DNA of 64,000 nt, from contig WTFX01000026.1 in NCBI GenBank assembly GCA_011523825.1, forward strand, positions 206,321-270,320, in the 5' to 3' direction. The notes beneath the pieces are model-generated. The model worked only from the letters and a program-made list of their open reading frames with translations, was not told the DNA's origin and did not search any database. Position 1 is the stretch's first letter; the number at the start of each line of letters is the position of its first letter. The stretch is from Microthrixaceae bacterium (GTDB lineage: Bacteria; Actinomycetota; Acidimicrobiia; Acidimicrobiales; Poriferisodalaceae). Shown here one piece after another: positions 1-64,000 of the stretch. The position numbers and the translations under genes were made by a program.

Positions 1-55
1 GCACGGCGGCACATGGGGTGCCGCAATCAGGCACGGCGGCACATGGGGTGCCGCA
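1..55 (+). repeat. Tandem direct repeat, 30-base period, two copies
   Basis: Bases 1-25 and 31-55 are identical; the period is exactly 30 bases, so the reading frame is kept. Each copy contains an inverted repeat, GCGGCAC-ATGGG-GTGCCGC, that could fold into a 7-bp hairpin. It lies at the very 3' end of the gene before nuoC. Confidence 0.85.
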
Positions 56-77
56 GTCGAACCCGGCGGCACGCTGA
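1..77 (+). CDS. C-terminal tail of the upstream gene, probably nuoB of operon 1 (partial)
   Basis: The window opens inside a reading frame that ends with TGA at 75-77, overlapping the ATG of nuoC by one base (TGATG). The visible tail holds two copies of TAAHGVPQS followed by NPAAR. Nothing of the catalytic part is visible. In complex I operons the gene before nuoC is nuoB, so NuoB is inferred from context only. The tail is low-complexity and looks like a C-terminal extension made by a 30-base tandem duplication, not a conserved part of the fold. Confidence 0.55.
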   Translation, partial: TAAHGVPQSGTAAHGVPQSNPAAR

Positions 78-607
78 TGGCAGATGAAGCTGCAGCAGCC
101 GACACCGACGCGCCAGCGACGGAAGCCGCTGAGGGTCCCACGATGTTCGGCGTGCCGTGCACTGATGAGCGTGGACAGCACGTGCTTCATCCGAGCCGCG
201 ACGAGTACCTCGATGTGCTGGGCATGGCGGCTGCCGATGGCTTCGAGCTGTGCGTGGACGTGTGTGCCGTGGACGGTCTCACCAATCGCAGTCGTACGGT
301 GCCGCCTGGCATCGAGCCGGAGCGCTTCGAAGTGGTGGTGAATCTGCTGGATCTCCGTGGCCGGCGCCGGCTGCGCATCCGCACCCAGGTGCCGGCCGAC
401 GATCCGCAGGTGCCCTCCGCGGTCGGCCTGTACCCGGGTGCCGAGGCACCCGAGCGGGAAGCGGCCGACCTGTTCGGCATCAGCTTCAGCGATCACCCCG
501 ATCCGAGCCGTATTCTCATGCCGCCCGACTGGGATGGTCACCCGCTGCGCAAGGACTATGCCATCGGCGCCATCCCGGTGCAGTTCAAGGCGGTCGAAGG
601 CAGATGA
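77..607 (+). CDS. nuoC: NADH-quinone oxidoreductase subunit C (operon 1)
   Basis: Subunit C (30 kDa family) of the peripheral arm of complex I, 176 residues; it packs against NuoD and NuoB near the quinone site. The C-terminal family signature is clear: EREAADLFGI near residue 126, then RILMPPDWDGHPLRKDY near 145-161. The start ATG overlaps the upstream stop. The first ~20 residues are Ala/Asp/Glu-rich and not part of the fold. The last residues (GAIPVQFKAVEGR) are duplicated downstream in a short chimeric ORF. It is much shorter than the second NuoC in this window (243 residues) because it lacks that protein's acidic insertion. Confidence 0.95.
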   Translation: MADEAAAADTDAPATEAAEGPTMFGVPCTDERGQHVLHPSRDEYLDVLGMAAADGFELCVDVCAVDGLTNRSRTVPPGIEPERFEVVVNLLDLRGRRRLRIRTQVPADDPQVPSAVGLYPGAEAPEREAADLFGISFSDHPDPSRILMPPDWDGHPLRKDYAIGAIPVQFKAVEGR

Positions 608-737
608 GCACCGCAACGGCCACCGCCATCGTCTGGTCGAGCGATGCTGCGCTGCGCAAGGACACTGAGTCATGCGGCGCCATCCCGGTGCAGTTCAAGG
701 CGGTGGAAGGCAGATGAGCACCGCAACGGCCACCGCC
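565..737 (+). repeat. Imperfect direct duplication of the nuoC end / nuoD start
   Basis: Bases 565-627 recur at 675-737 (offset 110 bases) with one mismatch (C595 versus G705). Each copy spans the last 13 codons of nuoC, the ATGA stop/start overlap, and the first 8 codons of nuoD. Weaker similarity extends upstream: the string GCTGCGCAAGGAC appears before both copies. The duplication leaves a small ORF between the two genes. Confidence 0.9.
604..717 (+). CDS. 37-codon chimeric ORF between nuoC and nuoD (NuoD-like start, NuoC-like end)
   Basis: The ORF starts at the ATG overlapping the nuoC stop (ATGA, 604-607), begins MSTATATA like NuoD, and ends GAIPVQFKAVEGR like NuoC. Its TGA (715-717) overlaps the nuoD ATG at 714. 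It could therefore keep ribosomes moving from nuoC to nuoD by coupled re-initiation. It is most likely a by-product of the junction duplication and not a functional peptide. A similar chimeric ORF sits at the nuoC-nuoD junction of the second operon (23,060-23,131). Confidence 0.5.
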   Translation: MSTATATAIVWSSDAALRKDTESCGAIPVQFKAVEGR

Positions 738-2003
738 GTCCGCCGACCGACGGATGCCGTGCTGCGTATCTCCGAAGAGGCTGCGCTGGATGCAGCGGTC
801 GTCGAAGATGACGTTGAGGCCGTCGCAGCAGAACCCGGTGACGGGCCGATGCTCATCAACATGGGTCCGCAGCACCCGTCCACCCACGGCGTGCTGCGCA
901 TCGCCATGGAGCTCCAGGGCGAGACGGTGCTGCGATCCAAGCCGATCATCGGCTACCTGCACACCGGGATGGAAAAGACCGCCGAAGACCTCACGTTCCT
1001 GCAGGGGCCGACGAACGTCACCCGCATGGACTATGCCTCGCCGCTGTTCACCGAGCTGGTGTTCTGCCTCGCGGTCGAGGATCTGCTGGGAACGGAGATC
1101 CCGCCGCGAGCCACGTGGATCCGCATGCTGATGTGCGAGCTGAACCGGATGAGCGCCCACCTGTTGTTTCTTGCGACCAACGGCATGGACCTCGGCGCAG
1201 TCGGAATGATGCTCTATGGCTGGCGTGAACGCGAGGAGATCCTGCGGTTCTTCGAGAGCGTCACCGGCTTGCGGATGAACCACAACTACATCCGTCCCGG
1301 CGGCGTGGCTGCCGATCTGCCCGACGGCTGGCAGGACGACGTGGAGCACATCTTGGCGGTGCTGCCCGAGCGGCTCGAGCAGTTCGACACCTTGATGACC
1401 GGCCAGCCGATCTGGCGAGACCGCACTCAGGGCGTCGGCGTCATCACCGCCGACGAGGCCATCGCCATGTCGGCCACCGGGCCGCTGCTGCGCAGTACCG
1501 GCGAGGCGTGGGACCTGCGCCGCACCATGCCGTACCTGGCTTACGACGAGGTGGACTTCGACGTCGTGGTGGGTGCCTACGGCGACACGTTCGATCGGTA
1601 CTCCATTCGCCTGAACGAGATCCGCGAGTCGATGCGCATCGTGGAGCAGTGCTTGGACAAGATGCCGAAGGGTCCATACCGCACCGAGGATCGCAAGGTC
1701 ACGCCGCCCCCGCGGGCTCGCATCGACGAGTCGATGGAAGCGCTGATCCACCACTTCAAGATCTTCACCGAGGGCTTCCGGGTACCGCCCGGAGAGACGT
1801 ACGCGGCGGTCGAGTCGCCTCGCGGCGAGCTGGGTTGCTACCTGGTCTCCGACGGCGGGCCCAAGCCCCAGCGGGTGCATATCCGGGCGCCTTCGTTCGT
1901 GAACCTGCAGAGCCTGCCGCATCTGATGTACGGCGGCCTGCTGGCTGATGCCATTGCCATCATCTCCTCGGTTGACCCGATCATGGGCGAGGTCGATCGA
2001 TGA
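714..2003 (+). CDS. nuoD: NADH-quinone oxidoreductase subunit D (operon 1)
   Basis: The 49-kDa-type subunit (429 residues) forms much of the quinone cavity together with NuoB. Family landmarks: NMGPQHPSTHGVLRI (residues ~46-60), GYLHTGMEK, MDYASPLF, NYIRPGGV, and the C-terminal APSFVNLQSLPH...DPIMGEVDR. The ATG at 714 is chosen because it matches the duplicated start MSTATATA and overlaps the preceding short ORF's stop; an in-frame extension upstream to 672 only reads through the repeat. About 40 N-terminal residues precede the conserved core. The motif is HTG, as I recall it in Thermus and mycobacterial NuoD, whereas the second operon's NuoD has HRG. Confidence 0.96.
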   Translation: MSTATATAVRRPTDAVLRISEEAALDAAVVEDDVEAVAAEPGDGPMLINMGPQHPSTHGVLRIAMELQGETVLRSKPIIGYLHTGMEKTAEDLTFLQGPTNVTRMDYASPLFTELVFCLAVEDLLGTEIPPRATWIRMLMCELNRMSAHLLFLATNGMDLGAVGMMLYGWREREEILRFFESVTGLRMNHNYIRPGGVAADLPDGWQDDVEHILAVLPERLEQFDTLMTGQPIWRDRTQGVGVITADEAIAMSATGPLLRSTGEAWDLRRTMPYLAYDEVDFDVVVGAYGDTFDRYSIRLNEIRESMRIVEQCLDKMPKGPYRTEDRKVTPPPRARIDESMEALIHHFKIFTEGFRVPPGETYAAVESPRGELGCYLVSDGGPKPQRVHIRAPSFVNLQSLPHLMYGGLLADAIAIISSVDPIMGEVDR

Positions 2004-2626
2004 CTTTCTTTACCGAGGAGAACCGCGCGCTGGCACGCGAGATCATCGGCCGCTACCCGAAGCGCCGGTCGGCCATGATCCCCCTCTTGCACGTTGCACA
2101 GGCGCAGGCCGGCTGGGTGTCTCCCGAAGCGATGGTGGAGATCGCCGAGCTTGTCGACACCACGCCCGCCGAGGTGCTCGGCACCTGCTCGTTCTACGAG
2201 ATGTTCAAGCGGGAGCCCGTGGGCAAGTACCTCGTCAACATCTGCGCCACCATGTCGTGCGCGCTGGCCGGCGCCGCTGAGCTCATGGAACACGCCGAGG
2301 AACGGCTGGGCGTGCGCGCCGGCGGCACCACTCCCGACGGCCTGTTCACGCTGGCATCCGCGGAGTGCCAGGCCGCCTGCACCGAGGCGCCCTGCCTGCA
2401 GGTGAACTACCGCTACCGCTACCGGGTGGACGCCGACGGGTTCGACCAGCTTGTCGACGACCTCGCCGCGGGCACGCTGGACGAAGAGATCCCGCCGCAC
2501 GGGGTCACTGCTCGTGTACGGCAGCACATCCCGGCCGGCCGAGCGGTCGGCGCCGTGCCTCCCGAGGCGGTCAACGAGCCGCCGGTCTGGATTGCGGCAT
2601 CCGCCAGCAATGGGGCGGCGAGCTGA
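2000..2626 (+). CDS. nuoE: NADH-quinone oxidoreductase subunit E (24 kDa, [2Fe-2S])
   Basis: Thioredoxin-fold subunit of the NADH-oxidising module, 208 residues, carrying cluster N1a. The four ligands are visible as C-x4-C (CATMSC, near residue 83) and C-x3-C (ECQAAC, near 124). It overlaps nuoD by 4 bases (ATGA) and its stop overlaps the nuoF ATG. The final ~40 residues are an extra tail not needed for cluster binding. The second operon has no counterpart, so this is the only nuoE in the window. Confidence 0.95.
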   Translation: MTFFTEENRALAREIIGRYPKRRSAMIPLLHVAQAQAGWVSPEAMVEIAELVDTTPAEVLGTCSFYEMFKREPVGKYLVNICATMSCALAGAAELMEHAEERLGVRAGGTTPDGLFTLASAECQAACTEAPCLQVNYRYRYRVDADGFDQLVDDLAAGTLDEEIPPHGVTARVRQHIPAGRAVGAVPPEAVNEPPVWIAASASNGAAS

Positions 2627-4062
2627 TGGCGTCGTACACGATTCCCCACGCGCCCGGTTTCGTGGCCAACGATGCGCCCCGCATCGTCACCGAGCGCTTC
2701 GACCATCCCGACAGCTACACGCTCGAGCGCTACCTGGCCACCGGCGGTTACGAGGGATTGCGTGCAGCCTTGGGCCGCACACCCGATGACGTCCACGGCG
2801 AAGTACGCAGCGCAACCCTGCTCGGGCGCGGCGGCGCCGGCTTTCCCGCCGGGGTGAAGTGGGGCTTCTGCCCGCCCGGTGTGTGGCCTCGCTACCTCGT
2901 GGTGAACGGCGATGAGTCCGAGCCCGGCACATACAAGGACCGCCTGCTGATGGAGCTCGACCCGCACCAGCTCATCGAGGGGTGTCTCATCGCTTGCTAC
3001 GCAGTCGGGCTGTCGCAGTGCTTCCTGTACATCCGCGGCGAGATGGCCGTCGCGCAGGAGCGCGTGGCACAGGCCCTCAACGAGGCCTACGAGGCCGGCT
3101 GGGTGGGCCGCAACATCTGCGGCACCGACTTCTCGGTGGACATCGTGCTGCATTCGGGCGCCGGCGCCTATGTGGTGGGCGAGGAAACGGCGCTCATCGA
3201 GAGCCTGGAAGGCAACCGGGGCATGCCGCGGCTCAAGCCCCCTTATTTCCCTGCTGCGATCGGGTTGTACGGCCAGCCGACCATCGTGAACAACGTCGAG
3301 ACCTTGGCGAACCTGCCGTGGATCATGCGCAATGGCGCTGCGGCATTCACCGCCATCGGCACGCCTACCTCGCCGGGCACGCGCATGATCGCGGTCAGCG
3401 GTCACGTTCAGCGCCCCGGCGTGTACGAGATCACCAACGGCACTACCACGTTCCGTGATCTCATCTATGGCGAGGACTACTGCGGCGGCCTGCGTCCCGG
3501 CCGGGAGCTGAAGGCGTTCGTGCCCGGCGGCGGCTCAGCCCCGTGGTTCACCCCGGCACAGCTCGACCTTCCCTTCGAGGCCTCCGAAGTGGGCCCGCAG
3601 GGCTCGATGCTGGGCTCGGGCGCGGTGATGGTGATGGACGACACCACCGACATCCCCGCCGCGGCGCTGACGTTGACCAAGTTCTACGCGCACGAGTCAT
3701 GCGGCAAGTGCGTGCCGTGCCGGGAGGGGGCTACCTGGCTGGAGCGAGTGCTGCGGCGCGTGTGCGACGGCACGGGCACACCACGTGATCTCGAAGTGCT
3801 GTTCGAGGTCGGCGCTTCGATCAGCCCGGGAGACTTCCCTCACGCCGCGGTTCCCGAACGAGGCCTCGAGGCCAAGCCGTTCCCATACCAGATGACCACC
3901 ATCTGCTTTGTGGGACCGTCCGCCTTCGCTCCGGTGCACTCGGCCATGACGTTGTTCCCCGAGGAGTTCGAGGCCCGGGTGGCCCCGAACGCGCACCTTG
4001 AGAACGGCCTGCCTGGCAGCCCGGCATCTGATTCGGTCTCGGAGGTGTCCGTCCGTGTCTGA
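2626..4062 (+). CDS. nuoF: NADH-quinone oxidoreductase subunit F (51 kDa, FMN and NADH binding)
   Basis: This subunit (478 residues) oxidises NADH and passes electrons to the Fe-S chain. The glycine-rich FMN/NADH site reads GRGGAGFPAGVKWG (residues ~68-81), followed by GDESEPGTYKDR. Cluster N3 ligands are ESCGKCVPC (C-x2-C-x2-C, ~residue 352) plus a later Cys in TTICFVG. The ATG at 2626 overlaps the nuoE stop (TGATG); the open frame extends upstream to 2365 only as antiphase read-through of nuoE. No counterpart exists in the second operon. Confidence 0.96.
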   Translation: MASYTIPHAPGFVANDAPRIVTERFDHPDSYTLERYLATGGYEGLRAALGRTPDDVHGEVRSATLLGRGGAGFPAGVKWGFCPPGVWPRYLVVNGDESEPGTYKDRLLMELDPHQLIEGCLIACYAVGLSQCFLYIRGEMAVAQERVAQALNEAYEAGWVGRNICGTDFSVDIVLHSGAGAYVVGEETALIESLEGNRGMPRLKPPYFPAAIGLYGQPTIVNNVETLANLPWIMRNGAAAFTAIGTPTSPGTRMIAVSGHVQRPGVYEITNGTTTFRDLIYGEDYCGGLRPGRELKAFVPGGGSAPWFTPAQLDLPFEASEVGPQGSMLGSGAVMVMDDTTDIPAAALTLTKFYAHESCGKCVPCREGATWLERVLRRVCDGTGTPRDLEVLFEVGASISPGDFPHAAVPERGLEAKPFPYQMTTICFVGPSAFAPVHSAMTLFPEEFEARVAPNAHLENGLPGSPASDSVSEVSVRV

Positions 4063-6574
4063 CACAGCGGCCGCCAAAGCAGCGCCGAGCACCGGGGCGT
4101 CGGACGCCCCGGCATCCGACGCAGTCGAGGTGACGATCAACGGCGTCGCCGTCGATGCGCGGCCGGGCGAACTCGTCATCGCAGCGGCGGAGCGTGCCGG
4201 AGTGCACATCCCGCGCTTCTGTTACCACGAGCGGATGAGCTCGGTCGGCATGTGCCGCATGTGCCTCGTCGAGATCGACACCGGGCGGGGGCCTCAGCTA
4301 CAGGCATCCTGCATGGTCCCGGTCTCACCGCAGATGGTGGTGGACACCACCAGTGAGCGCACGCAGCGGGCGCAGGAAGGCGTGCTCGAGCTGCTGCTCA
4401 TCAACCACCCGCTGGACTGCCCGGTCTGCGACAAGGGCGGCGAGTGCCCCTTGCAGGACCAGACAATGGCCTACGGCCCAGGCGAGTCCAGGTTCGTGGA
4501 GGAAAAGCGGCATTTCCAAAAGCCGATTCCCATCTCCGACTTGGTTCACCTCGACCGGGAGCGTTGCATCCTGTGCGACCGCTGTACCCGCTTCGCGGAC
4601 GAGGTCGCCGGCGACCCACTCATCGACTTCACCGAGCGCGGCAACGAGACCCAAGTGCTCACATTCCCCGGTGAGCCCTTCTCGTCGTACTTCTCGGGCA
4701 ACACGGTGCAGATCTGCCCTGTAGGTGCGCTCACTGCATCGCCGTACCGCTTCAAGGCGCGGCCGTGGGATCTTGTCGAGACCGAGTCCACCTGCACGAC
4801 ATGTGCCGTGGGCTGCCGCATGGCGGTGCAGTCGTCGCGCAATGAGCTGGTGCGCTACCTCGGCGTCGACATCGACCCGGTCAACCACGGCTGGCTGTGC
4901 GACAAGGGCCGGTTTGCCTTCGGCTCGGTATCGAGCCCGGATCGGGTGACGGCACCGCTGCAGGCCCGCACACCGTCGGGCACAACCTCCGACCTCGCGG
5001 ACGCCGAGCCGCTACGCCGCTTCCAGCCGACCGACTGGGCGAGTGCCCTCGGTGCCGTGGCCGCAGCGGTGAAGGCGGCCCGACCCGGTGCGATTGCCGT
5101 GCTCGGCGGCGCTCGCGGCACCAACGAGGATGCCTACGCCTGGTCGAAGCTGGCCCGCACGGTGCTGCGTACCGACCACGTGGACGCGCAGCTCGGCGAC
5201 GGGCTGCCCGCAGAGCTGGCGGTGGGCCTGCCGGCAGCAACGATCGATGAGGCGTGCAGCGCCGACACGACGCTGCTGGTGTGCGGAGACCTCCGCGAGG
5301 AGCTGCCGGTGCTGCACCTGCGCCTGCGCGGCGCGGCGCGAGCGGGCACCACCCGCTTGGTCGAGATTGCCCCGACCACCACTGGTTTGACGCGAAACGC
5401 AGTCCGCGCCGAGCAGTGCCGCGGAGGCGAGGCAGCGTCGGTGCTGCGGAACCTGCTCGACGGCGACGACCCGCTGGCCGGCGAGCTGGCATCTGGATCG
5501 GTCGTCGTGGTGCTCGGCCGCTCGTCGGTGTCGGAGTCCGCCGAGGCGACGGCCGAGGTGGCCTCGGTGATCAGCGCCCGCGTCCCCCACGCCCGTTTCC
5601 TCATCGCTGCACGCCGGGGCAACGTCCGCGGCGCGCTCGACATGGGCTTGGCACCCGGGATGCTCCCGGGGAGGGCACTGAGCGCCAGCCCGCCGCCGGA
5701 GCTTGCGGCGGCGTGGGGCGAGCTGCCTGGCGAACGCGGGCACGATGCCACGGGAATCCTCGCGGCAGCCGCCTCCGGCGAGATCGACGTGCTCTTCCTG
5801 CTCGGCGCTGATCCCCTGACCGACTTCCCCGACAGCATGCTGGCGCGCCTCGGCGTGTCCGGCGCGGGCACGGTGGTGGCGGTGGACTCGTTCGTGAACC
5901 AATCGGCGGCAGAAGCCGACATCGTGCTGCCTGCCGCCGTGTTCGGGGAGAAATCGGGCACCACGACCAACTTGGAGGGACGCGTTTCGGCCGTCGGCGA
6001 ATTGGTGACGGCGCCTGGCTCAGCCCGTCCCGACTGGATGATCGCAGCGGAGCTGGCCGTGCTGTGCGGCGGCGACCTCGGCTTCCTGTCGGTGGATGAG
6101 ATCACTGCCGAGATCGCGGCCGTGTGCGCCACGCACGCCGCGGTGTTGGGCCCGGACCTTGCCGCTGACGGCGTGGTGGCGCCGGGAGCGGCCTTCGAGC
6201 CCGAATTCCCGCCCGAACACGTGGCGCCGGCGCGAGACGCCTACGGCTTGCGCCTGGTCTGCAGCCGCAAGCTGTACGACGGCGGCGTGACGGTCGGCCA
6301 GACGCCGGCGCTGGCGTCGCTGGCGGCCGACACGATGATGCGCGTGCACCCTGTGGATCTGGAGCGAGTCGGTGTCGAATCGGGCACCGAAGTCGAGGTG
6401 CATTCCGACCGCGGCGCGCTGCGGCTGCCGATCGTGGCCGACGCCGGCATCGCCCGCGGCAACGTCGTGGTGCTGTTCCCCTCGCCTCATATCGATGTGG
6501 GGGCATTGATCGACGTGACGGCTCCGGTCACTGACGTGCGGATCGAGACCCGCGCCGGCGAGGTGTCGAGATGA
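4055..6574 (+). CDS. nuoG: NADH-quinone oxidoreductase subunit G (75 kDa, Fe-S / molybdopterin-like)
   Basis: Large Fe-S subunit of the NADH module, 839 residues. Order: an N-terminal ferredoxin domain with [15 protein letters not shown] ([2Fe-2S] N1b), [21 protein letters not shown] (N4/N5 region), then a molybdopterin-oxidoreductase-like domain. The optional N7 cluster is present: CTTCAVGC followed by 27 residues and CDKG, a C-x2-C-x3-C-x27-C pattern. I start it at the GTG at 4055, inside the last codons of nuoF (8-base overlap); the frame is open farther upstream but only antiphase to nuoF. Residues 1-20 are Ala-rich. Confidence 0.95.
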
Positions 6575-7848
6575 CGGGCGACCCTCTGTTCGCTGACGGA
6601 GTCGACTGGGGCGACATCGGCATCATGGGCATCAAGGTGCTCGTGGCGTTCGCTGCACTGCTGGTCGCCACCATGTTCATGATCTGGTTCGAGCGCAAGC
6701 TGATCTCGGACATGCAGCACCGCATCGGCCCCAACGTGGCCGGGCCGTGGGGCCTGTTGCAGGCCTTCGCCGACGGCGTCAAGTTCTTCTTCAAGGAAGA
6801 CCTCCGCCCCGCCAATGCCGACCCCCTCGTGTTCCGGCTGGCGCCCTACATCTCGGCGGTCACAGCGTTCGTCGCCTTCGCGATTGTGCCGATCGGCGGC
6901 GTCTTCACCGATACACCGGGCCGCAGCGGCACGGTCACGCTCTTCGGCAAGGAGACCATCCTGCAGGTGGCCGATCCGCCGGTCGGCATCCTGCTGCTGC
7001 TCGCGATGTCGTCGGTCGCCGTCTACGGCGTGATGCTGGCGGGCTGGTCCTCGGGCTCGAAATACCCGCTCATCGGCTCGGTACGGGCCTCGGCACAGGC
7101 CATCTCGTACGAAGCCGCGCTGGGCATGTCCGTTGTCGCCGTGGTGATCACGGCAGGCACGCTTTCCACTCATGAGATCGTGCAGGCTCAAGCGGGCGGC
7201 GTGGATGAGTGGCTCCTCATCACGACGGGCTTCGTTCCGTTTCTCGTATTCCTGATCTCCGCTACCGCCGAGCTGAATCGTCCCCCGTTCGATCTCGTCG
7301 AAGCCGAGCAGGAGCTCGTGGGCGGATTCCACACGGAGTACTCGTCGATCAGGTTCGCGCTGTTCTTCTTGGCCGAGTTCATGAACGTGATCACGATGTC
7401 GGCGATCATGGTGACGCTGTTCTTCGGCGGGACGGCCGGGCCGGTGTTCTTCGGCTGGACGTGGTTGTGGCCGACGGTGTGGTTCCTGGCCAAGGTGTTC
7501 GCGTTCCTGTTCGTATTCGTCTGGTTCCGCGCCACGCTGCCCCGCCTGCGCTACGACCAGCTGATGTCGCTGGGCTGGAAGGTGCTCATCCCCGTGATGC
7601 TGTTCTGGCTGATGTTCCTGGGCCTGCGACAGCTGGTGATCGATCAGGGCTGGAGCCCGCTGAGAGAAGTGGTGGTGGTGCTGGCGGTGAGCGCTGCTGG
7701 GCTCGCGCTGGGTTGGACCTTGCTGGCGGCAGCACTGCGGGCAGCCAAGCGCAATACGGACGAGGCAGGTCTTGATTCACAGGATCCTGAGGAGTTGCTG
7801 CCGGTAGGTGCATCGCCAGATGAAGTCGGGCCGGGAGGGGACGGCTGA
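6571..7848 (+). CDS. nuoH: NADH-quinone oxidoreductase subunit H (operon 1)
   Basis: Membrane subunit next to the quinone chamber, 425 residues, about eight transmembrane helices. Landmarks: [20 protein letters not shown] (residues ~31-50), [10 protein letters not shown], and the acidic loop [19 protein letters not shown] that forms the start of the proton-coupling path. A hydrophilic tail of ~45 residues rich in Asp/Glu/Gly follows the last helices and makes it longer than the second operon's NuoH (342). It overlaps nuoG and nuoI by 4 bases and 1 base. Confidence 0.95.
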
Positions 7849-8531
7849 TGGGCTACCTAGACGGCTTCAAGGTCACGTTCGGCAAGCTCTTCGGCGAGCG
7901 GGTCACCACCGAGTACCCCCAGGAGAAGCGTCCGAAGCCGCCCCGCTTCCATGGGCGCCATGTGCTCAACCGCTACCCCGACGGCATGGAGAAGTGCATC
8001 GGGTGCGAGCTGTGCGCGGGTGTCTGCCCGGCCCGGTGCATCTACGTGCGCGGGGCCGACAATCCGCCCGACGACCCGGTGTCGCCGGGAGAGCGCTTCG
8101 GCTACGTCTACGAGATCAACTACCTGCGCTGCATCCACTGCGACCTGTGCGTGGAAGCCTGCCCGACCGAGGCCATCACCGAGACGAAGGTCTTCGAGTT
8201 CAGCTTCCCGACCCGCCGCGACGCCATCTACACCAAGGACGAATTGCTGACCGATGACGACGGCCGGCCCCGACGCCAGCCGTGGGAGCTGTGGCACGAA
8301 GGCGACGACGAGCACACCTCCGGATGGATGCGGGCCACGTCGCCGTCGGGCCAGCCCGACTACGAGGGCCGTGTCGGCTGGAGCGGCGAGCTGGGCTACG
8401 GCGTGCGAGCGCCCGAGCAGGGCCAGCACGCCGACTACGACGGCGGGGAAGACGACCCGCCCGCGGCCGGCGACGAGCCGGCCGGCCCCGACGGGCACGG
8501 CCATGCGCCTGCGGCAGGAGATCATCACTGA
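7848..8531 (+). CDS. nuoI: NADH-quinone oxidoreductase subunit I (operon 1, two [4Fe-4S])
   Basis: Ferredoxin-like subunit (227 residues) carrying clusters N6a and N6b that hand electrons to NuoB. The two motifs are [12 protein letters not shown] (residues ~46-57) and [12 protein letters not shown] (~95-106). The last ~90 residues form an acidic, Gly/His-rich tail (ending [11 protein letters not shown]) with no cluster role. The ATG overlaps the nuoH stop by one base and the stop overlaps nuoJ. Confidence 0.95.
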
Positions 8532-9184
8532 TGGTCGAAGTGGTGGTGTTTGCGGTCGCCGGTGCCGCATGCCTCGTCGGTGCGGTGGGCGTGGTGCTGT
8601 CGCGTAATCCGGTGCATGCGGCGCTCATGCTGGTGATGACGCTGTTCGGCATCGCGGTGCTGTTCGTCGCGTTGCAGGCCCACTTCATCGCCGCCGTACA
8701 GGTCATCGTGTACGCCGGCGCCATCGTGGTGCTGTTCCTGTTCGTCATCATGCTGCTGGGCGTGGATCGGGCCGCCGAGCTGTCGATGGGCGCCTTGCCA
8801 GCGCAACGGTGGACCGCGGCTGCATTCGGCCTCGGCGGTGCCGCTGTGCTGGTCTGGCTGGTCGCCGCAGTCGACCGGATCTTCAAGGGGACTCGTTCGT
8901 ACGAGCTTGAGAGGGCTGGCATCGTCGGAGCCGAAGCTGACGCCGCCGCCACGGGCTATCTCGCCGACGTGAACGCTCTCGCCCGGTCGCTGTTCTCCGA
9001 CTACGTGTATGCCTTCGAGCTGACGTCGCTGTTGCTCATCGTGGCGGTCATCGGCACGGTGATCCTGGCTCGGCGCAGCTACGGCGCCGATGGACGGCGC
9101 GCCAGCCAGCACGGCGCCGATGGACGGCGCGCCAGCCGGCACGGCGCCGAGAACGCTCCGGAGCCGCAGGAGACACGCCAGTGA
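8531..9184 (+). CDS. nuoJ: NADH-quinone oxidoreductase subunit J (operon 1)
   Basis: Small membrane subunit (217 residues) of the proton-pumping arm. Five hydrophobic segments are visible, with the conserved NPVHAALMLV and VQVIVYAGAIVVLFLFVIMLLG in helix III (the pi-bulge helix). The ATG at 8531 overlaps the nuoI stop; the longer upstream frame is nuoI antiphase. The C-terminus is unusual: after the last helix there are two copies of GADGRRASxH followed by GAENAPEPQETRQ, produced by a 30-base tandem repeat. Confidence 0.94.
   Translation: MVEVVVFAVAGAACLVGAVGVVLSRNPVHAALMLVMTLFGIAVLFVALQAHFIAAVQVIVYAGAIVVLFLFVIMLLGVDRAAELSMGALPAQRWTAAAFGLGGAAVLVWLVAAVDRIFKGTRSYELERAGIVGAEADAAATGYLADVNALARSLFSDYVYAFELTSLLLIVAVIGTVILARRSYGADGRRASQHGADGRRASRHGAENAPEPQETRQ
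9081..9151 (+). repeat. 30-base tandem repeat at the nuoJ 3' end, 2.3 copies
   Basis: Units start at 9081, 9111 and 9141 with the shared string ACGGCGCCGA; the first two units differ at one base. The period of exactly 30 bases keeps the nuoJ frame and adds two 10-residue blocks (GADGRRASQH, GADGRRASRH). The unit is GC-rich and partly self-complementary (GGCGC...GCGCC). Confidence 0.9.
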
Positions 9185-9495
9185 GCGGCCTCGAGGTGAC
9201 CACTGGCTGGTACCTGACGCTGGGAGCGATGCTGTTCCTCATCGGCGGCACGGGCTTGCTGGTGCGGCGCAACCCGCTGATCATGCTCATGTGCGTCGAG
9301 CTGATGCTCAATGGCGTCAATCTCAGCTTCATCGCCTTCGCCGACCGCTTCGGCGATGTGCACGGGCACACGGTGGTGCTGTTTGTGCTGGTCGTTGCGG
9401 CGGCCGAGGTGGTGGTGGGTCTCGGATTAGTGGTGGCGGTGCTGCGCGCCTCGCCCCGGGCGACAGCGGACGATCTGTCGGCCCTGAAGGGCTGA
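9181..9495 (+). CDS. nuoK: NADH-quinone oxidoreductase subunit K (operon 1)
   Basis: Three-helix membrane subunit of 104 residues. The conserved glutamate-bearing helix reads MCVELMLNGVNLSFIAF (residues ~37-53), and the third helix holds VLVVAAAEVVVGL with the second key glutamate. The GTG start overlaps the nuoJ stop (GTGA). It lies between nuoJ and nuoL as in standard operons. Confidence 0.95.
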   Translation: MSGLEVTTGWYLTLGAMLFLIGGTGLLVRRNPLIMLMCVELMLNGVNLSFIAFADRFGDVHGHTVVLFVLVVAAAEVVVGLGLVVAVLRASPRATADDLSALKG

Positions 9496-9513
9496 GGCCG
9501 GGGGACTGAGTCG

Positions 9514-11415
9514 ATGGTCGAATTGGTATGGCTCATTCCCGCGCTGCCCCTCGCCGGGTTTGCGGTGTTGCTGCTGGCCGGTCCACGCCTCGGCGAGCCC
9601 CGGGCGGGCTGGCTGGCGACTGCGGCCAGCGCCGGATCATTCCTGTTCACGCTCATCACATTCGGCGGGCTGCTGGGGCTCGAGTCGGCCACCGAGGGCG
9701 GTGCCGGGGGGCACGGCGGGCGCTGGTTCGTCTCGACACTGTTCGAGTGGATGCCGATCGGCGGTCTCGAAGTCGACGCTGCGCTGCTGGTGGACCCGCT
9801 GTCGATGACGATGGCGCTGTTCGTGACCGGTGTCGGCACGCTCATCCACCTGTATTCGGTCGGCTATATGCACGGCGACCCGAAGTACTCCAAGTTCTTC
9901 CTGTACCTCAACCTGTTCCTGTTCTCGATGCTCATGCTGGTGTTGGGCGAGAACCTCGTGGTCACCTTCCTGGGCTGGGAGGGCGTCGGCACCTGCTCGT
10001 ACTTGCTCATCTCGTTCTGGCACGAGCGTCCCACCGCCGCCACTGCCGGCAAGAAGGCTTTCGTCACCAACCGCATCGGCGACTTCGGCTTCATGATCGC
10101 CACGTTCCTGCTGTGGACCACGCTCGGCACCGTGTCCTACGCCGGGCTGGCGGCAGGGGCGCCGGCGCTGGCCACTGGAACTGCCACTGCCGTGTCGCTG
10201 CTGCTGCTCTTGGCGGCCGCCGGCAAGTCGGCACAGCTCCCGCTGTATGTGTGGCTGCCCGACGCCATGGAGGGCCCCACCCCAGTGTCGGCCATGGTGC
10301 ATGCGGCCACGATGGTCACCGCCGGCGTGTACCTGCTGGTGCGGTTGAACCCGGTGCTGACCGATACGGCCCTGCTCATCATCGCCATCGTCGGAGCGGC
10401 CACAGCGCTGTTCGCAGCGCTGGCCGCGGTGGCGCAGCATGACATCAAGAAGGTGTTGGCCTATTCCACCGTCAGCCAGCTCGGCTACATGTTCCTGGCG
10501 ATCGGTTCAGGTGCATATGTGGCAGCCATCTTCCATGTGGTCACGCACGCCTTCTTCAAGGGCCTGCTGTTCCTGGGTTCCGGCTCGGTCATCCACGGTC
10601 TCGGCGACGAGCAGGACATGCGCAGGATGGGCGCGCTGCGCGCCGTCATGCCGATCACCGCAGTCACGTTCATCGTGGGCTGGCTCGCGATCGCGGGCGT
10701 GCCGCCGCTGTCGGGATTCTGGTCGAAGGACGAGATCCTGTTGGCCGCATGGGAGCAACCTGACATCGGGCCGCTGTTGTGGGTCGTGGGCTTGGTCACT
10801 GCCCTGCTCACCGCCTACTACATGAGCCGCCAGACCTTCCTGGTGTTCTTCGGCGGTCAGCGCTGGGATGACAGTGCCCATCCGCACGAGTCACCGGCCA
10901 CCATGACGCTGCCGCTGGTGGTGCTGGCCGGTGCGGCGGCCATCGGGGGCGCGGTGAACCTGCCATTGGTGGGCGACTGGCTGGTGCTCGAGCACTTCTT
11001 GGAACCGGTGCTGGCCCACCCGCATCACTTCGCATCGGGAACCGGCACGAAGCTCGGGCTGGCAGTGGTGGCGGTTGTCGCGGCGCTTGGCGGCATCGCC
11101 TTCGCGATCCGTGCGTGGCTGCAGGAGCGCATCGCCACCGACAAGCTTGAACCGGCGCTGCTCGAGAACGTCTTCTACGTCGACTCGACGATTTCGAATT
11201 TCGTGGGCGGCCCCGGCACCAAGGCATTCGAGGCTGCGGCCACGGCTGACCGGCGCTTCGTCGACGGTGCCGTCAACGGCGTCGCGCGTCTCGTGCGCAT
11301 GCTCGGCGAGGCCGTGCGGCCGCTGCAGTCGGGCTACCTGCGGCACTACGCATCCGGCGTCGCCGTCGGTGCGATCATCCTCGTCATCTGGCTGGCACTG
11401 CGGGGTGTCTCCTAG
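9514..11415 (+). CDS. nuoL: NADH-quinone oxidoreductase subunit L (operon 1, antiporter-like)
   Basis: Distal proton-pumping subunit, 633 residues, Mrp-antiporter type. Landmarks: GWEGVGTCSYLLISFW with the pumping glutamate, KSAQLPLYVWLPDAMEGPTPVSAMVHAAT (a lysine in a broken helix plus the PDAM-GPTPVSA signature), KKVLAYSTVSQLGYM, and GFWSKDEIL. The C-terminal part (after ~residue 510) contains the long lateral helix and final anchor. It lies 18 bases after nuoK, preceded by GGGGGACTGA as a ribosome-binding stretch. Confidence 0.95.
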   Translation: MVELVWLIPALPLAGFAVLLLAGPRLGEPRAGWLATAASAGSFLFTLITFGGLLGLESATEGGAGGHGGRWFVSTLFEWMPIGGLEVDAALLVDPLSMTMALFVTGVGTLIHLYSVGYMHGDPKYSKFFLYLNLFLFSMLMLVLGENLVVTFLGWEGVGTCSYLLISFWHERPTAATAGKKAFVTNRIGDFGFMIATFLLWTTLGTVSYAGLAAGAPALATGTATAVSLLLLLAAAGKSAQLPLYVWLPDAMEGPTPVSAMVHAATMVTAGVYLLVRLNPVLTDTALLIIAIVGAATALFAALAAVAQHDIKKVLAYSTVSQLGYMFLAIGSGAYVAAIFHVVTHAFFKGLLFLGSGSVIHGLGDEQDMRRMGALRAVMPITAVTFIVGWLAIAGVPPLSGFWSKDEILLAAWEQPDIGPLLWVVGLVTALLTAYYMSRQTFLVFFGGQRWDDSAHPHESPATMTLPLVVLAGAAAIGGAVNLPLVGDWLVLEHFLEPVLAHPHHFASGTGTKLGLAVVAVVAALGGIAFAIRAWLQERIATDKLEPALLENVFYVDSTISNFVGGPGTKAFEAAATADRRFVDGAVNGVARLVRMLGEAVRPLQSGYLRHYASGVAVGAIILVIWLALRGVS

Positions 11416-11417
11416 CC

Positions 11418-13010
11418 ATGGGCTCCCTGCTTGCCGCTTCTGGCTCCGCCAGCGATTTCCCGCTGCTGAACGCGCTGATCTTCGTGCCCGCGGTGGGCGC
11501 GCTGCTGGTAGCGCTGCTGCCGCGCAGCCGCCCGGATCTGGCCCGCCCGCTCGGCACGCTGTTCGCGGCCATCGGCGGGGCGCTCGCGCTGGCACTGGCG
11601 TGGCAATTCGATGCTGCCGACGCCGGCTTTCAGTTCGTCAGCCAGCAGTCTTGGATACCCGCGCTCGGCATCTCATGGCACGTCGGCGTCGACGGCATCT
11701 CCCTGTGGCTGGTGGTGCTGACCAGCGTGGTCGTGCCGATCGTGCTGGCCGGCGTCGACCCGCACCATGACCCCAAGCCCTACACGGCATGGATGCTGCT
11801 GCTGCAAGCGGGCTCGGTGGGCGCGTTCGTCGCGCTCGACCTGTTCCTGTTCTTCGTGATGTTCGAAGTGGTGCTGGTGCCCATGTACCTGCTGATCGCG
11901 GGTTGGGGCTACGAGGGCCGCCGCTACGCCGCCACGAAGTTCTTCATCTACACCATGGCCGGCTCGGCGCTGCTGCTCGTGGCGATCGTGGCCACCGCCG
12001 TGCTCGGCTCGCCCGACAGCGGCATCACGTTCGACCTTCAGACGCTCGCCGAAGGGCAGCTGCTGGGCGAGAACACAGCGCGGCTCTGCTTTGCGGCATT
12101 CGCGATCGCGTTCCTGGTGAAGGTGCCCGTGGTGCCGCTGCATACGTGGCTGCCCGATGCGCACACCGAAGCGCCCACCGCGGGCTCAGTGGTGCTGGCT
12201 GCCGTGCTGCTGAAGCTGGGCACCTACGGCCTGTTGCGCTTCGGCCTGTACCTGTTCCCCGAAGCGTCCGACTGGGCCGCGCCCGTGCTGGTGACGGTCG
12301 GCGTGGTGGGCGTCATCTGGGGCGCAATCACCGCGGCCATGCAGCGCGACCTCAAACGCCTCGTGGCGTACTCCTCGGTCGCCCACATGGGCTTCATCGT
12401 GCTGGGCATCTTCGCGTTCACCGCCCAGGCAGTGGGCGGCGGGGTGATCCAGATGGTCAACCACGGCATCAGCACCGGCGCCTTGTTCCTGTTGGTGGGG
12501 ATGCTGTACGAGCGGCGTCACACCCGCCAGATCGACGAGCTCGCCGGCATCCAGTCGGCGGCGCCGGTCTATGCCGGGGTGTTCACGCTGATCATGCTGT
12601 CGTCGGTGGGCGTGCCGGGCCTGAACGGCTTCGTGGGCGAGTTCCTGATCCTGATCGGCTCATTCGAGACGCGGCCGGTGTGGACGATCATCGCTGCCAC
12701 CGGCGTGATCCTGGCGGCGTTGTACCTGCTGTGGGCCTACCAGCGTGTGTTCCACGGCCCGCCGGCCGCGGCCGATCGACAGACGGCCGACTTGCGCCGG
12801 GGCGAGCTGCTGACCCTGGCGCCGTTCGTCATTGCCGCGGTGGCGCTCGGCGTGTATCCCAAGCCGCTGCTCAACGCAGTGGAGCCGGCTGCCGACAAGC
12901 TGCTGGAGCACTTCGAGGAGTACAGCGGGTTCGAGGTGCCAGAACCAGGCGACCCTGTCGTCGTGAACCACGGCGATGACGCCGGCGAGCACGACGAGGA
13001 CGGCCACTGA
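11418..13010 (+). CDS. nuoM: NADH-quinone oxidoreductase subunit M (operon 1, antiporter-like)
   Basis: Second antiporter-like pump subunit, 530 residues, ~14 helices. Typical motifs: FFVMFEVVLVPMYLLIAGWG (pumping glutamate), KVPVVPLHTWLPDAHTEAPT, KLGTYGLLRFGL, KRLVAYSSVAHMGFI and LPGL/PGLNGFVGEFL. The tail is acidic and His-rich (GDDAGEHDEDGH). It starts 2 bases after the nuoL stop and overlaps nuoN by one base. Confidence 0.95.
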   Translation: MGSLLAASGSASDFPLLNALIFVPAVGALLVALLPRSRPDLARPLGTLFAAIGGALALALAWQFDAADAGFQFVSQQSWIPALGISWHVGVDGISLWLVVLTSVVVPIVLAGVDPHHDPKPYTAWMLLLQAGSVGAFVALDLFLFFVMFEVVLVPMYLLIAGWGYEGRRYAATKFFIYTMAGSALLLVAIVATAVLGSPDSGITFDLQTLAEGQLLGENTARLCFAAFAIAFLVKVPVVPLHTWLPDAHTEAPTAGSVVLAAVLLKLGTYGLLRFGLYLFPEASDWAAPVLVTVGVVGVIWGAITAAMQRDLKRLVAYSSVAHMGFIVLGIFAFTAQAVGGGVIQMVNHGISTGALFLLVGMLYERRHTRQIDELAGIQSAAPVYAGVFTLIMLSSVGVPGLNGFVGEFLILIGSFETRPVWTIIAATGVILAALYLLWAYQRVFHGPPAAADRQTADLRRGELLTLAPFVIAAVALGVYPKPLLNAVEPAADKLLEHFEEYSGFEVPEPGDPVVVNHGDDAGEHDEDGH

Positions 13011-14587
13011 TGGCTCAGATCCAAGACGTGTTCGTCTCCCCGACTGTCGATTGGTGGGTCCTCGTCCCGCAGATCATCCTGGTCGGCGCTGCGCTCGGGC
13101 TGTTGCTGGTGGCCTCGCTGGCACCGCGGGCGTTGCCGAGCTGGGTGGCCACCATCACCACCATCGCCACGGGTGCTGCAGCAGCCATCGTGGCCGCTGT
13201 CCAGTGGGGCATGTGGGGATCGACGCCCCGTCCCACGCTGAACGGGGCCTTTGTGAGCGACGGCTTCAGCCTGCTGCTGACGGTGCTGATCGGCGCTGGC
13301 GTGGCCATGACGGCGCTGGTCGCGCATTCGGCCCTCGACCGCTATGACATGGCGCCGCCGGAGTTCGCCGCGCTGCTGCTCGCGTCTGCTGCGGGTGCGG
13401 TCGTCATGGCTGGTGCGAACGACCTCATCGTGCTGTTCCTCGGCCTCGAATCGCTGTCGATCGCCCTGTACGTGCTGATCGCGCTGGCGGGCCGGCGGGC
13501 GTCCGCGCGTGAGTCGGCCATGAAGTACTTCGTGCTGGGAGCGTTCAGCTCGGCGTTCTTCCTCTACGGCGTCGCGCTCGTCTATGGCTCCACGGGCGGC
13601 ACGAACCTCAGCGGGATCGGCGCCTTTCTCTTCGGAACCGTCAGGGAAACCGATTACCTGCTGCTTGCCGGCATCGCCCTGCTGCTCGTCGGCCTGGGAT
13701 TCAAGGTGGCCGCCGTCCCGTTCCACTTCTGGGCACCCGATGTGTACGAGGGTGCGCCCAGCCCGGTCACCGGCTACCTGGCGTCGATTGCCAAGGCTGC
13801 CGGCTTCGCCGCGCTGGCACGCGTGCTGTACGTGGCGGTGTTCCAGCAGAGCACTGCGTGGAAGCCGATCGTGGTCGCGCTGGCGTTCGCCACACTCGCT
13901 GTCGGCGCGGTCATGGCTATCTGCCAGAACGACGTGAAGCGGATGCTGGCCTACAGCTCGATCAGCCACGCAGGCTTCGTGCTGGTCGGCCTCTCCGCGG
14001 TTCCGGCGGCCAGCGGACTGGTGCAGTGGACCGAAGGCGGCGGCGACGCTGTGTCGTCGTCGGTCTTCTACCTGATCGTCTACTCGTTCATGGCGCTAGG
14101 CAGTTTCGCAGTGCTGTCGGTGATCGGTGCCGAGCTTCGTTCGCCGGAACCCGATGCGAGCGCGCACGCCCTCAGCCGCTACGGCGGGCTTGCACGCCGA
14201 CGGCCAGTCCTGGCGCTCGCCTTCACTGTGCTGCTGCTGGCGCAGGCTGGTGTGCCGCTCACGGCCGGCTTTGTGGCGAAGTTCGAGGTCATCCGGGCGG
14301 CCATCGGTGCCAGCGGTTACGTCCTCGCCGCAGTCGCCATGGTCACAGCGGTGGTGAGCGCCTTCGCCTACCTGAGGGTGGTGCTGGCCATGTACGCGCC
14401 GGAGGGTTCGACCGACGATGACGACGACATCCCGTCGGCGCGAGCAGGCCGGCCGCGCTGGGGCGGCTTGCCCCTCACATCGGTGTTCGCGATCAGCCTC
14501 GCCGTCGCCGTGACGGTCGTTGTCGGTGTTCTCCCGCAGACGCTGCTCGAATGGAGCCGGGACGCCGTCCTGTCGATCATCCTGTAG
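13010..14587 (+). CDS. nuoN: NADH-quinone oxidoreductase subunit N (operon 1, antiporter-like)
   Basis: Third antiporter-like subunit, 525 residues, last gene of operon 1. Signatures: FLGLESLSIALYVLIAL, GFKVAAVPFHFWAPDVYEGAPSP, KRMLAYSSISHAGFVL and AGVPLTAGFVAKFEV. The stop at 14,585-14,587 is followed by a 49-base spacer before an unrelated membrane protein, so the complex I operon ends here. No strong terminator is visible; GGACC/GGTCC can pair across the spacer. Confidence 0.95.
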   Translation: MAQIQDVFVSPTVDWWVLVPQIILVGAALGLLLVASLAPRALPSWVATITTIATGAAAAIVAAVQWGMWGSTPRPTLNGAFVSDGFSLLLTVLIGAGVAMTALVAHSALDRYDMAPPEFAALLLASAAGAVVMAGANDLIVLFLGLESLSIALYVLIALAGRRASARESAMKYFVLGAFSSAFFLYGVALVYGSTGGTNLSGIGAFLFGTVRETDYLLLAGIALLLVGLGFKVAAVPFHFWAPDVYEGAPSPVTGYLASIAKAAGFAALARVLYVAVFQQSTAWKPIVVALAFATLAVGAVMAICQNDVKRMLAYSSISHAGFVLVGLSAVPAASGLVQWTEGGGDAVSSSVFYLIVYSFMALGSFAVLSVIGAELRSPEPDASAHALSRYGGLARRRPVLALAFTVLLLAQAGVPLTAGFVAKFEVIRAAIGASGYVLAAVAMVTAVVSAFAYLRVVLAMYAPEGSTDDDDDIPSARAGRPRWGGLPLTSVFAISLAVAVTVVVGVLPQTLLEWSRDAVLSIIL

Positions 14588-14636
14588 CTAGGACCGCCAT
14601 GCCGTTCTGTACTGCTGGTCCGCAGATTCCGTCGCT

Positions 14637-15245
14637 ATGACTGCTGCTCGGCGATCTGTGGCCTTGTTGGCCTTGGTTGCATTGCCCCTCACGCTGCTAG
14701 CGGCTACAGCGGTCCCAGCCGGGGCGCATCCGCTGGAGCACTGCTTCTTCGGTTGGACCGTGATCGATGGTGTGGCCGTCGAAGGAAGCCCTACGGATCC
14801 TCGTCACATCTGCCGAGACGAGTACCACTATCACCTCTGGCGCAACATCATCATCGGCTCGGCCACATTGGCAGCGATGTACACGTTGCTGTACGCGCTG
14901 ATCATGACGCCGGAGGCCTTGTGGCAGGAGAAGGCAACCCGTCGCGGGCGATGGCGTCTTATCGTGCACCCCCGTCGGCTGCGCCAGGCACTGCCGCGGC
15001 GCCACTGGCTGGCCCATTTCTGCGCATTCCTGCCTGCATACTTCGCTGGCTATCTCGCGGTACCTCCGCTGCTGGAGTGGGCTTTCCCGCCCGTCAACAA
15101 AACCACGGTGATGCTCTACGTCTTCGCGTGCGGTCTCGTCACCGTCGTTGGTTGGCGCATCTGGGTGCGAAAGCGGCATCAAGGTGAGCCGGCACAACCA
15201 CAACAACCTTCAGCTCCAGACACTTCGCCGCTGTCAGTTCGATAA
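14637..15245 (+). CDS. Hypothetical secreted/membrane protein with His- and Cys-containing exported loop
   Basis: The protein has 202 residues and I do not recognise the family. Visible features: an N-terminal signal-like helix (RRSVALLALVALPLTLLAATA) with an Ala-x-Ala type end near PAGA, then an exported stretch with two cysteines (EHCFFGW and HICRDEYHYHLW) and several histidines, a first anchor (IIIGSATLAAMYTLLYALIM), a basic cytoplasmic loop (KATRRGRWRLIVHPRRLRQALPRR) and two more helices. The start fits a possible leaderless message (CAGATT 8 nt before ATG). Location after nuoN1 may be incidental. Confidence 0.6.
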   Translation: MTAARRSVALLALVALPLTLLAATAVPAGAHPLEHCFFGWTVIDGVAVEGSPTDPRHICRDEYHYHLWRNIIIGSATLAAMYTLLYALIMTPEALWQEKATRRGRWRLIVHPRRLRQALPRRHWLAHFCAFLPAYFAGYLAVPPLLEWAFPPVNKTTVMLYVFACGLVTVVGWRIWVRKRHQGEPAQPQQPSAPDTSPLSVR

Positions 15246-15261
15246 GGCGATAGCTGTCGCC
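15246..15261 (+). terminator. Possible terminator hairpin after the 14,637 gene
   Basis: Directly after the TAA stop, GGCGAT-AGCT-GTCGCC can form a short stem (one G-U pair). There is no run of T after it. The rest of the gap to 15,376 shows no gene or strong element. Confidence 0.35.
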
Positions 15262-15376
15262 ATAGAACGGCCAGCGGTGGCTCAGCACCGCAAGTCCTCT
15301 ACGGGCTCGCTGCCGGTTGGCAAGGGAGGACGGCTCCTTCATCAGCACGGAATAGCTCGTTCGCACAACGTTGCGT

Positions 15377-15619
15377 CTAGTCCGCGAGCACGTACACCAC
15401 GGGTACAAGTATCTGAATCAGCAGAAGCAGCCAGACGCCGACAGCCGCGAACCACAGTGGCACTACCGACGAAGGTCGCTGACGAAACCGCCGTAGCTCG
15501 TCGTGCACATCAAGGAGCAGATCGTGGAGCCGTTCGTCGACATCGCCATCGCCTACAGGCGCAGCGGTTCCCGGCGGTGGCGACACAGGTCCCGGCCTCT
15601 CGACGTTGAGATCGCTCAT
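15377..15619 (-). CDS. Small single-helix membrane protein, unknown function
   Basis: An 80-residue protein on the minus strand, with a soluble N-terminal half rich in Asp/Glu/Arg (VDERLHDLLLDVHDELRRFRQR) and one C-terminal transmembrane helix (PLWFAAVGVWLLLLIQILVPVVYVL). A GAGG ribosome-binding stretch lies before the ATG. The composition (amphipathic acidic helix, then hydrophobic segment) supports real coding; the opposite-strand frames here are basic and of low plausibility. It is transcribed divergently from the next membrane protein. Confidence 0.6.
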   Translation of the reverse strand: MSDLNVERPGPVSPPPGTAAPVGDGDVDERLHDLLLDVHDELRRFRQRPSSVVPLWFAAVGVWLLLLIQILVPVVYVLAD

Positions 15620-15675
15620 GTGAGTGCCTCGCTCGTTCCAGCGGGAGCTGCTGGCGGTTGGGGGATGCCCAAAGT

Positions 15676-15681
15676 TACTCT
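15676..15681 (+). promoter_or_regulatory. Probable -10 box (TACTCT) of a leaderless gene
   Basis: TACTCT lies 6 bases before the GTG at 15,688, so the transcript would start at or very near the start codon. This spacing recurs in the window (see 16,852; 20,693; 21,381; 44,621). Confidence 0.5.
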
Positions 15682-15687
15682 TGGGCT

Positions 15688-16347
15688 GTGTCGCAGGTCA
15701 CGCTGTGGAGACATCGGGCCGCGGAGATTCTGACGCTGTGCGCCCTCGCGTTCTTGTGGGCGCGGGTGGTCGGTTGGCTGGCTTCGCCATGGTGGGGATG
15801 GCTGCGGGCCGCAGCCATTGTGGGCGGCGTGGTATTCGCTGCCGTCGCCTACGAGCGCGGCAAGCGCTTCGGGCGCCGCTCGTCTGAGCCGCCGCCAGAG
15901 TCACAGGTCGAGACGCCCGCCACGGCGCCGGCACGCTTCGCTTGGTACGAGCGCACCGGCGTCGCGTGGTGGACGCTGGTCGTCGCGTACTGGATTGCGA
16001 TGGAAGCTGGACCTTTCTGGTCCGATCTCGCGCTGAGCGCGGCCTTGGTCCCAGTCGTGGTCTGGTGGGAGCGCCGCTGGCGGCGAGCCCGGCTTCGCCC
16101 GACCCATGGGGCATTTGGCCCGGCGTACTGTGCCTCATCGGCGGCGTCGATTGCCTGGGGCCGAGAAGTCGCGAAGCTGCTGTCCGCGGCATGGCTCGTG
16201 CTGGTTGCGCTATGCTTCTTGGGCTTCGTGATCTGGTGCTTCGCATGGGCATGGGGCTGCCACCGCGGACGCCGTGAGGCCCACATAGCCGACCTGCTCG
16301 TCGCAGGAGCTGACCCCCCAGGACGAGTCGAGTCGCAGGATCGGTGA
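15688..16347 (+). CDS. Hypothetical multi-pass membrane protein
   Basis: A protein of 219 residues from the GTG at 15,688. The frame is open to an ATG at 15,658, but the promoter-like TACTCT at 15,676 argues for the GTG. There are two pairs of hydrophobic segments: ~10-55 and ~95-130 with a Trp-rich stretch, plus a strongly hydrophobic helix near the end (LSAAWLVLVALCFLGFVIWCFAWAWGC). Arg-rich loops separate them. No family recognised. It nearly abuts the next membrane protein gene, so they are probably co-transcribed. Confidence 0.6.
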   Translation: MSQVTLWRHRAAEILTLCALAFLWARVVGWLASPWWGWLRAAAIVGGVVFAAVAYERGKRFGRRSSEPPPESQVETPATAPARFAWYERTGVAWWTLVVAYWIAMEAGPFWSDLALSAALVPVVVWWERRWRRARLRPTHGAFGPAYCASSAASIAWGREVAKLLSAAWLVLVALCFLGFVIWCFAWAWGCHRGRREAHIADLLVAGADPPGRVESQDR

Positions 16348-16348
16348 C

Positions 16349-16741
16349 GTGTCGCAACGGATAGTCGGCCGACGAGCATCGAGCGGCCGGGGCCGCGGGT
16401 TCGCGCAGTGCCTCGCCGGGTATACGGTGGTGGCGGCTGGCTGGAGTCTCGCCGTCGAGTGGTTGGCGGTTCCGGCGTGGCTGAATCTGCTGGCCGTCGT
16501 CGTTGGCACAGCCGCGTTCGCCATCTGGCGCCGCGGCCGGCCGGGCGACGAGTGGGGCTTCATGTGGCTGGCGCCCGGCGTGCTGTGCATGAGAGCGTTG
16601 GCGCCGTTCGTAGACCCGTTCGTAGATGAGTGGCTACAGGTGGCTGCGGCTGCTGTCGTAGTCGCGCTCATCGTCGTGTGGGACCGGTCCAAGCACCGTC
16701 CTAGCGCCCCCATCGAAACCGAGGCAGACAACGCGCCTTGA
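16349..16741 (+). CDS. Hypothetical small membrane protein
   Basis: A 130-residue protein starting at a GTG one base after the previous stop (coupled). Three to four hydrophobic segments are seen (AGYTVVAAGWSLAVEWLAVP, LNLLAVVVGTAAFAIW, FMWLAPGVLCMRALAPF, VAAAAVVVALIVVW), with a basic N-terminus. No family recognised. It resembles the preceding protein in composition (Trp-rich, Arg-flanked helices) but I see no clear sequence repeat between them. Confidence 0.55.
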   Translation: MSQRIVGRRASSGRGRGFAQCLAGYTVVAAGWSLAVEWLAVPAWLNLLAVVVGTAAFAIWRRGRPGDEWGFMWLAPGVLCMRALAPFVDPFVDEWLQVAAAAVVVALIVVWDRSKHRPSAPIETEADNAP

Positions 16742-16851
16742 ATGTCGAGCCGGCAAACGACGCCTTGCTCCACATCCAGTTCCATAGGGGAGGCGCGTCG
16801 GCACGAGGTGGACTGCCAGAAAATGCGGGCATTGCTGTCGCACCCCATCGC

Positions 16852-16857
16852 TACGGT
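16852..16857 (+). promoter_or_regulatory. Probable -10 box (TACGGT) of a leaderless gene
   Basis: TACGGT ends exactly 8 bases before the ATG of the Mre11-like gene at 16,866. No good -35 is visible at 16-18 bases. Confidence 0.5.
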
Positions 16858-16865
16858 CTCGCGTC

Positions 16866-17999
16866 ATGAAGTTCCTGCACACAGCCGACTGGCAGCTCGG
16901 GATGACGCGTCACTTTCTGCGAGGGGAGGCGCAGGCCAGGTTCAGCCAGGCACGGCTCGATGCAGTCCGCAGCATCGGTCAGCTTGCGGTCGAGGAAGGC
17001 TGCGGGTTCGTGCTGGTCTGCGGCGACGTGTTCGAGTCGAACCAGATCGATCGCCAGGTACTCGCTCGAGCACTCGATGCGATGGATGCCACGCCAGAGG
17101 TGACCTTCTACCTGCTGCCCGGCAATCACGACCCGCTGGATGCCGCGTCGATTTACACGTCCCATTCGTTCAGCGATCGGCGGCCCGCGAACGTGGTCGT
17201 GCTGGACGGCAGCGAGCCGGTCGACGTCGCGGACGGGGTCGAGTTGCTGGCTGCGCCGTGGACTTCGAAACGGCCGCTCGCCGATCTCGTGAACCGTGCC
17301 GTTGAGCTGGCTGGCCCCTCGGATGCACTTCGGGTGGTCGTGGGACATGGGGCGCTCGACGCGCGTTCGCCGGACACACGAGACCCGGCGCTCATTTCGT
17401 TGAGTCGCCTAGAAGAGCGCATTTCCGCTGGTGACATTCACTACGTAGCCCTCGGCGACCGCCACTCCACCACCGATGAGGGCAGCACGGGGCGCGTCTG
17501 GTACTCGGGAGCACCCGAACCCACTCGTTACACGGAAACTGACCCCGGCAACGTGCTCGTCGTGGAGCTCAGCGAGTGTGACATCGAAGTCACCCCCCAC
17601 CGAATCGGAGTGTGGGCCTTCATCGAGCGCGAATGGCAGCTGGCATCGAGTGATGACATCAAGGCCCTCGAAGAATGGCTCTCTTCGCTAGAACATCCCG
17701 AGCGCAAGGTCGTGAAACTCCCGCTCACCGGACAGATCTCCGTCGCACAAAAGGCCAAGCTCGACAACCTGCTCGAGCAGCAGACGGATTTGTTGGGCGC
17801 ACTCGAGCATTCCGATCGAAGCACCGATTTGGTTGTCATTGCCGACGATGCCGATTTCGAAGGCATGGATCTCACTGGTGCTGCGCGCCTAGCACTGGCC
17901 GATTTACATGAGCAAGCGAGCTCCAATGACGAAATGGAAGCTCTGGCCGCGAGCGATGCCTTGGCGTTGCTCTACCGTCTCTCAGGACCAGCGACGTGA
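16866..17999 (+). CDS. Mre11/SbcD-like metallophosphoesterase (DNA repair nuclease)
   Basis: Calcineurin-like phosphoesterase of 377 residues. Metal-binding motifs appear in order: HTADWQLG (D-x-H type, residues ~5-12), CGDVFESN (~52-59), GNHDP (~84-88), GHGAL (~161) and GDRHS (~198). Family members are the nuclease half of Mre11-Rad50 / SbcD-SbcC complexes that process DNA ends. Its GTGA overlap with the next gene (an SMC-like ATPase) supports a two-subunit complex. The size and partner also fit the YhaO/YhaN branch. It is not the canonical SbcD by length alone, so I leave the symbol blank. Confidence 0.85.
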   Translation: MKFLHTADWQLGMTRHFLRGEAQARFSQARLDAVRSIGQLAVEEGCGFVLVCGDVFESNQIDRQVLARALDAMDATPEVTFYLLPGNHDPLDAASIYTSHSFSDRRPANVVVLDGSEPVDVADGVELLAAPWTSKRPLADLVNRAVELAGPSDALRVVVGHGALDARSPDTRDPALISLSRLEERISAGDIHYVALGDRHSTTDEGSTGRVWYSGAPEPTRYTETDPGNVLVVELSECDIEVTPHRIGVWAFIEREWQLASSDDIKALEEWLSSLEHPERKVVKLPLTGQISVAQKAKLDNLLEQQTDLLGALEHSDRSTDLVVIADDADFEGMDLTGAARLALADLHEQASSNDEMEALAASDALALLYRLSGPAT

Positions 18000-20635
18000 G
18001 AATCCACCGCATTGCCCTGCGCAACTATCGCGGCGTCGTTGACTGCAGCATCCCATTTGTCGGCGATGGCGTCACCATCGTGGAGGGTGCTAACGAGATC
18101 GGCAAGACCAGTCTCACCGAAGCGTTCGACCTGGCACTGGAGAAACCAGACTCGTCGAAAGATGCCCGAATCAAGGCCACGCAACCAGTCGGTCAGGATG
18201 TGGGTCCCGAGGTTGAAATCGAGATCTCCTCCGGCAACTACGAACTGAAACTTCGCAAGCGATGGTGTCGCCGAACGGAGACGACACTGGAGATCACCTC
18301 TCCCCGGCACGAGCAGTTGACCGGCCGCGACGCACACCAGCGTCTCAGGTCGATCCTCGATGAAACGCTCGACTGGGGGTTGTGGGAGGCTTTGCGCGTC
18401 GCCCAAGGCGTGAAGCTCACTCTCCCTGCGCTCGGTGTCGCCTCGCTGGGAGCGGCCTTGGACCACGAAGCGACAGATGATTCTGCGTCCGCCGCGCAAG
18501 ATGCTCTCTGGGAACGAATCTGTGCCGAGCGCCTCCGCTACTGGACGCCTACCGGCCTGAAGACCAAGGAGCGGCAGGATTCGTCAGCCGACATCCAGGA
18601 GGCACGGGGCCGGCTGGATGATCTCGAAGAGTCTTTGCGTCAGATCGAGCGTGATGCCGAGGAGTCGGCGCGTCTCGCCCAACGCCACGACCAGATCCAG
18701 AATGATCTCGACACAGTCCGCCAAAGTGAGTCCGAGCTAGCTGAGCGTTGGCAACTCATCGAGGAATTGCGGCGCGTCGCAGACGAACGTGCGGCTGAAC
18801 GGGGCGAGGCGCAGAGCGAACGAAATGCGCGGAACGCCGCCTTCGAGCGACGCGCCGAGTTGGTCTCCGATCTCAACGGCAAGGAGGAGAAACTCGCGGC
18901 AATTCGTCGGGAACGCCAAGCTGCCGCTCCGGCGCTGGAAGATGCCGAGAGGCATGCCAATGCAGCGAAAGAGGACGAGAGCGAGGCACGGGCTGCCCTC
19001 GACGTGGCGGAACAAGCGCACACGAGAGCTTGCGAAGACCGTGATCATCATCGTCGCATGATCGAAGTCGCCCAATTCCGGGAACGTCTCGGGCGCATCG
19101 AGGAAGCCCAGAACCAGCTTGCCCGCGCCGAATCCGACTTGGAGAGCATCCGCGTCGACAGTGACCTTGTCGAACAGATCGGTCAGGCACACATCGCCGT
19201 TGTCCGAGCCGAGGCCTCAGTCGAGGGTGCTGCTGCCCATGTCACGACTACTGCCATTCGTTCCGTCATCATTACGGTCGACGAGGTCGAATACGGCCTG
19301 CAGGCCGGAAAACAGCATGATCTCACGGTCAGTGACGCGACAGAATTCGGCATCGACGACAGAGCGACTGTGCTCGTGCGAGCTGGCGCAGGTTCAGCAG
19401 AGACGGCCCAAAGACTTGACGAAGCCCGCCGGGAGTTACGACGGCTCTGTGACCAAGGCGATGTCACCGACCTTGCATCGGCGCAAACTGCTGAGAGACG
19501 GAGGTCGTCTGCCGAACGGGACCGCAACGACGCGCGAACTGCAATCAGAGACAACTTGCGAGACCTCACCTACGAGGAGCTCGCACGGATGGCGGACCGG
19601 CACGATCGGCGAATCGAGGAGTACGCGACCCGCAGGTACCCACTGCCAGCCCTGCCCGACGATCTGCGAGCGGCGTTGGCATTGGTGACCGCATCCGAAG
19701 CACAGGTAGAGGAGTGCCGCAGCGTGGCCGAGGCCAGCAGGGGCAGAGTGCAGCGTGCCAGTGAGGCTCTGGCCAACGTTCAACTGCAGGCGGCAGAGTT
19801 GGCTGGCGAGCTAAAGGCGTTGCAGGATGCCCGCGATGCAGCGTCGGCATTTCTATCGGAGGCCCGCCGCCCGATCAGTGACGAAGACCTCGCTTCTGCA
19901 CTCGCCACAGCAGAGGAATCGCTTGAGCTGGCCGCTGAGGCTGCTGATGCAGCACTCGAGAACTTGCAATGGGAAGAGCCAGATTCCGTCGAAGCTCAGC
20001 TTGCCAACGCCCGTGGCTCCTCGCGGAATCTTGGTGAGCAGCTCCACTCGAACGACATCAACCACAGTGAGCTTCGTGGCAGCCTGAAGACTCGGGGTGA
20101 GATGGGTCTTTCCGGCAAGCGCGACGACGCCGAGAGCGAACTGCGAGGTCTTGAGCGCGAGCATGACAGCGCTGAGCGCAAAGCGCTAGCAGCACAGTGC
20201 CTTCATCAGGTATTCGATGCGCGGTGGCGGGAAGCGCGACAGAAATACTTGACGCCGTTCCGGGAAGGTATCGAGCGCCTCGGCAGGATCGTCTTCAATC
20301 CGACCTTCGAAGTGGAACTGAACGACGATCTCGGAATCGCACGACGCACGCTCGACGGCGCGACACTCGACGTCAGCCAACTCAGCACGGGTGCCCGCGA
20401 GCAGCTCGGGATCATCGCCCGTCTGGCATGCGCTGCCATCGTCAGTCCCGATGGCGGCGGCGCGCCGGTGATCCTCGATGATGCGCTCGGCTGGAGCGAC
20501 CCATCGCGTCTGCAGCGAATGGGAGCCGCGATCGCCGCGGCTGGCAACGACTGCCAGGTCATCATCCTGACCTGCACACCCGGCCGCTACGCCTATGTCG
20601 GCAATGCGACGGTGGTACGCCTGCCGACTTCGTAG
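17996..20635 (+). CDS. Rad50/SbcC-like SMC-type ATPase without zinc hook
   Basis: An 879-residue ABC-type ATPase of the SMC superfamily, partner of the preceding nuclease. It starts with a GTG overlapping the previous stop. Walker A: GANEIGKTS (residues ~32-40). Two long coiled-coil regions (~200-400 and ~470-770) flank a short beta-like segment around 405-465 (SVIITVDEVEYGLQAGKQ...ATVLVRAGAGS). Signature motif: STGAREQLGIIARLA; Walker B: PVILDDALGWSD. No C-x-x-C zinc hook is present anywhere, unlike classical Rad50/SbcC; the beta-like apex may replace it. It could belong to the YhaN branch. Confidence 0.85.
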   Translation: MRIHRIALRNYRGVVDCSIPFVGDGVTIVEGANEIGKTSLTEAFDLALEKPDSSKDARIKATQPVGQDVGPEVEIEISSGNYELKLRKRWCRRTETTLEITSPRHEQLTGRDAHQRLRSILDETLDWGLWEALRVAQGVKLTLPALGVASLGAALDHEATDDSASAAQDALWERICAERLRYWTPTGLKTKERQDSSADIQEARGRLDDLEESLRQIERDAEESARLAQRHDQIQNDLDTVRQSESELAERWQLIEELRRVADERAAERGEAQSERNARNAAFERRAELVSDLNGKEEKLAAIRRERQAAAPALEDAERHANAAKEDESEARAALDVAEQAHTRACEDRDHHRRMIEVAQFRERLGRIEEAQNQLARAESDLESIRVDSDLVEQIGQAHIAVVRAEASVEGAAAHVTTTAIRSVIITVDEVEYGLQAGKQHDLTVSDATEFGIDDRATVLVRAGAGSAETAQRLDEARRELRRLCDQGDVTDLASAQTAERRRSSAERDRNDARTAIRDNLRDLTYEELARMADRHDRRIEEYATRRYPLPALPDDLRAALALVTASEAQVEECRSVAEASRGRVQRASEALANVQLQAAELAGELKALQDARDAASAFLSEARRPISDEDLASALATAEESLELAAEAADAALENLQWEEPDSVEAQLANARGSSRNLGEQLHSNDINHSELRGSLKTRGEMGLSGKRDDAESELRGLEREHDSAERKALAAQCLHQVFDARWREARQKYLTPFREGIERLGRIVFNPTFEVELNDDLGIARRTLDGATLDVSQLSTGAREQLGIIARLACAAIVSPDGGGAPVILDDALGWSDPSRLQRMGAAIAAAGNDCQVIILTCTPGRYAYVGNATVVRLPTS

Positions 20636-20668
20636 CGGCCGGCGCGAGTTGACGGCACTGAAAACGGC

Positions 20669-20698
20669 TTCAGACGCCGAGACGGCCGTCACTACGAT
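20669..20698 (+). promoter_or_regulatory. Probable promoter of the toxin-antitoxin pair
   Basis: TTCAGA (20,669-20,674), 18-base spacer, TACGAT (20,693-20,698), then 8 bases to the ATG at 20,707. This suggests a leaderless transcript. No operator palindrome stands out. Confidence 0.45.
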
Positions 20699-20706
20699 GG
20701 TGGCCG

Positions 20707-20928
20707 ATGGACACCTCTTCGTTGATCGTCACCCGCGCCGACGTACGGAGCGGGAAGCCGTGCTTCGTCGGCACGCGTATCACGGTGTACGACGTCCTCG
20801 AGTATCTGGCGTCCGGCATGTCCAATCAGGAGATTGTGGACGACTTCCCTGAGCTCACCGAGCAGCACATTCGAGCGGCGCTTGAGTTCGCCGCGATGCG
20901 CGAGCGCCGCCTCGTCGCGCCTGTGTGA
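20707..20928 (+). CDS. DUF433-type antitoxin
   Basis: A 73-residue protein of the DUF433 family, small winged-helix-like proteins that act as antitoxins to PIN-like toxins. The family core is clear: ITVYDVLEYLASGMSNQEIVDDFPELTEQHIRAALEFAA, preceded by SGKPCFVGTRI. It overlaps the downstream toxin-like gene by 4 bases (GTGA), the usual order of antitoxin first. Confidence 0.85.
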   Translation: MDTSSLIVTRADVRSGKPCFVGTRITVYDVLEYLASGMSNQEIVDDFPELTEQHIRAALEFAAMRERRLVAPV

Positions 20929-21263
20929 AGCTCCTCTTCGACCAGAACCTGTCGCGCCGCTTGGTTGGCTTGCTCGACCGAGAGTTTCCCGGCAGCCGTC
21001 ACGTCGTCGACTACGGCTTGGGGACGGCCACTGATCGCGAGATCTGGGACCACGCAGCGGCCCATGGCTATGTCATTGTCTCGAAGGATTCAGACTTCCG
21101 CCAGCTTGCCTTCCTGTACGGACCGCCGCCGAAAGCAATCTGGGTCCGCGTCGGCAACGTGTCGACCCGCGTCGTCCTTGATCTGTTGCTGCAGCATCGC
21201 GAACTCATCGAGGAATTCGAGGGCGACACCGAAGGTGCCTTGCTCGTACTGCCACTCGACTGA
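20925..21263 (+). CDS. DUF5615 PIN-like toxin
   Basis: A 112-residue protein with the DUF5615/PIN-like fold. It begins KLLFDQNLSRRLVGLL (first acidic residue of the site) and has VIVSKDSDFRQLAFLYG, with the SKDxDF motif contributing the next acidic residues. Members are thought to be RNases neutralised by DUF433 partners. The GTG start overlaps the antitoxin stop. The pair lies just before the second complex I operon and could act in genome stabilisation; that role is inference. Confidence 0.82.
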   Translation: MKLLFDQNLSRRLVGLLDREFPGSRHVVDYGLGTATDREIWDHAAAHGYVIVSKDSDFRQLAFLYGPPPKAIWVRVGNVSTRVVLDLLLQHRELIEEFEGDTEGALLVLPLD

Positions 21264-21380
21264 AGGGTTCAGCAGTCTGAATCTATGGCTCCGACGCCGT
21301 GGAAGCGCGCGCCGCTGAAGGCCGCCGCTTCAACGCTTGAATCGCCGGACATGATTCGGCGCAGGGTGGCGCGAAGTCGC

Positions 21381-21386
21381 TAGCGT
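21381..21386 (+). promoter_or_regulatory. Probable -10 box (TAGCGT) of the second nuo operon
   Basis: TAGCGT ends 8 bases before the nuoA GTG at 21,395. The identical hexamer is used upstream of rplJ (57,585) and rpoB (58,932). The -35 side is weak. The rest of the gap from 21,264 shows no gene. Confidence 0.5.
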
Positions 21387-21394
21387 TGCGGTCC

Positions 21395-21760
21395 GTGTCC
21401 GACCTCTTGCGGAGCTATCTGACCGTCGCAATCTTCGGCGCAGCGGCAGTCTTGATGGCCTTCACAATGTTCGGAGTCGCACGGATCCTGCGGCCGCAGC
21501 GACCGACGCCCCAGAAGCTCATCGCCTACGAGAGCGGCGTCGATCCGGTCGGCAGCGACTGGACCCAGAGTCAGATCCGTTACTACGTCTTCGCGGTGCT
21601 GTTCGTCCTGTTCGACGTGGAGGCCGTGTTCATCTTTCCTTGGGCGACGCGGCTCGAGGTCTATGCCCTGTTCGGCCTGGTCGAGATGGCGATCTTCATC
21701 TTCATCCTGGTGTTGGGCCTGTTCTACGCATGGCGCAAGGGCGTCCTGCGCTGGGTGTGA
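21395..21760 (+). CDS. nuoA: NADH-quinone oxidoreductase subunit A (operon 2)
   Basis: Three-helix membrane subunit of 121 residues from the GTG at 21,395 (a TTG at 21,386 would add three residues but lies inside the -10 box spacing). Family signatures: KLIAYESGVDPVG (residues ~43-55) and RYYVFAVLFVLFDVEAVFIFPWA (~65-87, with the conserved acidic DVE). It opens an 11-gene operon that lacks nuoE, nuoF and nuoG. Confidence 0.93.
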   Translation: MSDLLRSYLTVAIFGAAAVLMAFTMFGVARILRPQRPTPQKLIAYESGVDPVGSDWTQSQIRYYVFAVLFVLFDVEAVFIFPWATRLEVYALFGLVEMAIFIFILVLGLFYAWRKGVLRWV

Positions 21761-21780
21761 GGGGCTGAGGGAATTCCGCT

Positions 21781-22329
21781 ATGGCACTGGTCGACAAGGT
21801 CAAACTGCCTAAGCCGCTGAGCTGGCTGTTGAACTTCGGCCGGGCACGCTCGCTGTGGGTGTACCAGTGGGGCTTGGCCTGCTGTGCCATCGAGATGGGC
21901 GCCGCATTCGGTTCGCCGCGTTACGACGTGATGCGCCTCGGCGTCATCCCGTTCCCGGCCAGCCCGCGCCAAGCCGACTTGGTGGTGATCTCCGGCACCG
22001 TCACCGACAAGATGGCACCGGTCATCCGCCGGCTGTACGAGCAGATGCCCGAACCCAAGTACGTCATCTCGATGGGCTCGTGCGCCAACTGCGGCGGTCC
22101 GTATTGGGACAGCTACTCGGTGACCAAGGGCGTCGACCAGGTCATCCCGGTCGATGTGTACGTGCCCGGCTGTCCGCCGCGGCCCGAGGCACTGCTGGAA
22201 GGCATCGTGTTGTTGCAGGAGCGCATCCAGCGTGAGGACATGCAAGAACGCTGGCGAGGCGAGCCGATAGTGGTGCCGCCCTCGGCACCATCATCAACAC
22301 GTGTTCCAGCAGGATCGGCGCGGGCGTAG
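21781..22329 (+). CDS. nuoB: NADH-quinone oxidoreductase subunit B (operon 2, cluster N2)
   Basis: Fe-S subunit (182 residues) holding cluster N2, the last electron carrier before the quinone. Ligands: tandem cysteines in [11 protein letters not shown] (residues ~35-36), a Cys in MGSCANCGG and one in [12 protein letters not shown]. Preceded by a GAGGG ribosome-binding stretch. The C-terminal ~20 residues are a Pro/Ser-rich tail. It is the only complete nuoB in the window. Confidence 0.95.
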
Positions 22330-22331
22330 CC

Positions 22332-23063
22332 ATGGCTGACGACACCGGCGACGAGCAGCCTGGCGACGAGGCGCGCGAAGCGCTCGCCGCGGAGCTGTCC
22401 GAGCTGCTCGGCGATGCGGTGGTGGAGTCTCATGTGGAAGCCGGCCAGAACCTCTGGCTGCGCGTCGACATCGAGCTGTGGCGTGCCGTGATGGCAGCGC
22501 TGCGCGATGCAGGCTTCGCGTACTTCGGGTTCCTGTCGGCCATCGACTGGACCGATGCGCCCGAAGGCCGATACGAAGACACCGAATTCGATGCCGCTGG
22601 TGTCGGAGAGGAAGACGACGAGGCTTCCAGCGCCACGGCCGAAGAAACGGTGCGGCGAGGCGGCGGCGAAACCCGCTTCCAACTGCTTGCGCAGCTGCAC
22701 TCGCCGGCCCGCCAAGCCGCCGTGCTCATCAAGGCCGATGTACCCGAGGCCGCCAGCAGCGATGGGTCCAGTGCTCCCGCATCGGTGCCATCGATCATCG
22801 ACGTCTTCACCGGGGCCGACTGGCACGAGCGAGAAGCCCACGAGATGTTCGGCCTCGTCTTCGACGGCCATCCGAACCTGGCGCCCATCTACCTGCCCAC
22901 CGAGTTCGAAGGCCACCCGCTGCGCAAGGATTTCCCCCTGCTGGCACGTGCGGTCAAGCCATGGCCCGGCGTGGTTGACATCGAAGAGATTCCGCCTGAG
23001 CTCGAGGCCCAGCTCGAGGCCGAGGTGATGGCCGAGTTCGAGGCATCTGGAGCGGGCGCATGA
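22332..23063 (+). CDS. nuoC: NADH-quinone oxidoreductase subunit C (operon 2)
   Basis: 30-kDa-type subunit, 243 residues. Signatures: [12 protein letters not shown] (residues ~64-75) and the C-terminal [27 protein letters not shown]...[11 protein letters not shown]. Between the two halves is an acidic, low-complexity insertion (residues ~80-115; [13 protein letters not shown]), and a second Ser-rich loop, explaining the length compared with operon 1's NuoC. The end ASGAGA lies in a short sequence repeated downstream. Confidence 0.94.
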
Positions 23064-23137
23064 CCTCCGGCCTCGTGGTACCGGCATCGTCTGATGGTGC
23101 TCGCAGGCTCGCATCTGGAGCGGGCGCATGAGCTCCG
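23043..23137 (+). repeat. Direct repeat across the nuoC2-nuoD2 junction
   Basis: Bases 23,043-23,069 recur at 23,111-23,137 (offset 68) with one mismatch. Each copy holds the end of nuoC2 (coding ASGAGA), the ATGA overlap, and a nuoD-like start. This mirrors the larger duplication at the nuoC1-nuoD1 junction (565-737), although the actual sequences differ. Confidence 0.85.
23060..23131 (+). CDS. 23-codon chimeric ORF between nuoC2 and nuoD2
   Basis: It begins at the ATG overlapping the nuoC2 stop and ends ...[13 protein letters not shown] with a TGA overlapping the nuoD2 ATG. Its last residues match the NuoC2 end, and its last 42 bases resemble the last 42 bases of nuoI2 (25,914-25,955). It keeps a continuous ATGA chain between nuoC2 and nuoD2, so it may support translational coupling. 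A peptide function is not indicated. Confidence 0.5.
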
Positions 23138-24312
23138 CCACTGCAGCGACTGACCTGCGCTCACAGCAGGCCTACGTGGCAGCGCAGGCCGCGGACGCCC
23201 GCGTCAATGTCGAGCTGGACACCGGCGACATGACGCTGAACATCGGCCCGCAGCACCCCGCCACCCACGGCACGCTGCGCATCGCCTGCCAGCTTGACGG
23301 CGAGCAGGTCATCTCGGCCGAGCCGCTGATGGGCTACATGCACCGCGGCTACGAGAAGCTCTGCGAGGTCCGCACCTACCCCCAGTGCACCACGCTGATC
23401 AACCGCATCGACTGGCTGGGCAGCTTCGCCAACGAAGTGCCGTTCATCCTGGCGGCCGAGCAGCTGATGGGCGTGGAAGCCCCGCCCCGTGCGCAGTGGA
23501 TCCGCACCATCCTGTTCGAGCTGAGCCGCATCGCGAACGTGTCGCTGTTCCTCGGCGACATGGGCGTGCAGGTCGGCGCGCTCACCCCGGTGTTCTTCGC
23601 CTTCCGTGACCGCGAACGGGTGCTCAACCAGATCGAAGAGGTCACCGGCGGCCGCTTCCACCCCAACTTCGATCGCATCGGCGGCCTCAAAGACGACATT
23701 CCCCGCGGCTGGATCGCCGAGACCCATGCTGTTATGGCCAAGATGCGCGGCTTCTGTGACGAGATGGAAGACCTGCTCATGGGCAATGAGATCTTCCAGA
23801 CTCGCTGCCGCAGCGTGGGCGTGATCCCAGGGGACGTGGCGCTGAGCTACGGCCTGTCGGGCGCCAACCTCCGCGCCAGCGGGGTCGACTGGGACCTGCG
23901 CCGCGACGCCAACCCGGGCCTCGCCTGGGACCAGGTGGACTGGCGGGTCTGGACCCATCCCGACGGCGACTCGTTCGCCCGCTACTGGGTTCGCCTGCAG
24001 GAGACCCGCGAGGCCACCAAAATCGTCGACCAGCTGCTCGACGGCATCCCCTCGGGCCCGATCATGGCCAAGGTGCCGCGCATCATCAAGGTGCCCGCCG
24101 GTGAGGCCTACGTCTCCACTGAGAACCCGTTGGGCGAGATGGGCTACTACGTGGTGTCCAAGGGCGGGCTCGGCCCGTTCCGGGTGAAGATCCGCACGCC
24201 CAGCTTCAGCAACATCTCGGTCGTGCCGTGGGTGATGCGGGGCACATACGTGCCCGACATCATCACCATTCTCGGCTCGCTGTATTTCATCCTCGGGGAC
24301 ATCGACCGATGA
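23128..24312 (+). CDS. nuoD: NADH-quinone oxidoreductase subunit D (operon 2)
   Basis: 49-kDa-type subunit, 394 residues. Landmarks: NIGPQHPATHGTLRIACQL (residues ~38-56), GYMHRGYEKLCEVRTYPQ, PPRAQWIRTILFELSRI, and the end TPSFSNISVVPWVMRG...GDIDR. It differs clearly from operon 1's NuoD and carries the HRG motif. In human NDUFS2 the arginine of this motif is, as I recall, the residue dimethylated by NDUFAF7, and a homologue of that enzyme ends this operon. The ATG overlaps the preceding short ORF's stop. Confidence 0.95.
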   Translation: MSSATAATDLRSQQAYVAAQAADARVNVELDTGDMTLNIGPQHPATHGTLRIACQLDGEQVISAEPLMGYMHRGYEKLCEVRTYPQCTTLINRIDWLGSFANEVPFILAAEQLMGVEAPPRAQWIRTILFELSRIANVSLFLGDMGVQVGALTPVFFAFRDRERVLNQIEEVTGGRFHPNFDRIGGLKDDIPRGWIAETHAVMAKMRGFCDEMEDLLMGNEIFQTRCRSVGVIPGDVALSYGLSGANLRASGVDWDLRRDANPGLAWDQVDWRVWTHPDGDSFARYWVRLQETREATKIVDQLLDGIPSGPIMAKVPRIIKVPAGEAYVSTENPLGEMGYYVVSKGGLGPFRVKIRTPSFSNISVVPWVMRGTYVPDIITILGSLYFILGDIDR

Positions 24313-25337
24313 CGGACCTGCTGGGGCTGGCGTACTGGGCCGAGACCAGCATCAAGCTGGGCGTCGCGCTCATCGTCATCCCCACAGCCGCGCTCATGCT
24401 GGGCTACCTGTTCCTGCTCAAGATGATGGCCTTCATGCAGAGCCGGCTCGGCCCCCAAGACGTCGGCCCCTACGGCACGCTGCAGCTCATCGCCGACGCG
24501 GTGAAGTTCCTGCAGAAGGAAGACATCCACCCCGCCGCCGCCGACCGGCGCGTGTTCCGGGCAGCGCCCGTGGTGGTGCTGGCCTCGTCGTTCCTGCTCT
24601 TCGTGGTGCTGCCTACCGGCCCCGACGCCGTGGTGGAGAACCTGGACACCGGCATCTTCTACGCGATGGCGGTTTCGTCGCTGTCGGTGCTCGGCGTGCT
24701 GATGGCGGGCTGGGCGTCGGCGAACAAGTACGCGCTGCTCGGCGGCCTGCGAGCGGCGGGTCAGCTCATCGCATACGAGCTGCCGCTGATTCTCGCCGTC
24801 ATGGGCGTGGTCATCCAGGCCGACTCGCTCAACCTGCAGGAGATCGTGCGAGCCCAGGCAGAGGGCGAGATCTTCGGCTTCGGCCTCATCGGCAATCCGT
24901 TCATCCTGACGCAGTTCATCGGATTCCTGATCTTCATGATCTCCGCCCAGGCTGAGCTGACCCAGACACCGTTCGATATGCCTGTGGCCGAGACCGAGCT
25001 CGTGGGCGGTTTCCACGTGGAGTACACGGGCTTCCGCTTCCTGCTGTTCTTCATGGCCGAAGTGGCCACGGCATTCGCCTTCTCGGCGCTTGCCACCGTG
25101 ATGTTCCTGGGCGGCTGGTGGATTCCGGGCTTCGACTTCAACGCTCCGGCACTCAACGTGCTCGGACCGGTCGTGATGCTCGTGAAGATCCTGGTGGTGG
25201 CCTTCATCATCTTCTGGATCCGCTTCACCTACCCCCGCCTGCGCGAGGACCAGCTCCAGAAGTTCGCCTGGAAGGTCCTCATCCCGCTGTCGCTCGCGAA
25301 CATTGTCGTGACCGGAATCTTCAAGGTGGTGCTCTAG
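24309..25337 (+). CDS. nuoH: NADH-quinone oxidoreductase subunit H (operon 2)
   Basis: Quinone-chamber membrane subunit, 342 residues. Signatures: MQSRLGPQDVGPYGTLQLIA (residues ~46-65), DAVKFLQKEDIHP, FDMPVAETELVGGFHVEYTG (acidic coupling loop), and YPRLREDQLQKFAWKVLIPL. The ATG at 24,309 overlaps the nuoD2 stop; the upstream open frame is nuoD2 antiphase. It lacks the hydrophilic tail seen in operon 1's NuoH. nuoH directly follows nuoD because nuoEFG are absent. Confidence 0.95.
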   Translation: MTDLLGLAYWAETSIKLGVALIVIPTAALMLGYLFLLKMMAFMQSRLGPQDVGPYGTLQLIADAVKFLQKEDIHPAAADRRVFRAAPVVVLASSFLLFVVLPTGPDAVVENLDTGIFYAMAVSSLSVLGVLMAGWASANKYALLGGLRAAGQLIAYELPLILAVMGVVIQADSLNLQEIVRAQAEGEIFGFGLIGNPFILTQFIGFLIFMISAQAELTQTPFDMPVAETELVGGFHVEYTGFRFLLFFMAEVATAFAFSALATVMFLGGWWIPGFDFNAPALNVLGPVVMLVKILVVAFIIFWIRFTYPRLREDQLQKFAWKVLIPLSLANIVVTGIFKVVL

Positions 25338-25955
25338 ATGCCACAGCTTCCCGGACTGCTGAAAGGCCTCGGCGTGACGGCGCGCACCGCAATGCGCACG
25401 CTGTTTCCCAAGCGGGGCATGCGCACGCTCATCCCTGCCCCGCAGCAAGGCTCGGTCACCGTGCAGTACCCGCACGAGAAGGAAGCCCCGCCCGACCGCG
25501 CACGCGGCGTGATCGCCCTGCACGAGGAAAACTGCACCGCCTGCATGCTGTGCTCTCGCTCCTGCCCCGACTGGTGCATCTACATCGAGGGCCACAAGGT
25601 GAAGGCCCCGCCCCGTCGGGCCGGCGGTGCCGTCCGCACCGTCAACGTGGTCGACCGGTTCGACATCGACTACGCGCTGTGCATGTACTGCGGCATCTGC
25701 GTGGAGGTGTGCCCGTTCGACGCGCTGTTCTGGACGCCTGAGTACGAGTACTCCGAGCCGCATATCGCCGACTTGCTGCACGACCGGATCCGCCTCAGCG
25801 AGTGGATGGAGACCGTGCCCGAGTTCTTGGACTACGAGCCCGGCTCGGAGCAGAAGGTGCGCAAGGTTCCCGAGTTCGGCACTGATGACTTCGCGCCCGC
25901 GCGGAAGCTCGAGTCCGATGGCGCTCGCGGCCTCGCGTCTGGAGCGGGGAGCTAG
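25338..25955 (+). CDS. nuoI: NADH-quinone oxidoreductase subunit I (operon 2, two [4Fe-4S])
   Basis: Ferredoxin-like subunit, 205 residues, abutting nuoH2. Cluster motifs: CTACMLCSRSCPDWC (residues ~59-73) and CMYCGICVEVCPFDALFW (~115-132). The C-terminal ~60 residues are a charged tail ending SDGARGLASGAGS, which is encoded by a sequence very similar to the end of the short ORF before nuoD2. In complexes without NuoEFG, NuoI is the likely docking surface for another electron donor such as ferredoxin; that is inference here. Confidence 0.94.
   Translation: MPQLPGLLKGLGVTARTAMRTLFPKRGMRTLIPAPQQGSVTVQYPHEKEAPPDRARGVIALHEENCTACMLCSRSCPDWCIYIEGHKVKAPPRRAGGAVRTVNVVDRFDIDYALCMYCGICVEVCPFDALFWTPEYEYSEPHIADLLHDRIRLSEWMETVPEFLDYEPGSEQKVRKVPEFGTDDFAPARKLESDGARGLASGAGS
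25914..25955 (+). repeat. Dispersed 42-base gene-tail repeat, copy at the nuoI2 end
   Basis: The copy aligns without gaps to 23,090-23,131: 30 of the first 35 bases match, and three of the five differences are silent. Both copies encode SDGAR-x-LASGAG and end at a stop codon. A shorter third copy (GCATCTGGAGCGGGCGC) ends nuoC2 at 23,043. Confidence 0.8.
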
Positions 25956-25963
25956 GACGCCCG

Positions 25964-26458
25964 ATGGTTGCGCAGAACATCGCCTTCGGCATCATCGCGG
26001 GAATCACCGTGCTGGCTGCCATCGGCATGGTGACGACGCGCAACATCGTGCACGCAGCGCTGTTCCTGGTGGCCGTGCTGGGCGGCCTCGCGGCGAACTA
26101 CGTGTTGCTCACCGCCGAGTTCATTGCCACCACGCAGGTGCTCGTCTACATCGGTGCCGTGATGGTGCTGTTTCTGTTCGGCATCATGCTCACCCGGGCA
26201 CCGATCGGGCGAATACCTCAGATGACCGGGGCCACCTGGCCGGTTGCCGCACTGTCGGCACTGGCCCTGGGCGCCGTCACCGTCTATGCCCTCATCGATC
26301 GCTTCGGCACCGATTCGCTGGCCACCGACAGCACAGTCTTCCGCACGGCCGACGTGTCCGACTCGGTCTTCTCCCAATACATCATCCCGTTCGAAGCGAT
26401 ATCAGTGCTGCTACTAGCCGCACTGATCGGCGCCGTTGTACTGGCGCGGCGGGACTGA
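25964..26458 (+). CDS. nuoJ: NADH-quinone oxidoreductase subunit J (operon 2)
   Basis: Five-helix membrane subunit, 164 residues, close to the usual length. Conserved segments: NIVHAALFLVAVLGGLAANYVLL (residues ~27-49) and QVLVYIGAVMVLFLFGIML (~58-76). A short periplasmic stretch (VFRTADVSDSVFSQYI) precedes the last helix. It has no repeat tail, unlike NuoJ of operon 1. Confidence 0.94.
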   Translation: MVAQNIAFGIIAGITVLAAIGMVTTRNIVHAALFLVAVLGGLAANYVLLTAEFIATTQVLVYIGAVMVLFLFGIMLTRAPIGRIPQMTGATWPVAALSALALGAVTVYALIDRFGTDSLATDSTVFRTADVSDSVFSQYIIPFEAISVLLLAALIGAVVLARRD

Positions 26459-26459
26459 G

Positions 26460-26537
26460 ATGAACGAAACAGTGATTCGGGCCACGGCAGTGGGTACGAC
26501 GGCGATGGACGCCAAGAAGGTCGGCTCATGCTGCTGA
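26460..26537 (+). CDS. 25-residue ORF between nuoJ2 and nuoK2
   Basis: The ATG lies one base after the nuoJ2 stop and the TGA falls inside nuoK2 (10-base overlap). It fills a 69-base gap that is unusually long for this operon. Content is polar and not recognisable. It has the same length (25 residues) as the ORF before nuoM2. It may be only a spacer that keeps translation continuous. Confidence 0.35.
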
Positions 26538-26827
26538 ACCAGTTCCTGCTGCTTGGTGCGCTGCTGTTCGCCGTGGGCGTCTACGGCGTGCTGGCGCGCC
26601 GCAACGCGGTCATGGTGCTGATGTCGATCGAGCTGATGCTGAACGCCGTCAATCTCAACTTCGTGGCGTTCGGATTGCAGCACGACGTGGTGTCGGGGCA
26701 GGTTTTTGCCCTGTTCATCATTGCGGTCGCAGCGGCCGAGGTCGGCGTGGGCCTGGCCATCGTGCTGCTGCTGTACCGCAACCGCAAGTCGATCGCGGTC
26801 GACGAGTTCGACCTGATGAAGGGCTGA
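26528..26827 (+). CDS. nuoK: NADH-quinone oxidoreductase subunit K (operon 2)
   Basis: Three-helix membrane subunit, 99 residues. Glutamate helices: [17 protein letters not shown] (residues ~35-51) and [24 protein letters not shown] (~66-89). The start ATG lies within the preceding short ORF, preceded by AAGAAGGTCGG as a plausible ribosome-binding region. Confidence 0.95.
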
Positions 26828-26837
26828 GCGCACGCGC

Positions 26838-29024
26838 ATGGATTGGTTTCTTGAGAACGCGTTTCTCATCCCGCTGATCCCGGCGGTCTCCTTCGTCGTC
26901 ATCCTGCTGTTCGGCCGCAGCGTCATCGGCGTCGAGCGGGTCCAGAAGGTGGGCATCACCGCGGTCGGCATCGTGTGGATTTTCTCGATGATCGCCGCGG
27001 CGTCGTGGATCACCCGGGTGGAAGACAGCACTTCGTCAACCGACGGCAAAGCCGAGCACGCCCAGATCGCGGTCAACGAGGGGCTGAGCGCTTCAGGTTC
27101 AAGCACTGTCGACGGCGAGCTGTACCTCGCCGCCGAAGACGACGGTCACGCCGACGACGGGTATGGCTATGCCACCACCGAGCCGGTCATCTCCGAGGTC
27201 GACGGCTGGTGGTCGAGCAGTGGTGTCGACTTTGCCGTGGGCACTCTGGTGGACGGCCAGACGGTGCTGCTGCTGATCGTGGTGACGTCGATCTCGTTGC
27301 TGGTGCACATTTATTCCAGCGAGTACGTGAAGGGCGACCGGCGATTCGTCCACTACTACGCATTCCTGAGCCTGTTCACCGCCTCGATGCTCTTCTTCGT
27401 CATGGCCCAGAACCTGGTCCAGATGATCGTGGGCTGGGAGCTGGTGGGCGTGTGCAGCTTCGTGCTCATCGGGCATTGGTGGGAGGAACGACCGAATACC
27501 GACGCGGCTGTGAAGGCCTTCCTGACCAACCGCGTCGGCGACATCGGCCTGCTGGTCGGTGTCGCCATCCTGTTCGGGACGTTCAAGACCTTCGACATCG
27601 ACGCCATCAACCGGATGGCGGGCGAGATGGGCAGCGAGATCCACTTCGCCCTGCTGATGGCGTCGATCGCCCTCATGGCGGCGGTGTGCTCCAAGTCGGG
27701 CCAGTTCCCGCTGCACACCTGGCTGCCCGATGCCATGGCCGGCCCCACGCCGGTCTCTGCGCTGATCCACGCCGCGACCATGGTCGTCGCGGGTGTGTTC
27801 ATGATCGGCCGGCTGTACCCGGTTTTCTTCGAGGGCTTCTCCATCGGCACCTCGTCGATCAACCTGATGGCGTTCATCGGCGGCTTCACGGCGCTGATCG
27901 GTGCCGGGCTGGCCTTCGCCCAGTGGGACATCAAGAAGGTGCTGGCGTACAGCACCGTGAGCCAGCTCGGCTACATGGTGATGGCACTGGGTGTGGGTGC
28001 TTGGACTGCCGCCATGTTCCACCTGTTCACGCACGCCTTCTTCAAGGCCTGCCTGTTCCTGGGGGCCGGCTCGGTCAGCCATGCGGCGCACCACACCTTC
28101 GACATGCGGGAGATGGGCGGCCTGCGCAAGTACATGCCGCACACCTACAAGACCTTTGTGATCTCGACGCTGGCGCTGGCGGGCGTGTTTCCCTTTGCTG
28201 GTTTCTGGTCGAAAGACGAGATCCTGCTCGGGGCGTTCGCGGGACAGCAGAGCGCCTACCCGCTCATGCTGATCTTCGGCTGCGTGGTGGCGCTGCTGAC
28301 CGCCGCCTACATGACCCGGGTCATCTGGTACACGTTCTGGGGCGAGTACCGGGGCCACGGCCACCCCCACGAGTCACCCAAGGTGATGACCGTGCCGCTG
28401 TGGATCCTGGCGGTCATGGCAGTGGGGGCGGGTGCATTCAACCTGCCGACACCGGTATTGGAGATCTTCGGTCTCGAAGGCCTCGCGCATCTCGTGCAGA
28501 CCTACGCCGAGCCCACCCACTACCTGAATGCGGTCGGGCTGTCGCATCCCGACCCGTCGCTGTGGCTGGCGCTCGTGGGCCTCGCGCTGGCGCTGACCGG
28601 CATCGCCATCACGTTCATGTACTTCTGGCGCAACGCCGGGCCGCACGGGCTGACCGAGCGCAACCGGTACGCCAAGGCGGGGTACACGTTCCTCGAGCAG
28701 AAGTACTACCTCGACCACCTCTACACCGACATCGTGGTGGGCTCGATCAAGTCGCCGATTGCCCGGGCCGCCAACTGGGTCAACAACAACGTGATCGACA
28801 AGGTGGTCAACACGGCCGGCGAGGGGGCTCGCGACAGCGGCCGCTGGGTGTACCGCTGGATCGACCAGGGCACTATCGACAACACCGTCAACGCGCTCGG
28901 CAGCGGTGCCGATGCCGGCGGTCAGGGTCTGCGGGTGATGCAGACCGGCAGGGTCCAGAACTACGGCTCGCTGCTGTTCGGCACAGCGGCCGTGGTCGCC
29001 ATCGTGTTCGTGATCGTGTTGTGA
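26838..29024 (+). CDS. nuoL: NADH-quinone oxidoreductase subunit L (operon 2), with extra loop
   Basis: Antiporter-like pump subunit, 728 residues, ~95 longer than operon 1's NuoL. Core motifs: GWELVGVCSFVLIGHWWEERP, KSGQFPLHTWLPDAMAGPTPVSALIHAAT, KKVLAYSTVSQLGYM and GFWSKDEIL. After the second helix there is a soluble insertion (residues ~55-130) rich in Ser, Asp, Glu and Gly (AAEDDGHADDGYGY), predicted to lie on the periplasmic side. The C-terminus is also extended, with repeated INN/VVN-type helical stretches after the lateral helix. Confidence 0.94.
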   Translation: MDWFLENAFLIPLIPAVSFVVILLFGRSVIGVERVQKVGITAVGIVWIFSMIAAASWITRVEDSTSSTDGKAEHAQIAVNEGLSASGSSTVDGELYLAAEDDGHADDGYGYATTEPVISEVDGWWSSSGVDFAVGTLVDGQTVLLLIVVTSISLLVHIYSSEYVKGDRRFVHYYAFLSLFTASMLFFVMAQNLVQMIVGWELVGVCSFVLIGHWWEERPNTDAAVKAFLTNRVGDIGLLVGVAILFGTFKTFDIDAINRMAGEMGSEIHFALLMASIALMAAVCSKSGQFPLHTWLPDAMAGPTPVSALIHAATMVVAGVFMIGRLYPVFFEGFSIGTSSINLMAFIGGFTALIGAGLAFAQWDIKKVLAYSTVSQLGYMVMALGVGAWTAAMFHLFTHAFFKACLFLGAGSVSHAAHHTFDMREMGGLRKYMPHTYKTFVISTLALAGVFPFAGFWSKDEILLGAFAGQQSAYPLMLIFGCVVALLTAAYMTRVIWYTFWGEYRGHGHPHESPKVMTVPLWILAVMAVGAGAFNLPTPVLEIFGLEGLAHLVQTYAEPTHYLNAVGLSHPDPSLWLALVGLALALTGIAITFMYFWRNAGPHGLTERNRYAKAGYTFLEQKYYLDHLYTDIVVGSIKSPIARAANWVNNNVIDKVVNTAGEGARDSGRWVYRWIDQGTIDNTVNALGSGADAGGQGLRVMQTGRVQNYGSLLFGTAAVVAIVFVIVL

Positions 29025-29032
29025 GCAGTGCA

Positions 29033-29110
29033 ATGAATCAGGCAAGGACGACGCAGGCCATGAACCCGTCTTCACTGAAATCGGGCCGTAACCAAGAGGG
29101 AGCTTCCTAG
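29033..29110 (+). CDS. 25-residue ORF between nuoL2 and nuoM2
   Basis: The ATG is 8 bases after the nuoL2 stop and the TAG overlaps the nuoM2 GTG by one base (TAGTG). It spans the whole 85-base gap. It is polar (many Ser, Asn, Gln, Arg), not recognisable, and the same length as the ORF before nuoK2, with no clear sequence similarity to it. Confidence 0.35.
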   Translation: MNQARTTQAMNPSSLKSGRNQEGAS

Positions 29111-30672
29111 TGGACGCAACTGGATTCGACGCTTGGGCGCTGACGCTCGCGGTGTTCCTGCCGGCCGTCGGCGCGCTCGTGATGATGGCAGTGCCCCGTG
29201 CGCGCGAGCTTGAGCTGAAGACCATCGCACTCGGGGCCTCGCTGGCGTCGCTGGCGGTCGGCGTGTACCTGCTGTTCACCTTCGACTACGGCAACGCGGG
29301 GTCGCTGCAGTTCGTGGTGGAAAAGGGCTGGATCAACGCCATCGACGCCGACTACATCATGGGACTCGACGGCCTGTCGTTGCCGCTGCTGATCCTGTCG
29401 ATGGTGATCATCCCGCTGTGCGTGATCTACTCCTGGGAGCACATCCCCGAGCCTGGCAACGCAAAGGCTTTCCTGATCCTGATGCTGATCCTGGCATCGG
29501 GCATGAACGGCACGTTCGTGGCGCAGGACCTCATCTTGTTCTTTGTCTTCTTCGAGGTCGTGCTGCTGCCGATGTATTTCATGATCGGCGTGTGGGGCGG
29601 CGAGAACCGTCGCTACGCCTCGCTGAAGTTCTTCCTGTTCACGCTGTTCGGCTCGGCGCTGATGATCGTCAGCTTCGTGGCGCTGTACTTCGTTGCCACC
29701 GGTGCGAACGGGCTGGACCTGCGCAGTTTCGACATGCGTGTGCTGGCTGACGCCGCCGGCGGCGACTTGGCCCGGGGCACCCAGGCGATCATCTTCGCCG
29801 GCCTGTTCATGGGCTTCGGCATCAAGGTGCCGATGTTCCCGTTCCACACCTGGCTGCCCGACGCGCACACCGAGGCACCCACCGTGGGCTCGGTGATCTT
29901 GGCGGCGATCTTGCTGAAGCTCGGCACGTACGGATTCGTGCGGATCGCACTGCCCTTCCTGCCTGAAGGCGCCGCGGCGTGGGCACCGTGGATCGGCCTG
30001 CTGGCGGTGATCGGCATCATCTACGGCGCCTTGGGCTGCCTGGCGCAGACCGACATGAAACGGCTCATCGCCTTCAGCTCGGTGGCCCACATGGGCTTCG
30101 TCATGCTGGGCATCGCCACGCTGACCCCGATCGGCATCAACGCCGCGGTGTTCGGCATGGTGGCCCACGGGATCATCACCGGGATGCTCTTCTTCCTGGC
30201 CGGTTCGGTGAAAGAGCGGTACCACACGCTGGAGATCAGCCGGCTGGGCGGCCTGCTGAAGTCGGCGCCTCGCATGGGCTGGATCCTGGCCATCTCGGCG
30301 ATGGCGTCACTGGGCCTGCCCGGCTTGGCCGGATTCTGGGGCGAATTCCCGGTGATCCTGTCGGCCTACAACCCGGCCGCGGGCCTGTCAGAGGGGACCT
30401 TCCGCACCTACATGGTGATCGCCGCTGTGGGCACGGTGTTTGCCGCCGGCTACCTGCTGTGGTTGTTCCAGCGCAGTGCGTTCGGCGAGCCCAAGCCCGA
30501 GTGGGAAGGGCACGTGATTGCGGACGTGAATCGTTTCGAGTGGGCGGCGTGGGCGCCGCTCATCATCGCGATGGTGCTCTTCGGTTGGGTCCCCGGGCTG
30601 ATCTTCGGCGTGGTCGATGACGTGTCGACCGGCATCGCCGAGAGCATCAGCGCAGCGGTGGGCGGGAGCTGA
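29110..30672 (+). CDS. nuoM: NADH-quinone oxidoreductase subunit M (operon 2)
   Basis: Antiporter-like pump subunit, 520 residues. Motifs: FFVFFEVVLLPMYFMIGVWG, KVPMFPFHTWLPDAHTEAPT, KLGTYGFVRIALPF, KRLIAFSSVAHMGFVML and LPGLAGFWGEFPV. It uses a GTG start overlapping the preceding short ORF's TAG; GAGGGAGC just upstream is a plausible ribosome-binding site. Confidence 0.95.
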   Translation: MDATGFDAWALTLAVFLPAVGALVMMAVPRARELELKTIALGASLASLAVGVYLLFTFDYGNAGSLQFVVEKGWINAIDADYIMGLDGLSLPLLILSMVIIPLCVIYSWEHIPEPGNAKAFLILMLILASGMNGTFVAQDLILFFVFFEVVLLPMYFMIGVWGGENRRYASLKFFLFTLFGSALMIVSFVALYFVATGANGLDLRSFDMRVLADAAGGDLARGTQAIIFAGLFMGFGIKVPMFPFHTWLPDAHTEAPTVGSVILAAILLKLGTYGFVRIALPFLPEGAAAWAPWIGLLAVIGIIYGALGCLAQTDMKRLIAFSSVAHMGFVMLGIATLTPIGINAAVFGMVAHGIITGMLFFLAGSVKERYHTLEISRLGGLLKSAPRMGWILAISAMASLGLPGLAGFWGEFPVILSAYNPAAGLSEGTFRTYMVIAAVGTVFAAGYLLWLFQRSAFGEPKPEWEGHVIADVNRFEWAAWAPLIIAMVLFGWVPGLIFGVVDDVSTGIAESISAAVGGS

Positions 30673-30674
30673 GG

Positions 30675-32345
30675 ATGAACCTCGGGGCACTTCTCGCGTT
30701 TGTGCGGCCGGATCTCGACTGGCACGCGCTTGCGCCCGAATTGACCCTGCTGGCGGTGGGCACGCTGGTGACCGTCGCCGACATCGCGCTCGATGACAAG
30801 GCCAAGCGGATGATGCCGACACTGGCCGGCATCGGTCTGCTGATCACACTGGTGCCGATCCTGACGTTGGCCGCCGACGGTGCCGAGCGGTCGATGTTCG
30901 GCGGGGCGTACGTCGTCGACGATTTCTCGCTGGTGCTCAAGGCGCTGTTCATCCTGGCCGGCTACGTGGTTGTGCTGATGTCGGTCGACTACGTGCGCGA
31001 GGGCGATTACTACGAGAATGAGTACTACACGCTGCTGCTGACATCGCTGCTGGGCATGGTGATGATGGCCAGCTCGCGCGACCTGGTGAGCGTGTTCGTG
31101 GCGCTGGAGCTGCTGTCGATTCCCGCCTACATGCTGGCGGCCTGGCGCAAGGGCGGGCCCCGTTCCAACGAGGCCGGCCTGAAGTACTACCTGATGGGGG
31201 TGTTCGCCACAGCGGTGATGCTGTACGGCATGTCGCTGGTATTCGGTGTGGCCGGCGACACCGACTTCGGCACGATTGCCGCGGCGCTGAAGGGCGAGGG
31301 CGCGAGCCCGATCGTGATCGTGGCGATCCTGTTCGTGCTGATCGGGTTCGCATTCAAGGTGTCGGCGGTGCCGTTCCACACGTGGGCGCCCGACACCTAC
31401 GAGGGTGCCCCCACGCCGGTGACGGCGTTCCTGTCGGTGGCGTCAAAGGCAGCGGGATTTGTGGCGCTGCTGGCCTTGGTGTTCGTGGCCTTCGAAGGAG
31501 CCGCCGACATCGTGCAGCCGTTCTTCTGGGTGCTGGCCGCGGTGACGATGACCGTGGGCAATCTCATCGCGCTGCGCCAGACGAACATCGTGCGGATGCT
31601 GGCCTACTCGGGCGTGGCGCAGGGCGGCTTCATGCTGGTGCCCTTCGCCGTGGCGTTCGAGGGCGATGCCTGGCGGGTGCCGGGCACCGACATCACGACG
31701 ACCCTGCTGCCCGGCGCATACGAGGCGATCATCGTCTACGCCATCATCTACGCCTTCATGAACCTGGGAGCGTTCAGCGTGGTGCTGGCGGTGTCGCGGC
31801 GAACCCGCTCAGGCGAGATCTCGAGCTACGGCGGGCTGTTCAACTATGCGCCGGGCATGGCAGTGCTGATGACGCTGTTCCTGGCGGCGCTGGCCGGCAT
31901 ACCGCCGGCGGGCGGCTGGTTCGCCAAGTTCGTGATCTTCCGAGCGCTGGCCGATGCGAGCACGCCGGCTGGCTGGGTGCTCGCCGTGATCGTGGCGGTG
32001 AACGCGGTGATCGCGTTCGGCTACTACGCCCGGGTGCTGGTGCAGATGTGGTTCCAGCCGGTGCCCGAGACCGTGGCGCTGGGGGTCGATTCCGGAGGCG
32101 ACGACGAGATCGATCTCGTTGAAGCAGCCGATGCCTCCACCGAGCAGGACGAGCACGGCGATGCGTGGTTGGCCACCGAGGCCCGTCAGGCCACGATGGT
32201 GCGCTTCACTCCTGGGCCGATCCCGATGACGGGGGCATTGGCGGCGGCTCTGGCGATCACGGCCATCGCCACGCTGGCGTTCGGCGTCTTTCCGGGTTTG
32301 GTGAGCCACTTCGGCGACGTCGCATCGTTCCACTTCGGCGGCTGA
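30675..32345 (+). CDS. nuoN: NADH-quinone oxidoreductase subunit N (operon 2)
   Basis: Antiporter-like pump subunit, 556 residues, last nuo gene of operon 2. Motifs: FVALELLSIPAYMLAAWRKG, FKVSAVPFHTWAPDTYEGAPTPVTAFLSV, IVRMLAYSGVAQGGFML and AGIPPAGGWFAKFVIF. A hydrophilic insertion (~residues 470-510; DSGGDDEIDLVEAADASTEQDEHGD) lies before the last helix. It is followed 48 bases later by the MidA-like methyltransferase gene. Confidence 0.95.
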   Translation: MNLGALLAFVRPDLDWHALAPELTLLAVGTLVTVADIALDDKAKRMMPTLAGIGLLITLVPILTLAADGAERSMFGGAYVVDDFSLVLKALFILAGYVVVLMSVDYVREGDYYENEYYTLLLTSLLGMVMMASSRDLVSVFVALELLSIPAYMLAAWRKGGPRSNEAGLKYYLMGVFATAVMLYGMSLVFGVAGDTDFGTIAAALKGEGASPIVIVAILFVLIGFAFKVSAVPFHTWAPDTYEGAPTPVTAFLSVASKAAGFVALLALVFVAFEGAADIVQPFFWVLAAVTMTVGNLIALRQTNIVRMLAYSGVAQGGFMLVPFAVAFEGDAWRVPGTDITTTLLPGAYEAIIVYAIIYAFMNLGAFSVVLAVSRRTRSGEISSYGGLFNYAPGMAVLMTLFLAALAGIPPAGGWFAKFVIFRALADASTPAGWVLAVIVAVNAVIAFGYYARVLVQMWFQPVPETVALGVDSGGDDEIDLVEAADASTEQDEHGDAWLATEARQATMVRFTPGPIPMTGALAAALAITAIATLAFGVFPGLVSHFGDVASFHFGG

Positions 32346-32393
32346 CAGCCGACGGGGCACGTTGTCCCGGTCCGGCGTCCAGACTTGAAGCTG

Positions 32394-33425
32394 ATGGCTG
32401 GGCCCGCACACGGCACCCTGCGTTTCGATGCCTTCATGGACGATGCGCTGTACGGCCCGTCGGGCTTCTACGTGCGCGGCGGCCATCCAGCGGCGCGTGA
32501 CGGTGACTTCGCCACTGCAGTCGAGCTTGGGTCCCTGTTCGCCCGGTGCGTAGCCAGCCATCTGGATCAGGTCTGGCACGAGCTAGGCCGACCTGATCCC
32601 TTCGTGATCGTCGAAGGCGGCGCAGGGCGCGGCACGCTGTGCTGCCAGGTCCTTGCGCACGCCGGCGACTGTCGTCAAGCGGTGCAGTTCGTGATGGTTG
32701 AGCGCGTCGAGCGCCAGCGTGCCGAGGCGCTCGAGCGAGTCGAGGCGCTGGGCGCAGACCTGCCGGTGACGGCGCTCGCCGACCTGCCAACCGGTCCGCT
32801 CATTGGCGTGGTGCTCGCCAACGAACTGCTCGACAACCTGCCTTTCCGCCTGCTCGAACGCTCCGAAACCGGTTGGCACGAAGTGCATGTCTCGCCAGGA
32901 GATTCCTCCGAGGTGTTGAGGCCTGCCCCGGCCGATGCGGCGGCGATGGCCGATGCGCTGGCGCCCGATGCTGCACCGGGCGCGCGAGTGCCGCTGCAGT
33001 TGAAGGCGACGGTCTGGATTCGGCGAGCGCTGAGGCTGCTCGAGCGTGGCCGGCTGCTGGTGTTCGACTACGGCGTACCGACCACAGCAGAGCTGGCGGC
33101 CCGGCCGGTGTCGGAGTGGCTCCGTACCTACCGCGCCCATCGCCGTGGGCATAACCCCCTCGGCAATCCCGGCTCGGCCGACATCACGTGCGAGGTGGCC
33201 TTCGACCAGCTCCCACCCGGCGCCATGCTGACCTCTCAGGCCGACTGGCTCGCCGAATCAGGCATCGATGACATCACTGCGACGGCACGGAACCTGTGGC
33301 AGCGAAGCAGGGCCAAGCCCACCGCCAAGACGCTGGCCGCACGGACCCTGCTGGACGAGGTCGCCGCACTCACGGATCCAAACGGCATGGGCGCATTCTG
33401 GGCCGCCGAGTGGCGCAGCGGCTGA
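32394..33425 (+). CDS. MidA/NDUFAF7-like SAM-dependent methyltransferase (possible complex I assembly factor)
   Basis: A 343-residue protein of the DUF185/MidA family, which has a Rossmann-type SAM methyltransferase fold. Signatures: FDAFMDDALYGPSGFY (residues ~11-26), the SAM loop VEGGAGRGTL (~73-82), VLANELLDNLPFRLLER (~141-157), LLVFDYG and a YRAHRRG stretch. The mitochondrial relative NDUFAF7 dimethylates an arginine in NDUFS2 (NuoD homologue) and is needed for complex I assembly. Its place right after nuoN2 strongly suggests the same partner. A TTG at 32,385 is an alternative start. Confidence 0.85.
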   Translation: MAGPAHGTLRFDAFMDDALYGPSGFYVRGGHPAARDGDFATAVELGSLFARCVASHLDQVWHELGRPDPFVIVEGGAGRGTLCCQVLAHAGDCRQAVQFVMVERVERQRAEALERVEALGADLPVTALADLPTGPLIGVVLANELLDNLPFRLLERSETGWHEVHVSPGDSSEVLRPAPADAAAMADALAPDAAPGARVPLQLKATVWIRRALRLLERGRLLVFDYGVPTTAELAARPVSEWLRTYRAHRRGHNPLGNPGSADITCEVAFDQLPPGAMLTSQADWLAESGIDDITATARNLWQRSRAKPTAKTLAARTLLDEVAALTDPNGMGAFWAAEWRSG

Positions 33426-33459
33426 GATTCTCGTTATTCGTCGCCGCAACGCTGCTGCC

Positions 33460-33485
33460 CGGCCGCGAGCGCTCGTGAGCGGCCG
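33460..33485 (+). terminator. Possible terminator hairpin after the second nuo operon
   Basis: CGGCCGC and GCGGCCG form a 7-bp stem around a 12-base loop, 34 bases after the methyltransferase stop. There is no T-run. It lies just before the presumed acs promoter. Confidence 0.45.
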
Positions 33486-33498
33486 AGTGGGCGGCAAC

Positions 33499-33504
33499 TA
33501 CTCT
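33499..33504 (+). promoter_or_regulatory. Possible -10 box (TACTCT) for acs
   Basis: TACTCT sits ~117 bases before the acs ATG, giving a leader of about 110 bases. The -35 is not clear. The 33,505-33,620 leader holds no ORF worth calling; AGGGG at ~33,611 is the ribosome-binding site. Confidence 0.35.
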
Positions 33505-33620
33505 GCGAATCTGGCCAGGCAGAACACTGAGGGCCGAGGGACGGGGCGAGCCGCGCGGCAGGCGCGTCGGGCAGGCCGAACCAGCAGAACCACGACAAGG
33601 CAGACAGAACAGGGGCACCG

Positions 33621-35636
33621 ATGACGAGCGAGACATCTGGCGCAGGCACTGAAGCGACGATCGAGGATTACTACGTCGAGGACCGTGTCTTTGAGCCCGC
33701 GGAGGGGTTCCGCTCTGCTGCGTTGACCGCGGACCGGTCGCTGTACGACGAGGCCGCGGACGACCGGCTGGCATTCTGGGCTCGCCAGGCCCGCGAGCAC
33801 GTCACCTGGTTCACCGACTTCCACACCGTGCTCGAGTGGGACCTGCCGTTCGCCAAGTGGTTCGGGGGCGGCACCCTCAACGTCTCCTACAACTGCCTCG
33901 ACCGCCACGTCGAAGCGGGCCGTGGCGACAAGGTGGCCTTCTGGTGGGAAGGCGAACCGGGCGATACCCGCACCATCACCTACGCCGACCTGCTCGATGA
34001 GGTGTGCAAGTTCGCCAACGTGCTCAAAGGCCTCGGCGTCGAGCGGGGCGACCGGGTGTGCATCTACATGCCGATGATTCCCGAGCTGCCGGTCGCCATG
34101 CTGGCCTGCGCCCGCATCGGCGCCGCCCACTCGGTGGTGTTCGGCGGCTTCTCGGCTGACTCGCTGTCAGACCGCATCGATGACGCCTCGGCCAAGCTGC
34201 TCATCACGGCCGACGGCGGCTACCGGCGAGGTGAGCCGTTCGGCCTGAAGGACACCGCCGACGCCTCGGTCGAGGCCACGACGACGATCTCCAACGTGGT
34301 GGTCGTGCGCCGCACGGGCCAAGACGTGTCGTGGAACGACAGCGTCGACCACTGGTACCACGACCTGATGGACGGCGCCTCTGCCGACTGCCCGCCCGAG
34401 CACATGGACTCCGAGGATCTGCTGTACCTGCTGTACACCTCGGGCACCACGGCCAAGCCCAAGGGCATCATGCACACCACCGGCGGCTACTTGACCCAGG
34501 TGGCGTTCACGCATCGCTACGTGTTCGACCTCAAGCCCGATGTCGACGTCTTCTGGTGCGCTGCCGACATCGGCTGGGTGACCGGCCACAGCTACATCGT
34601 GTACGGGCCGCTCGCCAACGGCGCCTCGTCGGTGATGTACGAGGGCACGCCCGACACGCCCCGGCCCGAATTCCGCGACGGCGACCGGGCGGCGTGGCCC
34701 AAGGACCGGCTGTGGGACATCATCGAGCGCTATGGCGTGACGCAGCTGTACACCGCCCCCACGGCCATCCGCACGTTCATGAAGTGGGGAGCGGCCGAGG
34801 TGTCCCACCACGACCTGTCCAGCCTGCGGGTGCTGGGCACGGTCGGCGAGCCCATCAACCCCGAGGCGTGGATGTGGTACCACACCCACATCGGCGGTGG
34901 CACCTGCCCCATCGTGGACACGTGGTGGCAGACCGAGACCGGCGGCCACATGATCACCCCGCTGCCTGGTGTCACCACCACCAAGCCGGGCTCCGCGACC
35001 CACGCGCTGCCGGGCATCTCGGTCGAGCTCGTGGACGACGCCGGCAATCCAGTCGAGCGTGGCGGCGGCTATTTGACCATCACTGAGCCGTGGCCGTCGA
35101 TGTTGCGCGGCATCTGGGGCGACCCGGAGCGTTACCGCGAGACCTACTGGAGCACGTATCAGGGCCGCTACTTCGCCGGCGACGGCGCCAAGATCGACGA
35201 CGACGGCTACCTGTGGCTGCTCGGCCGTGTCGACGATGTGATGAACGTGTCGGGCCACCGCATCTCCACGACTGAGGTGGAGTCGGCGCTGGTCGACCAC
35301 CCGTCCGTGGCCGAGGCAGCTGTGGTGGGCGCCACCGACGCCACGACCGGCCAGGCCATCGTGGGCTATGTCATCCTGCGCGGCGGCCACGACGCCACCG
35401 ACGAGTTGCGGGAGGAAGTGCGCCAGCACGTGTCCACCAAGCTGGGAGCGATCGCCAGGCCCAAGGCGGTGGTGCTGGTGCCGGATCTGCCCAAGACTCG
35501 CTCGGGCAAGATCATGCGACGGCTGCTGCGAGACGTGGCCGAGGGCCGCCAGCTCGGCGACACCACCACGCTCGCCGATGCCGGCGTAGTGGAGGAGATC
35601 CGCACCCGGGCCGCCGAGGCCCCGAGCGAGGATTGA
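33621..35636 (+). CDS. acsA: Acetyl-CoA synthetase
   Basis: AMP-forming acyl-CoA ligase (671 residues) that activates acetate to acetyl-CoA. Motifs: an N-terminal ACAS_N segment ([20 protein letters not shown]), adenylate-forming core [15 protein letters not shown] (residues ~273-287), [11 protein letters not shown] (~435-445), [28 protein letters not shown] (~517-544), and the C-terminal lysine motif [11 protein letters not shown] (~630-640), whose Lys is acetylated in homologues to switch the enzyme off. Length is typical for Acs. Confidence 0.95.
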
Positions 35637-35658
35637 GCTGACGGCGCCGACCGGTTTC

Positions 35659-36183
35659 ATGGACGGGCGAGTCTCCTCCGTGGCGGGTTCCGACGACGAC
35701 TGGCCGTCGTACTGGTGGTGGCGGGACGGCCCGGTGCCGCCGGGCGACTGCGTGATCGTCGACATCGACGGCGTGCTCGCCGACGCCGCCCACCGCCAGC
35801 ATCACCTCGACGGCCCGTGGCGAGACTGGGATTCATTCTTCGCTGACGTGGGCGACGACGACGTGCTCGACGAGGTCTTCGAGCTGTTGGTGCTGCTCGA
35901 TCCCGAGCTGGTCGTCGTCGCGCTCACCTCCCGACCGACCTGGGTGTCGGGCCCAACCCTTGACTGGCTGATCAAGCACAAGGTCCGCTGGGACCTGCTC
36001 ATCATGCGCCCGATGGGCGACTTCCAGCCGTCGCCGCTGTTCAAGGGCGAGCAGACCCAGGCGCTCCTCGAGTGCGGCTACACCCCCCGCCTCGCCATCG
36101 ATGACGACATGCGCAACGTCCGCATGTACCGCGACCTCGACCTTCCGACGCTCTACATCGACAGCGGCTACCACCCCCACTGA
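35659..36183 (+). CDS. HAD-like phosphatase
   Basis: A 174-residue protein with HAD-fold motifs: I, VIVDIDGVLAD (DxDG, residues ~31-41); II, VVALTSRPTW (Thr/Ser); III/IV, AIDDDMRNVRMYRDL (DD pair ~149-151). The pattern resembles the phosphatase domain of polynucleotide kinase-like proteins, but no kinase domain is attached, so the substrate is unknown. It follows acs by 22 bases and may be co-transcribed. Confidence 0.75.
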   Translation: MDGRVSSVAGSDDDWPSYWWWRDGPVPPGDCVIVDIDGVLADAAHRQHHLDGPWRDWDSFFADVGDDDVLDEVFELLVLLDPELVVVALTSRPTWVSGPTLDWLIKHKVRWDLLIMRPMGDFQPSPLFKGEQTQALLECGYTPRLAIDDDMRNVRMYRDLDLPTLYIDSGYHPH

Positions 36184-36221
36184 GGCCGCCCGAACGGCCC
36201 CGGACCTGACAGCATGAACCG

Positions 36222-37325
36222 GTGACTCGTACAGCGTTGGTCATAGGCGGCACGGGGCCGACGGGGCCCGGTGTGGTGAACGGGCTGGTCGAGCGCGGCT
36301 ACGACGTCAGCATCCTGCACACCGGGCGCCACGAGGTCGACACCCTCCCGCCGGAGGTGCCGCACATCCACACCAACCCGTTCCGCATCGACGAAGTGGA
36401 AGAGGCCCTCGGCGGTGCCACGTTCGACGTCGTCTATGCCATGTACGGACGGTTGCGCGATCTGGCGCCGTACTTCGTGGGGCGCTGCGGTCAGTTCATC
36501 GCCGTCGGCGGCATTCCCGTCTACCGGGGCTACGCCCGACCGGCCGAGAACTGGCCACGCGGGCTGCTCACCCCGCTGCGGGAGTCTGCCGAACGTGCCG
36601 TCGACGACGCCAACGACAAGGTGGCGAAGATCGTCGCCACCGAGGACGTACTGTTCGAACACCACCCCGACGCCACCATCTTCCGCTACCCGCTCATCTA
36701 CGGCCCAGAACAGATCAACCCACGGGAGTGGCTCATCGTGCGCCGCATCCTCGACGGCCGCCGCCGGATCATCGTGGCCGACGGGGGGCTCACGCTGCGC
36801 GCCGCTGCCTACGGCCCCAACGCCGGTCACGCCCTCACGCTTGCCGCCGATCATCCCGAGGCTGCTGCCGGCAAGGCGTACAACATCAGCGACGAGCACA
36901 CCCTCACGGCCCGCCAGACCATCCAAGTGATCGCCGCGGCCCTCGACGTCGAGATCGACATCGTGAACCTGCCCGGCGAACTCGCCACGCCGGCCCGCCC
37001 CTTCCTCGGAGAAGAGGAATCGCTGCACCGAGCCATGTCGCCCGACCTGATGATCGCCGAGCTGGGCTATCGCGACAAGGTCGGCGTGGTCGAAGCGGTC
37101 GGATTCACGGCCCAATGGCTGGTCGAGAACCCGGTCCGGCGCGGCAGCACCAAGGAACGGCGCATGCAGGATCCGTTCGACTACGAGGCCGAGGACGCCA
37201 TCATCGACGCGTACCGTTCATCCATCGGCAAGGCCGTCGAGCTGGCTGCGGCCTTCGATCCCGACTTCCGGGGCCGCTACAGCCCGGGCTCGGACGACTG
37301 GCGCCTGGTCGACGCCAAGAACTGA
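36222..37325 (+). CDS. NAD-dependent epimerase/dehydratase family protein
   Basis: Extended short-chain dehydrogenase fold, 367 residues, GTG start. N-terminal nucleotide motif VIGGTGPTGPGVVNGL (GxxGxxG type, residues ~7-22). The catalytic Tyr-x3-Lys is not obvious, as in the atypical branch. RYPLIYGP is typical of the family. The C-terminal half contains helical segments seen in NAD(P)-binding epimerase-like proteins. Substrate unknown. Confidence 0.75.
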   Translation: MTRTALVIGGTGPTGPGVVNGLVERGYDVSILHTGRHEVDTLPPEVPHIHTNPFRIDEVEEALGGATFDVVYAMYGRLRDLAPYFVGRCGQFIAVGGIPVYRGYARPAENWPRGLLTPLRESAERAVDDANDKVAKIVATEDVLFEHHPDATIFRYPLIYGPEQINPREWLIVRRILDGRRRIIVADGGLTLRAAAYGPNAGHALTLAADHPEAAAGKAYNISDEHTLTARQTIQVIAAALDVEIDIVNLPGELATPARPFLGEEESLHRAMSPDLMIAELGYRDKVGVVEAVGFTAQWLVENPVRRGSTKERRMQDPFDYEAEDAIIDAYRSSIGKAVELAAAFDPDFRGRYSPGSDDWRLVDAKN

Positions 37326-37476
37326 GCACCGAGCGCGCAGATTCGGGTACAGCCGCACCAGCACCGTCCCGCCGTCGCTACCCATCCCGCGCCGGAGCAC
37401 CGGACCGCCGTCATTAGCCTGAGCCGCAACCGCACAGCGTCCGCAACACGGCAATCGAAATGAGGTGCAGCACGAC

Positions 37477-38331
37477 GTGCGCAACACGGCCAAGACCACT
37501 GTCCTCCTGGCCGGGCTCGCCGGCCTGATCCTGTGGATCGGCAACTTCTGGGGCCAGAACGGCCTCATATTCGCCGCCTTCATCGCCTTCGCCTTGGTGG
37601 GCGGCAGCTACTGGTTCAGCGACAAGCTGGCCATCCGCTCGGCCCGTGCCCAAGAGGTTCAGCCCCATCAGCTCCCTGAGTACTGGCGGATCATGCAGGA
37701 GCTCACCACGCTGTCGGACATGCCGATGCCCCGGCTGTACGTCTCGCCCGACCCGCAGCCCAACGCCTTCGCCACCGGCCGCAACCCCAAGAACGCTGCA
37801 GTCTGCGTCACTGAGGGACTCATTCGCCATCTCGACTGGTACGAGATCCGTGGCGTGCTGGCGCATGAGATGGCCCACATCCGCAACCGGGACATCCTCA
37901 TCGGCTCAGTTGCGGCGGCCGTGGCTACGGCGATCACCTTCGCCGCCCGCATGGCGCAATTCGCCCTGATCTTCGGGGGCGGCGGGCGCGACAACGACCG
38001 CAACCCGTTCGGCGAGATTCTTCTCATCATCCTGGCGCCGATCGCCGCGATGCTGCTGCAGATGGCCATCAGCCGCAGCCGCGAGTACCAGGCCGACCGC
38101 ACCGCCGCCCGCATGATCAGCGACGGCGAACCGCTGGCCCGGGCGCTCGAGAAACTGGACGTGGCCTCCAAGACCGTTCCGAGCCTGGCCGACCCCAATC
38201 AGGCGCAGATGTACATCGCCAACCCGCTGGCCAGCCGCCGGATGGGCTTCAAGGGCCTGTTCACCACGCACCCACCGATGGAAGAACGCATCCGCCGCCT
38301 GCGTGACGGCTCCTGGCAGGAAGCGATCTAG
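37477..38331 (+). CDS. htpX: M48-family zinc metalloprotease HtpX
   Basis: Membrane-bound zinc protease (284 residues from the GTG at 37,477, preceded by GAGGTG 9 bases upstream; the frame is open to 37,465). Two N-terminal helices (TVLLAGLAGLILWIGNFW, LIFAAFIAFALVGGSYWF), then VLAHEMAHIRNRD with the HExxH zinc motif (residues ~128-140), third ligand in SREYQADRTAA (E of YQAD region), and a C-terminal LFTTHPPMEERIRRL signature. The family degrades misfolded membrane proteins under stress. TAGCCT at 37,416 is a possible -10 box; the 37,326-37,476 gap holds nothing else I can name. Confidence 0.93.
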   Translation: MRNTAKTTVLLAGLAGLILWIGNFWGQNGLIFAAFIAFALVGGSYWFSDKLAIRSARAQEVQPHQLPEYWRIMQELTTLSDMPMPRLYVSPDPQPNAFATGRNPKNAAVCVTEGLIRHLDWYEIRGVLAHEMAHIRNRDILIGSVAAAVATAITFAARMAQFALIFGGGGRDNDRNPFGEILLIILAPIAAMLLQMAISRSREYQADRTAARMISDGEPLARALEKLDVASKTVPSLADPNQAQMYIANPLASRRMGFKGLFTTHPPMEERIRRLRDGSWQEAI

Positions 38332-38356
38332 CTGGCCGACGAGCTGTCGAACGCCG

Positions 38357-38380
38357 ACCGGCCGCTCAATGCAGGCCGGT
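38357..38380. terminator. Bidirectional terminator hairpin between htpX and yajQ
   Basis: ACCGGCC and GGCCGGT form a perfect 7-bp stem with a 10-base loop in the 50-base gap between two converging genes. No T-run on either side. Confidence 0.5.
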
Positions 38381-38381
38381 G

Positions 38382-38870
38382 TCAGTCCCGGAAGTTCTCG
38401 AACTGCAGGGGCACGTCGAAGTCGCCGGCCTTGAGTTCGGCGATAACCGCCTGCAGGTCGTCGCGCTTCTTCGACATCACCCGCAGCTGGTCGCCTTGGG
38501 TCTGCGATTGCACGCCCTTGATGCCCAGCCCCTTGATGAACTTGTTCAGCTCACGAGCCCGATCTGATGAGATGCCGGCTTGCAGTGCGGCCGCCTGGCG
38601 CACCGTGCCGCCGGATGCCTCTTCGACATTGCCGTAGTGGACGGCCTTGAGGCTGACCTGACGTCGCACCAGCTTCTCTTCCAGCACCTGGCGCATTGCT
38701 GTGAGTCGATCCTCGGTGCTCGACCGCATGTTGATGGCACCCTCGCCGAGTTCCACGGCGCTGCCGGTGTTGCGGAAGTCGTAGCGATTGGCGATCTCGC
38801 GGGACGCCTGATCCACCGCATTGCGGATCTCCTGCATGTCCACTTTGGAGACGACGTCGAAAGAAGCCAT
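38382..38870 (-). CDS. yajQ: YajQ family nucleotide-binding protein
   Basis: A 162-residue protein of the YajQ (UPF0234) family; some members bind cyclic di-GMP or nucleic acid. Family landmarks: MASFDVVSKVDMQEIRNAVD (start), IANRYDFRNT (~27-36), MRSSTEDRLTAM, FIKGLGIKGVQSQTQGDQLRVMSKKRDDLQAVI, and the C-terminal DFDVPLQFENFRD. Complete and of normal length. A TAGCTT box 6 bases before the ATG suggests a leaderless transcript. Confidence 0.95.
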   Translation of the reverse strand: MASFDVVSKVDMQEIRNAVDQASREIANRYDFRNTGSAVELGEGAINMRSSTEDRLTAMRQVLEEKLVRRQVSLKAVHYGNVEEASGGTVRQAAALQAGISSDRARELNKFIKGLGIKGVQSQTQGDQLRVMSKKRDDLQAVIAELKAGDFDVPLQFENFRD

Positions 38871-38876
38871 GCCCGC

Positions 38877-38882
38877 AAGCTA
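38877..38882 (-). promoter_or_regulatory. Probable -10 box (TAGCTT) of yajQ
   Basis: TAGCTT on the minus strand, 6 bases from the yajQ start codon, consistent with a leaderless message. Confidence 0.5.
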
Positions 38883-38901
38883 GCGAGGAAGCGTGGTCAG
38901 G

Positions 38902-38929
38902 TTGCTGGAGTTCAGCAACGCTTTAGGCT
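38902..38929 (+). promoter_or_regulatory. Promoter of tRNA-Tyr
   Basis: TTGCTG (38,902-38,907), 16-base spacer, TAGGCT (38,924-38,929); expected start of transcription ~38,936, 7 bases before the mature tRNA. The same TAGGCT hexamer precedes tRNA-Met (54,813). Confidence 0.6.
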
Positions 38930-38942
38930 TCGAGGCTCATCT

Positions 38943-39027
38943 GGGTCGGTGCCCGAGCGGACAAAGGGAGCGGGCTGTAAACCCGTCGGCTTCGCCTACG
39001 GAGGTTCGAATCCTCCCCGGCCCACCA
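38943..39027 (+). tRNA. tRNA-Tyr (GTA)
   Basis: Type II tRNA with long variable arm. Acceptor GGGTCGG pairs with CCGGCCC (one G-U). Anticodon loop CTGTAAA with anticodon GTA. The T arm GGAGG-TTCGAAT-CCTCC is perfect. The 3' ACCA is encoded (39,024-39,027). Confidence 0.95.
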
Positions 39028-39034
39028 GCACGAG

Positions 39035-39811
39035 TCAGCGGCCGGCCGAGTAGCCGCCGTCGATGGGGTACAGGCTGCCGGTGATGTAGCTGGCGTCGTC
39101 GGAGGCCAGGAACGCCACCAGCGCGGCCACCTCGTGGGGCTCGCCGTAGCGCTGCGCGGGCAGTCGTTCGGCGAACGCCTTGCGGACCTCGTCGGCGTCT
39201 TCACCGCCGATGAAGGTCTCGAGCGAGCGCATCATGCGCGTCTCAATCGGTGATGGGCACACGGCGTTCACGCGTACGCCCGACGTTGCCAGTTCGAGAG
39301 CTGCGGACTTGGTGAGCCCGGCCACTGCGTGCTTGCTGGCCGAGTACGGCGAGATGCCTCGTGCGCCGAACAAGCCGGCCACCGATGCCGTGTTCACGAT
39401 GGCACCGCCGCCGCCGGCGATCATTGCCGGGACGGCGTACTTGATGCCGAGCCACACACCGCGCACGTTGACCGCGATGACCCGGTCGAAATCATCTTCG
39501 GGATAGTCGACCATCGGGTGGTAGGTGCCTTCAATGCCGGCGTTGTTGAACAGCACATCGACGCGACCGAAGTTGTCCATGGCCGCCTGCACATAGCCGG
39601 CGACCTCGTCCGACTTCGTCACATCAGCCCCGACAGCCAGCGCCGTGCCGCCTTTCGACTCGGCTGCCGCCACTGCCGTGCCCAAGTCGGTCGTGGCCAG
39701 ATCCACCGCCACCACGGTCGCGCCTTCGGACGCGAACCGCTCGCACGCCGCCAACCCGATCCCGCCGGCCGCACCGGTCACAATCGCCACCCGTCCCACA
39801 AACCTGCTCAT
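39035..39811 (-). CDS. Short-chain dehydrogenase/reductase (SDR)
   Basis: Classical SDR oxidoreductase, 258 residues. NAD(P) motif VTGAAGGIGLA (TGxxxGxG, residues ~12-22), NNAGIEG (~89), catalytic Ser in NTASVAGL and Tyr-x3-Lys in YSASKHAVAGL (~156-160), and a C-terminal ITGSLYPIDGGYSAGR. An AGGAGG ribosome-binding site precedes the ATG. The cofactor is probably NAD(H), because an acidic Asp (AVDLA) follows the second strand. Substrate unknown. Confidence 0.9.
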   Translation of the reverse strand: MSRFVGRVAIVTGAAGGIGLAACERFASEGATVVAVDLATTDLGTAVAAAESKGGTALAVGADVTKSDEVAGYVQAAMDNFGRVDVLFNNAGIEGTYHPMVDYPEDDFDRVIAVNVRGVWLGIKYAVPAMIAGGGGAIVNTASVAGLFGARGISPYSASKHAVAGLTKSAALELATSGVRVNAVCPSPIETRMMRSLETFIGGEDADEVRKAFAERLPAQRYGEPHEVAALVAFLASDDASYITGSLYPIDGGYSAGR

Positions 39812-39901
39812 ACCGCCTCCTGCTGTTCCGGCAGGCGGGCCAAGATCCAGGCCGGCCTCACCGGCCGCCGACCGTACTGCCGTGACGGATCTGGTGCGGC
39901 G

Positions 39902-40411
39902 CTAGTCGGCGTGGCGGCAGAGGATCATGCGAGTGGGGGAGTAGACCATGACGAGGTTGCCGTGCTGGTTGAACACCTCATTGCGGGTGGTCACGATGCC
40001 GCGGTCGCCCCGTGACGTGAGGCGGGCGGCGGTCACTTCGGCCACCACCTGGAGCGTGTCGCCAACGAACGTGGGCCCCTTGACCTCGACGGTTGCGCCG
40101 AGGTATGCCACGCCGGTGCCGGCAATCGCACCGCCGCTGATGATCAGTCCCTCAGCCAGCGACATCACCAGGCTGCCGGGCACGAGCCGTCCCTCGTAGC
40201 CGGCGCGCTCGGCTGCCGTTGCATCCAGGAAGAGCCCCTCGGCAAAGCCGAACTGGGTGGCGTACACCACCAGGTCGGTCTCGGTGATGGTCCGCCGGCT
40301 CGTGCTCCAACGCTTGCCCACCGGCTGCTCATCGAAGGTCCAGCCCCGGTGCGGCTGGGGCGGCAGTCCCGGAATCTCGCCGGAACCGCTGCCGCTGTCA
40401 TCGTCGTACAT
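39902..40411 (-). CDS. MaoC-like hot-dog dehydratase/acyl-CoA hydratase
   Basis: A 169-residue hot-dog fold protein of the MaoC-like type. The start is the ATG at 40,411, after a GGAGG ribosome-binding site; the longer open frame is not supported by a plausible N-terminus. Landmarks: ITETDLVVYATQFGFAEGLFLDATAA, then LVPGSLVMSLAEGLI and VKGPTFVGDTLQVVAEV (typical GDTL strand). The family hydrates enoyl-CoA; some members act on fatty-acid or polyketide intermediates. The hydratase Asp/His pair is not obvious, so activity is uncertain. Confidence 0.8.
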   Translation of the reverse strand: MYDDDSGSGSGEIPGLPPQPHRGWTFDEQPVGKRWSTSRRTITETDLVVYATQFGFAEGLFLDATAAERAGYEGRLVPGSLVMSLAEGLIISGGAIAGTGVAYLGATVEVKGPTFVGDTLQVVAEVTAARLTSRGDRGIVTTRNEVFNQHGNLVMVYSPTRMILCRHAD

Positions 40412-40544
40412 ATCGCCTCCCGCCCTGAGTCTGGCAGTGCGATGTCGCGCCATGCCATGCCTGCCGGTGCGGTCTCTGGCAATGCAGTGCAACCATCGTG
40501 TTGACTTGACAGCGATCAGGGGCCATTGGCGACAGGGGACGACG

Positions 40545-41378
40545 ATGAGCGACACGGTTCTGGACCGACCAGCGCATGACCTCGTGGGCGACGAGACCAT
40601 CGAGCGATTCCGCGCCGACGGCGTGGTGGCGCTGCGCAACGTGGTCGATGCCGAGTGGGTGGAGCGGCTGCGCGGCGGCGTGGCCGACGAAATGGCCAAC
40701 CCCAGCCCCACGGCTCACCACTACGACTCCACGGGTTTCTTCGGCTCGCTGGATCTGTGGCGCTTTCACCCCCTCTTCGAAGAGTTCGTCACCCAGTCGC
40801 GGCTCGGCGAGCTGGCGGCCGCCATGTTCGGCTCGCCGGTCGTGCGCATGTACTACGACCAGCTGTTCGTCAAGGAACCCGGTTCCAGCCAGCCGGTGCC
40901 GTGGCACAACGACCAGCCGTACTGGCCCATCTCAGGCCGCCAGGTGATGTCGTTCTGGATCGCACTCGACACCGTCGACGCCACCAACGGCAGGGTCGAA
41001 TACGTCCGCGGCTCGCACTCCTGGGACCGCTGGTTCCAGCCGCGCACCTTCGCCCCGACGAAGGCCCACGACTACGAGCGCAACCCCGATTACGAACTGA
41101 TGCCCGACATCGAGGCCGATCGCGGCAGCTACGACATCGTTTCGTTCGATCTCGAGCCGGGCGACGCGGTCGCGTTCTGGGCGATGATCCTGCATGGCTC
41201 GCAGGGCAATGCCAACGAGGGCCGGGCACGGCGCGGCTACGCCGCCCGCTACATCGGCACCGACGTTCGTTACGACCCGCGCATCGGCACTGCGCAGGTG
41301 CTGCACGTCGACGGGCTCGCGCCGGGCGCCACGATGGAATTGGACCGCTACCCGGTGGTGTGGCCACGTTCCGCCTGA
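40545..41378 (+). CDS. Phytanoyl-CoA dioxygenase family protein (PhyH)
   Basis: A 277-residue Fe(II)/2-oxoglutarate dioxygenase. Iron-binding motif PWHNDQPY (HxD, residues ~116-123) and distal His in MILHGSQGNANEG (~221-233), with an Arg (RRGYAARY) likely binding 2-oxoglutarate. The ATG at 40,545 is preceded by GGGGACGACG. The family oxidises acyl-CoAs or small metabolites; the substrate cannot be set from sequence. It is divergent from the MaoC-like gene. Confidence 0.88.
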   Translation: MSDTVLDRPAHDLVGDETIERFRADGVVALRNVVDAEWVERLRGGVADEMANPSPTAHHYDSTGFFGSLDLWRFHPLFEEFVTQSRLGELAAAMFGSPVVRMYYDQLFVKEPGSSQPVPWHNDQPYWPISGRQVMSFWIALDTVDATNGRVEYVRGSHSWDRWFQPRTFAPTKAHDYERNPDYELMPDIEADRGSYDIVSFDLEPGDAVAFWAMILHGSQGNANEGRARRGYAARYIGTDVRYDPRIGTAQVLHVDGLAPGATMELDRYPVVWPRSA

Positions 41379-41420
41379 GCACGCAGTGAGTCGCCCCCGG
41401 GGAGCGGCCCGCTGCAGATC

Positions 41421-41439
41421 CGGCGTTTGGCGAACGCCG
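41421..41439. terminator. Terminator hairpin between converging genes
   Basis: CGGCGTT-TGGCG-AACGCCG, a perfect 7-bp stem with a 5-base loop, between the PhyH gene (+) and the membrane protein gene (-). Confidence 0.55.
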
Positions 41440-41454
41440 TGCGAATTGTGCGAG

Positions 41455-42195
41455 CTAGCTGTTGTTGTGCGCGCCGATCGAGCCGCTGGCCATTGATCGG
41501 CCCAGCAGCATCAGCCACAGCACCGCGACCAGGCCGCCGATGCCGTTGATGACATCCCAGCCCTCGAAGTCGACGATCGCCGCAATAATCCAGAACAGCA
41601 CCGTCCACACGATGCCCACGACAGCGGTGAACAGCGCCGCGCCGCGGTGGAATCCTCGGGGCAGGATCGGCATCAAGCCAAGGGCCATCGACGCGGCGCC
41701 CAGCATCACCAGCGGGATCGCTACGAACGCGAGTCCCGCCTTGACCGAGTGCATCGCGAGAGCGACCTGCATGACAGTGTCAGACCCCGCTGCTGCGCCG
41801 GCGCCAAGACCGTCGTCGATCGCGACCACCATCATCATGTCGAGACCCTCACCGAGTACGCCGATGCCGGCGCCGATGCCCGCCATCATGAGGCCGTAGC
41901 GCGTGCCGGTGCAGTCGAGGCCTTCCTCGTGCGCCGTGTTCCAGACCACCATGAGGCCGGCGATGATCGTCACGGCGGCGATCGCAATGAGGATCGACGT
42001 CAGGTGACTCAGCCAGGCGAGATCTGCCATGGCGTCGATCCGACCGACGAAGTCCACCCGATCGGCGCTGCGAACGATGACGCCGCCGGGTTCGATGGCC
42101 GCCATCACCAGCGCCAGCAGACCGCCGTAGAGCAGCGCGAACCCGCCGCGCTGCCGCCGGGTGTAGTTGTTGATCTTCTCCAGAACCAGTGCCAT
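41455..42195 (-). CDS. Hypothetical multi-pass membrane protein
   Basis: A 246-residue integral membrane protein with about six helices, e.g. GGFALLYGGLLALVMAAI, LAWLSHLTSILIAIAAVTIIAGLMVVW, LMMAGIGAGIGVLGEGLDMMMVVAI, GLAFVAIPLVMLGAASMALGL, and GAALFTAVVGIVWTVLFWIIAAI. Asp/Glu residues lie inside or beside helices (GEGLDMM). A GGGGGCG stretch precedes the ATG. No family recognised. Confidence 0.65.
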   Translation of the reverse strand: MALVLEKINNYTRRQRGGFALLYGGLLALVMAAIEPGGVIVRSADRVDFVGRIDAMADLAWLSHLTSILIAIAAVTIIAGLMVVWNTAHEEGLDCTGTRYGLMMAGIGAGIGVLGEGLDMMMVVAIDDGLGAGAAAGSDTVMQVALAMHSVKAGLAFVAIPLVMLGAASMALGLMPILPRGFHRGAALFTAVVGIVWTVLFWIIAAIVDFEGWDVINGIGGLVAVLWLMLLGRSMASGSIGAHNNS

Positions 42196-42318
42196 GCCGC
42201 GCGCCCCCGTTCGGCCACAGTTGCGGGCCCATCAGCGAGATTAGTGCGGGCTCGATAGTTGCAGGTATGACTTGGGTGCTCGCCTGCATGCATCGGATGC
42301 AACGGCCACAATGGCGCC

Positions 42319-42894
42319 ATGGACGAAGCAATCAGCAGCGCTCTGACTCCCTCAGACGAAGCACTCGTGAAGGGACACGCTGGCGCCGGCTACGAGATGA
42401 TGGAGCCGATCATCGGCACGGCTGCCGTGGCAGCACCGCCCTCCGATGTCTGGGCGGCCATCAGCCCGGCCGGCAACCTCACGAACATCCATCCGTTCTG
42501 CGAACGCAACGACGTGAATGTCTGGGATGGCGCGCGCAGCCGAGATCACGTCTACTACTACAGCGGCGTCCACTACCAGCGGGAGTTCTGTGACTGGCTC
42601 GACGGCGCGGGCTACGACCTGGTGCTCGGCCCGCCCGACGCCCGCACGGCCTTGGTGCGATGGCGGATCACCGAGGCGGAACAGGGCAGCGAATTCAGCA
42701 TCAAGGTGGTGGCCTTGCTGCGCGACGACGTACCTGCCGCCGAGCGGGAGCACTACGCCGAGCACATGATCCGTCGGCCGCTGCCCTCCTACCTCGACTC
42801 GGTCGTGCGAGGTACGGGTTACTTCGCCGAGACCGGCACGCCCGTCACGAAGAACCAGTTCGGGACCCACCCCATCTACTCGCCGGTCGATTGA
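42319..42894 (+). CDS. SRPBCC / polyketide-cyclase-like protein
   Basis: A 191-residue protein with the START-like fold pattern: GTAAVAAPPSDVWAAISPAGNLTNIHPFCERNDV, then YYYSGVHYQREFCDWLDGAGYDLVLG, and a C-terminal helix region SYLDSVVRGTGYF. SRPBCC proteins bind hydrophobic ligands; many act as cyclases or lipid carriers. A possible leaderless start (CACAAT 6 bases before ATG) is seen. Ligand unknown. Confidence 0.75.
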   Translation: MDEAISSALTPSDEALVKGHAGAGYEMMEPIIGTAAVAAPPSDVWAAISPAGNLTNIHPFCERNDVNVWDGARSRDHVYYYSGVHYQREFCDWLDGAGYDLVLGPPDARTALVRWRITEAEQGSEFSIKVVALLRDDVPAAEREHYAEHMIRRPLPSYLDSVVRGTGYFAETGTPVTKNQFGTHPIYSPVD

Positions 42895-42896
42895 TC

Positions 42897-42912
42897 GCGC
42901 CCCCAGGGGCGC
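42897..42912. terminator. Terminator hairpin between SRPBCC and SulP genes
   Basis: GCGCCC-CCAG-GGGCGC, a compact 6-bp stem directly after the SRPBCC stop, between converging genes. Confidence 0.55.
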
Positions 42913-42923
42913 TTCGAGTCAGC

Positions 42924-44576
42924 TCACTCCGGCTCTGGCAACTTCAGCAGGATCCGAGCCGCCGCTCGAGCCTTGTCCAACGTCGGCACGATTCGGTTTC
43001 GCGGCACCTTGTCGAGCGCGTTCAGTGCACGCAGGCTGGTTGCCGGCGCGCCGCTGAGTCCCATCACGATGACCTCGGTGTTGCTCTCCACTGCAGTGTC
43101 GATGAGGTATTCGACCAGCATTGCGGCGCTGTCGTCGATGTACACCGTGTCGGTGAAGTCGATGATCACGATCTCGTGCTCTGCGATGTCGGCACCGAGA
43201 ATGTCGATGAGGCTCTTCGACGACGCGACCGTGAACGTGCCTCGCAGCGACACCAGCCCGACCCGTGCAGAGAACCCGCCGGCTGCTACCTCGTCGGCCT
43301 CGCCAGCCTCGGCGTCTTCCCCCAGGAAAACCCGGTCGAGCAGCGGCACCGAAACCACGCTGTCGAGCTGGAGCCGCTCGAATTGGCGCGCCGCAGACAT
43401 AGCCGCCACGATGAGCCCGATCGCCACCGCCGTGATGAGATCGAGCACCACGGTGAGCACCATGGTGATGCCCATGATCATCAGGTGTTCGCGCTGCACC
43501 TGGTGCATGCGTTTGAGGAATCGCCAGTCCACGATGTCCCAGCCGACCTTCAGCAGAATTCCCGCGAGCGCGGCGAGCGGCACTGACTCGACATAGCGCC
43601 CCGCTCCCAGCACGATGGCCAGCAGCACCAAGGCGCGCAGCGCGCCCGACACCCGGGTACTGCCGCCGGCCCGGATGTTCACCACCGTGCCCACGGTGGC
43701 GCCGGCGCCGGGCAGCCCGCCCACCAGCCCCGCAGCGATGTTGCCCAGGCCTTGGCCGATGAGTTCCTGATTGGGGTTGTGCCGCGTCCGTGTCATCGAG
43801 TCGGCGATCAGCGACGTCAGCAGGCTGTCGACGGCGCCCAGGAGGGCGAGTGTGATGGCGGGCTGCACCGCTCCAGCCAAGACTCCCAGCGACAGCACCG
43901 GTTCCTGCAGCTCAGGCAAGCCGGAGGGCACCTCGCCGATGACCGGTGCGTCGCCTAGGAACAGCACCCCCATGAGGGTTCCCACGGCGAGGGCCGCCAG
44001 CGTTGCGGGGAACCAGCGATGCAGCCGGGCGGGCCAGAAGATGCACACGCCCAAGCTGACGGCGGCGATGGCCACGGCGCTGGCGTTGAGGTTCACGATG
44101 GCATCGGGCCACGCACGCATCACGTCGAGCGGGCCGCCGCCGGATCCCTCGACGCCCAACGCCGGGAGCGTCTGCAGGATGATGATGATGATGCCGACGC
44201 CTGACATGAAGCCCGAGATCACCGAGTACGGCGTGTAGGAGACGAAGCGACCGAATCGCAGGACGCCGAGCAGCGCCTGGATGATCCCCGCCATGACGAC
44301 GACCGTGAGCGCCTCTTCGAGCGTCGACGCATGCTCGGTGATGACCACCGCCATCGCGACAGCCATGGGACCGGTCGGCCCGGAGATCTGCGAGCGGGTG
44401 CCCCCGAATACCGCTGCGAAGAACCCGAGTGCGATGGCGCCATACAGACCCGCCATCGCTCCGAGGCCCGAAGCCACGCCGAACGCGAGCGCCACCGGCA
44501 GCCCCACCACCGCCGTGGTGACGCCGCCGAAGATGTCACCCCGCAGCGTGTGCAGGTCGTACCGCCGAGCTTGCAT
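42924..44576 (-). CDS. SulP family anion transporter with STAS domain
   Basis: A membrane transporter of 550 residues (ATG 44,576, after GGGGGCGAG; a longer in-frame start at 44,636 would overlap the divergent promoter). It has ~11-12 transmembrane segments with SulP landmarks: TAVVGLPVALAFGVASGLG, GTRSQISGPTGPMAVAM (signature), and PNQELIGQGLGNIAAGLVGGLPGAG. The cytosolic C-terminal STAS domain (last ~130 residues) includes VIIDFTDTVYIDDSAAMLVE. The family moves sulfate, bicarbonate or dicarboxylates; the substrate is open. Confidence 0.9.
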   Translation of the reverse strand: MQARRYDLHTLRGDIFGGVTTAVVGLPVALAFGVASGLGAMAGLYGAIALGFFAAVFGGTRSQISGPTGPMAVAMAVVITEHASTLEEALTVVVMAGIIQALLGVLRFGRFVSYTPYSVISGFMSGVGIIIIILQTLPALGVEGSGGGPLDVMRAWPDAIVNLNASAVAIAAVSLGVCIFWPARLHRWFPATLAALAVGTLMGVLFLGDAPVIGEVPSGLPELQEPVLSLGVLAGAVQPAITLALLGAVDSLLTSLIADSMTRTRHNPNQELIGQGLGNIAAGLVGGLPGAGATVGTVVNIRAGGSTRVSGALRALVLLAIVLGAGRYVESVPLAALAGILLKVGWDIVDWRFLKRMHQVQREHLMIMGITMVLTVVLDLITAVAIGLIVAAMSAARQFERLQLDSVVSVPLLDRVFLGEDAEAGEADEVAAGGFSARVGLVSLRGTFTVASSKSLIDILGADIAEHEIVIIDFTDTVYIDDSAAMLVEYLIDTAVESNTEVIVMGLSGAPATSLRALNALDKVPRNRIVPTLDKARAAARILLKLPEPE

Positions 44577-44620
44577 CACTCGCCCCCGAGAGACACTAAG
44601 CGAAACAGCGGCCTGACCAC

Positions 44621-44626
44621 TAGGTT
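44621..44626 (+). promoter_or_regulatory. Probable -10 box (TAGGTT) of a leaderless gene
   Basis: TAGGTT ends exactly 8 bases before the enoyl-CoA hydratase ATG at 44,635. The region is shared with the divergent SulP gene. Confidence 0.5.
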
Positions 44627-44634
44627 CGGCCGGC

Positions 44635-45411
44635 ATGGGTGAGTTTTGCTATGCGGAGCGCGACGGGCACCTGTTCGTCGTCACGATCAACCGGCCGGAG
44701 CGAATGAACGCGCTGCACCCGCCGGGCAATGCCGAGATGTCGGATTTGTTCGACGAATTCCAGAATGACCCGGAGTTGTGGGTCGCGATCGTGACCGGGG
44801 AAGGCGACCGTGCCTTTTCTGCGGGCAACGATCTCCGCTACCAGGCGGAGGGCGGCGATCGTTCGGCGATGCCGTCGTCGGGCTTCGGCGGGCTGACCTC
44901 GCGCTGGGATCTCGACAAGCCTGTCATCGCGGCCGTGAACGGCGTGGCGATGGGCGGCGGTTTCGAGATAGCGCTGGCCTGCGACATCATCGTGGCTTCT
45001 GAGAATGCCCTGCTCGCGCTGCCCGAGCCGAAGGTGGGTCTGGCAGCGCTGGCGGGCGGCGTGCATCGCCTGCCGCGCCACATCGGCTTGAAGCGCGCGA
45101 TGAGCATGATGCTGACCGGTCGTCACGTGCCCGCAGCCGAGGCCAAGGAACTCGGCATCGTGGCCGAGGTGGTACCCCAAGGTGAGGCACTCGCGTGCGC
45201 GCGCCGCTGGGCCGAGATGATCCTCGAGTGCTCGCCGATGTCCATCCGGGCGACGAAGCAGGCAGCAATGCAGGGCCTGAACGAGGCCAGCGTTCGAACT
45301 GCGCATGAGAGCCGCTACGAGGCCGTGCGGGCCATGAACAACAGCGCCGACTACATCGAAGGCCCGCGGGCGTTCTCCGAGAAGCGCCCGCCCCAATGGC
45401 AGGGCCGCTAG
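44635..45411 (+). CDS. Enoyl-CoA hydratase/isomerase family protein
   Basis: Crotonase fold, 258 residues. Oxyanion-hole segments: FSAGNDLRYQAEGG (residues ~61-74) and AAVNGVAMGGGFEIALACDIIVAS (~99-122). The glutamates LPEPKVGLAALAGG (~130) match the usual catalytic region. The end includes the typical SPMSIRATKQAAMQGLNEAS helix. The likely role is beta-oxidation hydration of enoyl-CoA; the exact chain length is unknown. Confidence 0.88.
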   Translation: MGEFCYAERDGHLFVVTINRPERMNALHPPGNAEMSDLFDEFQNDPELWVAIVTGEGDRAFSAGNDLRYQAEGGDRSAMPSSGFGGLTSRWDLDKPVIAAVNGVAMGGGFEIALACDIIVASENALLALPEPKVGLAALAGGVHRLPRHIGLKRAMSMMLTGRHVPAAEAKELGIVAEVVPQGEALACARRWAEMILECSPMSIRATKQAAMQGLNEASVRTAHESRYEAVRAMNNSADYIEGPRAFSEKRPPQWQGR

Positions 45412-45443
45412 CCCTCTCGCACCATCTGTAGTTCTGAGTGCAC

Positions 45444-45495
45444 GTGCGCCGCCCCCTGGCGCTTCCTTGCTAGAGCGGTGTCCGGGGCGGCGCAC
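45444..45495. terminator. Long perfect inverted repeat between converging genes
   Basis: GTGCGCCGCCCC (45,444-45,455) pairs perfectly with GGGGCGGCGCAC (45,484-45,495) across a 28-base loop. It lies between the enoyl-CoA hydratase (+) and the GlxD-like gene (-) and is the strongest intergenic inverted repeat I noted. It most likely acts as a bidirectional terminator; a regulatory RNA structure is possible. Confidence 0.55.
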
Positions 45496-45544
45496 CGGCG
45501 CGTCACGGCAGTGATGCGCCTGCGATGCAGGCCACTGAATATCT

Positions 45545-46930
45545 CTACTCGGCGCCGGGGATCCAGCCGGTGCCGGCCAACGGCACTTTCGCCATTGCGG
45601 CGGCTTCTACGGTGAGTGCCGCCAAGTCTTCAGGTTCCAGGTTCAGCACGTGCGACTTGCCGTTGGCGCGGGCCAGGATCTGGGTCTCGATGGTGAGCAC
45701 CTGCAGGTAGTTGGCCAGGCGCCGTCCGGCCAGCACCGGATCCAGCCGAGCCGACAGTTCTGGGTCTTGCGTGGTGATGCCGGCAGGGTCGGTACCGGCC
45801 TGGAAGTCCTCCCAGAACCCCGCTGAGGTACCCAGCTCGCGGTATTCGTCCTCGTACGCGGGGTCGTTGTCGCCGATGGCGATCAGCGCGGCGGTGCCGA
45901 TCGAGGCGGCGTCAGCGCCCAGAGCGAGCGCCTTCGCCACGTCGGCCCCCGAGCGGAAGCCGCCTGCGGCGATCAGCTTCACCTCGCGGCGGTGGACGCC
46001 GAGTTCCCGCAGGGCTCGCACTGCTTCAGGAATCGCGGCGATCGTCGGGATGCCGACATGCTCGATGAACACGTCCTGGGTGGCCGCGGTGCCGCCCTGC
46101 ATGCCGTCCACCACCACGGCGTCGGCGCCGGCCTTCACTGCCAGCGCGGTGTCGTAGTACGGCCGGGCGGCACCGACTTTCACGTAGATCGGCACCCGCC
46201 AGTCGGTGATCTCGCGCAATTCGCCGATCTTGATCTCGAGGTCGTCGGGCCCGGTCCAATCCGGGTGGCGGCAGGCCGAGCGCTGGTCGATGCCGGTCGG
46301 CAGCGTGCGCATCTCGGCTACCCGCTCGGTGATCTTCTGACCCAGCAGCATCCCGCCGCCGCCCGGCTTGGCGCCCTGGCCCACCACCACCTCGATGGCG
46401 TCGGCCATCCGCAGGTGATCCGGGTTCATGCCGTAGCGAGACGGCAGGTACTGGTACACGAGCACCGACGAGTGCTGGCGTTCCTCCATCGTCATGCCGC
46501 CGTCGCCGGTGGTGGTCGAGGTGCCAACCGCCGATGCGCCCCGACCGAGCGCCTCCTTGGCCTGCGCCGACAGCGAGCCGAAGCTCATCCCGGCGATGGT
46601 GACCGGGATCTCCAGGCGCACCGGACGCTCGGCGCGGTCTTCGCCGATCACCACATCGGTGCCGCAGGCCTCGCGGTAGCCCTCCAGCGGGTAGCGCGAC
46701 ATGGAGGCGCCGAGGAACACCAGGTCGTCCAGGGTCGGCAGGCGGCGTTTCGCGCCCCAGCCGCGGATGCGGTAGATGCCGGTGTTAGCCGCCCGGCGGA
46801 TCTCGGCGATGATGTTGCGGTCGAAGGTGTACGACTCGCGCAGATGCCAGTTGGAAGGGTCCTCGGGGGCGAGTGGGTCGAGGTCATCGGGGGGCGTCGC
46901 GCCCGATGTTCCGTTCGGCGTCGCGCTCAT
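45545..46930 (-). CDS. FMN-binding glutamate synthase-like subunit (GlxD / MgsC type)
   Basis: A 461-residue protein matching the FMN domain of glutamate synthase. Core: EIPVTIAGMSFGSLSAQAKEALGRGA (~110), PGGGGMLLGQKIT, YVKVGAARPYYDTALAVKAGADAVVVDGMQGGTAAT, KLIAAGGFRSGADVAKALALGADAASIGTAAL. The place where GltB has the CHxxxCP motif of its 3Fe-4S cluster reads FQAGTDPAGITTQDP, so that cluster is probably missing, as I recall for GlxD/MgsC. Known relatives make N-methylglutamate from gamma-glutamylmethylamide, or serve in similar glutamine-amide transfers. It overlaps the GXGXG gene by 4 bases. Confidence 0.85.
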   Translation of the reverse strand: MSATPNGTSGATPPDDLDPLAPEDPSNWHLRESYTFDRNIIAEIRRAANTGIYRIRGWGAKRRLPTLDDLVFLGASMSRYPLEGYREACGTDVVIGEDRAERPVRLEIPVTIAGMSFGSLSAQAKEALGRGASAVGTSTTTGDGGMTMEERQHSSVLVYQYLPSRYGMNPDHLRMADAIEVVVGQGAKPGGGGMLLGQKITERVAEMRTLPTGIDQRSACRHPDWTGPDDLEIKIGELREITDWRVPIYVKVGAARPYYDTALAVKAGADAVVVDGMQGGTAATQDVFIEHVGIPTIAAIPEAVRALRELGVHRREVKLIAAGGFRSGADVAKALALGADAASIGTAALIAIGDNDPAYEDEYRELGTSAGFWEDFQAGTDPAGITTQDPELSARLDPVLAGRRLANYLQVLTIETQILARANGKSHVLNLEPEDLAALTVEAAAMAKVPLAGTGWIPGAE

Positions 46931-47658
46931 TGGCCGTCACCGCCAGCGGCCCGAGCTGCTGCCTCCGCGGCGTCCACGTCGTCGATCGTGAAGTTGTAGA
47001 GGCGGCGGGCCGAGCCGTACCGGCGGAAGTCACCGGGATCAGCGCTGCCTGCCGTCTCGACGGCGGCGTCCAACAGCCGTGCCAGCGTCTCGGAATGTTC
47101 GGGCCGCATGTCCTTCTCGATGCAATCGGCACCCAGCGACTCCACGTCACCCCGTACGAAGATCTGGGCCTCGTAGATCGAGTCGCCGAGGTCGGCCGCG
47201 GCGTCGCCGCAGACCACCAGATTCCCGGCCTGCGCCATGAACGCGCTCATGTGCCCGACGTTGCCCCCCACCACGATGTCGACGCCCTTCATCGAGATGC
47301 CGCACCGAGCGCCCGCATTGCCGCCAACCACCACCAAGCCGCCGCAGCCCGTAGCGCCGGCCGACATGGTGGCGTTGCCGGTGATGCGCACCTCGCCCGA
47401 CATGATGTTCTCGGCGAGCCCGGTGCTGGCGTTTCCCTCGATCAGCACCCGCCCGCGCTGGTGCATGCCGGCGCCGTAGTAGCCCATCGAGCCCCGCACC
47501 ACCACATCGATGTCCGCCGTGATGCCGCAGGCCACCGCATGGGCGCCGCGGGGATTGATCACCTCGAACGACTGGCCGTCAGCGGCTTCGTGCAGTGCTT
47601 GGTTGAGCTTGCGCCGGGCCGACTCGGCGAGGTCGAACGTCCGCACGGCCCCGTTCAC
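46927..47658 (-). CDS. Glutamate synthase GXGXG-domain subunit (GlxC / MgsB type)
   Basis: A 243-residue right-handed beta-helix protein, equivalent to the C-terminal GXGXG domain of GltB. Repeats: MGYYGAGMHQRGRVLIEGNASTG, GEVRITGNATMSAGATGCGG, VVVGGNAGARCG, DIVVGGNVGHMS, LVVCGDAAADLGDSIYEA. The GTG at 47,658 overlaps the amidotransferase stop (GTGA). In split enzymes this subunit bridges the amidotransferase and the FMN subunit. The C-terminal ~50 residues extend beyond the helix. Confidence 0.85.
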   Translation of the reverse strand: MNGAVRTFDLAESARRKLNQALHEAADGQSFEVINPRGAHAVACGITADIDVVVRGSMGYYGAGMHQRGRVLIEGNASTGLAENIMSGEVRITGNATMSAGATGCGGLVVVGGNAGARCGISMKGVDIVVGGNVGHMSAFMAQAGNLVVCGDAAADLGDSIYEAQIFVRGDVESLGADCIEKDMRPEHSETLARLLDAAVETAGSADPGDFRRYGSARRLYNFTIDDVDAAEAAARAAGGDGQ

Positions 47659-48554
47659 GCCGCCAGGCTCCAGGTGTAGATCCGGGCTGGCTCGGGTTCC
47701 CACACCTCGGCGTCGAGCGCACTGGGCAGGCGGGCGATGGCCCGGTACTCAGACGACATGGCGACCCAGTCGTCGGTCTCGGCGACCACGGCGGGCTTGC
47801 AGGCGATGGGATCGCGCAGGATGGCGAATCCGTCGGCGACGCCGATGGCGAACGTGTAGAAGCCATCGAGATCGCCCAGCGCACCTTCGAGTGCCTCAGT
47901 GATGCTGTCGCCCGAGCGCATGCGCCACGCCAGGTAACCGGCGGCCACCTCGGAATCGTTCTCGGTCTGGAACGACTCGCCATGTCCCTCGAGCTGGCGG
48001 CGCAGCCGGTTGTGGTTCGACAGCGAGCCGTTGTGCACCAGGCAGGTGTCCGAACCCGTCGAGAACGGGTGCGAGCCGTTGGTGGTGACTGCCGACTCTG
48101 TGGCCATGCGGGTGTGCGCCAGCGCATGGGTGCCAGTGCGCGACCTCAGGTCGTAGCGCTCGGCGACCAGGTCCGGGTAGCCCACGGCCTTGAACATCTC
48201 GATCCTGTTTCCCTGGGCCAGCACGGTCGTGCCCGCGACGTTGTCGATGATCCACTGGCGGGCAGCTCGACCGTCGCCGTCGGTGGAGAACACCGCGTGG
48301 TCATGCACTCCCTCGACGGTCACCTCCGCGCCCAAGGCCCCTTCGAGGGCTGCGGCCACCGGCCCCCAGTCCACTTCGAGCCCCTCTGCCAGCACGGTGA
48401 TGCGTGTGCGACCCGGGACGCCGGCGTCGTACACGGCGAAGCCAGCGCTGTCAGGGCCGCGGTCGCCCATCTCGGCGAGCATGACTTCCGTCAGCCGTCC
48501 CAGTTCGTGCCGGTGGGTCTCGGTCTTGCAGAACAAGCCCACGATCCCGCACAT
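47655..48554 (-). CDS. Class II glutamine amidotransferase (GlxB / MgsA type)
   Basis: A 299-residue Ntn-type glutaminase subunit; it starts MCGIVGLFC, so Cys2 becomes the N-terminal nucleophile after Met removal. Further motifs: GDRGPDSAGFAVY (~30-42), LAHTRMATESAVTTNGSHPF (~149-168) and LVHNGSLSNHNRLR (~175-188), typical of PurF/GltB-like glutaminase domains. A GGGGGGAGCGCC ribosome-binding region precedes the ATG. It is the first gene of a tightly coupled three-gene operon (4-base overlaps) transcribed away from glnT. Confidence 0.88.
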   Translation of the reverse strand: MCGIVGLFCKTETHRHELGRLTEVMLAEMGDRGPDSAGFAVYDAGVPGRTRITVLAEGLEVDWGPVAAALEGALGAEVTVEGVHDHAVFSTDGDGRAARQWIIDNVAGTTVLAQGNRIEMFKAVGYPDLVAERYDLRSRTGTHALAHTRMATESAVTTNGSHPFSTGSDTCLVHNGSLSNHNRLRRQLEGHGESFQTENDSEVAAGYLAWRMRSGDSITEALEGALGDLDGFYTFAIGVADGFAILRDPIACKPAVVAETDDWVAMSSEYRAIARLPSALDAEVWEPEPARIYTWSLAA

Positions 48555-48753
48555 GGCGCTCCCCCCGCCCGACCATCCCCGCGTCCGCCAGTCGAGCCTC
48601 CCGCACCGTAGCGCCCAGTCCGGCTGAAGGCCGCCGTGGACCGGCCTCTGTTCGAGGTCACTTGCGGGGTGCGTGTGGTTCGTTGAGTACTGTCGGCGCG
48701 GGGCCGCAACCGAACTGACGGCCGCAATGTCACGAGCACCGGGGGAGCAGGGC
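48555..48753. promoter_or_regulatory. Divergent promoter region between the glx-like and glnT operons
   Basis: This 199-base gap holds the promoters of two facing operons. On the minus strand TACGGT (48,605-48,610) lies ~50 bases before the amidotransferase start. On the plus strand TACTGT (48,688-48,693) lies ~60 bases before glnT, with TTGCGG 20 bases upstream (long spacing). No clear operator palindrome is visible. Shared control of the two arms is inference. Confidence 0.4.
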
Positions 48754-50133
48754 ATGAGCAACGGCACTGACGCAACCGAGGAGATCCGCAGCCGGGCCGA
48801 GGCCGACGGCGTGGAGTTCATCTACGCCATGTTCGTAGAGATGCACGGGAAGCCGTGCGCCAAGCTGGTGCCGATCAGCGCTTTGGACGGGCTGATGAGC
48901 GACGGCGCGGGCTTCGCGGGCTTCGCGGCCGGCCCGATGGGCCAAGACCCCTCCAGTCCCGACATCCTGGCCCTGCCCGATCCCGCTTCGTACACCCAGC
49001 TGCCGTGGCAGCCGAACGTGGCCGCCATGCAGTGTGACCCCACCGTGGAGGGCGAGCTGTGGCCCTATGCGCCGCGGGTGATCCTGCGCCAAGCGCTGGA
49101 GGCGGCAGCCGAGCGCAACCTGGTGCTCAAGTGCGGCGTCGAAGCGGAGTACTCGCTGGTGGTGCGCAACGAGGACGGCTCGCTGGCCGTGGCGGACGAC
49201 CGCGACAACCTGACCCTGCCCTGCTACGACGCCCGCGGGCTCACCCGGATGCTGCCGCACCTCGAGGCGGTGTCGAAGAACCTCGACGCCATGGGATGGG
49301 GCAACTACGCCAACGACCACGAGGACGCCAACGGCCAGTACGAGCAGAACTGGCTGTACTCAGACGCCCTCACCACTGCCGACCGGCTGATCCTGTTCCG
49401 GCTGATGGTGCACACGTTGGCCCAGCGCGACGGCCGCTACGCCACGTTCATGCCCAAGCCGTTCGCCGACAAGACCGGCAACGGGCTGCACGCTCACACG
49501 AGCTTGTGGACCGCTGACACCGACGAACCGCTGTTCATCGGCGGCACTGCGGGCGGCGCCGACACCAAGGGACTGGGCCTGAGCGACATGGCGTACAAGT
49601 TCGTGGGCGGGCTGCTGCGCCATGCCCGCTCGCTGGTGGCGGTGGTGTGTCCCATCGTCAACTCGTACAAGCGCATGGGTGTGGGCGCGCCGACCTCAGG
49701 GGCGACTTGGGCGCCCGCCTATGCGGCCTACGGCGGCAACAACCGCACCCAGATGATCCGCATTCCCGAGCCCGACCGGATCGAGATCCGTCTGGGTGAC
49801 GGGGCCGCAAACCCCTACCTGATGTTCGCTGCGTATCTGGCCTGCGGTCTTGACGGCATCGACAATGACATCGACCCCGGCGATCCCAATGTCGACAACC
49901 TGCACGCCATGTCTGCCGAAGAGGTGGCCGCCAAGGGCATAGCAGTGCTGCCGCCGACGCTGCTGCACGCCGCCGAGGAGCTCGCGGGGTGCGAGGTGCT
50001 GGGAGCGGGGCTCGGCCACACGGCTGAGGGGCCCTACCGGGACTACTTCGTGCAAACCAAGAAAGCAGAATTCCTGGCTCACCACAGCGTTGTCACCGCT
50101 GGGGAGGTCGATCAATACCTCACGCTGTTCTGA
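48754..50133 (+). CDS. glnT: Type III-like glutamine synthetase (GlnT / gamma-glutamylamide ligase)
   Basis: A 459-residue member of the glutamine synthetase superfamily. Start ATG 48,754 after GGGGGAG. ATP/glutamate site motifs: KCGVEAEYSL (residues ~126-135), YANDHEDANGQYEQNW (~185-200), FMPKPFADKTGNGLHAHTSLW (~234-254), and NNRTQMIRIPEPDRIEIRLGDGAANPYLMFAA (~329-360). GlnT-type enzymes often ligate amines other than ammonia, for example methylamine to gamma-glutamylmethylamide. Being opposite a GlxBCD/MgsABC-type set supports such a role, but the amine is unknown. Confidence 0.88.
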   Translation: MSNGTDATEEIRSRAEADGVEFIYAMFVEMHGKPCAKLVPISALDGLMSDGAGFAGFAAGPMGQDPSSPDILALPDPASYTQLPWQPNVAAMQCDPTVEGELWPYAPRVILRQALEAAAERNLVLKCGVEAEYSLVVRNEDGSLAVADDRDNLTLPCYDARGLTRMLPHLEAVSKNLDAMGWGNYANDHEDANGQYEQNWLYSDALTTADRLILFRLMVHTLAQRDGRYATFMPKPFADKTGNGLHAHTSLWTADTDEPLFIGGTAGGADTKGLGLSDMAYKFVGGLLRHARSLVAVVCPIVNSYKRMGVGAPTSGATWAPAYAAYGGNNRTQMIRIPEPDRIEIRLGDGAANPYLMFAAYLACGLDGIDNDIDPGDPNVDNLHAMSAEEVAAKGIAVLPPTLLHAAEELAGCEVLGAGLGHTAEGPYRDYFVQTKKAEFLAHHSVVTAGEVDQYLTLF

Positions 50134-50145
50134 AAGGATGAGCCC

Positions 50146-50790
50146 ATGAGCGCACCGACCGCCCCTGACGAGCAGGCATCCGAACGGGCTGCAGCACGGG
50201 CAGACGCTGTGGCCGACGCGATGGACGACATCGCCAAGATCGATGCGCATGGCCGCGAGCACGGCGGCATCGATCGGGCCGGCATTGCCCGCATCAAGGA
50301 ACGGCTGCTGGAGCTGGCGACCCAGGAGCACCTGTTCCCCGCTGAAGACTTCCCGCCCCCCGACGGCGAGCGCGGCTCGTTCAACTACCGGCTCGCCCAG
50401 AACGACGACGGCACGCTGGCGCTGTATGTCCAGAGCGTGAGTGTCGGCACCTCGGCGCCGCCGCATGAGCACCTCACCTGGGCGGTGATCGTGGGCATGC
50501 GCGGCCGGGAGCTGAACCGCTTCTACGACTGCTGCGCCGGCGAAGGCGAGCCCCACGTCGAGCGCGAAGAGATGGTTGAGCGCGGCGCTGGCGTCGCGAT
50601 GCTCGGGCACGACGTGCATTCGATCCACATCGAGGGCGCCTCCACCAACTTCCACTGCTACGGCTTGGCGATGGAGAACATGACCGGTCGCCGCTATTGG
50701 AACACGGAGGCGAGCGAGTGGCGGGTCTTCGCCGACACGAGCAGCATCGTCGAGGCCCGCCCGGGCTATCCCGCGACGGCCGTTGCCTGA
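50146..50790 (+). CDS. Cysteine dioxygenase-like cupin
   Basis: A 214-residue single-domain cupin. Iron-binding pattern: APPHEHLTWAVIVGMRGRE (HxH, residues ~105-123) and a second motif AMLGHDVHSIHIEG with another His (~150-163). The surrounding pattern (thermophilic Trp-Ala-Val after HxH, late HSIH) resembles thiol dioxygenases (CDO type I), which oxidise cysteine or mercaptopropionate to sulfinates. The N-terminal ~50 residues are helical. It follows glnT by 12 bases, with AAAGGATGAG as ribosome-binding site. Substrate is not determined. Confidence 0.72.
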   Translation: MSAPTAPDEQASERAAARADAVADAMDDIAKIDAHGREHGGIDRAGIARIKERLLELATQEHLFPAEDFPPPDGERGSFNYRLAQNDDGTLALYVQSVSVGTSAPPHEHLTWAVIVGMRGRELNRFYDCCAGEGEPHVEREEMVERGAGVAMLGHDVHSIHIEGASTNFHCYGLAMENMTGRRYWNTEASEWRVFADTSSIVEARPGYPATAVA

Positions 50791-50844
50791 GCCGCATGGC
50801 CGTGGGTCGGCGGCTCCCGCCACGCCCGCCATTGCCTGAGTCGC
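50781..50844 (+). repeat. Short decayed direct repeat at the cupin gene end
   Basis: CGTTGCCTGAGCCGC (50,781-50,795) and CATTGCCTGAGTCGC (50,830-50,844), offset 49 bases, 13 of 15 identical. The first copy spans the cupin stop codon; the second lies in the 91-base gap before the rhodanese gene. Confidence 0.5.
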
Positions 50845-50881
50845 CACTGGGGCGGCTTGGCCCAGTCTCAAGGGCAGTGTG

Positions 50882-52150
50882 ATGGCCGACGTACGCACCA
50901 TTTCGGCGGCCGAGTTGATGGAGCGGCATCGGGGGTTGCTGCGTGGTGACGGCACCGAGCTCGCGCTGGTCGATGCCCGCGAACCCACCGAGTTCACCCG
51001 GCGGCACCTGCTCTACGCGGCGAGCCTGCCGCCGAGCCATGTCGGGCTCGAAGTGGCGGCGCGCATCCCGCGTGCAGGTACGCCGGTGGTGGTGTGCGAT
51101 GACGCCGGGGGAGAGGCTGCAGCAGTCGCCTTGGAGTTGACCGTGCTGGGTTACACAGACACCGCCGTGCTGGAGGGCGGCATCGATGCCTGGGCGGCTG
51201 CGGGCGGCGAGCTGTACTCGGGCATCAACGTGCCGTCGAAGCTGTTCGGCGAGCTGGTCGAGGAGCACTTCGGCACGCCGCATGTGACCGCCACCGAGTT
51301 GGGCAGCTGGCTGGCCGACGGGCGCGGCCTGGTGGTGCTGGACTCGCGCACGCGCAGGGAGTTCAATCGCATGAGCATCCCTACCGGCCGGTCCTGCCCC
51401 GGCGGCGAGCTGGTGCGGCGTGTCCATGACCTGATCGATGAGGGCACGACGGTGGTCGTCAACTGCGCCGGCCGGACCCGCAGCATTCTGGGCGCGCAGT
51501 CGCTGCGCTCAGCGGGCCTGCCCAATGCCGTGTACGCGCTGAAGGACGGCACGATGGGCTGGGAGCTGGCCGGGCTCGAGCTGGAACACGGCCGCGACGA
51601 GCTGGCCCCTGCGCCGAGTGACGCTGGTCGAGCCGAGGCCGCGACGGCAGCGCAGGCCGTGGCGGAGCGCTGCGGTGTGCGCACGGTCGATCGTGACGGG
51701 CTCGACGACTGGCTGGCCGACGGCAGCCGAACCACCTACTTCATGGACGTGCGCACGCCTGAGGAGTTCGCGGCCGGGCACCTGGCCAGTGCGGTCGGTG
51801 CTCCTGGCGGCCAGCTCGTGCAGGCCACCGACGAGTACCTCGTGACCCGCGGAGCGAGGGTCGTGCTGGCCGATCAAGACGGCATCGGCGCCACCATGAC
51901 CGCTTCGTGGCTCATCCAGATGGGCTGGGATGCCTGGGTGCTCGAGCCGGGCTGGCTCGGCGATGCGGAGCTTGTCGTCGACAGCGACGACAGGACCGCA
52001 GCTGCGATTCGCTCACGCCAGCCGCCGCTGCCCTACGACCCCACCGACGCCGACGTGGCCAAGGCGGCGATGGAGGCCTACCTGGTCTGGGAGGTCGCAT
52101 TGCCCGAGCAGTACGCCCGCGACGACCTCGCCGAATTCCATTTCCGCTAG
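50882..52150 (+). CDS. Triple-domain rhodanese-like sulfurtransferase
   Basis: A 422-residue protein with three rhodanese folds. Domain 1 (~1-110): VDAREPTEFTRRHL and VVVCDDAGGEAA, with a Cys but a longer loop. Domain 2 (~130-230): VLDSRTRREFNRMSIP and VVVNCAGRTRSILGA, a canonical C-x4-R active loop. Domain 3 (~260-370): MDVRTPEEFAAGHLASA and VVLADQDGIGATM, with Asp in place of the Cys. So domain 2 is probably catalytic and domain 3 is not. ATG 50,882 is preferred over the GTG at 50,879. Its stop overlaps the stop of the next, converging gene. Confidence 0.85.
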   Translation: MADVRTISAAELMERHRGLLRGDGTELALVDAREPTEFTRRHLLYAASLPPSHVGLEVAARIPRAGTPVVVCDDAGGEAAAVALELTVLGYTDTAVLEGGIDAWAAAGGELYSGINVPSKLFGELVEEHFGTPHVTATELGSWLADGRGLVVLDSRTRREFNRMSIPTGRSCPGGELVRRVHDLIDEGTTVVVNCAGRTRSILGAQSLRSAGLPNAVYALKDGTMGWELAGLELEHGRDELAPAPSDAGRAEAATAAQAVAERCGVRTVDRDGLDDWLADGSRTTYFMDVRTPEEFAAGHLASAVGAPGGQLVQATDEYLVTRGARVVLADQDGIGATMTASWLIQMGWDAWVLEPGWLGDAELVVDSDDRTAAAIRSRQPPLPYDPTDADVAKAAMEAYLVWEVALPEQYARDDLAEFHFR

Positions 52151-53025
52151 AGGTCGGCGAAACGTTCGATGGTCTCGGCCCAGGCGCTGGCGTCGTCTGG
52201 TGTGGAGATGACCGTCTGCAGACCGGCCATCGGCGAGACGGGCACCGCGATCCGGCTCACGCCGCGGCGCGCCAGCTCGGGAATCTCCTCGAGGTCGGCC
52301 GGCAATTGCACGGTGATTTCGAGCGAATCGGGATCGCGGCCGTGCTTGGCTGCCGTCTGGCGCGCCAGGTCGATCAGGTCCCACGGCGCTCCCCGGGCAG
52401 GGAAGTAGCCATCCCCGAGGCGTCCCGCCCGCCGCGCCGCAACCTTCGAGTCGCCGCCCACGATGATCGGCACCGAGCCGTTCACCGGCTGGGGCCGGCA
52501 GTACGCAGCGTCGAAGTTCACGAACTCGCCGTGGAACGTGGGCCGCTCGGCCGACCACAGCTCGCGCATGGCGGCCACGTACTCGTCGGTGCGCCGGCCC
52601 CGGTCGTCGAAGTGATCGCCGACCCCGATCGCGTCGAACTCCTCGCGCATCCAGCCCACGCCGATGCCCAGCAGCACGCGGCCGCCCGACATGTGGTCGA
52701 GCGTGGCGATCTGCTTGGCGCACACCACGGGACTGTGCTGGGGCACGATCAGGATGCCCGTGCCGAAGTTGATGGTGGAGGTGGCGCCGGCCATGTGCGC
52801 CATCCAGATGAGGGGATCGGGCAGTGCCAGATCCTCGACGCCTCCGGCCATCTTGCCGTCGGGACTGTACGGGTATGCGGATTGGTATCCCGACGGGATG
52901 ACCGTGTGCTCCACCGTCCATGCGGATTCGAAGCCGGCGGCCTCGCCGGCTTGCACGAGCTCGGTCGCAAGCGCGGTGTCGTTGGCGAACTTGCCTGTGT
53001 TGCAGTACCGGAGTCCGAACTTCAT
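52147..53025 (-). CDS. LLM-class F420-dependent oxidoreductase
   Basis: A 292-residue luciferase-like TIM-barrel oxidoreductase of the F420-type branch. Landmarks: MKFGLRYCNTGKFANDT (start), AGFESAWTVEHTVIP (~30-44), TINFGTGILIVPQHSPVVCAKQIATLDHMSGGRVLLGIGVGWMREEFDAIGV (~81-132), IIVGGDSKVAARRAGRLGDGYFP. The long upstream extension of the frame is rejected because the conserved start follows an AGGG ribosome-binding site. F420 use fits Actinomycetota. Substrate unknown. The C-terminal stop codon overlaps that of the rhodanese gene. Confidence 0.85.
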   Translation of the reverse strand: MKFGLRYCNTGKFANDTALATELVQAGEAAGFESAWTVEHTVIPSGYQSAYPYSPDGKMAGGVEDLALPDPLIWMAHMAGATSTINFGTGILIVPQHSPVVCAKQIATLDHMSGGRVLLGIGVGWMREEFDAIGVGDHFDDRGRRTDEYVAAMRELWSAERPTFHGEFVNFDAAYCRPQPVNGSVPIIVGGDSKVAARRAGRLGDGYFPARGAPWDLIDLARQTAAKHGRDPDSLEITVQLPADLEEIPELARRGVSRIAVPVSPMAGLQTVISTPDDASAWAETIERFADL

Positions 53026-53156
53026 GCCACGTGTCCCTTCGATGCGGGCCCATCGGTGGGCGCCGAGCCCGCAGTCTCGCGCGCCGCACCGCTCGTCGAC
53101 CGGTCGAGCGCTCCGATCCAATACCGTGCCCTCACGCCACTGGTCCCGGAGCAGCC

Positions 53157-54071
53157 ATGCCGTTCTTGCCACATGTCTCAGACATCTTCGACCCATCCCG
53201 CTGGAGCGACATCGACGGCTTCGAGTTCACCGACATCACCTACCACCGCGCCAACGAGCACGGCACGGTTCGCATCGCGTTCGATCGGCCCGATGTGCGC
53301 AACGCCTTCCGCCCGCACACTGTTGACGAGCTGTACCGGGCGCTGGACCACGCCCGGCAGACGGCGGACGTGGGCTGCATCCTGCTGACCGGCAACGGCC
53401 CGGCGCCGGCCGACGGCGGCTGGGCATTCTGCTCGGGCGGCGACCAGCGCATCCGCGGCAAGGACGGCTACCGCTACGCCGACGGCGAGACCGCTGATCA
53501 CATCGACCCGGCCCGCACCGGCCGCCTGCACATCCTGGAGTGTCAGCGGCTCATCCGCATGATGCCCAAGGTGGTGATCTGCGTGGCGAACGGGTGGGCA
53601 GCCGGCGGCGGCCACAGCCTGCATGTGGTGTGCGACCTCACGATCGCCTCCGAAGAGCACGCCCGCTTCCGTCAGACCGACACCAACGTGGCGAGCTTCG
53701 ACGGTGGCTTCGGCTCGGCCTACTTGGCTCGCCAGATCGGCCAGAAGAAGGCCCGCGAGATCTTCTTCCTCGGTCGCACCTACACCGCCTGGGAGCGTTT
53801 CGACATGGGCGACGTGAATGCAGTGGTGCCCCACGTCAAGCTGGAGTCGGTGGCACTGGAGTGGGCAGCCGAGATCGTCTCCCGCTCACCTACGGCGCAG
53901 CGCATGGCCAAGTTCGCGTTCAACCTGATCGACGACGGCCTGGTGGGCCAGCAGGTGTTCGCGGGCGAGGCCACCCGCCTGGCCTACGGCACCGATGAGG
54001 CAGCCGAGGGCCGTGACGCCTTCCTGGAAAAGCGCGACCCCCAATACGAGCAATTCCCCTGGCACTTCTAG
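53157..54071 (+). CDS. menB: 1,4-dihydroxy-2-naphthoyl-CoA synthase
   Basis: Crotonase-fold enzyme (304 residues) that closes the naphthoate ring in menaquinone synthesis. MenB-specific features: FCSGGDQRIRGKDGY (residues ~97-111), VANGWAAGGGHSLHVVCDLTIAS (~142-164), the catalytic loop TNVASFDGGFGSAYLARQIG (~178-197), and the C-terminal EKRDPQYEQFPWHF. Start ATG 53,157; the open frame extends upstream without a good start. Possible -10 TACCGT at 53,122. It fits menaquinone as the quinone used by both complex I versions. Confidence 0.9.
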   Translation: MPFLPHVSDIFDPSRWSDIDGFEFTDITYHRANEHGTVRIAFDRPDVRNAFRPHTVDELYRALDHARQTADVGCILLTGNGPAPADGGWAFCSGGDQRIRGKDGYRYADGETADHIDPARTGRLHILECQRLIRMMPKVVICVANGWAAGGGHSLHVVCDLTIASEEHARFRQTDTNVASFDGGFGSAYLARQIGQKKAREIFFLGRTYTAWERFDMGDVNAVVPHVKLESVALEWAAEIVSRSPTAQRMAKFAFNLIDDGLVGQQVFAGEATRLAYGTDEAAEGRDAFLEKRDPQYEQFPWHF

Positions 54072-54100
54072 ATGGCTGAGAACGCTGCTGACTGAGCGAT

Positions 54101-54613
54101 TCAGGCGGGGCGCAGGCGCTGCATGAGCGTCACGTCGAGCCAGCGTCCGAACTTGCGCCCCACTTCCCGTTCGACACCGACGAGCTCGAAACCGTGTTTG
54201 GCGTGCAGTGCCACCGACGCAGCGCCGGCGTCGGCGATGCGGGCGAAAACAGCGTGAAAGCCGTGCTCATCGGCAAGCGCCACCAAGTCGCCGAGCAGCA
54301 GGCTGCCCACGCCGCGCCCGTGGTGGTCGCGATGCACGTAGATGGAGTCCTCGACGCTGGTCGAGTACGCCGGCCGGGTGCGGTAGGGCGACAGGCACGC
54401 CCAACCCAGCACTGTGCCGGCGGCCTCGGCGTCAGCGTTGTCTGACACCGCCACGATGCACGGGTAAGCACCCGAATGGTCCCGCATCCAGGCCGCTTGC
54501 TCGGCGGGAGAACGGGGCACCATGTCGAAGGTGGCGGTGCCGTCGGTGACCTCGCGGTTGTAGATCTCCGCGATCGCGTCGGCGTCGGCCATCGTGGCCA
54601 TCCGGGTCCGCAT
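54101..54613 (-). CDS. GNAT N-acetyltransferase (phosphinothricin acetyltransferase-like)
   Basis: A 170-residue GNAT-fold acetyltransferase. Landmarks: MADADAIAEIYNREVTDGTATFD (residues ~7-29), GWACLSPYRTRPAYSTSVEDSIYVHRDHHGRGVGSLLLGDLVALA (acetyl-CoA loop HGRGVGSLL), and FARIADAGAASVALHAKHGFELVGVEREVGRKFGRWLDVTLMQ. The start at 54,613 is favoured over 54,697 by TAGCTT 7 bases upstream. The pattern fits the phosphinothricin/methionine-sulfone acetyltransferase group, often acting on amino-acid analogues. Confidence 0.87.
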   Translation of the reverse strand: MRTRMATMADADAIAEIYNREVTDGTATFDMVPRSPAEQAAWMRDHSGAYPCIVAVSDNADAEAAGTVLGWACLSPYRTRPAYSTSVEDSIYVHRDHHGRGVGSLLLGDLVALADEHGFHAVFARIADAGAASVALHAKHGFELVGVEREVGRKFGRWLDVTLMQRLRPA

Positions 54614-54620
54614 GGCAGCG

Positions 54621-54626
54621 AAGCTA
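54621..54626 (-). promoter_or_regulatory. Probable -10 box (TAGCTT) of the acetyltransferase gene
   Basis: TAGCTT on the minus strand, 7 bases before the ATG; leaderless-type spacing. The same hexamer is used for yajQ (38,877). Confidence 0.5.
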
Positions 54627-54697
54627 CCGAAGGGCCGCAGATACACTCCGGACCCCGCCATCGTCCGCGCACGATGGTCTGGACGTGCGCGAATCAC

Positions 54698-54770
54698 GCC
54701 CCGTTAGCTCAGTAGGCAGAGCACAGCCATGGTAAGGCTGGTGTCGCCGGTTCGATTCCGGCACGGGGCT
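54698..54770 (+). tRNA. tRNA-Thr (GGT)
   Basis: Cloverleaf with acceptor GCCCCGT/ACGGGGC, anticodon stem CAGCC/GGCTG, loop ATGGTAA (anticodon GGT), and T arm GCCGG-TTCGATT-CCGGC. Discriminator T; CCA is not encoded. Confidence 0.95.
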
Positions 54771-54791
54771 CACTGTGCAACGTGCAGGCGG

Positions 54792-54810
54792 GAGCCGCCT
54801 GAGGCGGCTC
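54792..54810 (+). terminator. Hairpin between tRNA-Thr and tRNA-Met
   Basis: GAGCCGCC-TGA-GGCGGCTC, a perfect 8-bp stem with a 3-base loop, between the two tRNA genes. TAGGCT (54,813-54,818) directly after it is a candidate -10 box for tRNA-Met. So it probably separates two transcripts. Confidence 0.55.
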
Positions 54811-54833
54811 GGTAGGCTTCGCAGTTGCATCTT

Positions 54834-54907
54834 GGCGGGATAGCTCAGTTGGTCAGAGCGCACGGCTCATAATCGTGAGGTCCTGGGTTCGAGTCCCAGT
54901 CCCGCTA
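54834..54907 (+). tRNA. tRNA-Met (CAT), elongator type
   Basis: Acceptor GGCGGGA/TCCCGCT, anticodon loop CTCATAA (CAT), T arm CTGGG-TTCGAGT-CCCAG. The anticodon stem CACGG/TCGTG lacks the three G-C pairs of an initiator tRNA, so it is elongator Met or possibly the CAT-type tRNA-Ile. CCA is not encoded. Confidence 0.9.
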
Positions 54908-55034
54908 CGAGACGCCTCTGTGGGCTCGTTTGGACGCGACCCAGACTGCTGCCGGTAGCCTGTTGCGGCGGACATTCGCCAAGAAGGCCCGCACTGAGTG
55001 TCACCCGCGTATCGCACGCGATGCGCCGACGCTG

Positions 55035-55108
55035 AGGGCAGTAGCTCAATTTGGTAGAGCACCGGTCTCCAAAACCGGCGGTTGCGGGTTCGAGTCCCTC
55101 CTGCCCTG
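55035..55108 (+). tRNA. tRNA-Trp (CCA)
   Basis: Acceptor AGGGCAG/CTGCCCT, anticodon stem CCGGT/ACCGG with loop CTCCAAA (anticodon CCA). Discriminator G; 3' CCA not encoded. Its place just before secE-nusG is conserved in many bacteria. The 54,908-55,034 stretch before it holds no gene. Confidence 0.95.
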
Positions 55109-55203
55109 CGCTTCCGCCGGATTGGACCGTCAACCCGGCGGACCGACCATGCCCAAACCCCCGACAACAAATCTCTGAGTAATCGAGGCCGGAGACACTC
55201 CCG

Positions 55204-55512
55204 ATGGCCATGAACCGACGCACACGCCGTCACCTGCAGCGTCAGGGCGAGATGGGGGCTGACGGCGCGCCCGCAGGACGGCGCGAGCGGCGCCAGGCAG
55301 CACCGGCATCACCGACCACCGAGCGGGCCGGACCGGCGCAGTTCGTGGGCGAGGTCCGCTCCGAGCTGAAGAAGGTGATCTGGCCGACCCGCGCCGAGAT
55401 CGTCAACTACTCGGTCGTCGTGTTCATCACCATCGTGATCCTGACGGCGATGATCGCCGGATTCGACTGGATTCTGGGTGAAGGCGTCCTCCGCCTCTTC
55501 GACGTGAACTGA
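55204..55512 (+). CDS. secE: Preprotein translocase subunit SecE
   Basis: A 102-residue single-helix SecE of the Sec translocase. Conserved: QFVGEVRSELKKVIWPTRAEIVNYSVVVF (residues ~47-75), with the amphipathic helix and the KKVxWPTR motif, followed by one transmembrane helix (SVVVFITIVILTAMIAGFDW). An Arg-rich extension of ~45 residues precedes it, as in many actinobacteria. It is followed 15 bases later by nusG. Confidence 0.95.
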   Translation: MAMNRRTRRHLQRQGEMGADGAPAGRRERRQAAPASPTTERAGPAQFVGEVRSELKKVIWPTRAEIVNYSVVVFITIVILTAMIAGFDWILGEGVLRLFDVN

Positions 55513-55527
55513 CAAGCATCTGAGCTG

Positions 55528-56316
55528 ATGAACATGAGCGATCTGACCGACACCCCCGTAGAACCCGAGACCGACCCGATGGCGACCGCACGCCGGTTGC
55601 TGAGCTCCCAGACGGCGACCACCCTGATGGGTCCGGGCGCCGAGCCAGCCGAGGCGACTGAGGGGGCAGATGCCGTCGACGTCACCGCTGATGGGGCCGG
55701 CGCCGTCGACGTGCTCACCGAGGACGAACTGCTCGCCGTCGACGAGCCGGAGACCAAGCGAGTCTCGCCGTACGACCGGCCGGGTCGCTGGTTCGTCGTG
55801 CACACGCAGTCGGGCTACGAGAAGAAGGTGAAGCAGAACCTCGAAGCCCGGATCGGCACGTTCGACATGGAAGACCGGATTCTCGAAGTCGCCATCCCGA
55901 TGGAGGACGTGATCGAGTTCAAGGGCGGCCGCAAGGTCGTCGCCAAGAAGAAGGTCTTCCCTGGCTACCTGCTGATCCGCTGCCGTCCCAGCGACGAGGC
56001 CCACCACATGATCCGCAGCACGCCCGGAGTCACCGGCTACGCGGGTCCGGGCGGCAAGCCGTCGCCCCTGCGCCGCAGGGAGGTGGAGGCATTCCTGGCT
56101 GAGCCCGATGACGGACCTGAGATGCCGCGCCGCACCAAGCCGTCGATGATCTTCGAGATCGACGAGGGTGTGCGCATCAAGGAGGGCCCGTTCTCCGACT
56201 TCCAGGGTCAGGTCATCGAGATCAACGAGGAGCAGCTGAAGGTGAAGGTGCTGGTGAACATCTTCGGCCGCGAGACCCCCGTCGAGCTCGACTTCGTCCA
56301 AGTCGCAAAGATCTGA
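55528..56316 (+). CDS. nusG: Transcription termination/antitermination protein NusG
   Basis: A 262-residue NusG. After an acidic N-terminal extension (~85 residues) the NGN domain starts RWFVVHTQSGYEKKVKQNLEARI (residues ~90-112), with KKVFPGYLLIRC and IRSTPGVTGYAG; the C-terminal KOW domain is EGVRIKEGPFSDFQGQVIEINEEQLKVKVLVNIFGRETPVELDFVQVAKI. It links RNA polymerase with ribosome or Rho. Two possible ATGs (55,528 and 55,534) are in frame. Its stop lies in a 30-base tandem repeat. Confidence 0.94.
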   Translation: MNMSDLTDTPVEPETDPMATARRLLSSQTATTLMGPGAEPAEATEGADAVDVTADGAGAVDVLTEDELLAVDEPETKRVSPYDRPGRWFVVHTQSGYEKKVKQNLEARIGTFDMEDRILEVAIPMEDVIEFKGGRKVVAKKKVFPGYLLIRCRPSDEAHHMIRSTPGVTGYAGPGGKPSPLRRREVEAFLAEPDDGPEMPRRTKPSMIFEIDEGVRIKEGPFSDFQGQVIEINEEQLKVKVLVNIFGRETPVELDFVQVAKI

Positions 56317-56366
56317 GCCCCTGCGAGGGCCAGCCACACGACCCGAGCCCCTGCGAGGGCCAGCCA
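56315..56366 (+). repeat. 30-base-period direct repeat between nusG and rplK
   Basis: GAGCCCCTGCGAGGGCCAGC begins both copies (56,315 and 56,345); 22 identical bases recur with an exact 30-base offset. Each copy can form a CCCT-GCG-AGGG hairpin. The first copy begins inside the nusG stop codon. Confidence 0.85.
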
Positions 56367-56380
56367 ACTAGGAGCATCTG

Positions 56381-56836
56381 ATGGCAGACAACCCGGCACG
56401 ACCCGCGGCAGGCCGCAAGCGGGTGAGCGCGGTGGTGAAGATCCAGATCCCCGCCGGGCAAGCTTCCCCCGCGCCGCCGGTGGGCACGGCGCTCGGTCCG
56501 CACGGCGTGGCGATCATGGACTTCTGCAAGGAGTACAACGCCAAGACCGAGAGCCAGCGCGGCACGATCGTGCCCGCGGAGATCACGATCTTCGAGGATC
56601 GGTCGTTCACGTTCATCACGAAAACACCGCCGACGTCGGTGCTGCTGCGCCAGGCAGCGGGGCTGGAGAAGGCGGCCAACAACCCCGGCCGCGAGACCGT
56701 GGCGCATATCACCGAGGCCCAGGTGGCCGAGATCGCCGCGACGAAGATGCCCGATCTCAATGCACGCGATCTCGAGAACGCCAAGCTGCAGGTGATCGGC
56801 ACCGCTCGGTCGATGGGCATCGAAGTCGCCGGCTGA
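56381..56836 (+). CDS. rplK: 50S ribosomal protein L11
   Basis: A 151-residue L11, which binds the GTPase-associated centre of 23S rRNA. Typical: [21 protein letters not shown] (residues ~19-39), [33 protein letters not shown], and the C-terminal [36 protein letters not shown] precedes the ATG. About 10 extra N-terminal residues compared with the shortest homologues. Confidence 0.96.
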
Positions 56837-56864
56837 GCTGGCCCGCACAGCAGGAGAGCCCCAG

Positions 56865-57551
56865 ATGTCAGGAAAGAAGTACGCCGAGGCGACCCGACGG
56901 TACGACCGGCAGATGATGCACGAGCCCGCCCAGGCCATCGACATGGTGCGGACGCTGGCACCGGCCAAGTTCGACGAATCGGTCGATCTGTCGGTGCGGC
57001 TCGGCGTGGACCCGCGCAAGGCCGATCAGATGGTGCGCGGCACCGTCGCACTGCCGTCGGGAACCGGCGGCGACGTGCGCGTTGCGGTCTTCGCGCAGGG
57101 CGACGCTGCGGCCGCGGCCTCCGAAGCGGGCGCCGATGTCGTGGGCGGTGCCGATCTGGCCGAGCGTGTCGAGGCTGGATTCACCGACTTCGACGTGGCA
57201 ATCGCGACGCCGGACATGATGGGCGTGGTGGGCCGCTTGGGCAAGGTGCTCGGGCCCCGTGGCCTCATGCCGAATCCCAAGTCCGGGACGGTGACGCCCG
57301 ATGTGGGCAAGGCTGTGGGCGAGTTCAAGGGCGGCAAGGTCGAGTACCGAACGGACCGGTACGGCAACGTGCACCTGGCGATCGGCAAGGTGAGCTTCAC
57401 CGCTGAAGACCTCAACGCCAATCTGGCGGCAGTCATGGATGAGTTGGCACGGGCGAAGCCGGCTGGTGCCAAGGGTCGCTACGTGCGCAAGATGGTGGTG
57501 TCCTCGACCATGGGTCCAGGCGTCCGCATCGACCCCACCATCTTCAACTAA
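56865..57551 (+). CDS. rplA: 50S ribosomal protein L1
   Basis: A 228-residue L1, normal length. Family segments: [48 protein letters not shown] (~12-60), [29 protein letters not shown] (~115-143), and [28 protein letters not shown] lies before the ATG. L1 commonly represses the rplK-rplA mRNA by binding it; no such site was identified here. Confidence 0.96.
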
Positions 57552-57562
57552 CGCCGCGGCTG

Positions 57563-57590
57563 TTGAATCGCCGGGCACGACGGGTAGCGT
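57563..57590 (+). promoter_or_regulatory. Promoter of rplJ-rplL
   Basis: TTGAAT (57,563-57,568), 16-base spacer, TAGCGT (57,585-57,590). Transcription would start ~57,597. The same -10 hexamer is upstream of rpoB and nuoA2. Confidence 0.6.
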
Positions 57591-57596
57591 TCGGCA

Positions 57597-57845
57597 CTTC
57601 ACAACTTGCTCGCCGTAGAACTCCGGTGGCTCCGGCCTGAAATCGGCCCCGTCTGAACCATGTTCAGAGGCTCGCCCGCCTCGGGTGAGCCGCACGGGTC
57701 GAGCCTGATGAGGCGGACGGTCTTCCTGTGCGCGTCTGCGTCGGGATGCGGTTCTGTCTGGTCTGCGGACCGGTGCCCGTTCCGGGTCCGGGAGCGCTCC
57801 AACCGCCCGAACACCGCACATCCTCACAGCACAGGAGGTCCCACA
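57597..57845 (+). promoter_or_regulatory. Long structured leader before rplJ (L10 leader candidate)
   Basis: About 250 untranslated bases lie between the promoter and the rplJ GTG. Many bacteria have an L10(L12)4-binding leader RNA here that controls rplJL by feedback. Several short inverted repeats are visible (for example CTCCGG/CCGG around 57,620 and GGACCGGTGCCC...GGGTCCG near 57,768). The leader assignment is by position and length, since the consensus was not verified. It ends with AGGAGGT (~57,834) before the GTG. Confidence 0.5.
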
Positions 57846-58481
57846 GTGGCGACAGCGACGACGGCTGAGGGCCGCGCGCCGCGGGCCGACAAGGTGGCGG
57901 TGGTGGACGAGGTCCGCCAGCGATTCGCCGAGGCCGATGCGGTGCTGTTCACCGAGTACCGGGGCTTGGACGTGGCAGAGATGGCCGACCTGCGCGGCCG
58001 CCTCATCGATGCCGACTGCCGTTACAAGATCTACAAGAACACCTTGGTCCGCCGGGCACTGTCCGACGACGCGCCGTCCGGCACGCTCGACCTGCTCTTG
58101 GGTCCGACTGCACTCGCCTTCTGCGGCAAGGATCCATCGGCAGCCGCTCAGGCCCTGCGCACGTTCGCAGCGGAGCACGATGCGCTGGTCATCAAGGGAG
58201 GCGTGCTGGCGGGCACGTTGCTCAGCGACGCCCAGGTGCGCGAGCTCGCCGATCTGCCGTCACGCGATGAGCTGATGGCGCAGATGCTGGGAGCGTTCGC
58301 CGCGCCGCTCACTGCGTTGGCCTCGATGATGAACAACTTGATCGGCGAGGTGTCGGGCCTGCTGCAGGCGTTGGCCGACAAGACACCCGACAGCCCGGCT
58401 CCCGACGACCCGTCCAACAGCGACTCAACAGACCCAGCCCAAATTGACCCAGCCCAAATGGATACGGAGAACAACCAATGA
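57846..58481 (+). CDS. rplJ: 50S ribosomal protein L10
   Basis: A 211-residue L10, which anchors L7/L12 dimers on the ribosome. It starts at the GTG at 57,846 after AGGAGGT; the frame is open up to 57,660 but lies in the leader. Segments: [34 protein letters not shown] (~20-53), [42 protein letters not shown]. The C-terminal tail after ~residue 178 is Asp/Ser/Pro-rich and includes a duplicated DPAQ block from a 15-base tandem repeat. Confidence 0.95.
58431..58460 (+). repeat. 15-base tandem repeat at the rplJ 3' end
   Basis: GACCCAGCCCAAATT (58,431-58,445) is followed directly by GACCCAGCCCAAATG (58,446-58,460); one mismatch in 15. It encodes [10 protein letters not shown] just before the L10 stop. 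Confidence 0.85.
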
Positions 58482-58870
58482 GCACGTCCACCGAAGAGAT
58501 CCTCGACGCCATCGGCAATATGACGGTGCTCGAGCTGGTCGAGCTGAAGAAGGCGTTCGAAGAGCGCTTTGACGTCACCGCTGCTGCGGCGGCCCCGATG
58601 ATGGTGGCTGCCGCCGCTGCGGGCGGTGACGGCGACGGCGAGGCGGCCGAGGAGGCTGCCGATGAGGTCACCGTCACGCTGACCGCGATCGGCGACAAGA
58701 AGGTGCAGGTCATCAAGGAGGTGCGCTCGCTCACGAGCTTGGGTCTCAAGGAGGCCAAGGATCTGGTGGAGGCCGCGCCGAAGCCGGTGCTCGAAGGCGT
58801 GCCGAAGGCTGATGCCGACAAGGCCAAGGAGGCCCTCGAAGCCGTCGGCGCTAGCGTCGAACTGTCCTAG
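58478..58870 (+). CDS. rplL: 50S ribosomal protein L7/L12
   Basis: A 130-residue stalk protein. N-terminal dimerisation domain ([29 protein letters not shown]), Ala-rich hinge (residues ~33-60), and the globular domain ending [57 protein letters not shown], which recruits translation factors. It overlaps rplJ by ATGA. The gap to rpoB (58,871-59,123) contains a promoter but no gene. Confidence 0.97.
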
Positions 58871-58908
58871 ACGCGCGCACACCTCTCACCGCGCGCCGCG
58901 TGTCGCGG

Positions 58909-58937
58909 TTGTGGCGCCCAGCGTTGCTGGATAGCGT
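58909..58937 (+). promoter_or_regulatory. Promoter of rpoB-rpoC
   Basis: TTGTGG (58,909-58,914), 17-base spacer, TAGCGT (58,932-58,937). The predicted leader to the rpoB TTG is ~180 bases. No terminator between rplL and this promoter is obvious, so read-through from rplJL is possible. Confidence 0.6.
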
Positions 58938-59123
58938 TGCCAAGGCCGTGGCACAGGTGGCCTCCCCATTCGCGCACCAACCAGTCCCCAGCATCGAGGC
59001 CCAGCGGTGGGCTCCCTGTTTGCTGCGGACGCCTGCGACTGCGCGCGCTTCCGTCCCCCCGTCGCCTGCCGCGGGCAGTCGCCGGTGACCCATCCCGAAC
59101 AACTGAACCACTAGGAGAGTCCG

Positions 59124-62100
59124 TTGTCGTCTCGTGTCGGCCGCGAACGCTATTCGTTCGGCAACCTCGACGAAGTCCTGGAACTCCCGGACCTCGTGTC
59201 CATCCAGAAGGATTCCTTCCAGCGATTCCTCGATGTCGGGCTCGCTGAGACCTTCTCCGACATCAGCCCCATCAGCGACTTCGGCGGGCATCTCCAGCTC
59301 GTCTTCTCGTTCGACCCCTACGACGAGGACCTACGCCCGCCGCCCAAGTTCTCCGTGGAGGAGTGCAAGGAACGCGACATGACCTACTCGGCGCCGATCT
59401 TCGTGCGCGCCGAGTTCAAGAACGCTCACACCGGCGAGGTCAAGGCCCAGACCGTGTTCATGGGCGACTTCCCGATGATGACCCCCAAGGGCACCTTCAT
59501 CATCAACGGCACCGAGCGTGTGGTGGTGAGCCAGCTCGTTCGCTCGCCCGGCGTCATCTTCCAGCCCGGCGAGCGCTACCGGCTCCGGAACATGTCGAAG
59601 CACCAGCTGGTGACGGCAACCATTCACCCCTACCGCGGCGAGTGGATCGAGTTCGACGTCGAGCACAAGCCGGGCAAGGATCCCACCGCCGGAAGCCGGG
59701 TGGCCCGCAAGCGTCGCCTCAGCATCTTCTCGCTGCTGCGAGCGCTGGGTTACGGCGAAGATCGCCATCCCGGCCTGCTTGAGCGGTTCGTCGAGCACTT
59801 CGACTTCCTGGAGCCCCAGTGGGACAAGGATCGAGACGTTGCGCCCAACCAGCAAGATTCGCTGCTCGAGCTGTACAAGCGGGTCCGCCCCGGTGAGGTG
59901 GCTACACCGGATGCCGCGTCCAACTACTTCCAGAATGCGTTCTTCGACGAGCGCCGGTACTCGCTGTCCAAGGTCGGCCGCTACAAGCTGAACCGCAAGC
60001 TCGGGCCCGAGCTCGACCGTGTGTCCGAGCTGTTCGGTCTCGACTTCATCGACGCCGATCATCCCGACGCGCTCGAGCACCCGGAGCTGATCCGTCCCGA
60101 TCCCGATTCCACGGTGCTCACCCGCAGCGAAGTCCTCGCCACGGCGAGCTACCTGCTGCACCTGGCGAATGCCGAGCCCGGCTACCGCCTGGACGACCAG
60201 GATCACTTCGCCAACCGCCGCATTCGCTCCGTCGGCGAGCTGATCCAGAACCAGGTGCGCATCGGCCTCAGCCGCATGGAACGGGTCGTGCGCGAGCGCA
60301 TGACCACCCAGGACGTCGAGGCGATCACGCCTCAGACGCTGATCAATATCCGCCCCGTCGTGGCGGCCACCAAGGAATTCTTCGGCACCAGCCAGCTCAG
60401 CCAGTTCATGGACCAGGTGAACCCGCTGTCAGGCCTCACGCACCGCCGCCGCCTCTCCGCGCTCGGCCCCGGCGGCCTGTCAAGGGAACGGGCCGGCTTC
60501 GAAGTGCGCGACGTCCACTTCAGCCACTACGGCCGCATGTGCCCCATCGAGACGCCCGAAGGCCCGAACATCGGCCTGATCGGGGCGCTGGCCACCTTTG
60601 CCCGCGTCAACGAATTCGGCTTCATCGAGTCGCCCTACCGCGTCATCAAGGACGGCAAGGCCACCAGCGAGGTGCGTTACCTGACCGCCGACGAGGAAGA
60701 GGAGTTCGTGGTCGCGCAGGCCAACGCGCCGCTCAATCCCGACGGGTCATTCCGCAACCCCCGCGTGCTCGTGCGCAAGAGCCCCCAGGGCGCCAGCCTG
60801 GAAGATCTGCGGCTGCAAATGGAGCGCGACACCTACTTCGCCGCAACCACCGAGATCAGCTACGTGCCGGCATCGGAAGTCCAGCTCATGGACGTGTCGC
60901 CGAAGCAGATCGTGTCGGTGGCCACCGCGCTGATCCCGTTCCTCGAGCACGACGACGCCAACCGGGCGCTCATGGGCGCCAACATGCAGCGCCAGGCAGT
61001 GCCGCTGCTGCGGGCCGAAGCCCCCTATATCGGCACCGGCATCGAAGGCCTCGCCATGGCCGACGCCGCCGAGATGGTGCTTGCGGAAGTCGAAGACGAC
61101 AAGGGCGAGCGCCAGGGCATCGGCGGCGAAGTCACCGAAGTCGCCGGCGACTGCATCGTCATCGACGGAGATGACGGCAAGCGGCACGAATTCCCGCTGC
61201 TCAAGTTCCGGCGTTCCAACCAAGACACGTGCATCAACCAGCGGGCACTTGTTCGCGTCGGCGATCGCGTGGAGCCGCAGGCCGTCATCGCGGACGGACC
61301 CTCCACCGATCACGGCGAGCTGGCGCTGGGCAAGAACCTCCTCGTGGCCTACATGGCCTGGGAGGGCTACAACTACGAGGACGCCATCATCCTGTCGGAG
61401 CGTCTGGTGAAGGACGACGTGCTCACGTCGATTCACATTCACGAGTACGAGATCGACGCCCGCGACACCAAGCTGGGTCCCGAGGAGATCACCCGGGACA
61501 TCCCGAACCTGGCCGACGACATCCTCGCCGACCTCGACGAGCAGGGCATCGTGCGCATCGGCGCCGAAGTCGAGCCGGGCGCGGTGCTAGTGGGCAAGGT
61601 CACTCCCAAGGGCGAGACCGAGCTCACGCCCGAGGAACGGCTGCTGCGTGCCATCTTCGGCGAGAAGGCCCGCGAGGTGCGTGACACCTCGCTCAAGGTG
61701 CCCCACGGCGAGAACGGCGTCGTCACCGACATCCGGGTGTTCAGCCGTGACGCCGACGACGAGCTGCCGCCTGGCGTGAACCAGCTCGTGCGCGTGTACG
61801 TGGCCCAGAAGCGCAAGATCAGCGTGGGCGACAAGCTCGCCGGCCGTCACGGCAACAAGGGCGTGATCTCGAAGATTCTCCCCACCGAAGACATGCCCTA
61901 CCTGGCCGACGGCACACCGGTCGACATCATCCTGAGCCCGCTGGGCGTACCGAGCCGCATGAACGTCGGCCAGGTGCTCGAAGCACATCTGGGCTACGCA
62001 GCGCGCTGGGGCTGGGAGGCCACCGACGAGAGCGGCAAATCCGAGATGGTCGGCAAGGAGCCGGTCAGCAACACCGCGCGCAAGACCCGCCCCACCACTG

Positions 62101-62786
62101 AGCCGTCGGTGTTCATTGCGACGCCGGTGTTCGACGGGGCGCGCTGGGACGAGGAAGAAGCTGCCGGACGGCATCCCACCATCCAGCAGACGCTCGAGAA
62201 GCTGCGGCCCGAGTCGGTGACCGGCGAACGCCTGATGACCCGCTCGGGCAAGACGGTGCTCTTCAACGGGCGCACCGGCGAGGCCTATGACGAGCCGATC
62301 ATGGTCGGCTACAGCTACATCTTGAAGCTGGCGCACCTGGTCGACGACAAGATCCACGCTCGCTCGACGGGGCCCTATTCGATGATCACCCAGCAACCGC
62401 TGGGCGGCAAGGCGCAATTCGGCGGCCAGCGCTTCGGCGAGATGGAGGTCTGGGCGCTCGAGGCCTATGGCGCCGCCTATTGCCTGCAGGAGCTGCTCAC
62501 CATCAAGTCCGACGACGTGCTGGGCCGGGTGCGCGTGTACGAGGCGATCGTCAAGGGCGAGAACATCCCTGAGCCCGGCATTCCTGAGAGCTTCAAGGTG
62601 CTCATCAAGGAAATGCAGGCGCTCTGCCTCAACGTCGAGGTCATGTCGACCGCCGGGCAGCAGATCGACATCCAGGGTCTCGACGAGGACGTCTTCCGTG
62701 CCGAGGAATCGCTGGGCATCGACATCAGCCGGCCCGAGCGTGGCACCGACGAAGAAGACGAGCTGCGTCGCCAGCAGCGCGTGTGA
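59124..62786 (+). CDS. rpoB: DNA-directed RNA polymerase subunit beta
   Basis: A 1,220-residue beta subunit, TTG start after AGGAGAG. Conserved: [17 protein letters not shown], the rifampicin region [19 protein letters not shown]...[13 protein letters not shown] (~residues 415-450), then [54 protein letters not shown], and the end [41 protein letters not shown]. In the rifampicin region, E. coli position N518 is Val here; D516, H526 and S531 equivalents are kept. Confidence 0.97.
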
Positions 62787-62876
62787 TCAGCGCAGCCACA
62801 CCGCACAGCCGATGCAGCGCAACCGAAACATCAAAAACTCGCACCACCGATACAGACACAGGGCCGGACATAACCC

Positions 62877-64000
62877 ATGATCGACGTCAACGACTTCTCT
62901 GACATCCGGATCGGCCTGGCAACCGCTGACGCCATCCGCACATGGTCCAACGGCGAGGTCCGCAAGCCGGAGACCATCAACTACCGCACGCTCAAGCCCG
63001 AGAAGGACGGCTTGTTCTGCGAGAAGATCTTCGGTCCCACCAAGGACTGGGAGTGCGGCTGCGGCAAGTACAAGCGCGTCCGGTTCAAGGGCATCATCTG
63101 CGAGCGCTGCGGTGTGGAAGTCACCCGTTCGAAGGTGCGCCGCGAACGCATGGGCCACATCGAGCTGGCAGCCCCGGTGGTGCACATCTGGTACCTGCGG
63201 GGCACCCGCTCATGGCTGGCGTACTTCTTGACGGGCCTCGACCCCCGCCAGGAGCTGAAGGCCAAGGCGCTGGAACGCGTCATCTACTTCGCTGCGAACC
63301 TGGTCACCAAGGTCGACAGCGAGAAGCTGCACGCCGACCTGCCGCGGCTCGAAGCCGAAAAGGCCGAAGAGCTCGATGTCATCGACGAGGAGCTCGCAGA
63401 GCGCCGTGCGGAGCGGCTCGCGGAGCTCGAGGGCGAACTCGCCTCGCTGGAGGCCGATGACGCCAAGGAGCGCGAGCTGCGGTCGGCCCAGCGCGAATCC
63501 GAGCGCGACCTCGAGGCCCTGGACGAAGAGGCCAACGAGGAGAAGGACCTCGTGGAGCGCGCCTTCGCAGCGTTGCGCGACCTGCACGAGCGGATGATTG
63601 TGGACGACGAGGACCTCTGGCGCGAGCTGGAGGACCGTTACGGCCAGTACTTCGAGGGCGGCATGGGCGCCGAGGCCATAGCGCAGCTCATGGCCAACAT
63701 GGACTTCGACGTCGAAGAGGCCGAGCTGCGTGCGGCCATCGAGGCGTCCGACGGGCGCCGGCCTTTGTCGGCCCAGCGCAAGCAGAAGGCGATCAAGCGC
63801 CTCAAGATCCTGAGCGCGTTCAACCGGCGGGACGAGCACGGGCGCCGCATCAACGACCCGCGGGCGATGATTCTCGACGCCGTGCCGTGCATCCCGCCCG
63901 ACCTGCGCCCCATGGTGCAGCTCGACGGCGGCCGCTTCGCGACGTCCGATCTGAATGACCTGTACCGGCGCGTCATCAACCGCAACAACCGGCTGAAGCG
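62877..64000 (+). CDS. rpoC: DNA-directed RNA polymerase subunit beta-prime (N-terminal part, cut by window end)
   Basis: The first 374 codons of RpoC; it runs off the window. It starts [20 protein letters not shown]. The N-terminal zinc ribbon is CGCGKYKR...CERCGVE (residues ~60-80). A long acidic coiled-coil insertion (~residues 140-235, very rich in Glu, Arg and Leu) follows, as in actinobacterial RpoC. Then come [40 protein letters not shown] at the cut. It follows rpoB by 90 bases in the same operon. Confidence 0.96.

Follow-up and report, generated by a model that had tools for sequence, protein, structure and literature searches.

The short open reading frames (ORFs) that fill the long gaps of a nuo operon in this bacterium, a member of a poorly known group of Acidimicrobiia, are probably relay mini-cistrons, translation bridges that preserve termination-reinitiation between successive genes, and we put the probability of this reading at about 60%. 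In the proposed scheme neighbouring genes have moved 44-157 nt apart, and the space between them is taken up by a short ORF that opens on the upstream stop or directly behind it and closes on the downstream start or slightly beyond. A ribosome terminating on the upstream gene would reinitiate on this bridge, terminate where the following gene starts and initiate once more, so that the long gap is crossed in steps of only a few bases. In E. coli and H. volcanii coupling is reported to have all but vanished once the distance reaches about 20 nt (PMC10666635); as it fades within this distance in that account, it should not survive a gap of 60-150 nt. With a bridge in place the coupling of complex I subunits would outlast the insertion, and the mRNA would be kept covered by ribosomes. 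Translation, reinitiation and selection as the cause of the pattern are presumed, from the architecture of the junctions, their alleles in relatives and the origin of several bridges.

The window, by which we mean the whole 64,000-nucleotide stretch analysed, holds two nuo operons about 7 kb apart (77-14587, nuo-1, and 21386-32345, nuo-2). The second lies on the forward strand in the order nuoA-B-C-D-H-I-J-K-L-M-N; its gene names are NCBIfam matches, with NuoL2 lying outside that set and used as a search query. As this operon has no nuoE, nuoF or nuoG, complex 2 may draw its electrons from a different donor or share the module. Its three gaps of at least 30 nt, namely nuoC2-nuoD2 (C-D), nuoJ2-nuoK2 (J-K) and nuoL2-nuoM2 (L-M), are each spanned by an ORF, as the first-pass annotation had counted.

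The J-K ORF (26460-26537, forward strand, 25 codons) opens with an ATG at 26460, one base after the nuoJ2 stop ends at 26458, and closes with a TGA at 26535-26537 inside nuoK2 (ATG at 26528), giving an overlap of 10 nt. The L-M ORF (29021-29110, forward strand) begins either with a GTG at 29021 (29 codons), which overlaps the nuoL2 stop, or with an ATG at 29033 (25 codons), eight bases past that stop (29024), and its TAG at 29108-29110 has one base in common with the GTG of nuoM2 at 29110 (TAGTG). The J-K frame is likewise open upstream to a TTG at 26436, from which it has 33 codons; for both ORFs the figure of 25 codons is a matter of the start codon chosen. Both are where the first-pass annotation placed them, no more than eight bases from the upstream stop and overlapping the next start. 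The C-D ORF (23060-23131, forward strand, 23 codons) has an ATGA overlap at both ends, its ATG at 23060 overlapping the nuoC2 stop and its TGA at 23129-23131 overlapping the nuoD2 start at 23128. Overall these bridges stay within the distance limits of termination-reinitiation (about -8 to +10 nt per step; PMC10666635): the hops are -4 and -4 at C-D, -4 or +8 and then -1 at L-M, and +1 and then -10, slightly outside the limits, at J-K.

We compared the nuo-2 junctions in 10 genomes of the genus, the window and G002-G010. G001 was excluded from these counts because its contigs do not hold the region (only a short contig carries nuoN), and the operon of G007 is spread over two contigs, from the second of which its L-M gap was read. 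At J-K the gap is long in five genomes (69 nt in the window, 72 nt in G010, 79 nt in G005 and 99 nt in G003 and G008), where homologues of the ORF have 21-30 codons, and only 6-16 nt in G002, G004, G006, G007 and G009. At L-M it measures 85 nt in the window, 70 nt in five genomes, 44 nt in three and 157 nt in G005. Conservation in relatives, which the first-pass annotation had put forward as the check, is thus complete for the L-M ORF, with an in-frame counterpart in 10/10 genomes, and partial for the J-K ORF, which is absent in 5/10, those with the 6-16-nt gap. The equal length of the two ORFs, which it had suspected of being accidental, is indeed chance: in relatives the L-M ORF has 12, 20, 25 or 49 codons and the J-K ORF 21, 22, 25 or 30. 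No frameshifted version was found among the 10 genomes. At C-D a 64-nt insert is present in 4/10 genomes, and five have a direct ATGA/GTGA (-4) overlap. Because other genera of the family have short gaps (J-K, 1-4 nt in 17 genomes; L-M, 10-13 nt in 18 genomes), the long gaps are a trait of this genus. The sister genomes probably come from sponges, to judge from the isolate names.

Such alleles are not confined to nuo-2. In the nuo-1 operon, inserts of 58-123 nt occur at nuoD-E, nuoE-F, nuoG-H and nuoI-J, where other genomes have a -4 or -1 overlap, and a ribosomal operon carries a 61-nt insert in 7/11 genomes plus a 58-nt class at another junction. The C-D, J-K and L-M alleles are scattered across the species tree of G002-G010, a distribution that suggests interspecies recombination or repeated loss. 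The assembly of G005 is broken at the nuoD1-E1 insert, and both contigs concerned (C47 and C79) end in it.

A lone spanning ORF is unremarkable in this GC-rich DNA, given how close its genome-wide frequency comes to that of shuffled sequence. In 864 kb of the source genome a simple gene caller found 234 gaps of 30-160 nt between same-strand genes; an equally tight spanning ORF lies in 23 of them (6 of these in nuo and ribosomal operons), versus ~19 expected from dinucleotide shuffles. This comparison of gaps with shuffles over 864 kb gave no signal of genome-wide selection for bridges. The openness of L-M is also weak evidence when taken alone and given the shared 3' end, the shuffle probability being 0.22-0.72 per allele. 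The signal above chance is the cross-species pattern, not the J-K or the L-M ORF singly.

With a first definition of a bridge (start between -4 and +20 of the gap, stop between -15 and +12 of the next start), which was drawn up only after the nuo-2 sequences had been inspected, 22 of the 23 nuo-2 gaps of at least 30 nt in the 10 genomes are bridged. The 23rd, nuoH-nuoI of G008, consists of two identical 63-nt units, each a 20-codon ORF whose TAG adjoins an ATG, and is thus chained. A strict test admitted chains of ORFs with each hop between -4 and +8 nt, took as its null the shuffled gap with length phase randomised, and was applied to distinct long-gap alleles at junctions that have a short (<=2 nt) allele elsewhere in the genus. 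By this test 7/7 nuo-1 alleles are bridged (expected 1.5, P = 2.7e-6), together with 3/4 in nuo-2 (expected 0.7, P = 0.0025), the single miss being a start mis-call, and 1/1 in the ribosomal operon, as against 0/20 for atp gaps, which are never coupled (expected 1.0). When all long-gap alleles are scored for strict chains, the counts are 7/12 for nuo-1, 8/12 for nuo-2, 5/13 for the ribosomal operon and 0/20 for atp; since some alleles are common to several species, the counts are not fully independent. Three of the four long J-K alleles fail the strict test because their ORFs start 11-16 nt past the stop, and that of the window is the only one to pass.

Inserts at -4 junctions measure 62, 65, 68 and 74 nt, and two out-of-phase totals, of 82 and 127 nt, resolve into chained in-phase ORFs. 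A simple phase count is less favourable to the bridge reading, with 10/15 alleles at 2 mod 3 (P = 0.0085); two of the others, at 1 mod 3, are two-ORF chains, and three, at 0 mod 3, are small (6, 15 and 18 nt). Contig C31 compared with G004 and G009 over 151 junctions shows 11 alleles with an insertion, of which 7 are 2 mod 3; the proportion falls to 2/6 without the five nuo-operon alleles. From this comparison and the strict test, the bridge effect is shown for the nuo operons, the ribosomal operon suggests it, and genome-wide it is not shown.

It is possible, though in our view unlikely, that chance and duplication account for the whole pattern: GC-rich DNA has few stops and duplicated coding ends are open, and the frame would then be unselected. 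The genome-wide agreement with shuffles is what this account predicts, and about 75-95% of shuffles leave an ATGA-to-ATGA gap open when its length is right. It sits poorly with the seven bridged nuo-1 alleles against 1.5 expected once length phase is randomised, with atp and always-long junctions that are almost never bridged, and with two-ORF chains that bring the phase back. The earlier proposal of selection for continuous translation is supported at the level of the operon, where alleles are in phase and the peptide drifts, while J-K and L-M alone yield modest statistics.

Another 53 nuo loci from outside the genus have gaps of at least 30 nt at 21/439 junctions, and 8 of these are chain-bridged, including D-H (2/2) and H-I (2/2); several of the unbridged long gaps resemble start mis-projections. 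Gap sizes at nuoK1-nuoL1 vary with the nuoL1 start that is chosen, and an apparent 46-nt gap at D-H in nuo-2 of G006 was set aside as a TTG start mis-call, the sequence having a 14-nt ATGA-to-ATGA repeat.

Several inserts start like the downstream gene and finish like the upstream gene, which is what copying of a junction gives, and these inserts are tandem duplications of the junction. Judged from the bases themselves, the clearest one in the window, absent from the first-pass annotation, is between nuoC1 and nuoD1 (start at 714), where a 110-nt junction duplication has left a 37-codon ORF (604-717, forward strand) that opens like NuoD1 (MSTATATA) and closes like NuoC1 (GAIPVQFKAVEGR). The unit is identical at 38/39 bases on its 3' side and 32/40 on its 5' side, and G004 and G009 have a -4 overlap at this junction. 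Similar copies are present at nuoH-nuoI of G008 (33/33 and 22/30 bases) and at nuoG1-H1 (up to 25/26 and 16/16 bases), and the final 17 nt ahead of the ATGA in the C-D ORF of the window are a copy of the nuoC2 end (17/17, 3' side). No junction-duplication copies were seen at J-K and L-M, which have only the bridge architecture in common with the others.

Many bridges would then have arisen by tandem duplication of the end of gene A, the stop/start and the beginning of gene B, giving an ORF with the start of B and the stop of A. For -4 or -1 overlaps the duplicated unit would be in phase when its length is 2 mod 3. An in-phase unit makes the ORF arise automatically; a unit of any other length uncouples the genes or lengthens the downstream protein, and out-of-phase duplications that break coupling would be purged by selection. 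Extension may have happened in G005, where a 64-nt C-D unit is read in frame into the NuoD N-terminus. A wider claim, that tandem duplication of coupled junctions repeatedly makes relay mini-cistrons in the complex I operons of this lineage and that selection retains the in-phase ones, we hold more tentatively, at somewhat less than even odds. If it is true, junctions lengthen, even through chained ORFs, and are never uncoupled, and there is a general, element-free route from overlapping to separated genes with translation continuous throughout. A question that is hard to test is whether tight coupling in operons for protein complexes is selected or simply comes with a compact genome. Insertion alleles at coupled junctions offer a natural experiment on it: if only in-phase bridged ones survive, coupling matters. 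The genus offers matched bridged and unbridged alleles at the same junction.

What the bridges encode is free to change. Among 50 ORFs in eight sets, the minimum changes at codon positions 1/2/3 are 75/82/85, with no excess of synonymous (third-position) change found in these ORFs; the nuo genes show a strong excess of this kind, their third positions changing several times as often as the others. In-frame stops arose 0 times against 3.2 expected, and 63/2000 simulations of 49 of the 50 ORFs (the G007 L-M copy was omitted) had none; so small an expectation suits chance and duplication as well. The bridge ORFs behave like spacers that need to stay readable and not like proteins, and annotators should be wary of entering them as small proteins, which they probably are not. 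A role as conserved small proteins, such as small subunits of complex I, could be argued from the presence of the L-M ORF in 10/10 genomes and from shared C-terminal residues. We consider this scarcely credible: there is no codon-position bias, lengths range over 12-53 codons, J-K is missing in half of the genomes, and the conserved L-M end is the purine-rich sequence before nuoM2.

That sequence (GAGGGAG, within the L-M ORF) and its counterpart before nuoK2 (AAGAAGG, within the J-K ORF) lend something to another reading, that the gaps are ordinary leaders with the ribosome-binding sites of nuoK2 and nuoM2 and that the ORFs are incidental. A binding site takes about 20 nt, not 69-157 nt, and 6-16 nt suffices at J-K in relatives, which makes this reading rather improbable. 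The J-K and L-M gaps gave no Rfam, promoter-like or terminator-like match, and the gap RNA folds are not clearly better than shuffles.

A MIRU-like mobile repeat inserting at start/stop overlaps might be thought to explain inserts of 58-70 nt that are present or absent at ATGA sites, and the inserts at nuoD1-E1, nuoE1-F1 and, in G007, nuoD2-H2 are related. Modelled as one profile (R1), these have 19 strong matches (E <= 1e-6) across 11 genomes, all at those three nuo junctions and none elsewhere; weaker DNA matches to R1-type inserts lie mostly within genes. The search returned no second copy of the J-K ORF, and L-M is a full-length single copy in the genome, with just two 27-nt partial matches elsewhere, in G002 and G007. 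This absence of dispersed copies mostly refutes the mobile-repeat reading for the genus, and we regard that reading as very unlikely. A hairpin in the R1 family was dropped for want of compensatory changes. A plasmid origin for J-K was rejected too, the search giving no match.

By its description, the closest known case would be the MIRU of mycobacteria (mycobacterial interspersed repetitive units), for which a review cites Supply 1997 (PMC12548453). Like the bridges, it is a short insert at a start codon with an ORF coupled to the gene at -4 spacing, and because of that coupling such an insertion is described as costing little expression. The C-D and nuo-1 inserts likewise lie at a start/stop overlap with an ORF overlapping both neighbours, as do J-K and L-M approximately. 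MIRUs are dispersed and seemingly mobile, whereas the inserts here are local, mostly unrelated to one another and in several cases copy the host junction, and searches of the genome and the genus found no interspersed many-copy repeat of the MIRU type among them. Termination-reinitiation through ATGA, GTGA and TGATG overlaps is described between subunits of one complex (PMC10666635, PMC6728339); those cases link two genes directly, whereas in the present operons a further, peptide-neutral ORF would carry the ribosome over a gap. The Salmonella mgtQ, a small ORF between mgtC and mgtB, also promotes translation of the next gene (PMC8092293), but is described as doing so via stem-loops and specific acidic codons, whereas the bridges have no conserved codon or clear folds. 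In titles and abstracts of the largely open-access literature we found no description of junction duplication or bridging ORFs.

Two further features of the region deserve mention. A 32-nt stretch of the C-D ORF (23093-23124, forward strand) is common to the 3' end of nuoI2 (25917-25948, forward strand) in the same frame; a dispersed element was considered on the strength of this match and rejected, the genome having only these two sites. At nuoI2 the stretch encodes a C-terminal tail unit (SDGARGLASGAG) that recurs, again as a repeat, in the NuoI tails of both G003 and G005. Across the genus, NuoI and NuoB have variable low-complexity C-terminal tails (window 25917-25955) with the repeated units ESDGARELAS and PAAPGRS, and these repeats are missing in the three other-genus genomes shown. 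Upstream of nuoA2, at 20707-21263, lie two small overlapping genes of 73 and 112 amino acids, which we take to resemble a toxin-antitoxin pair of the DUF433/DUF5615 type.
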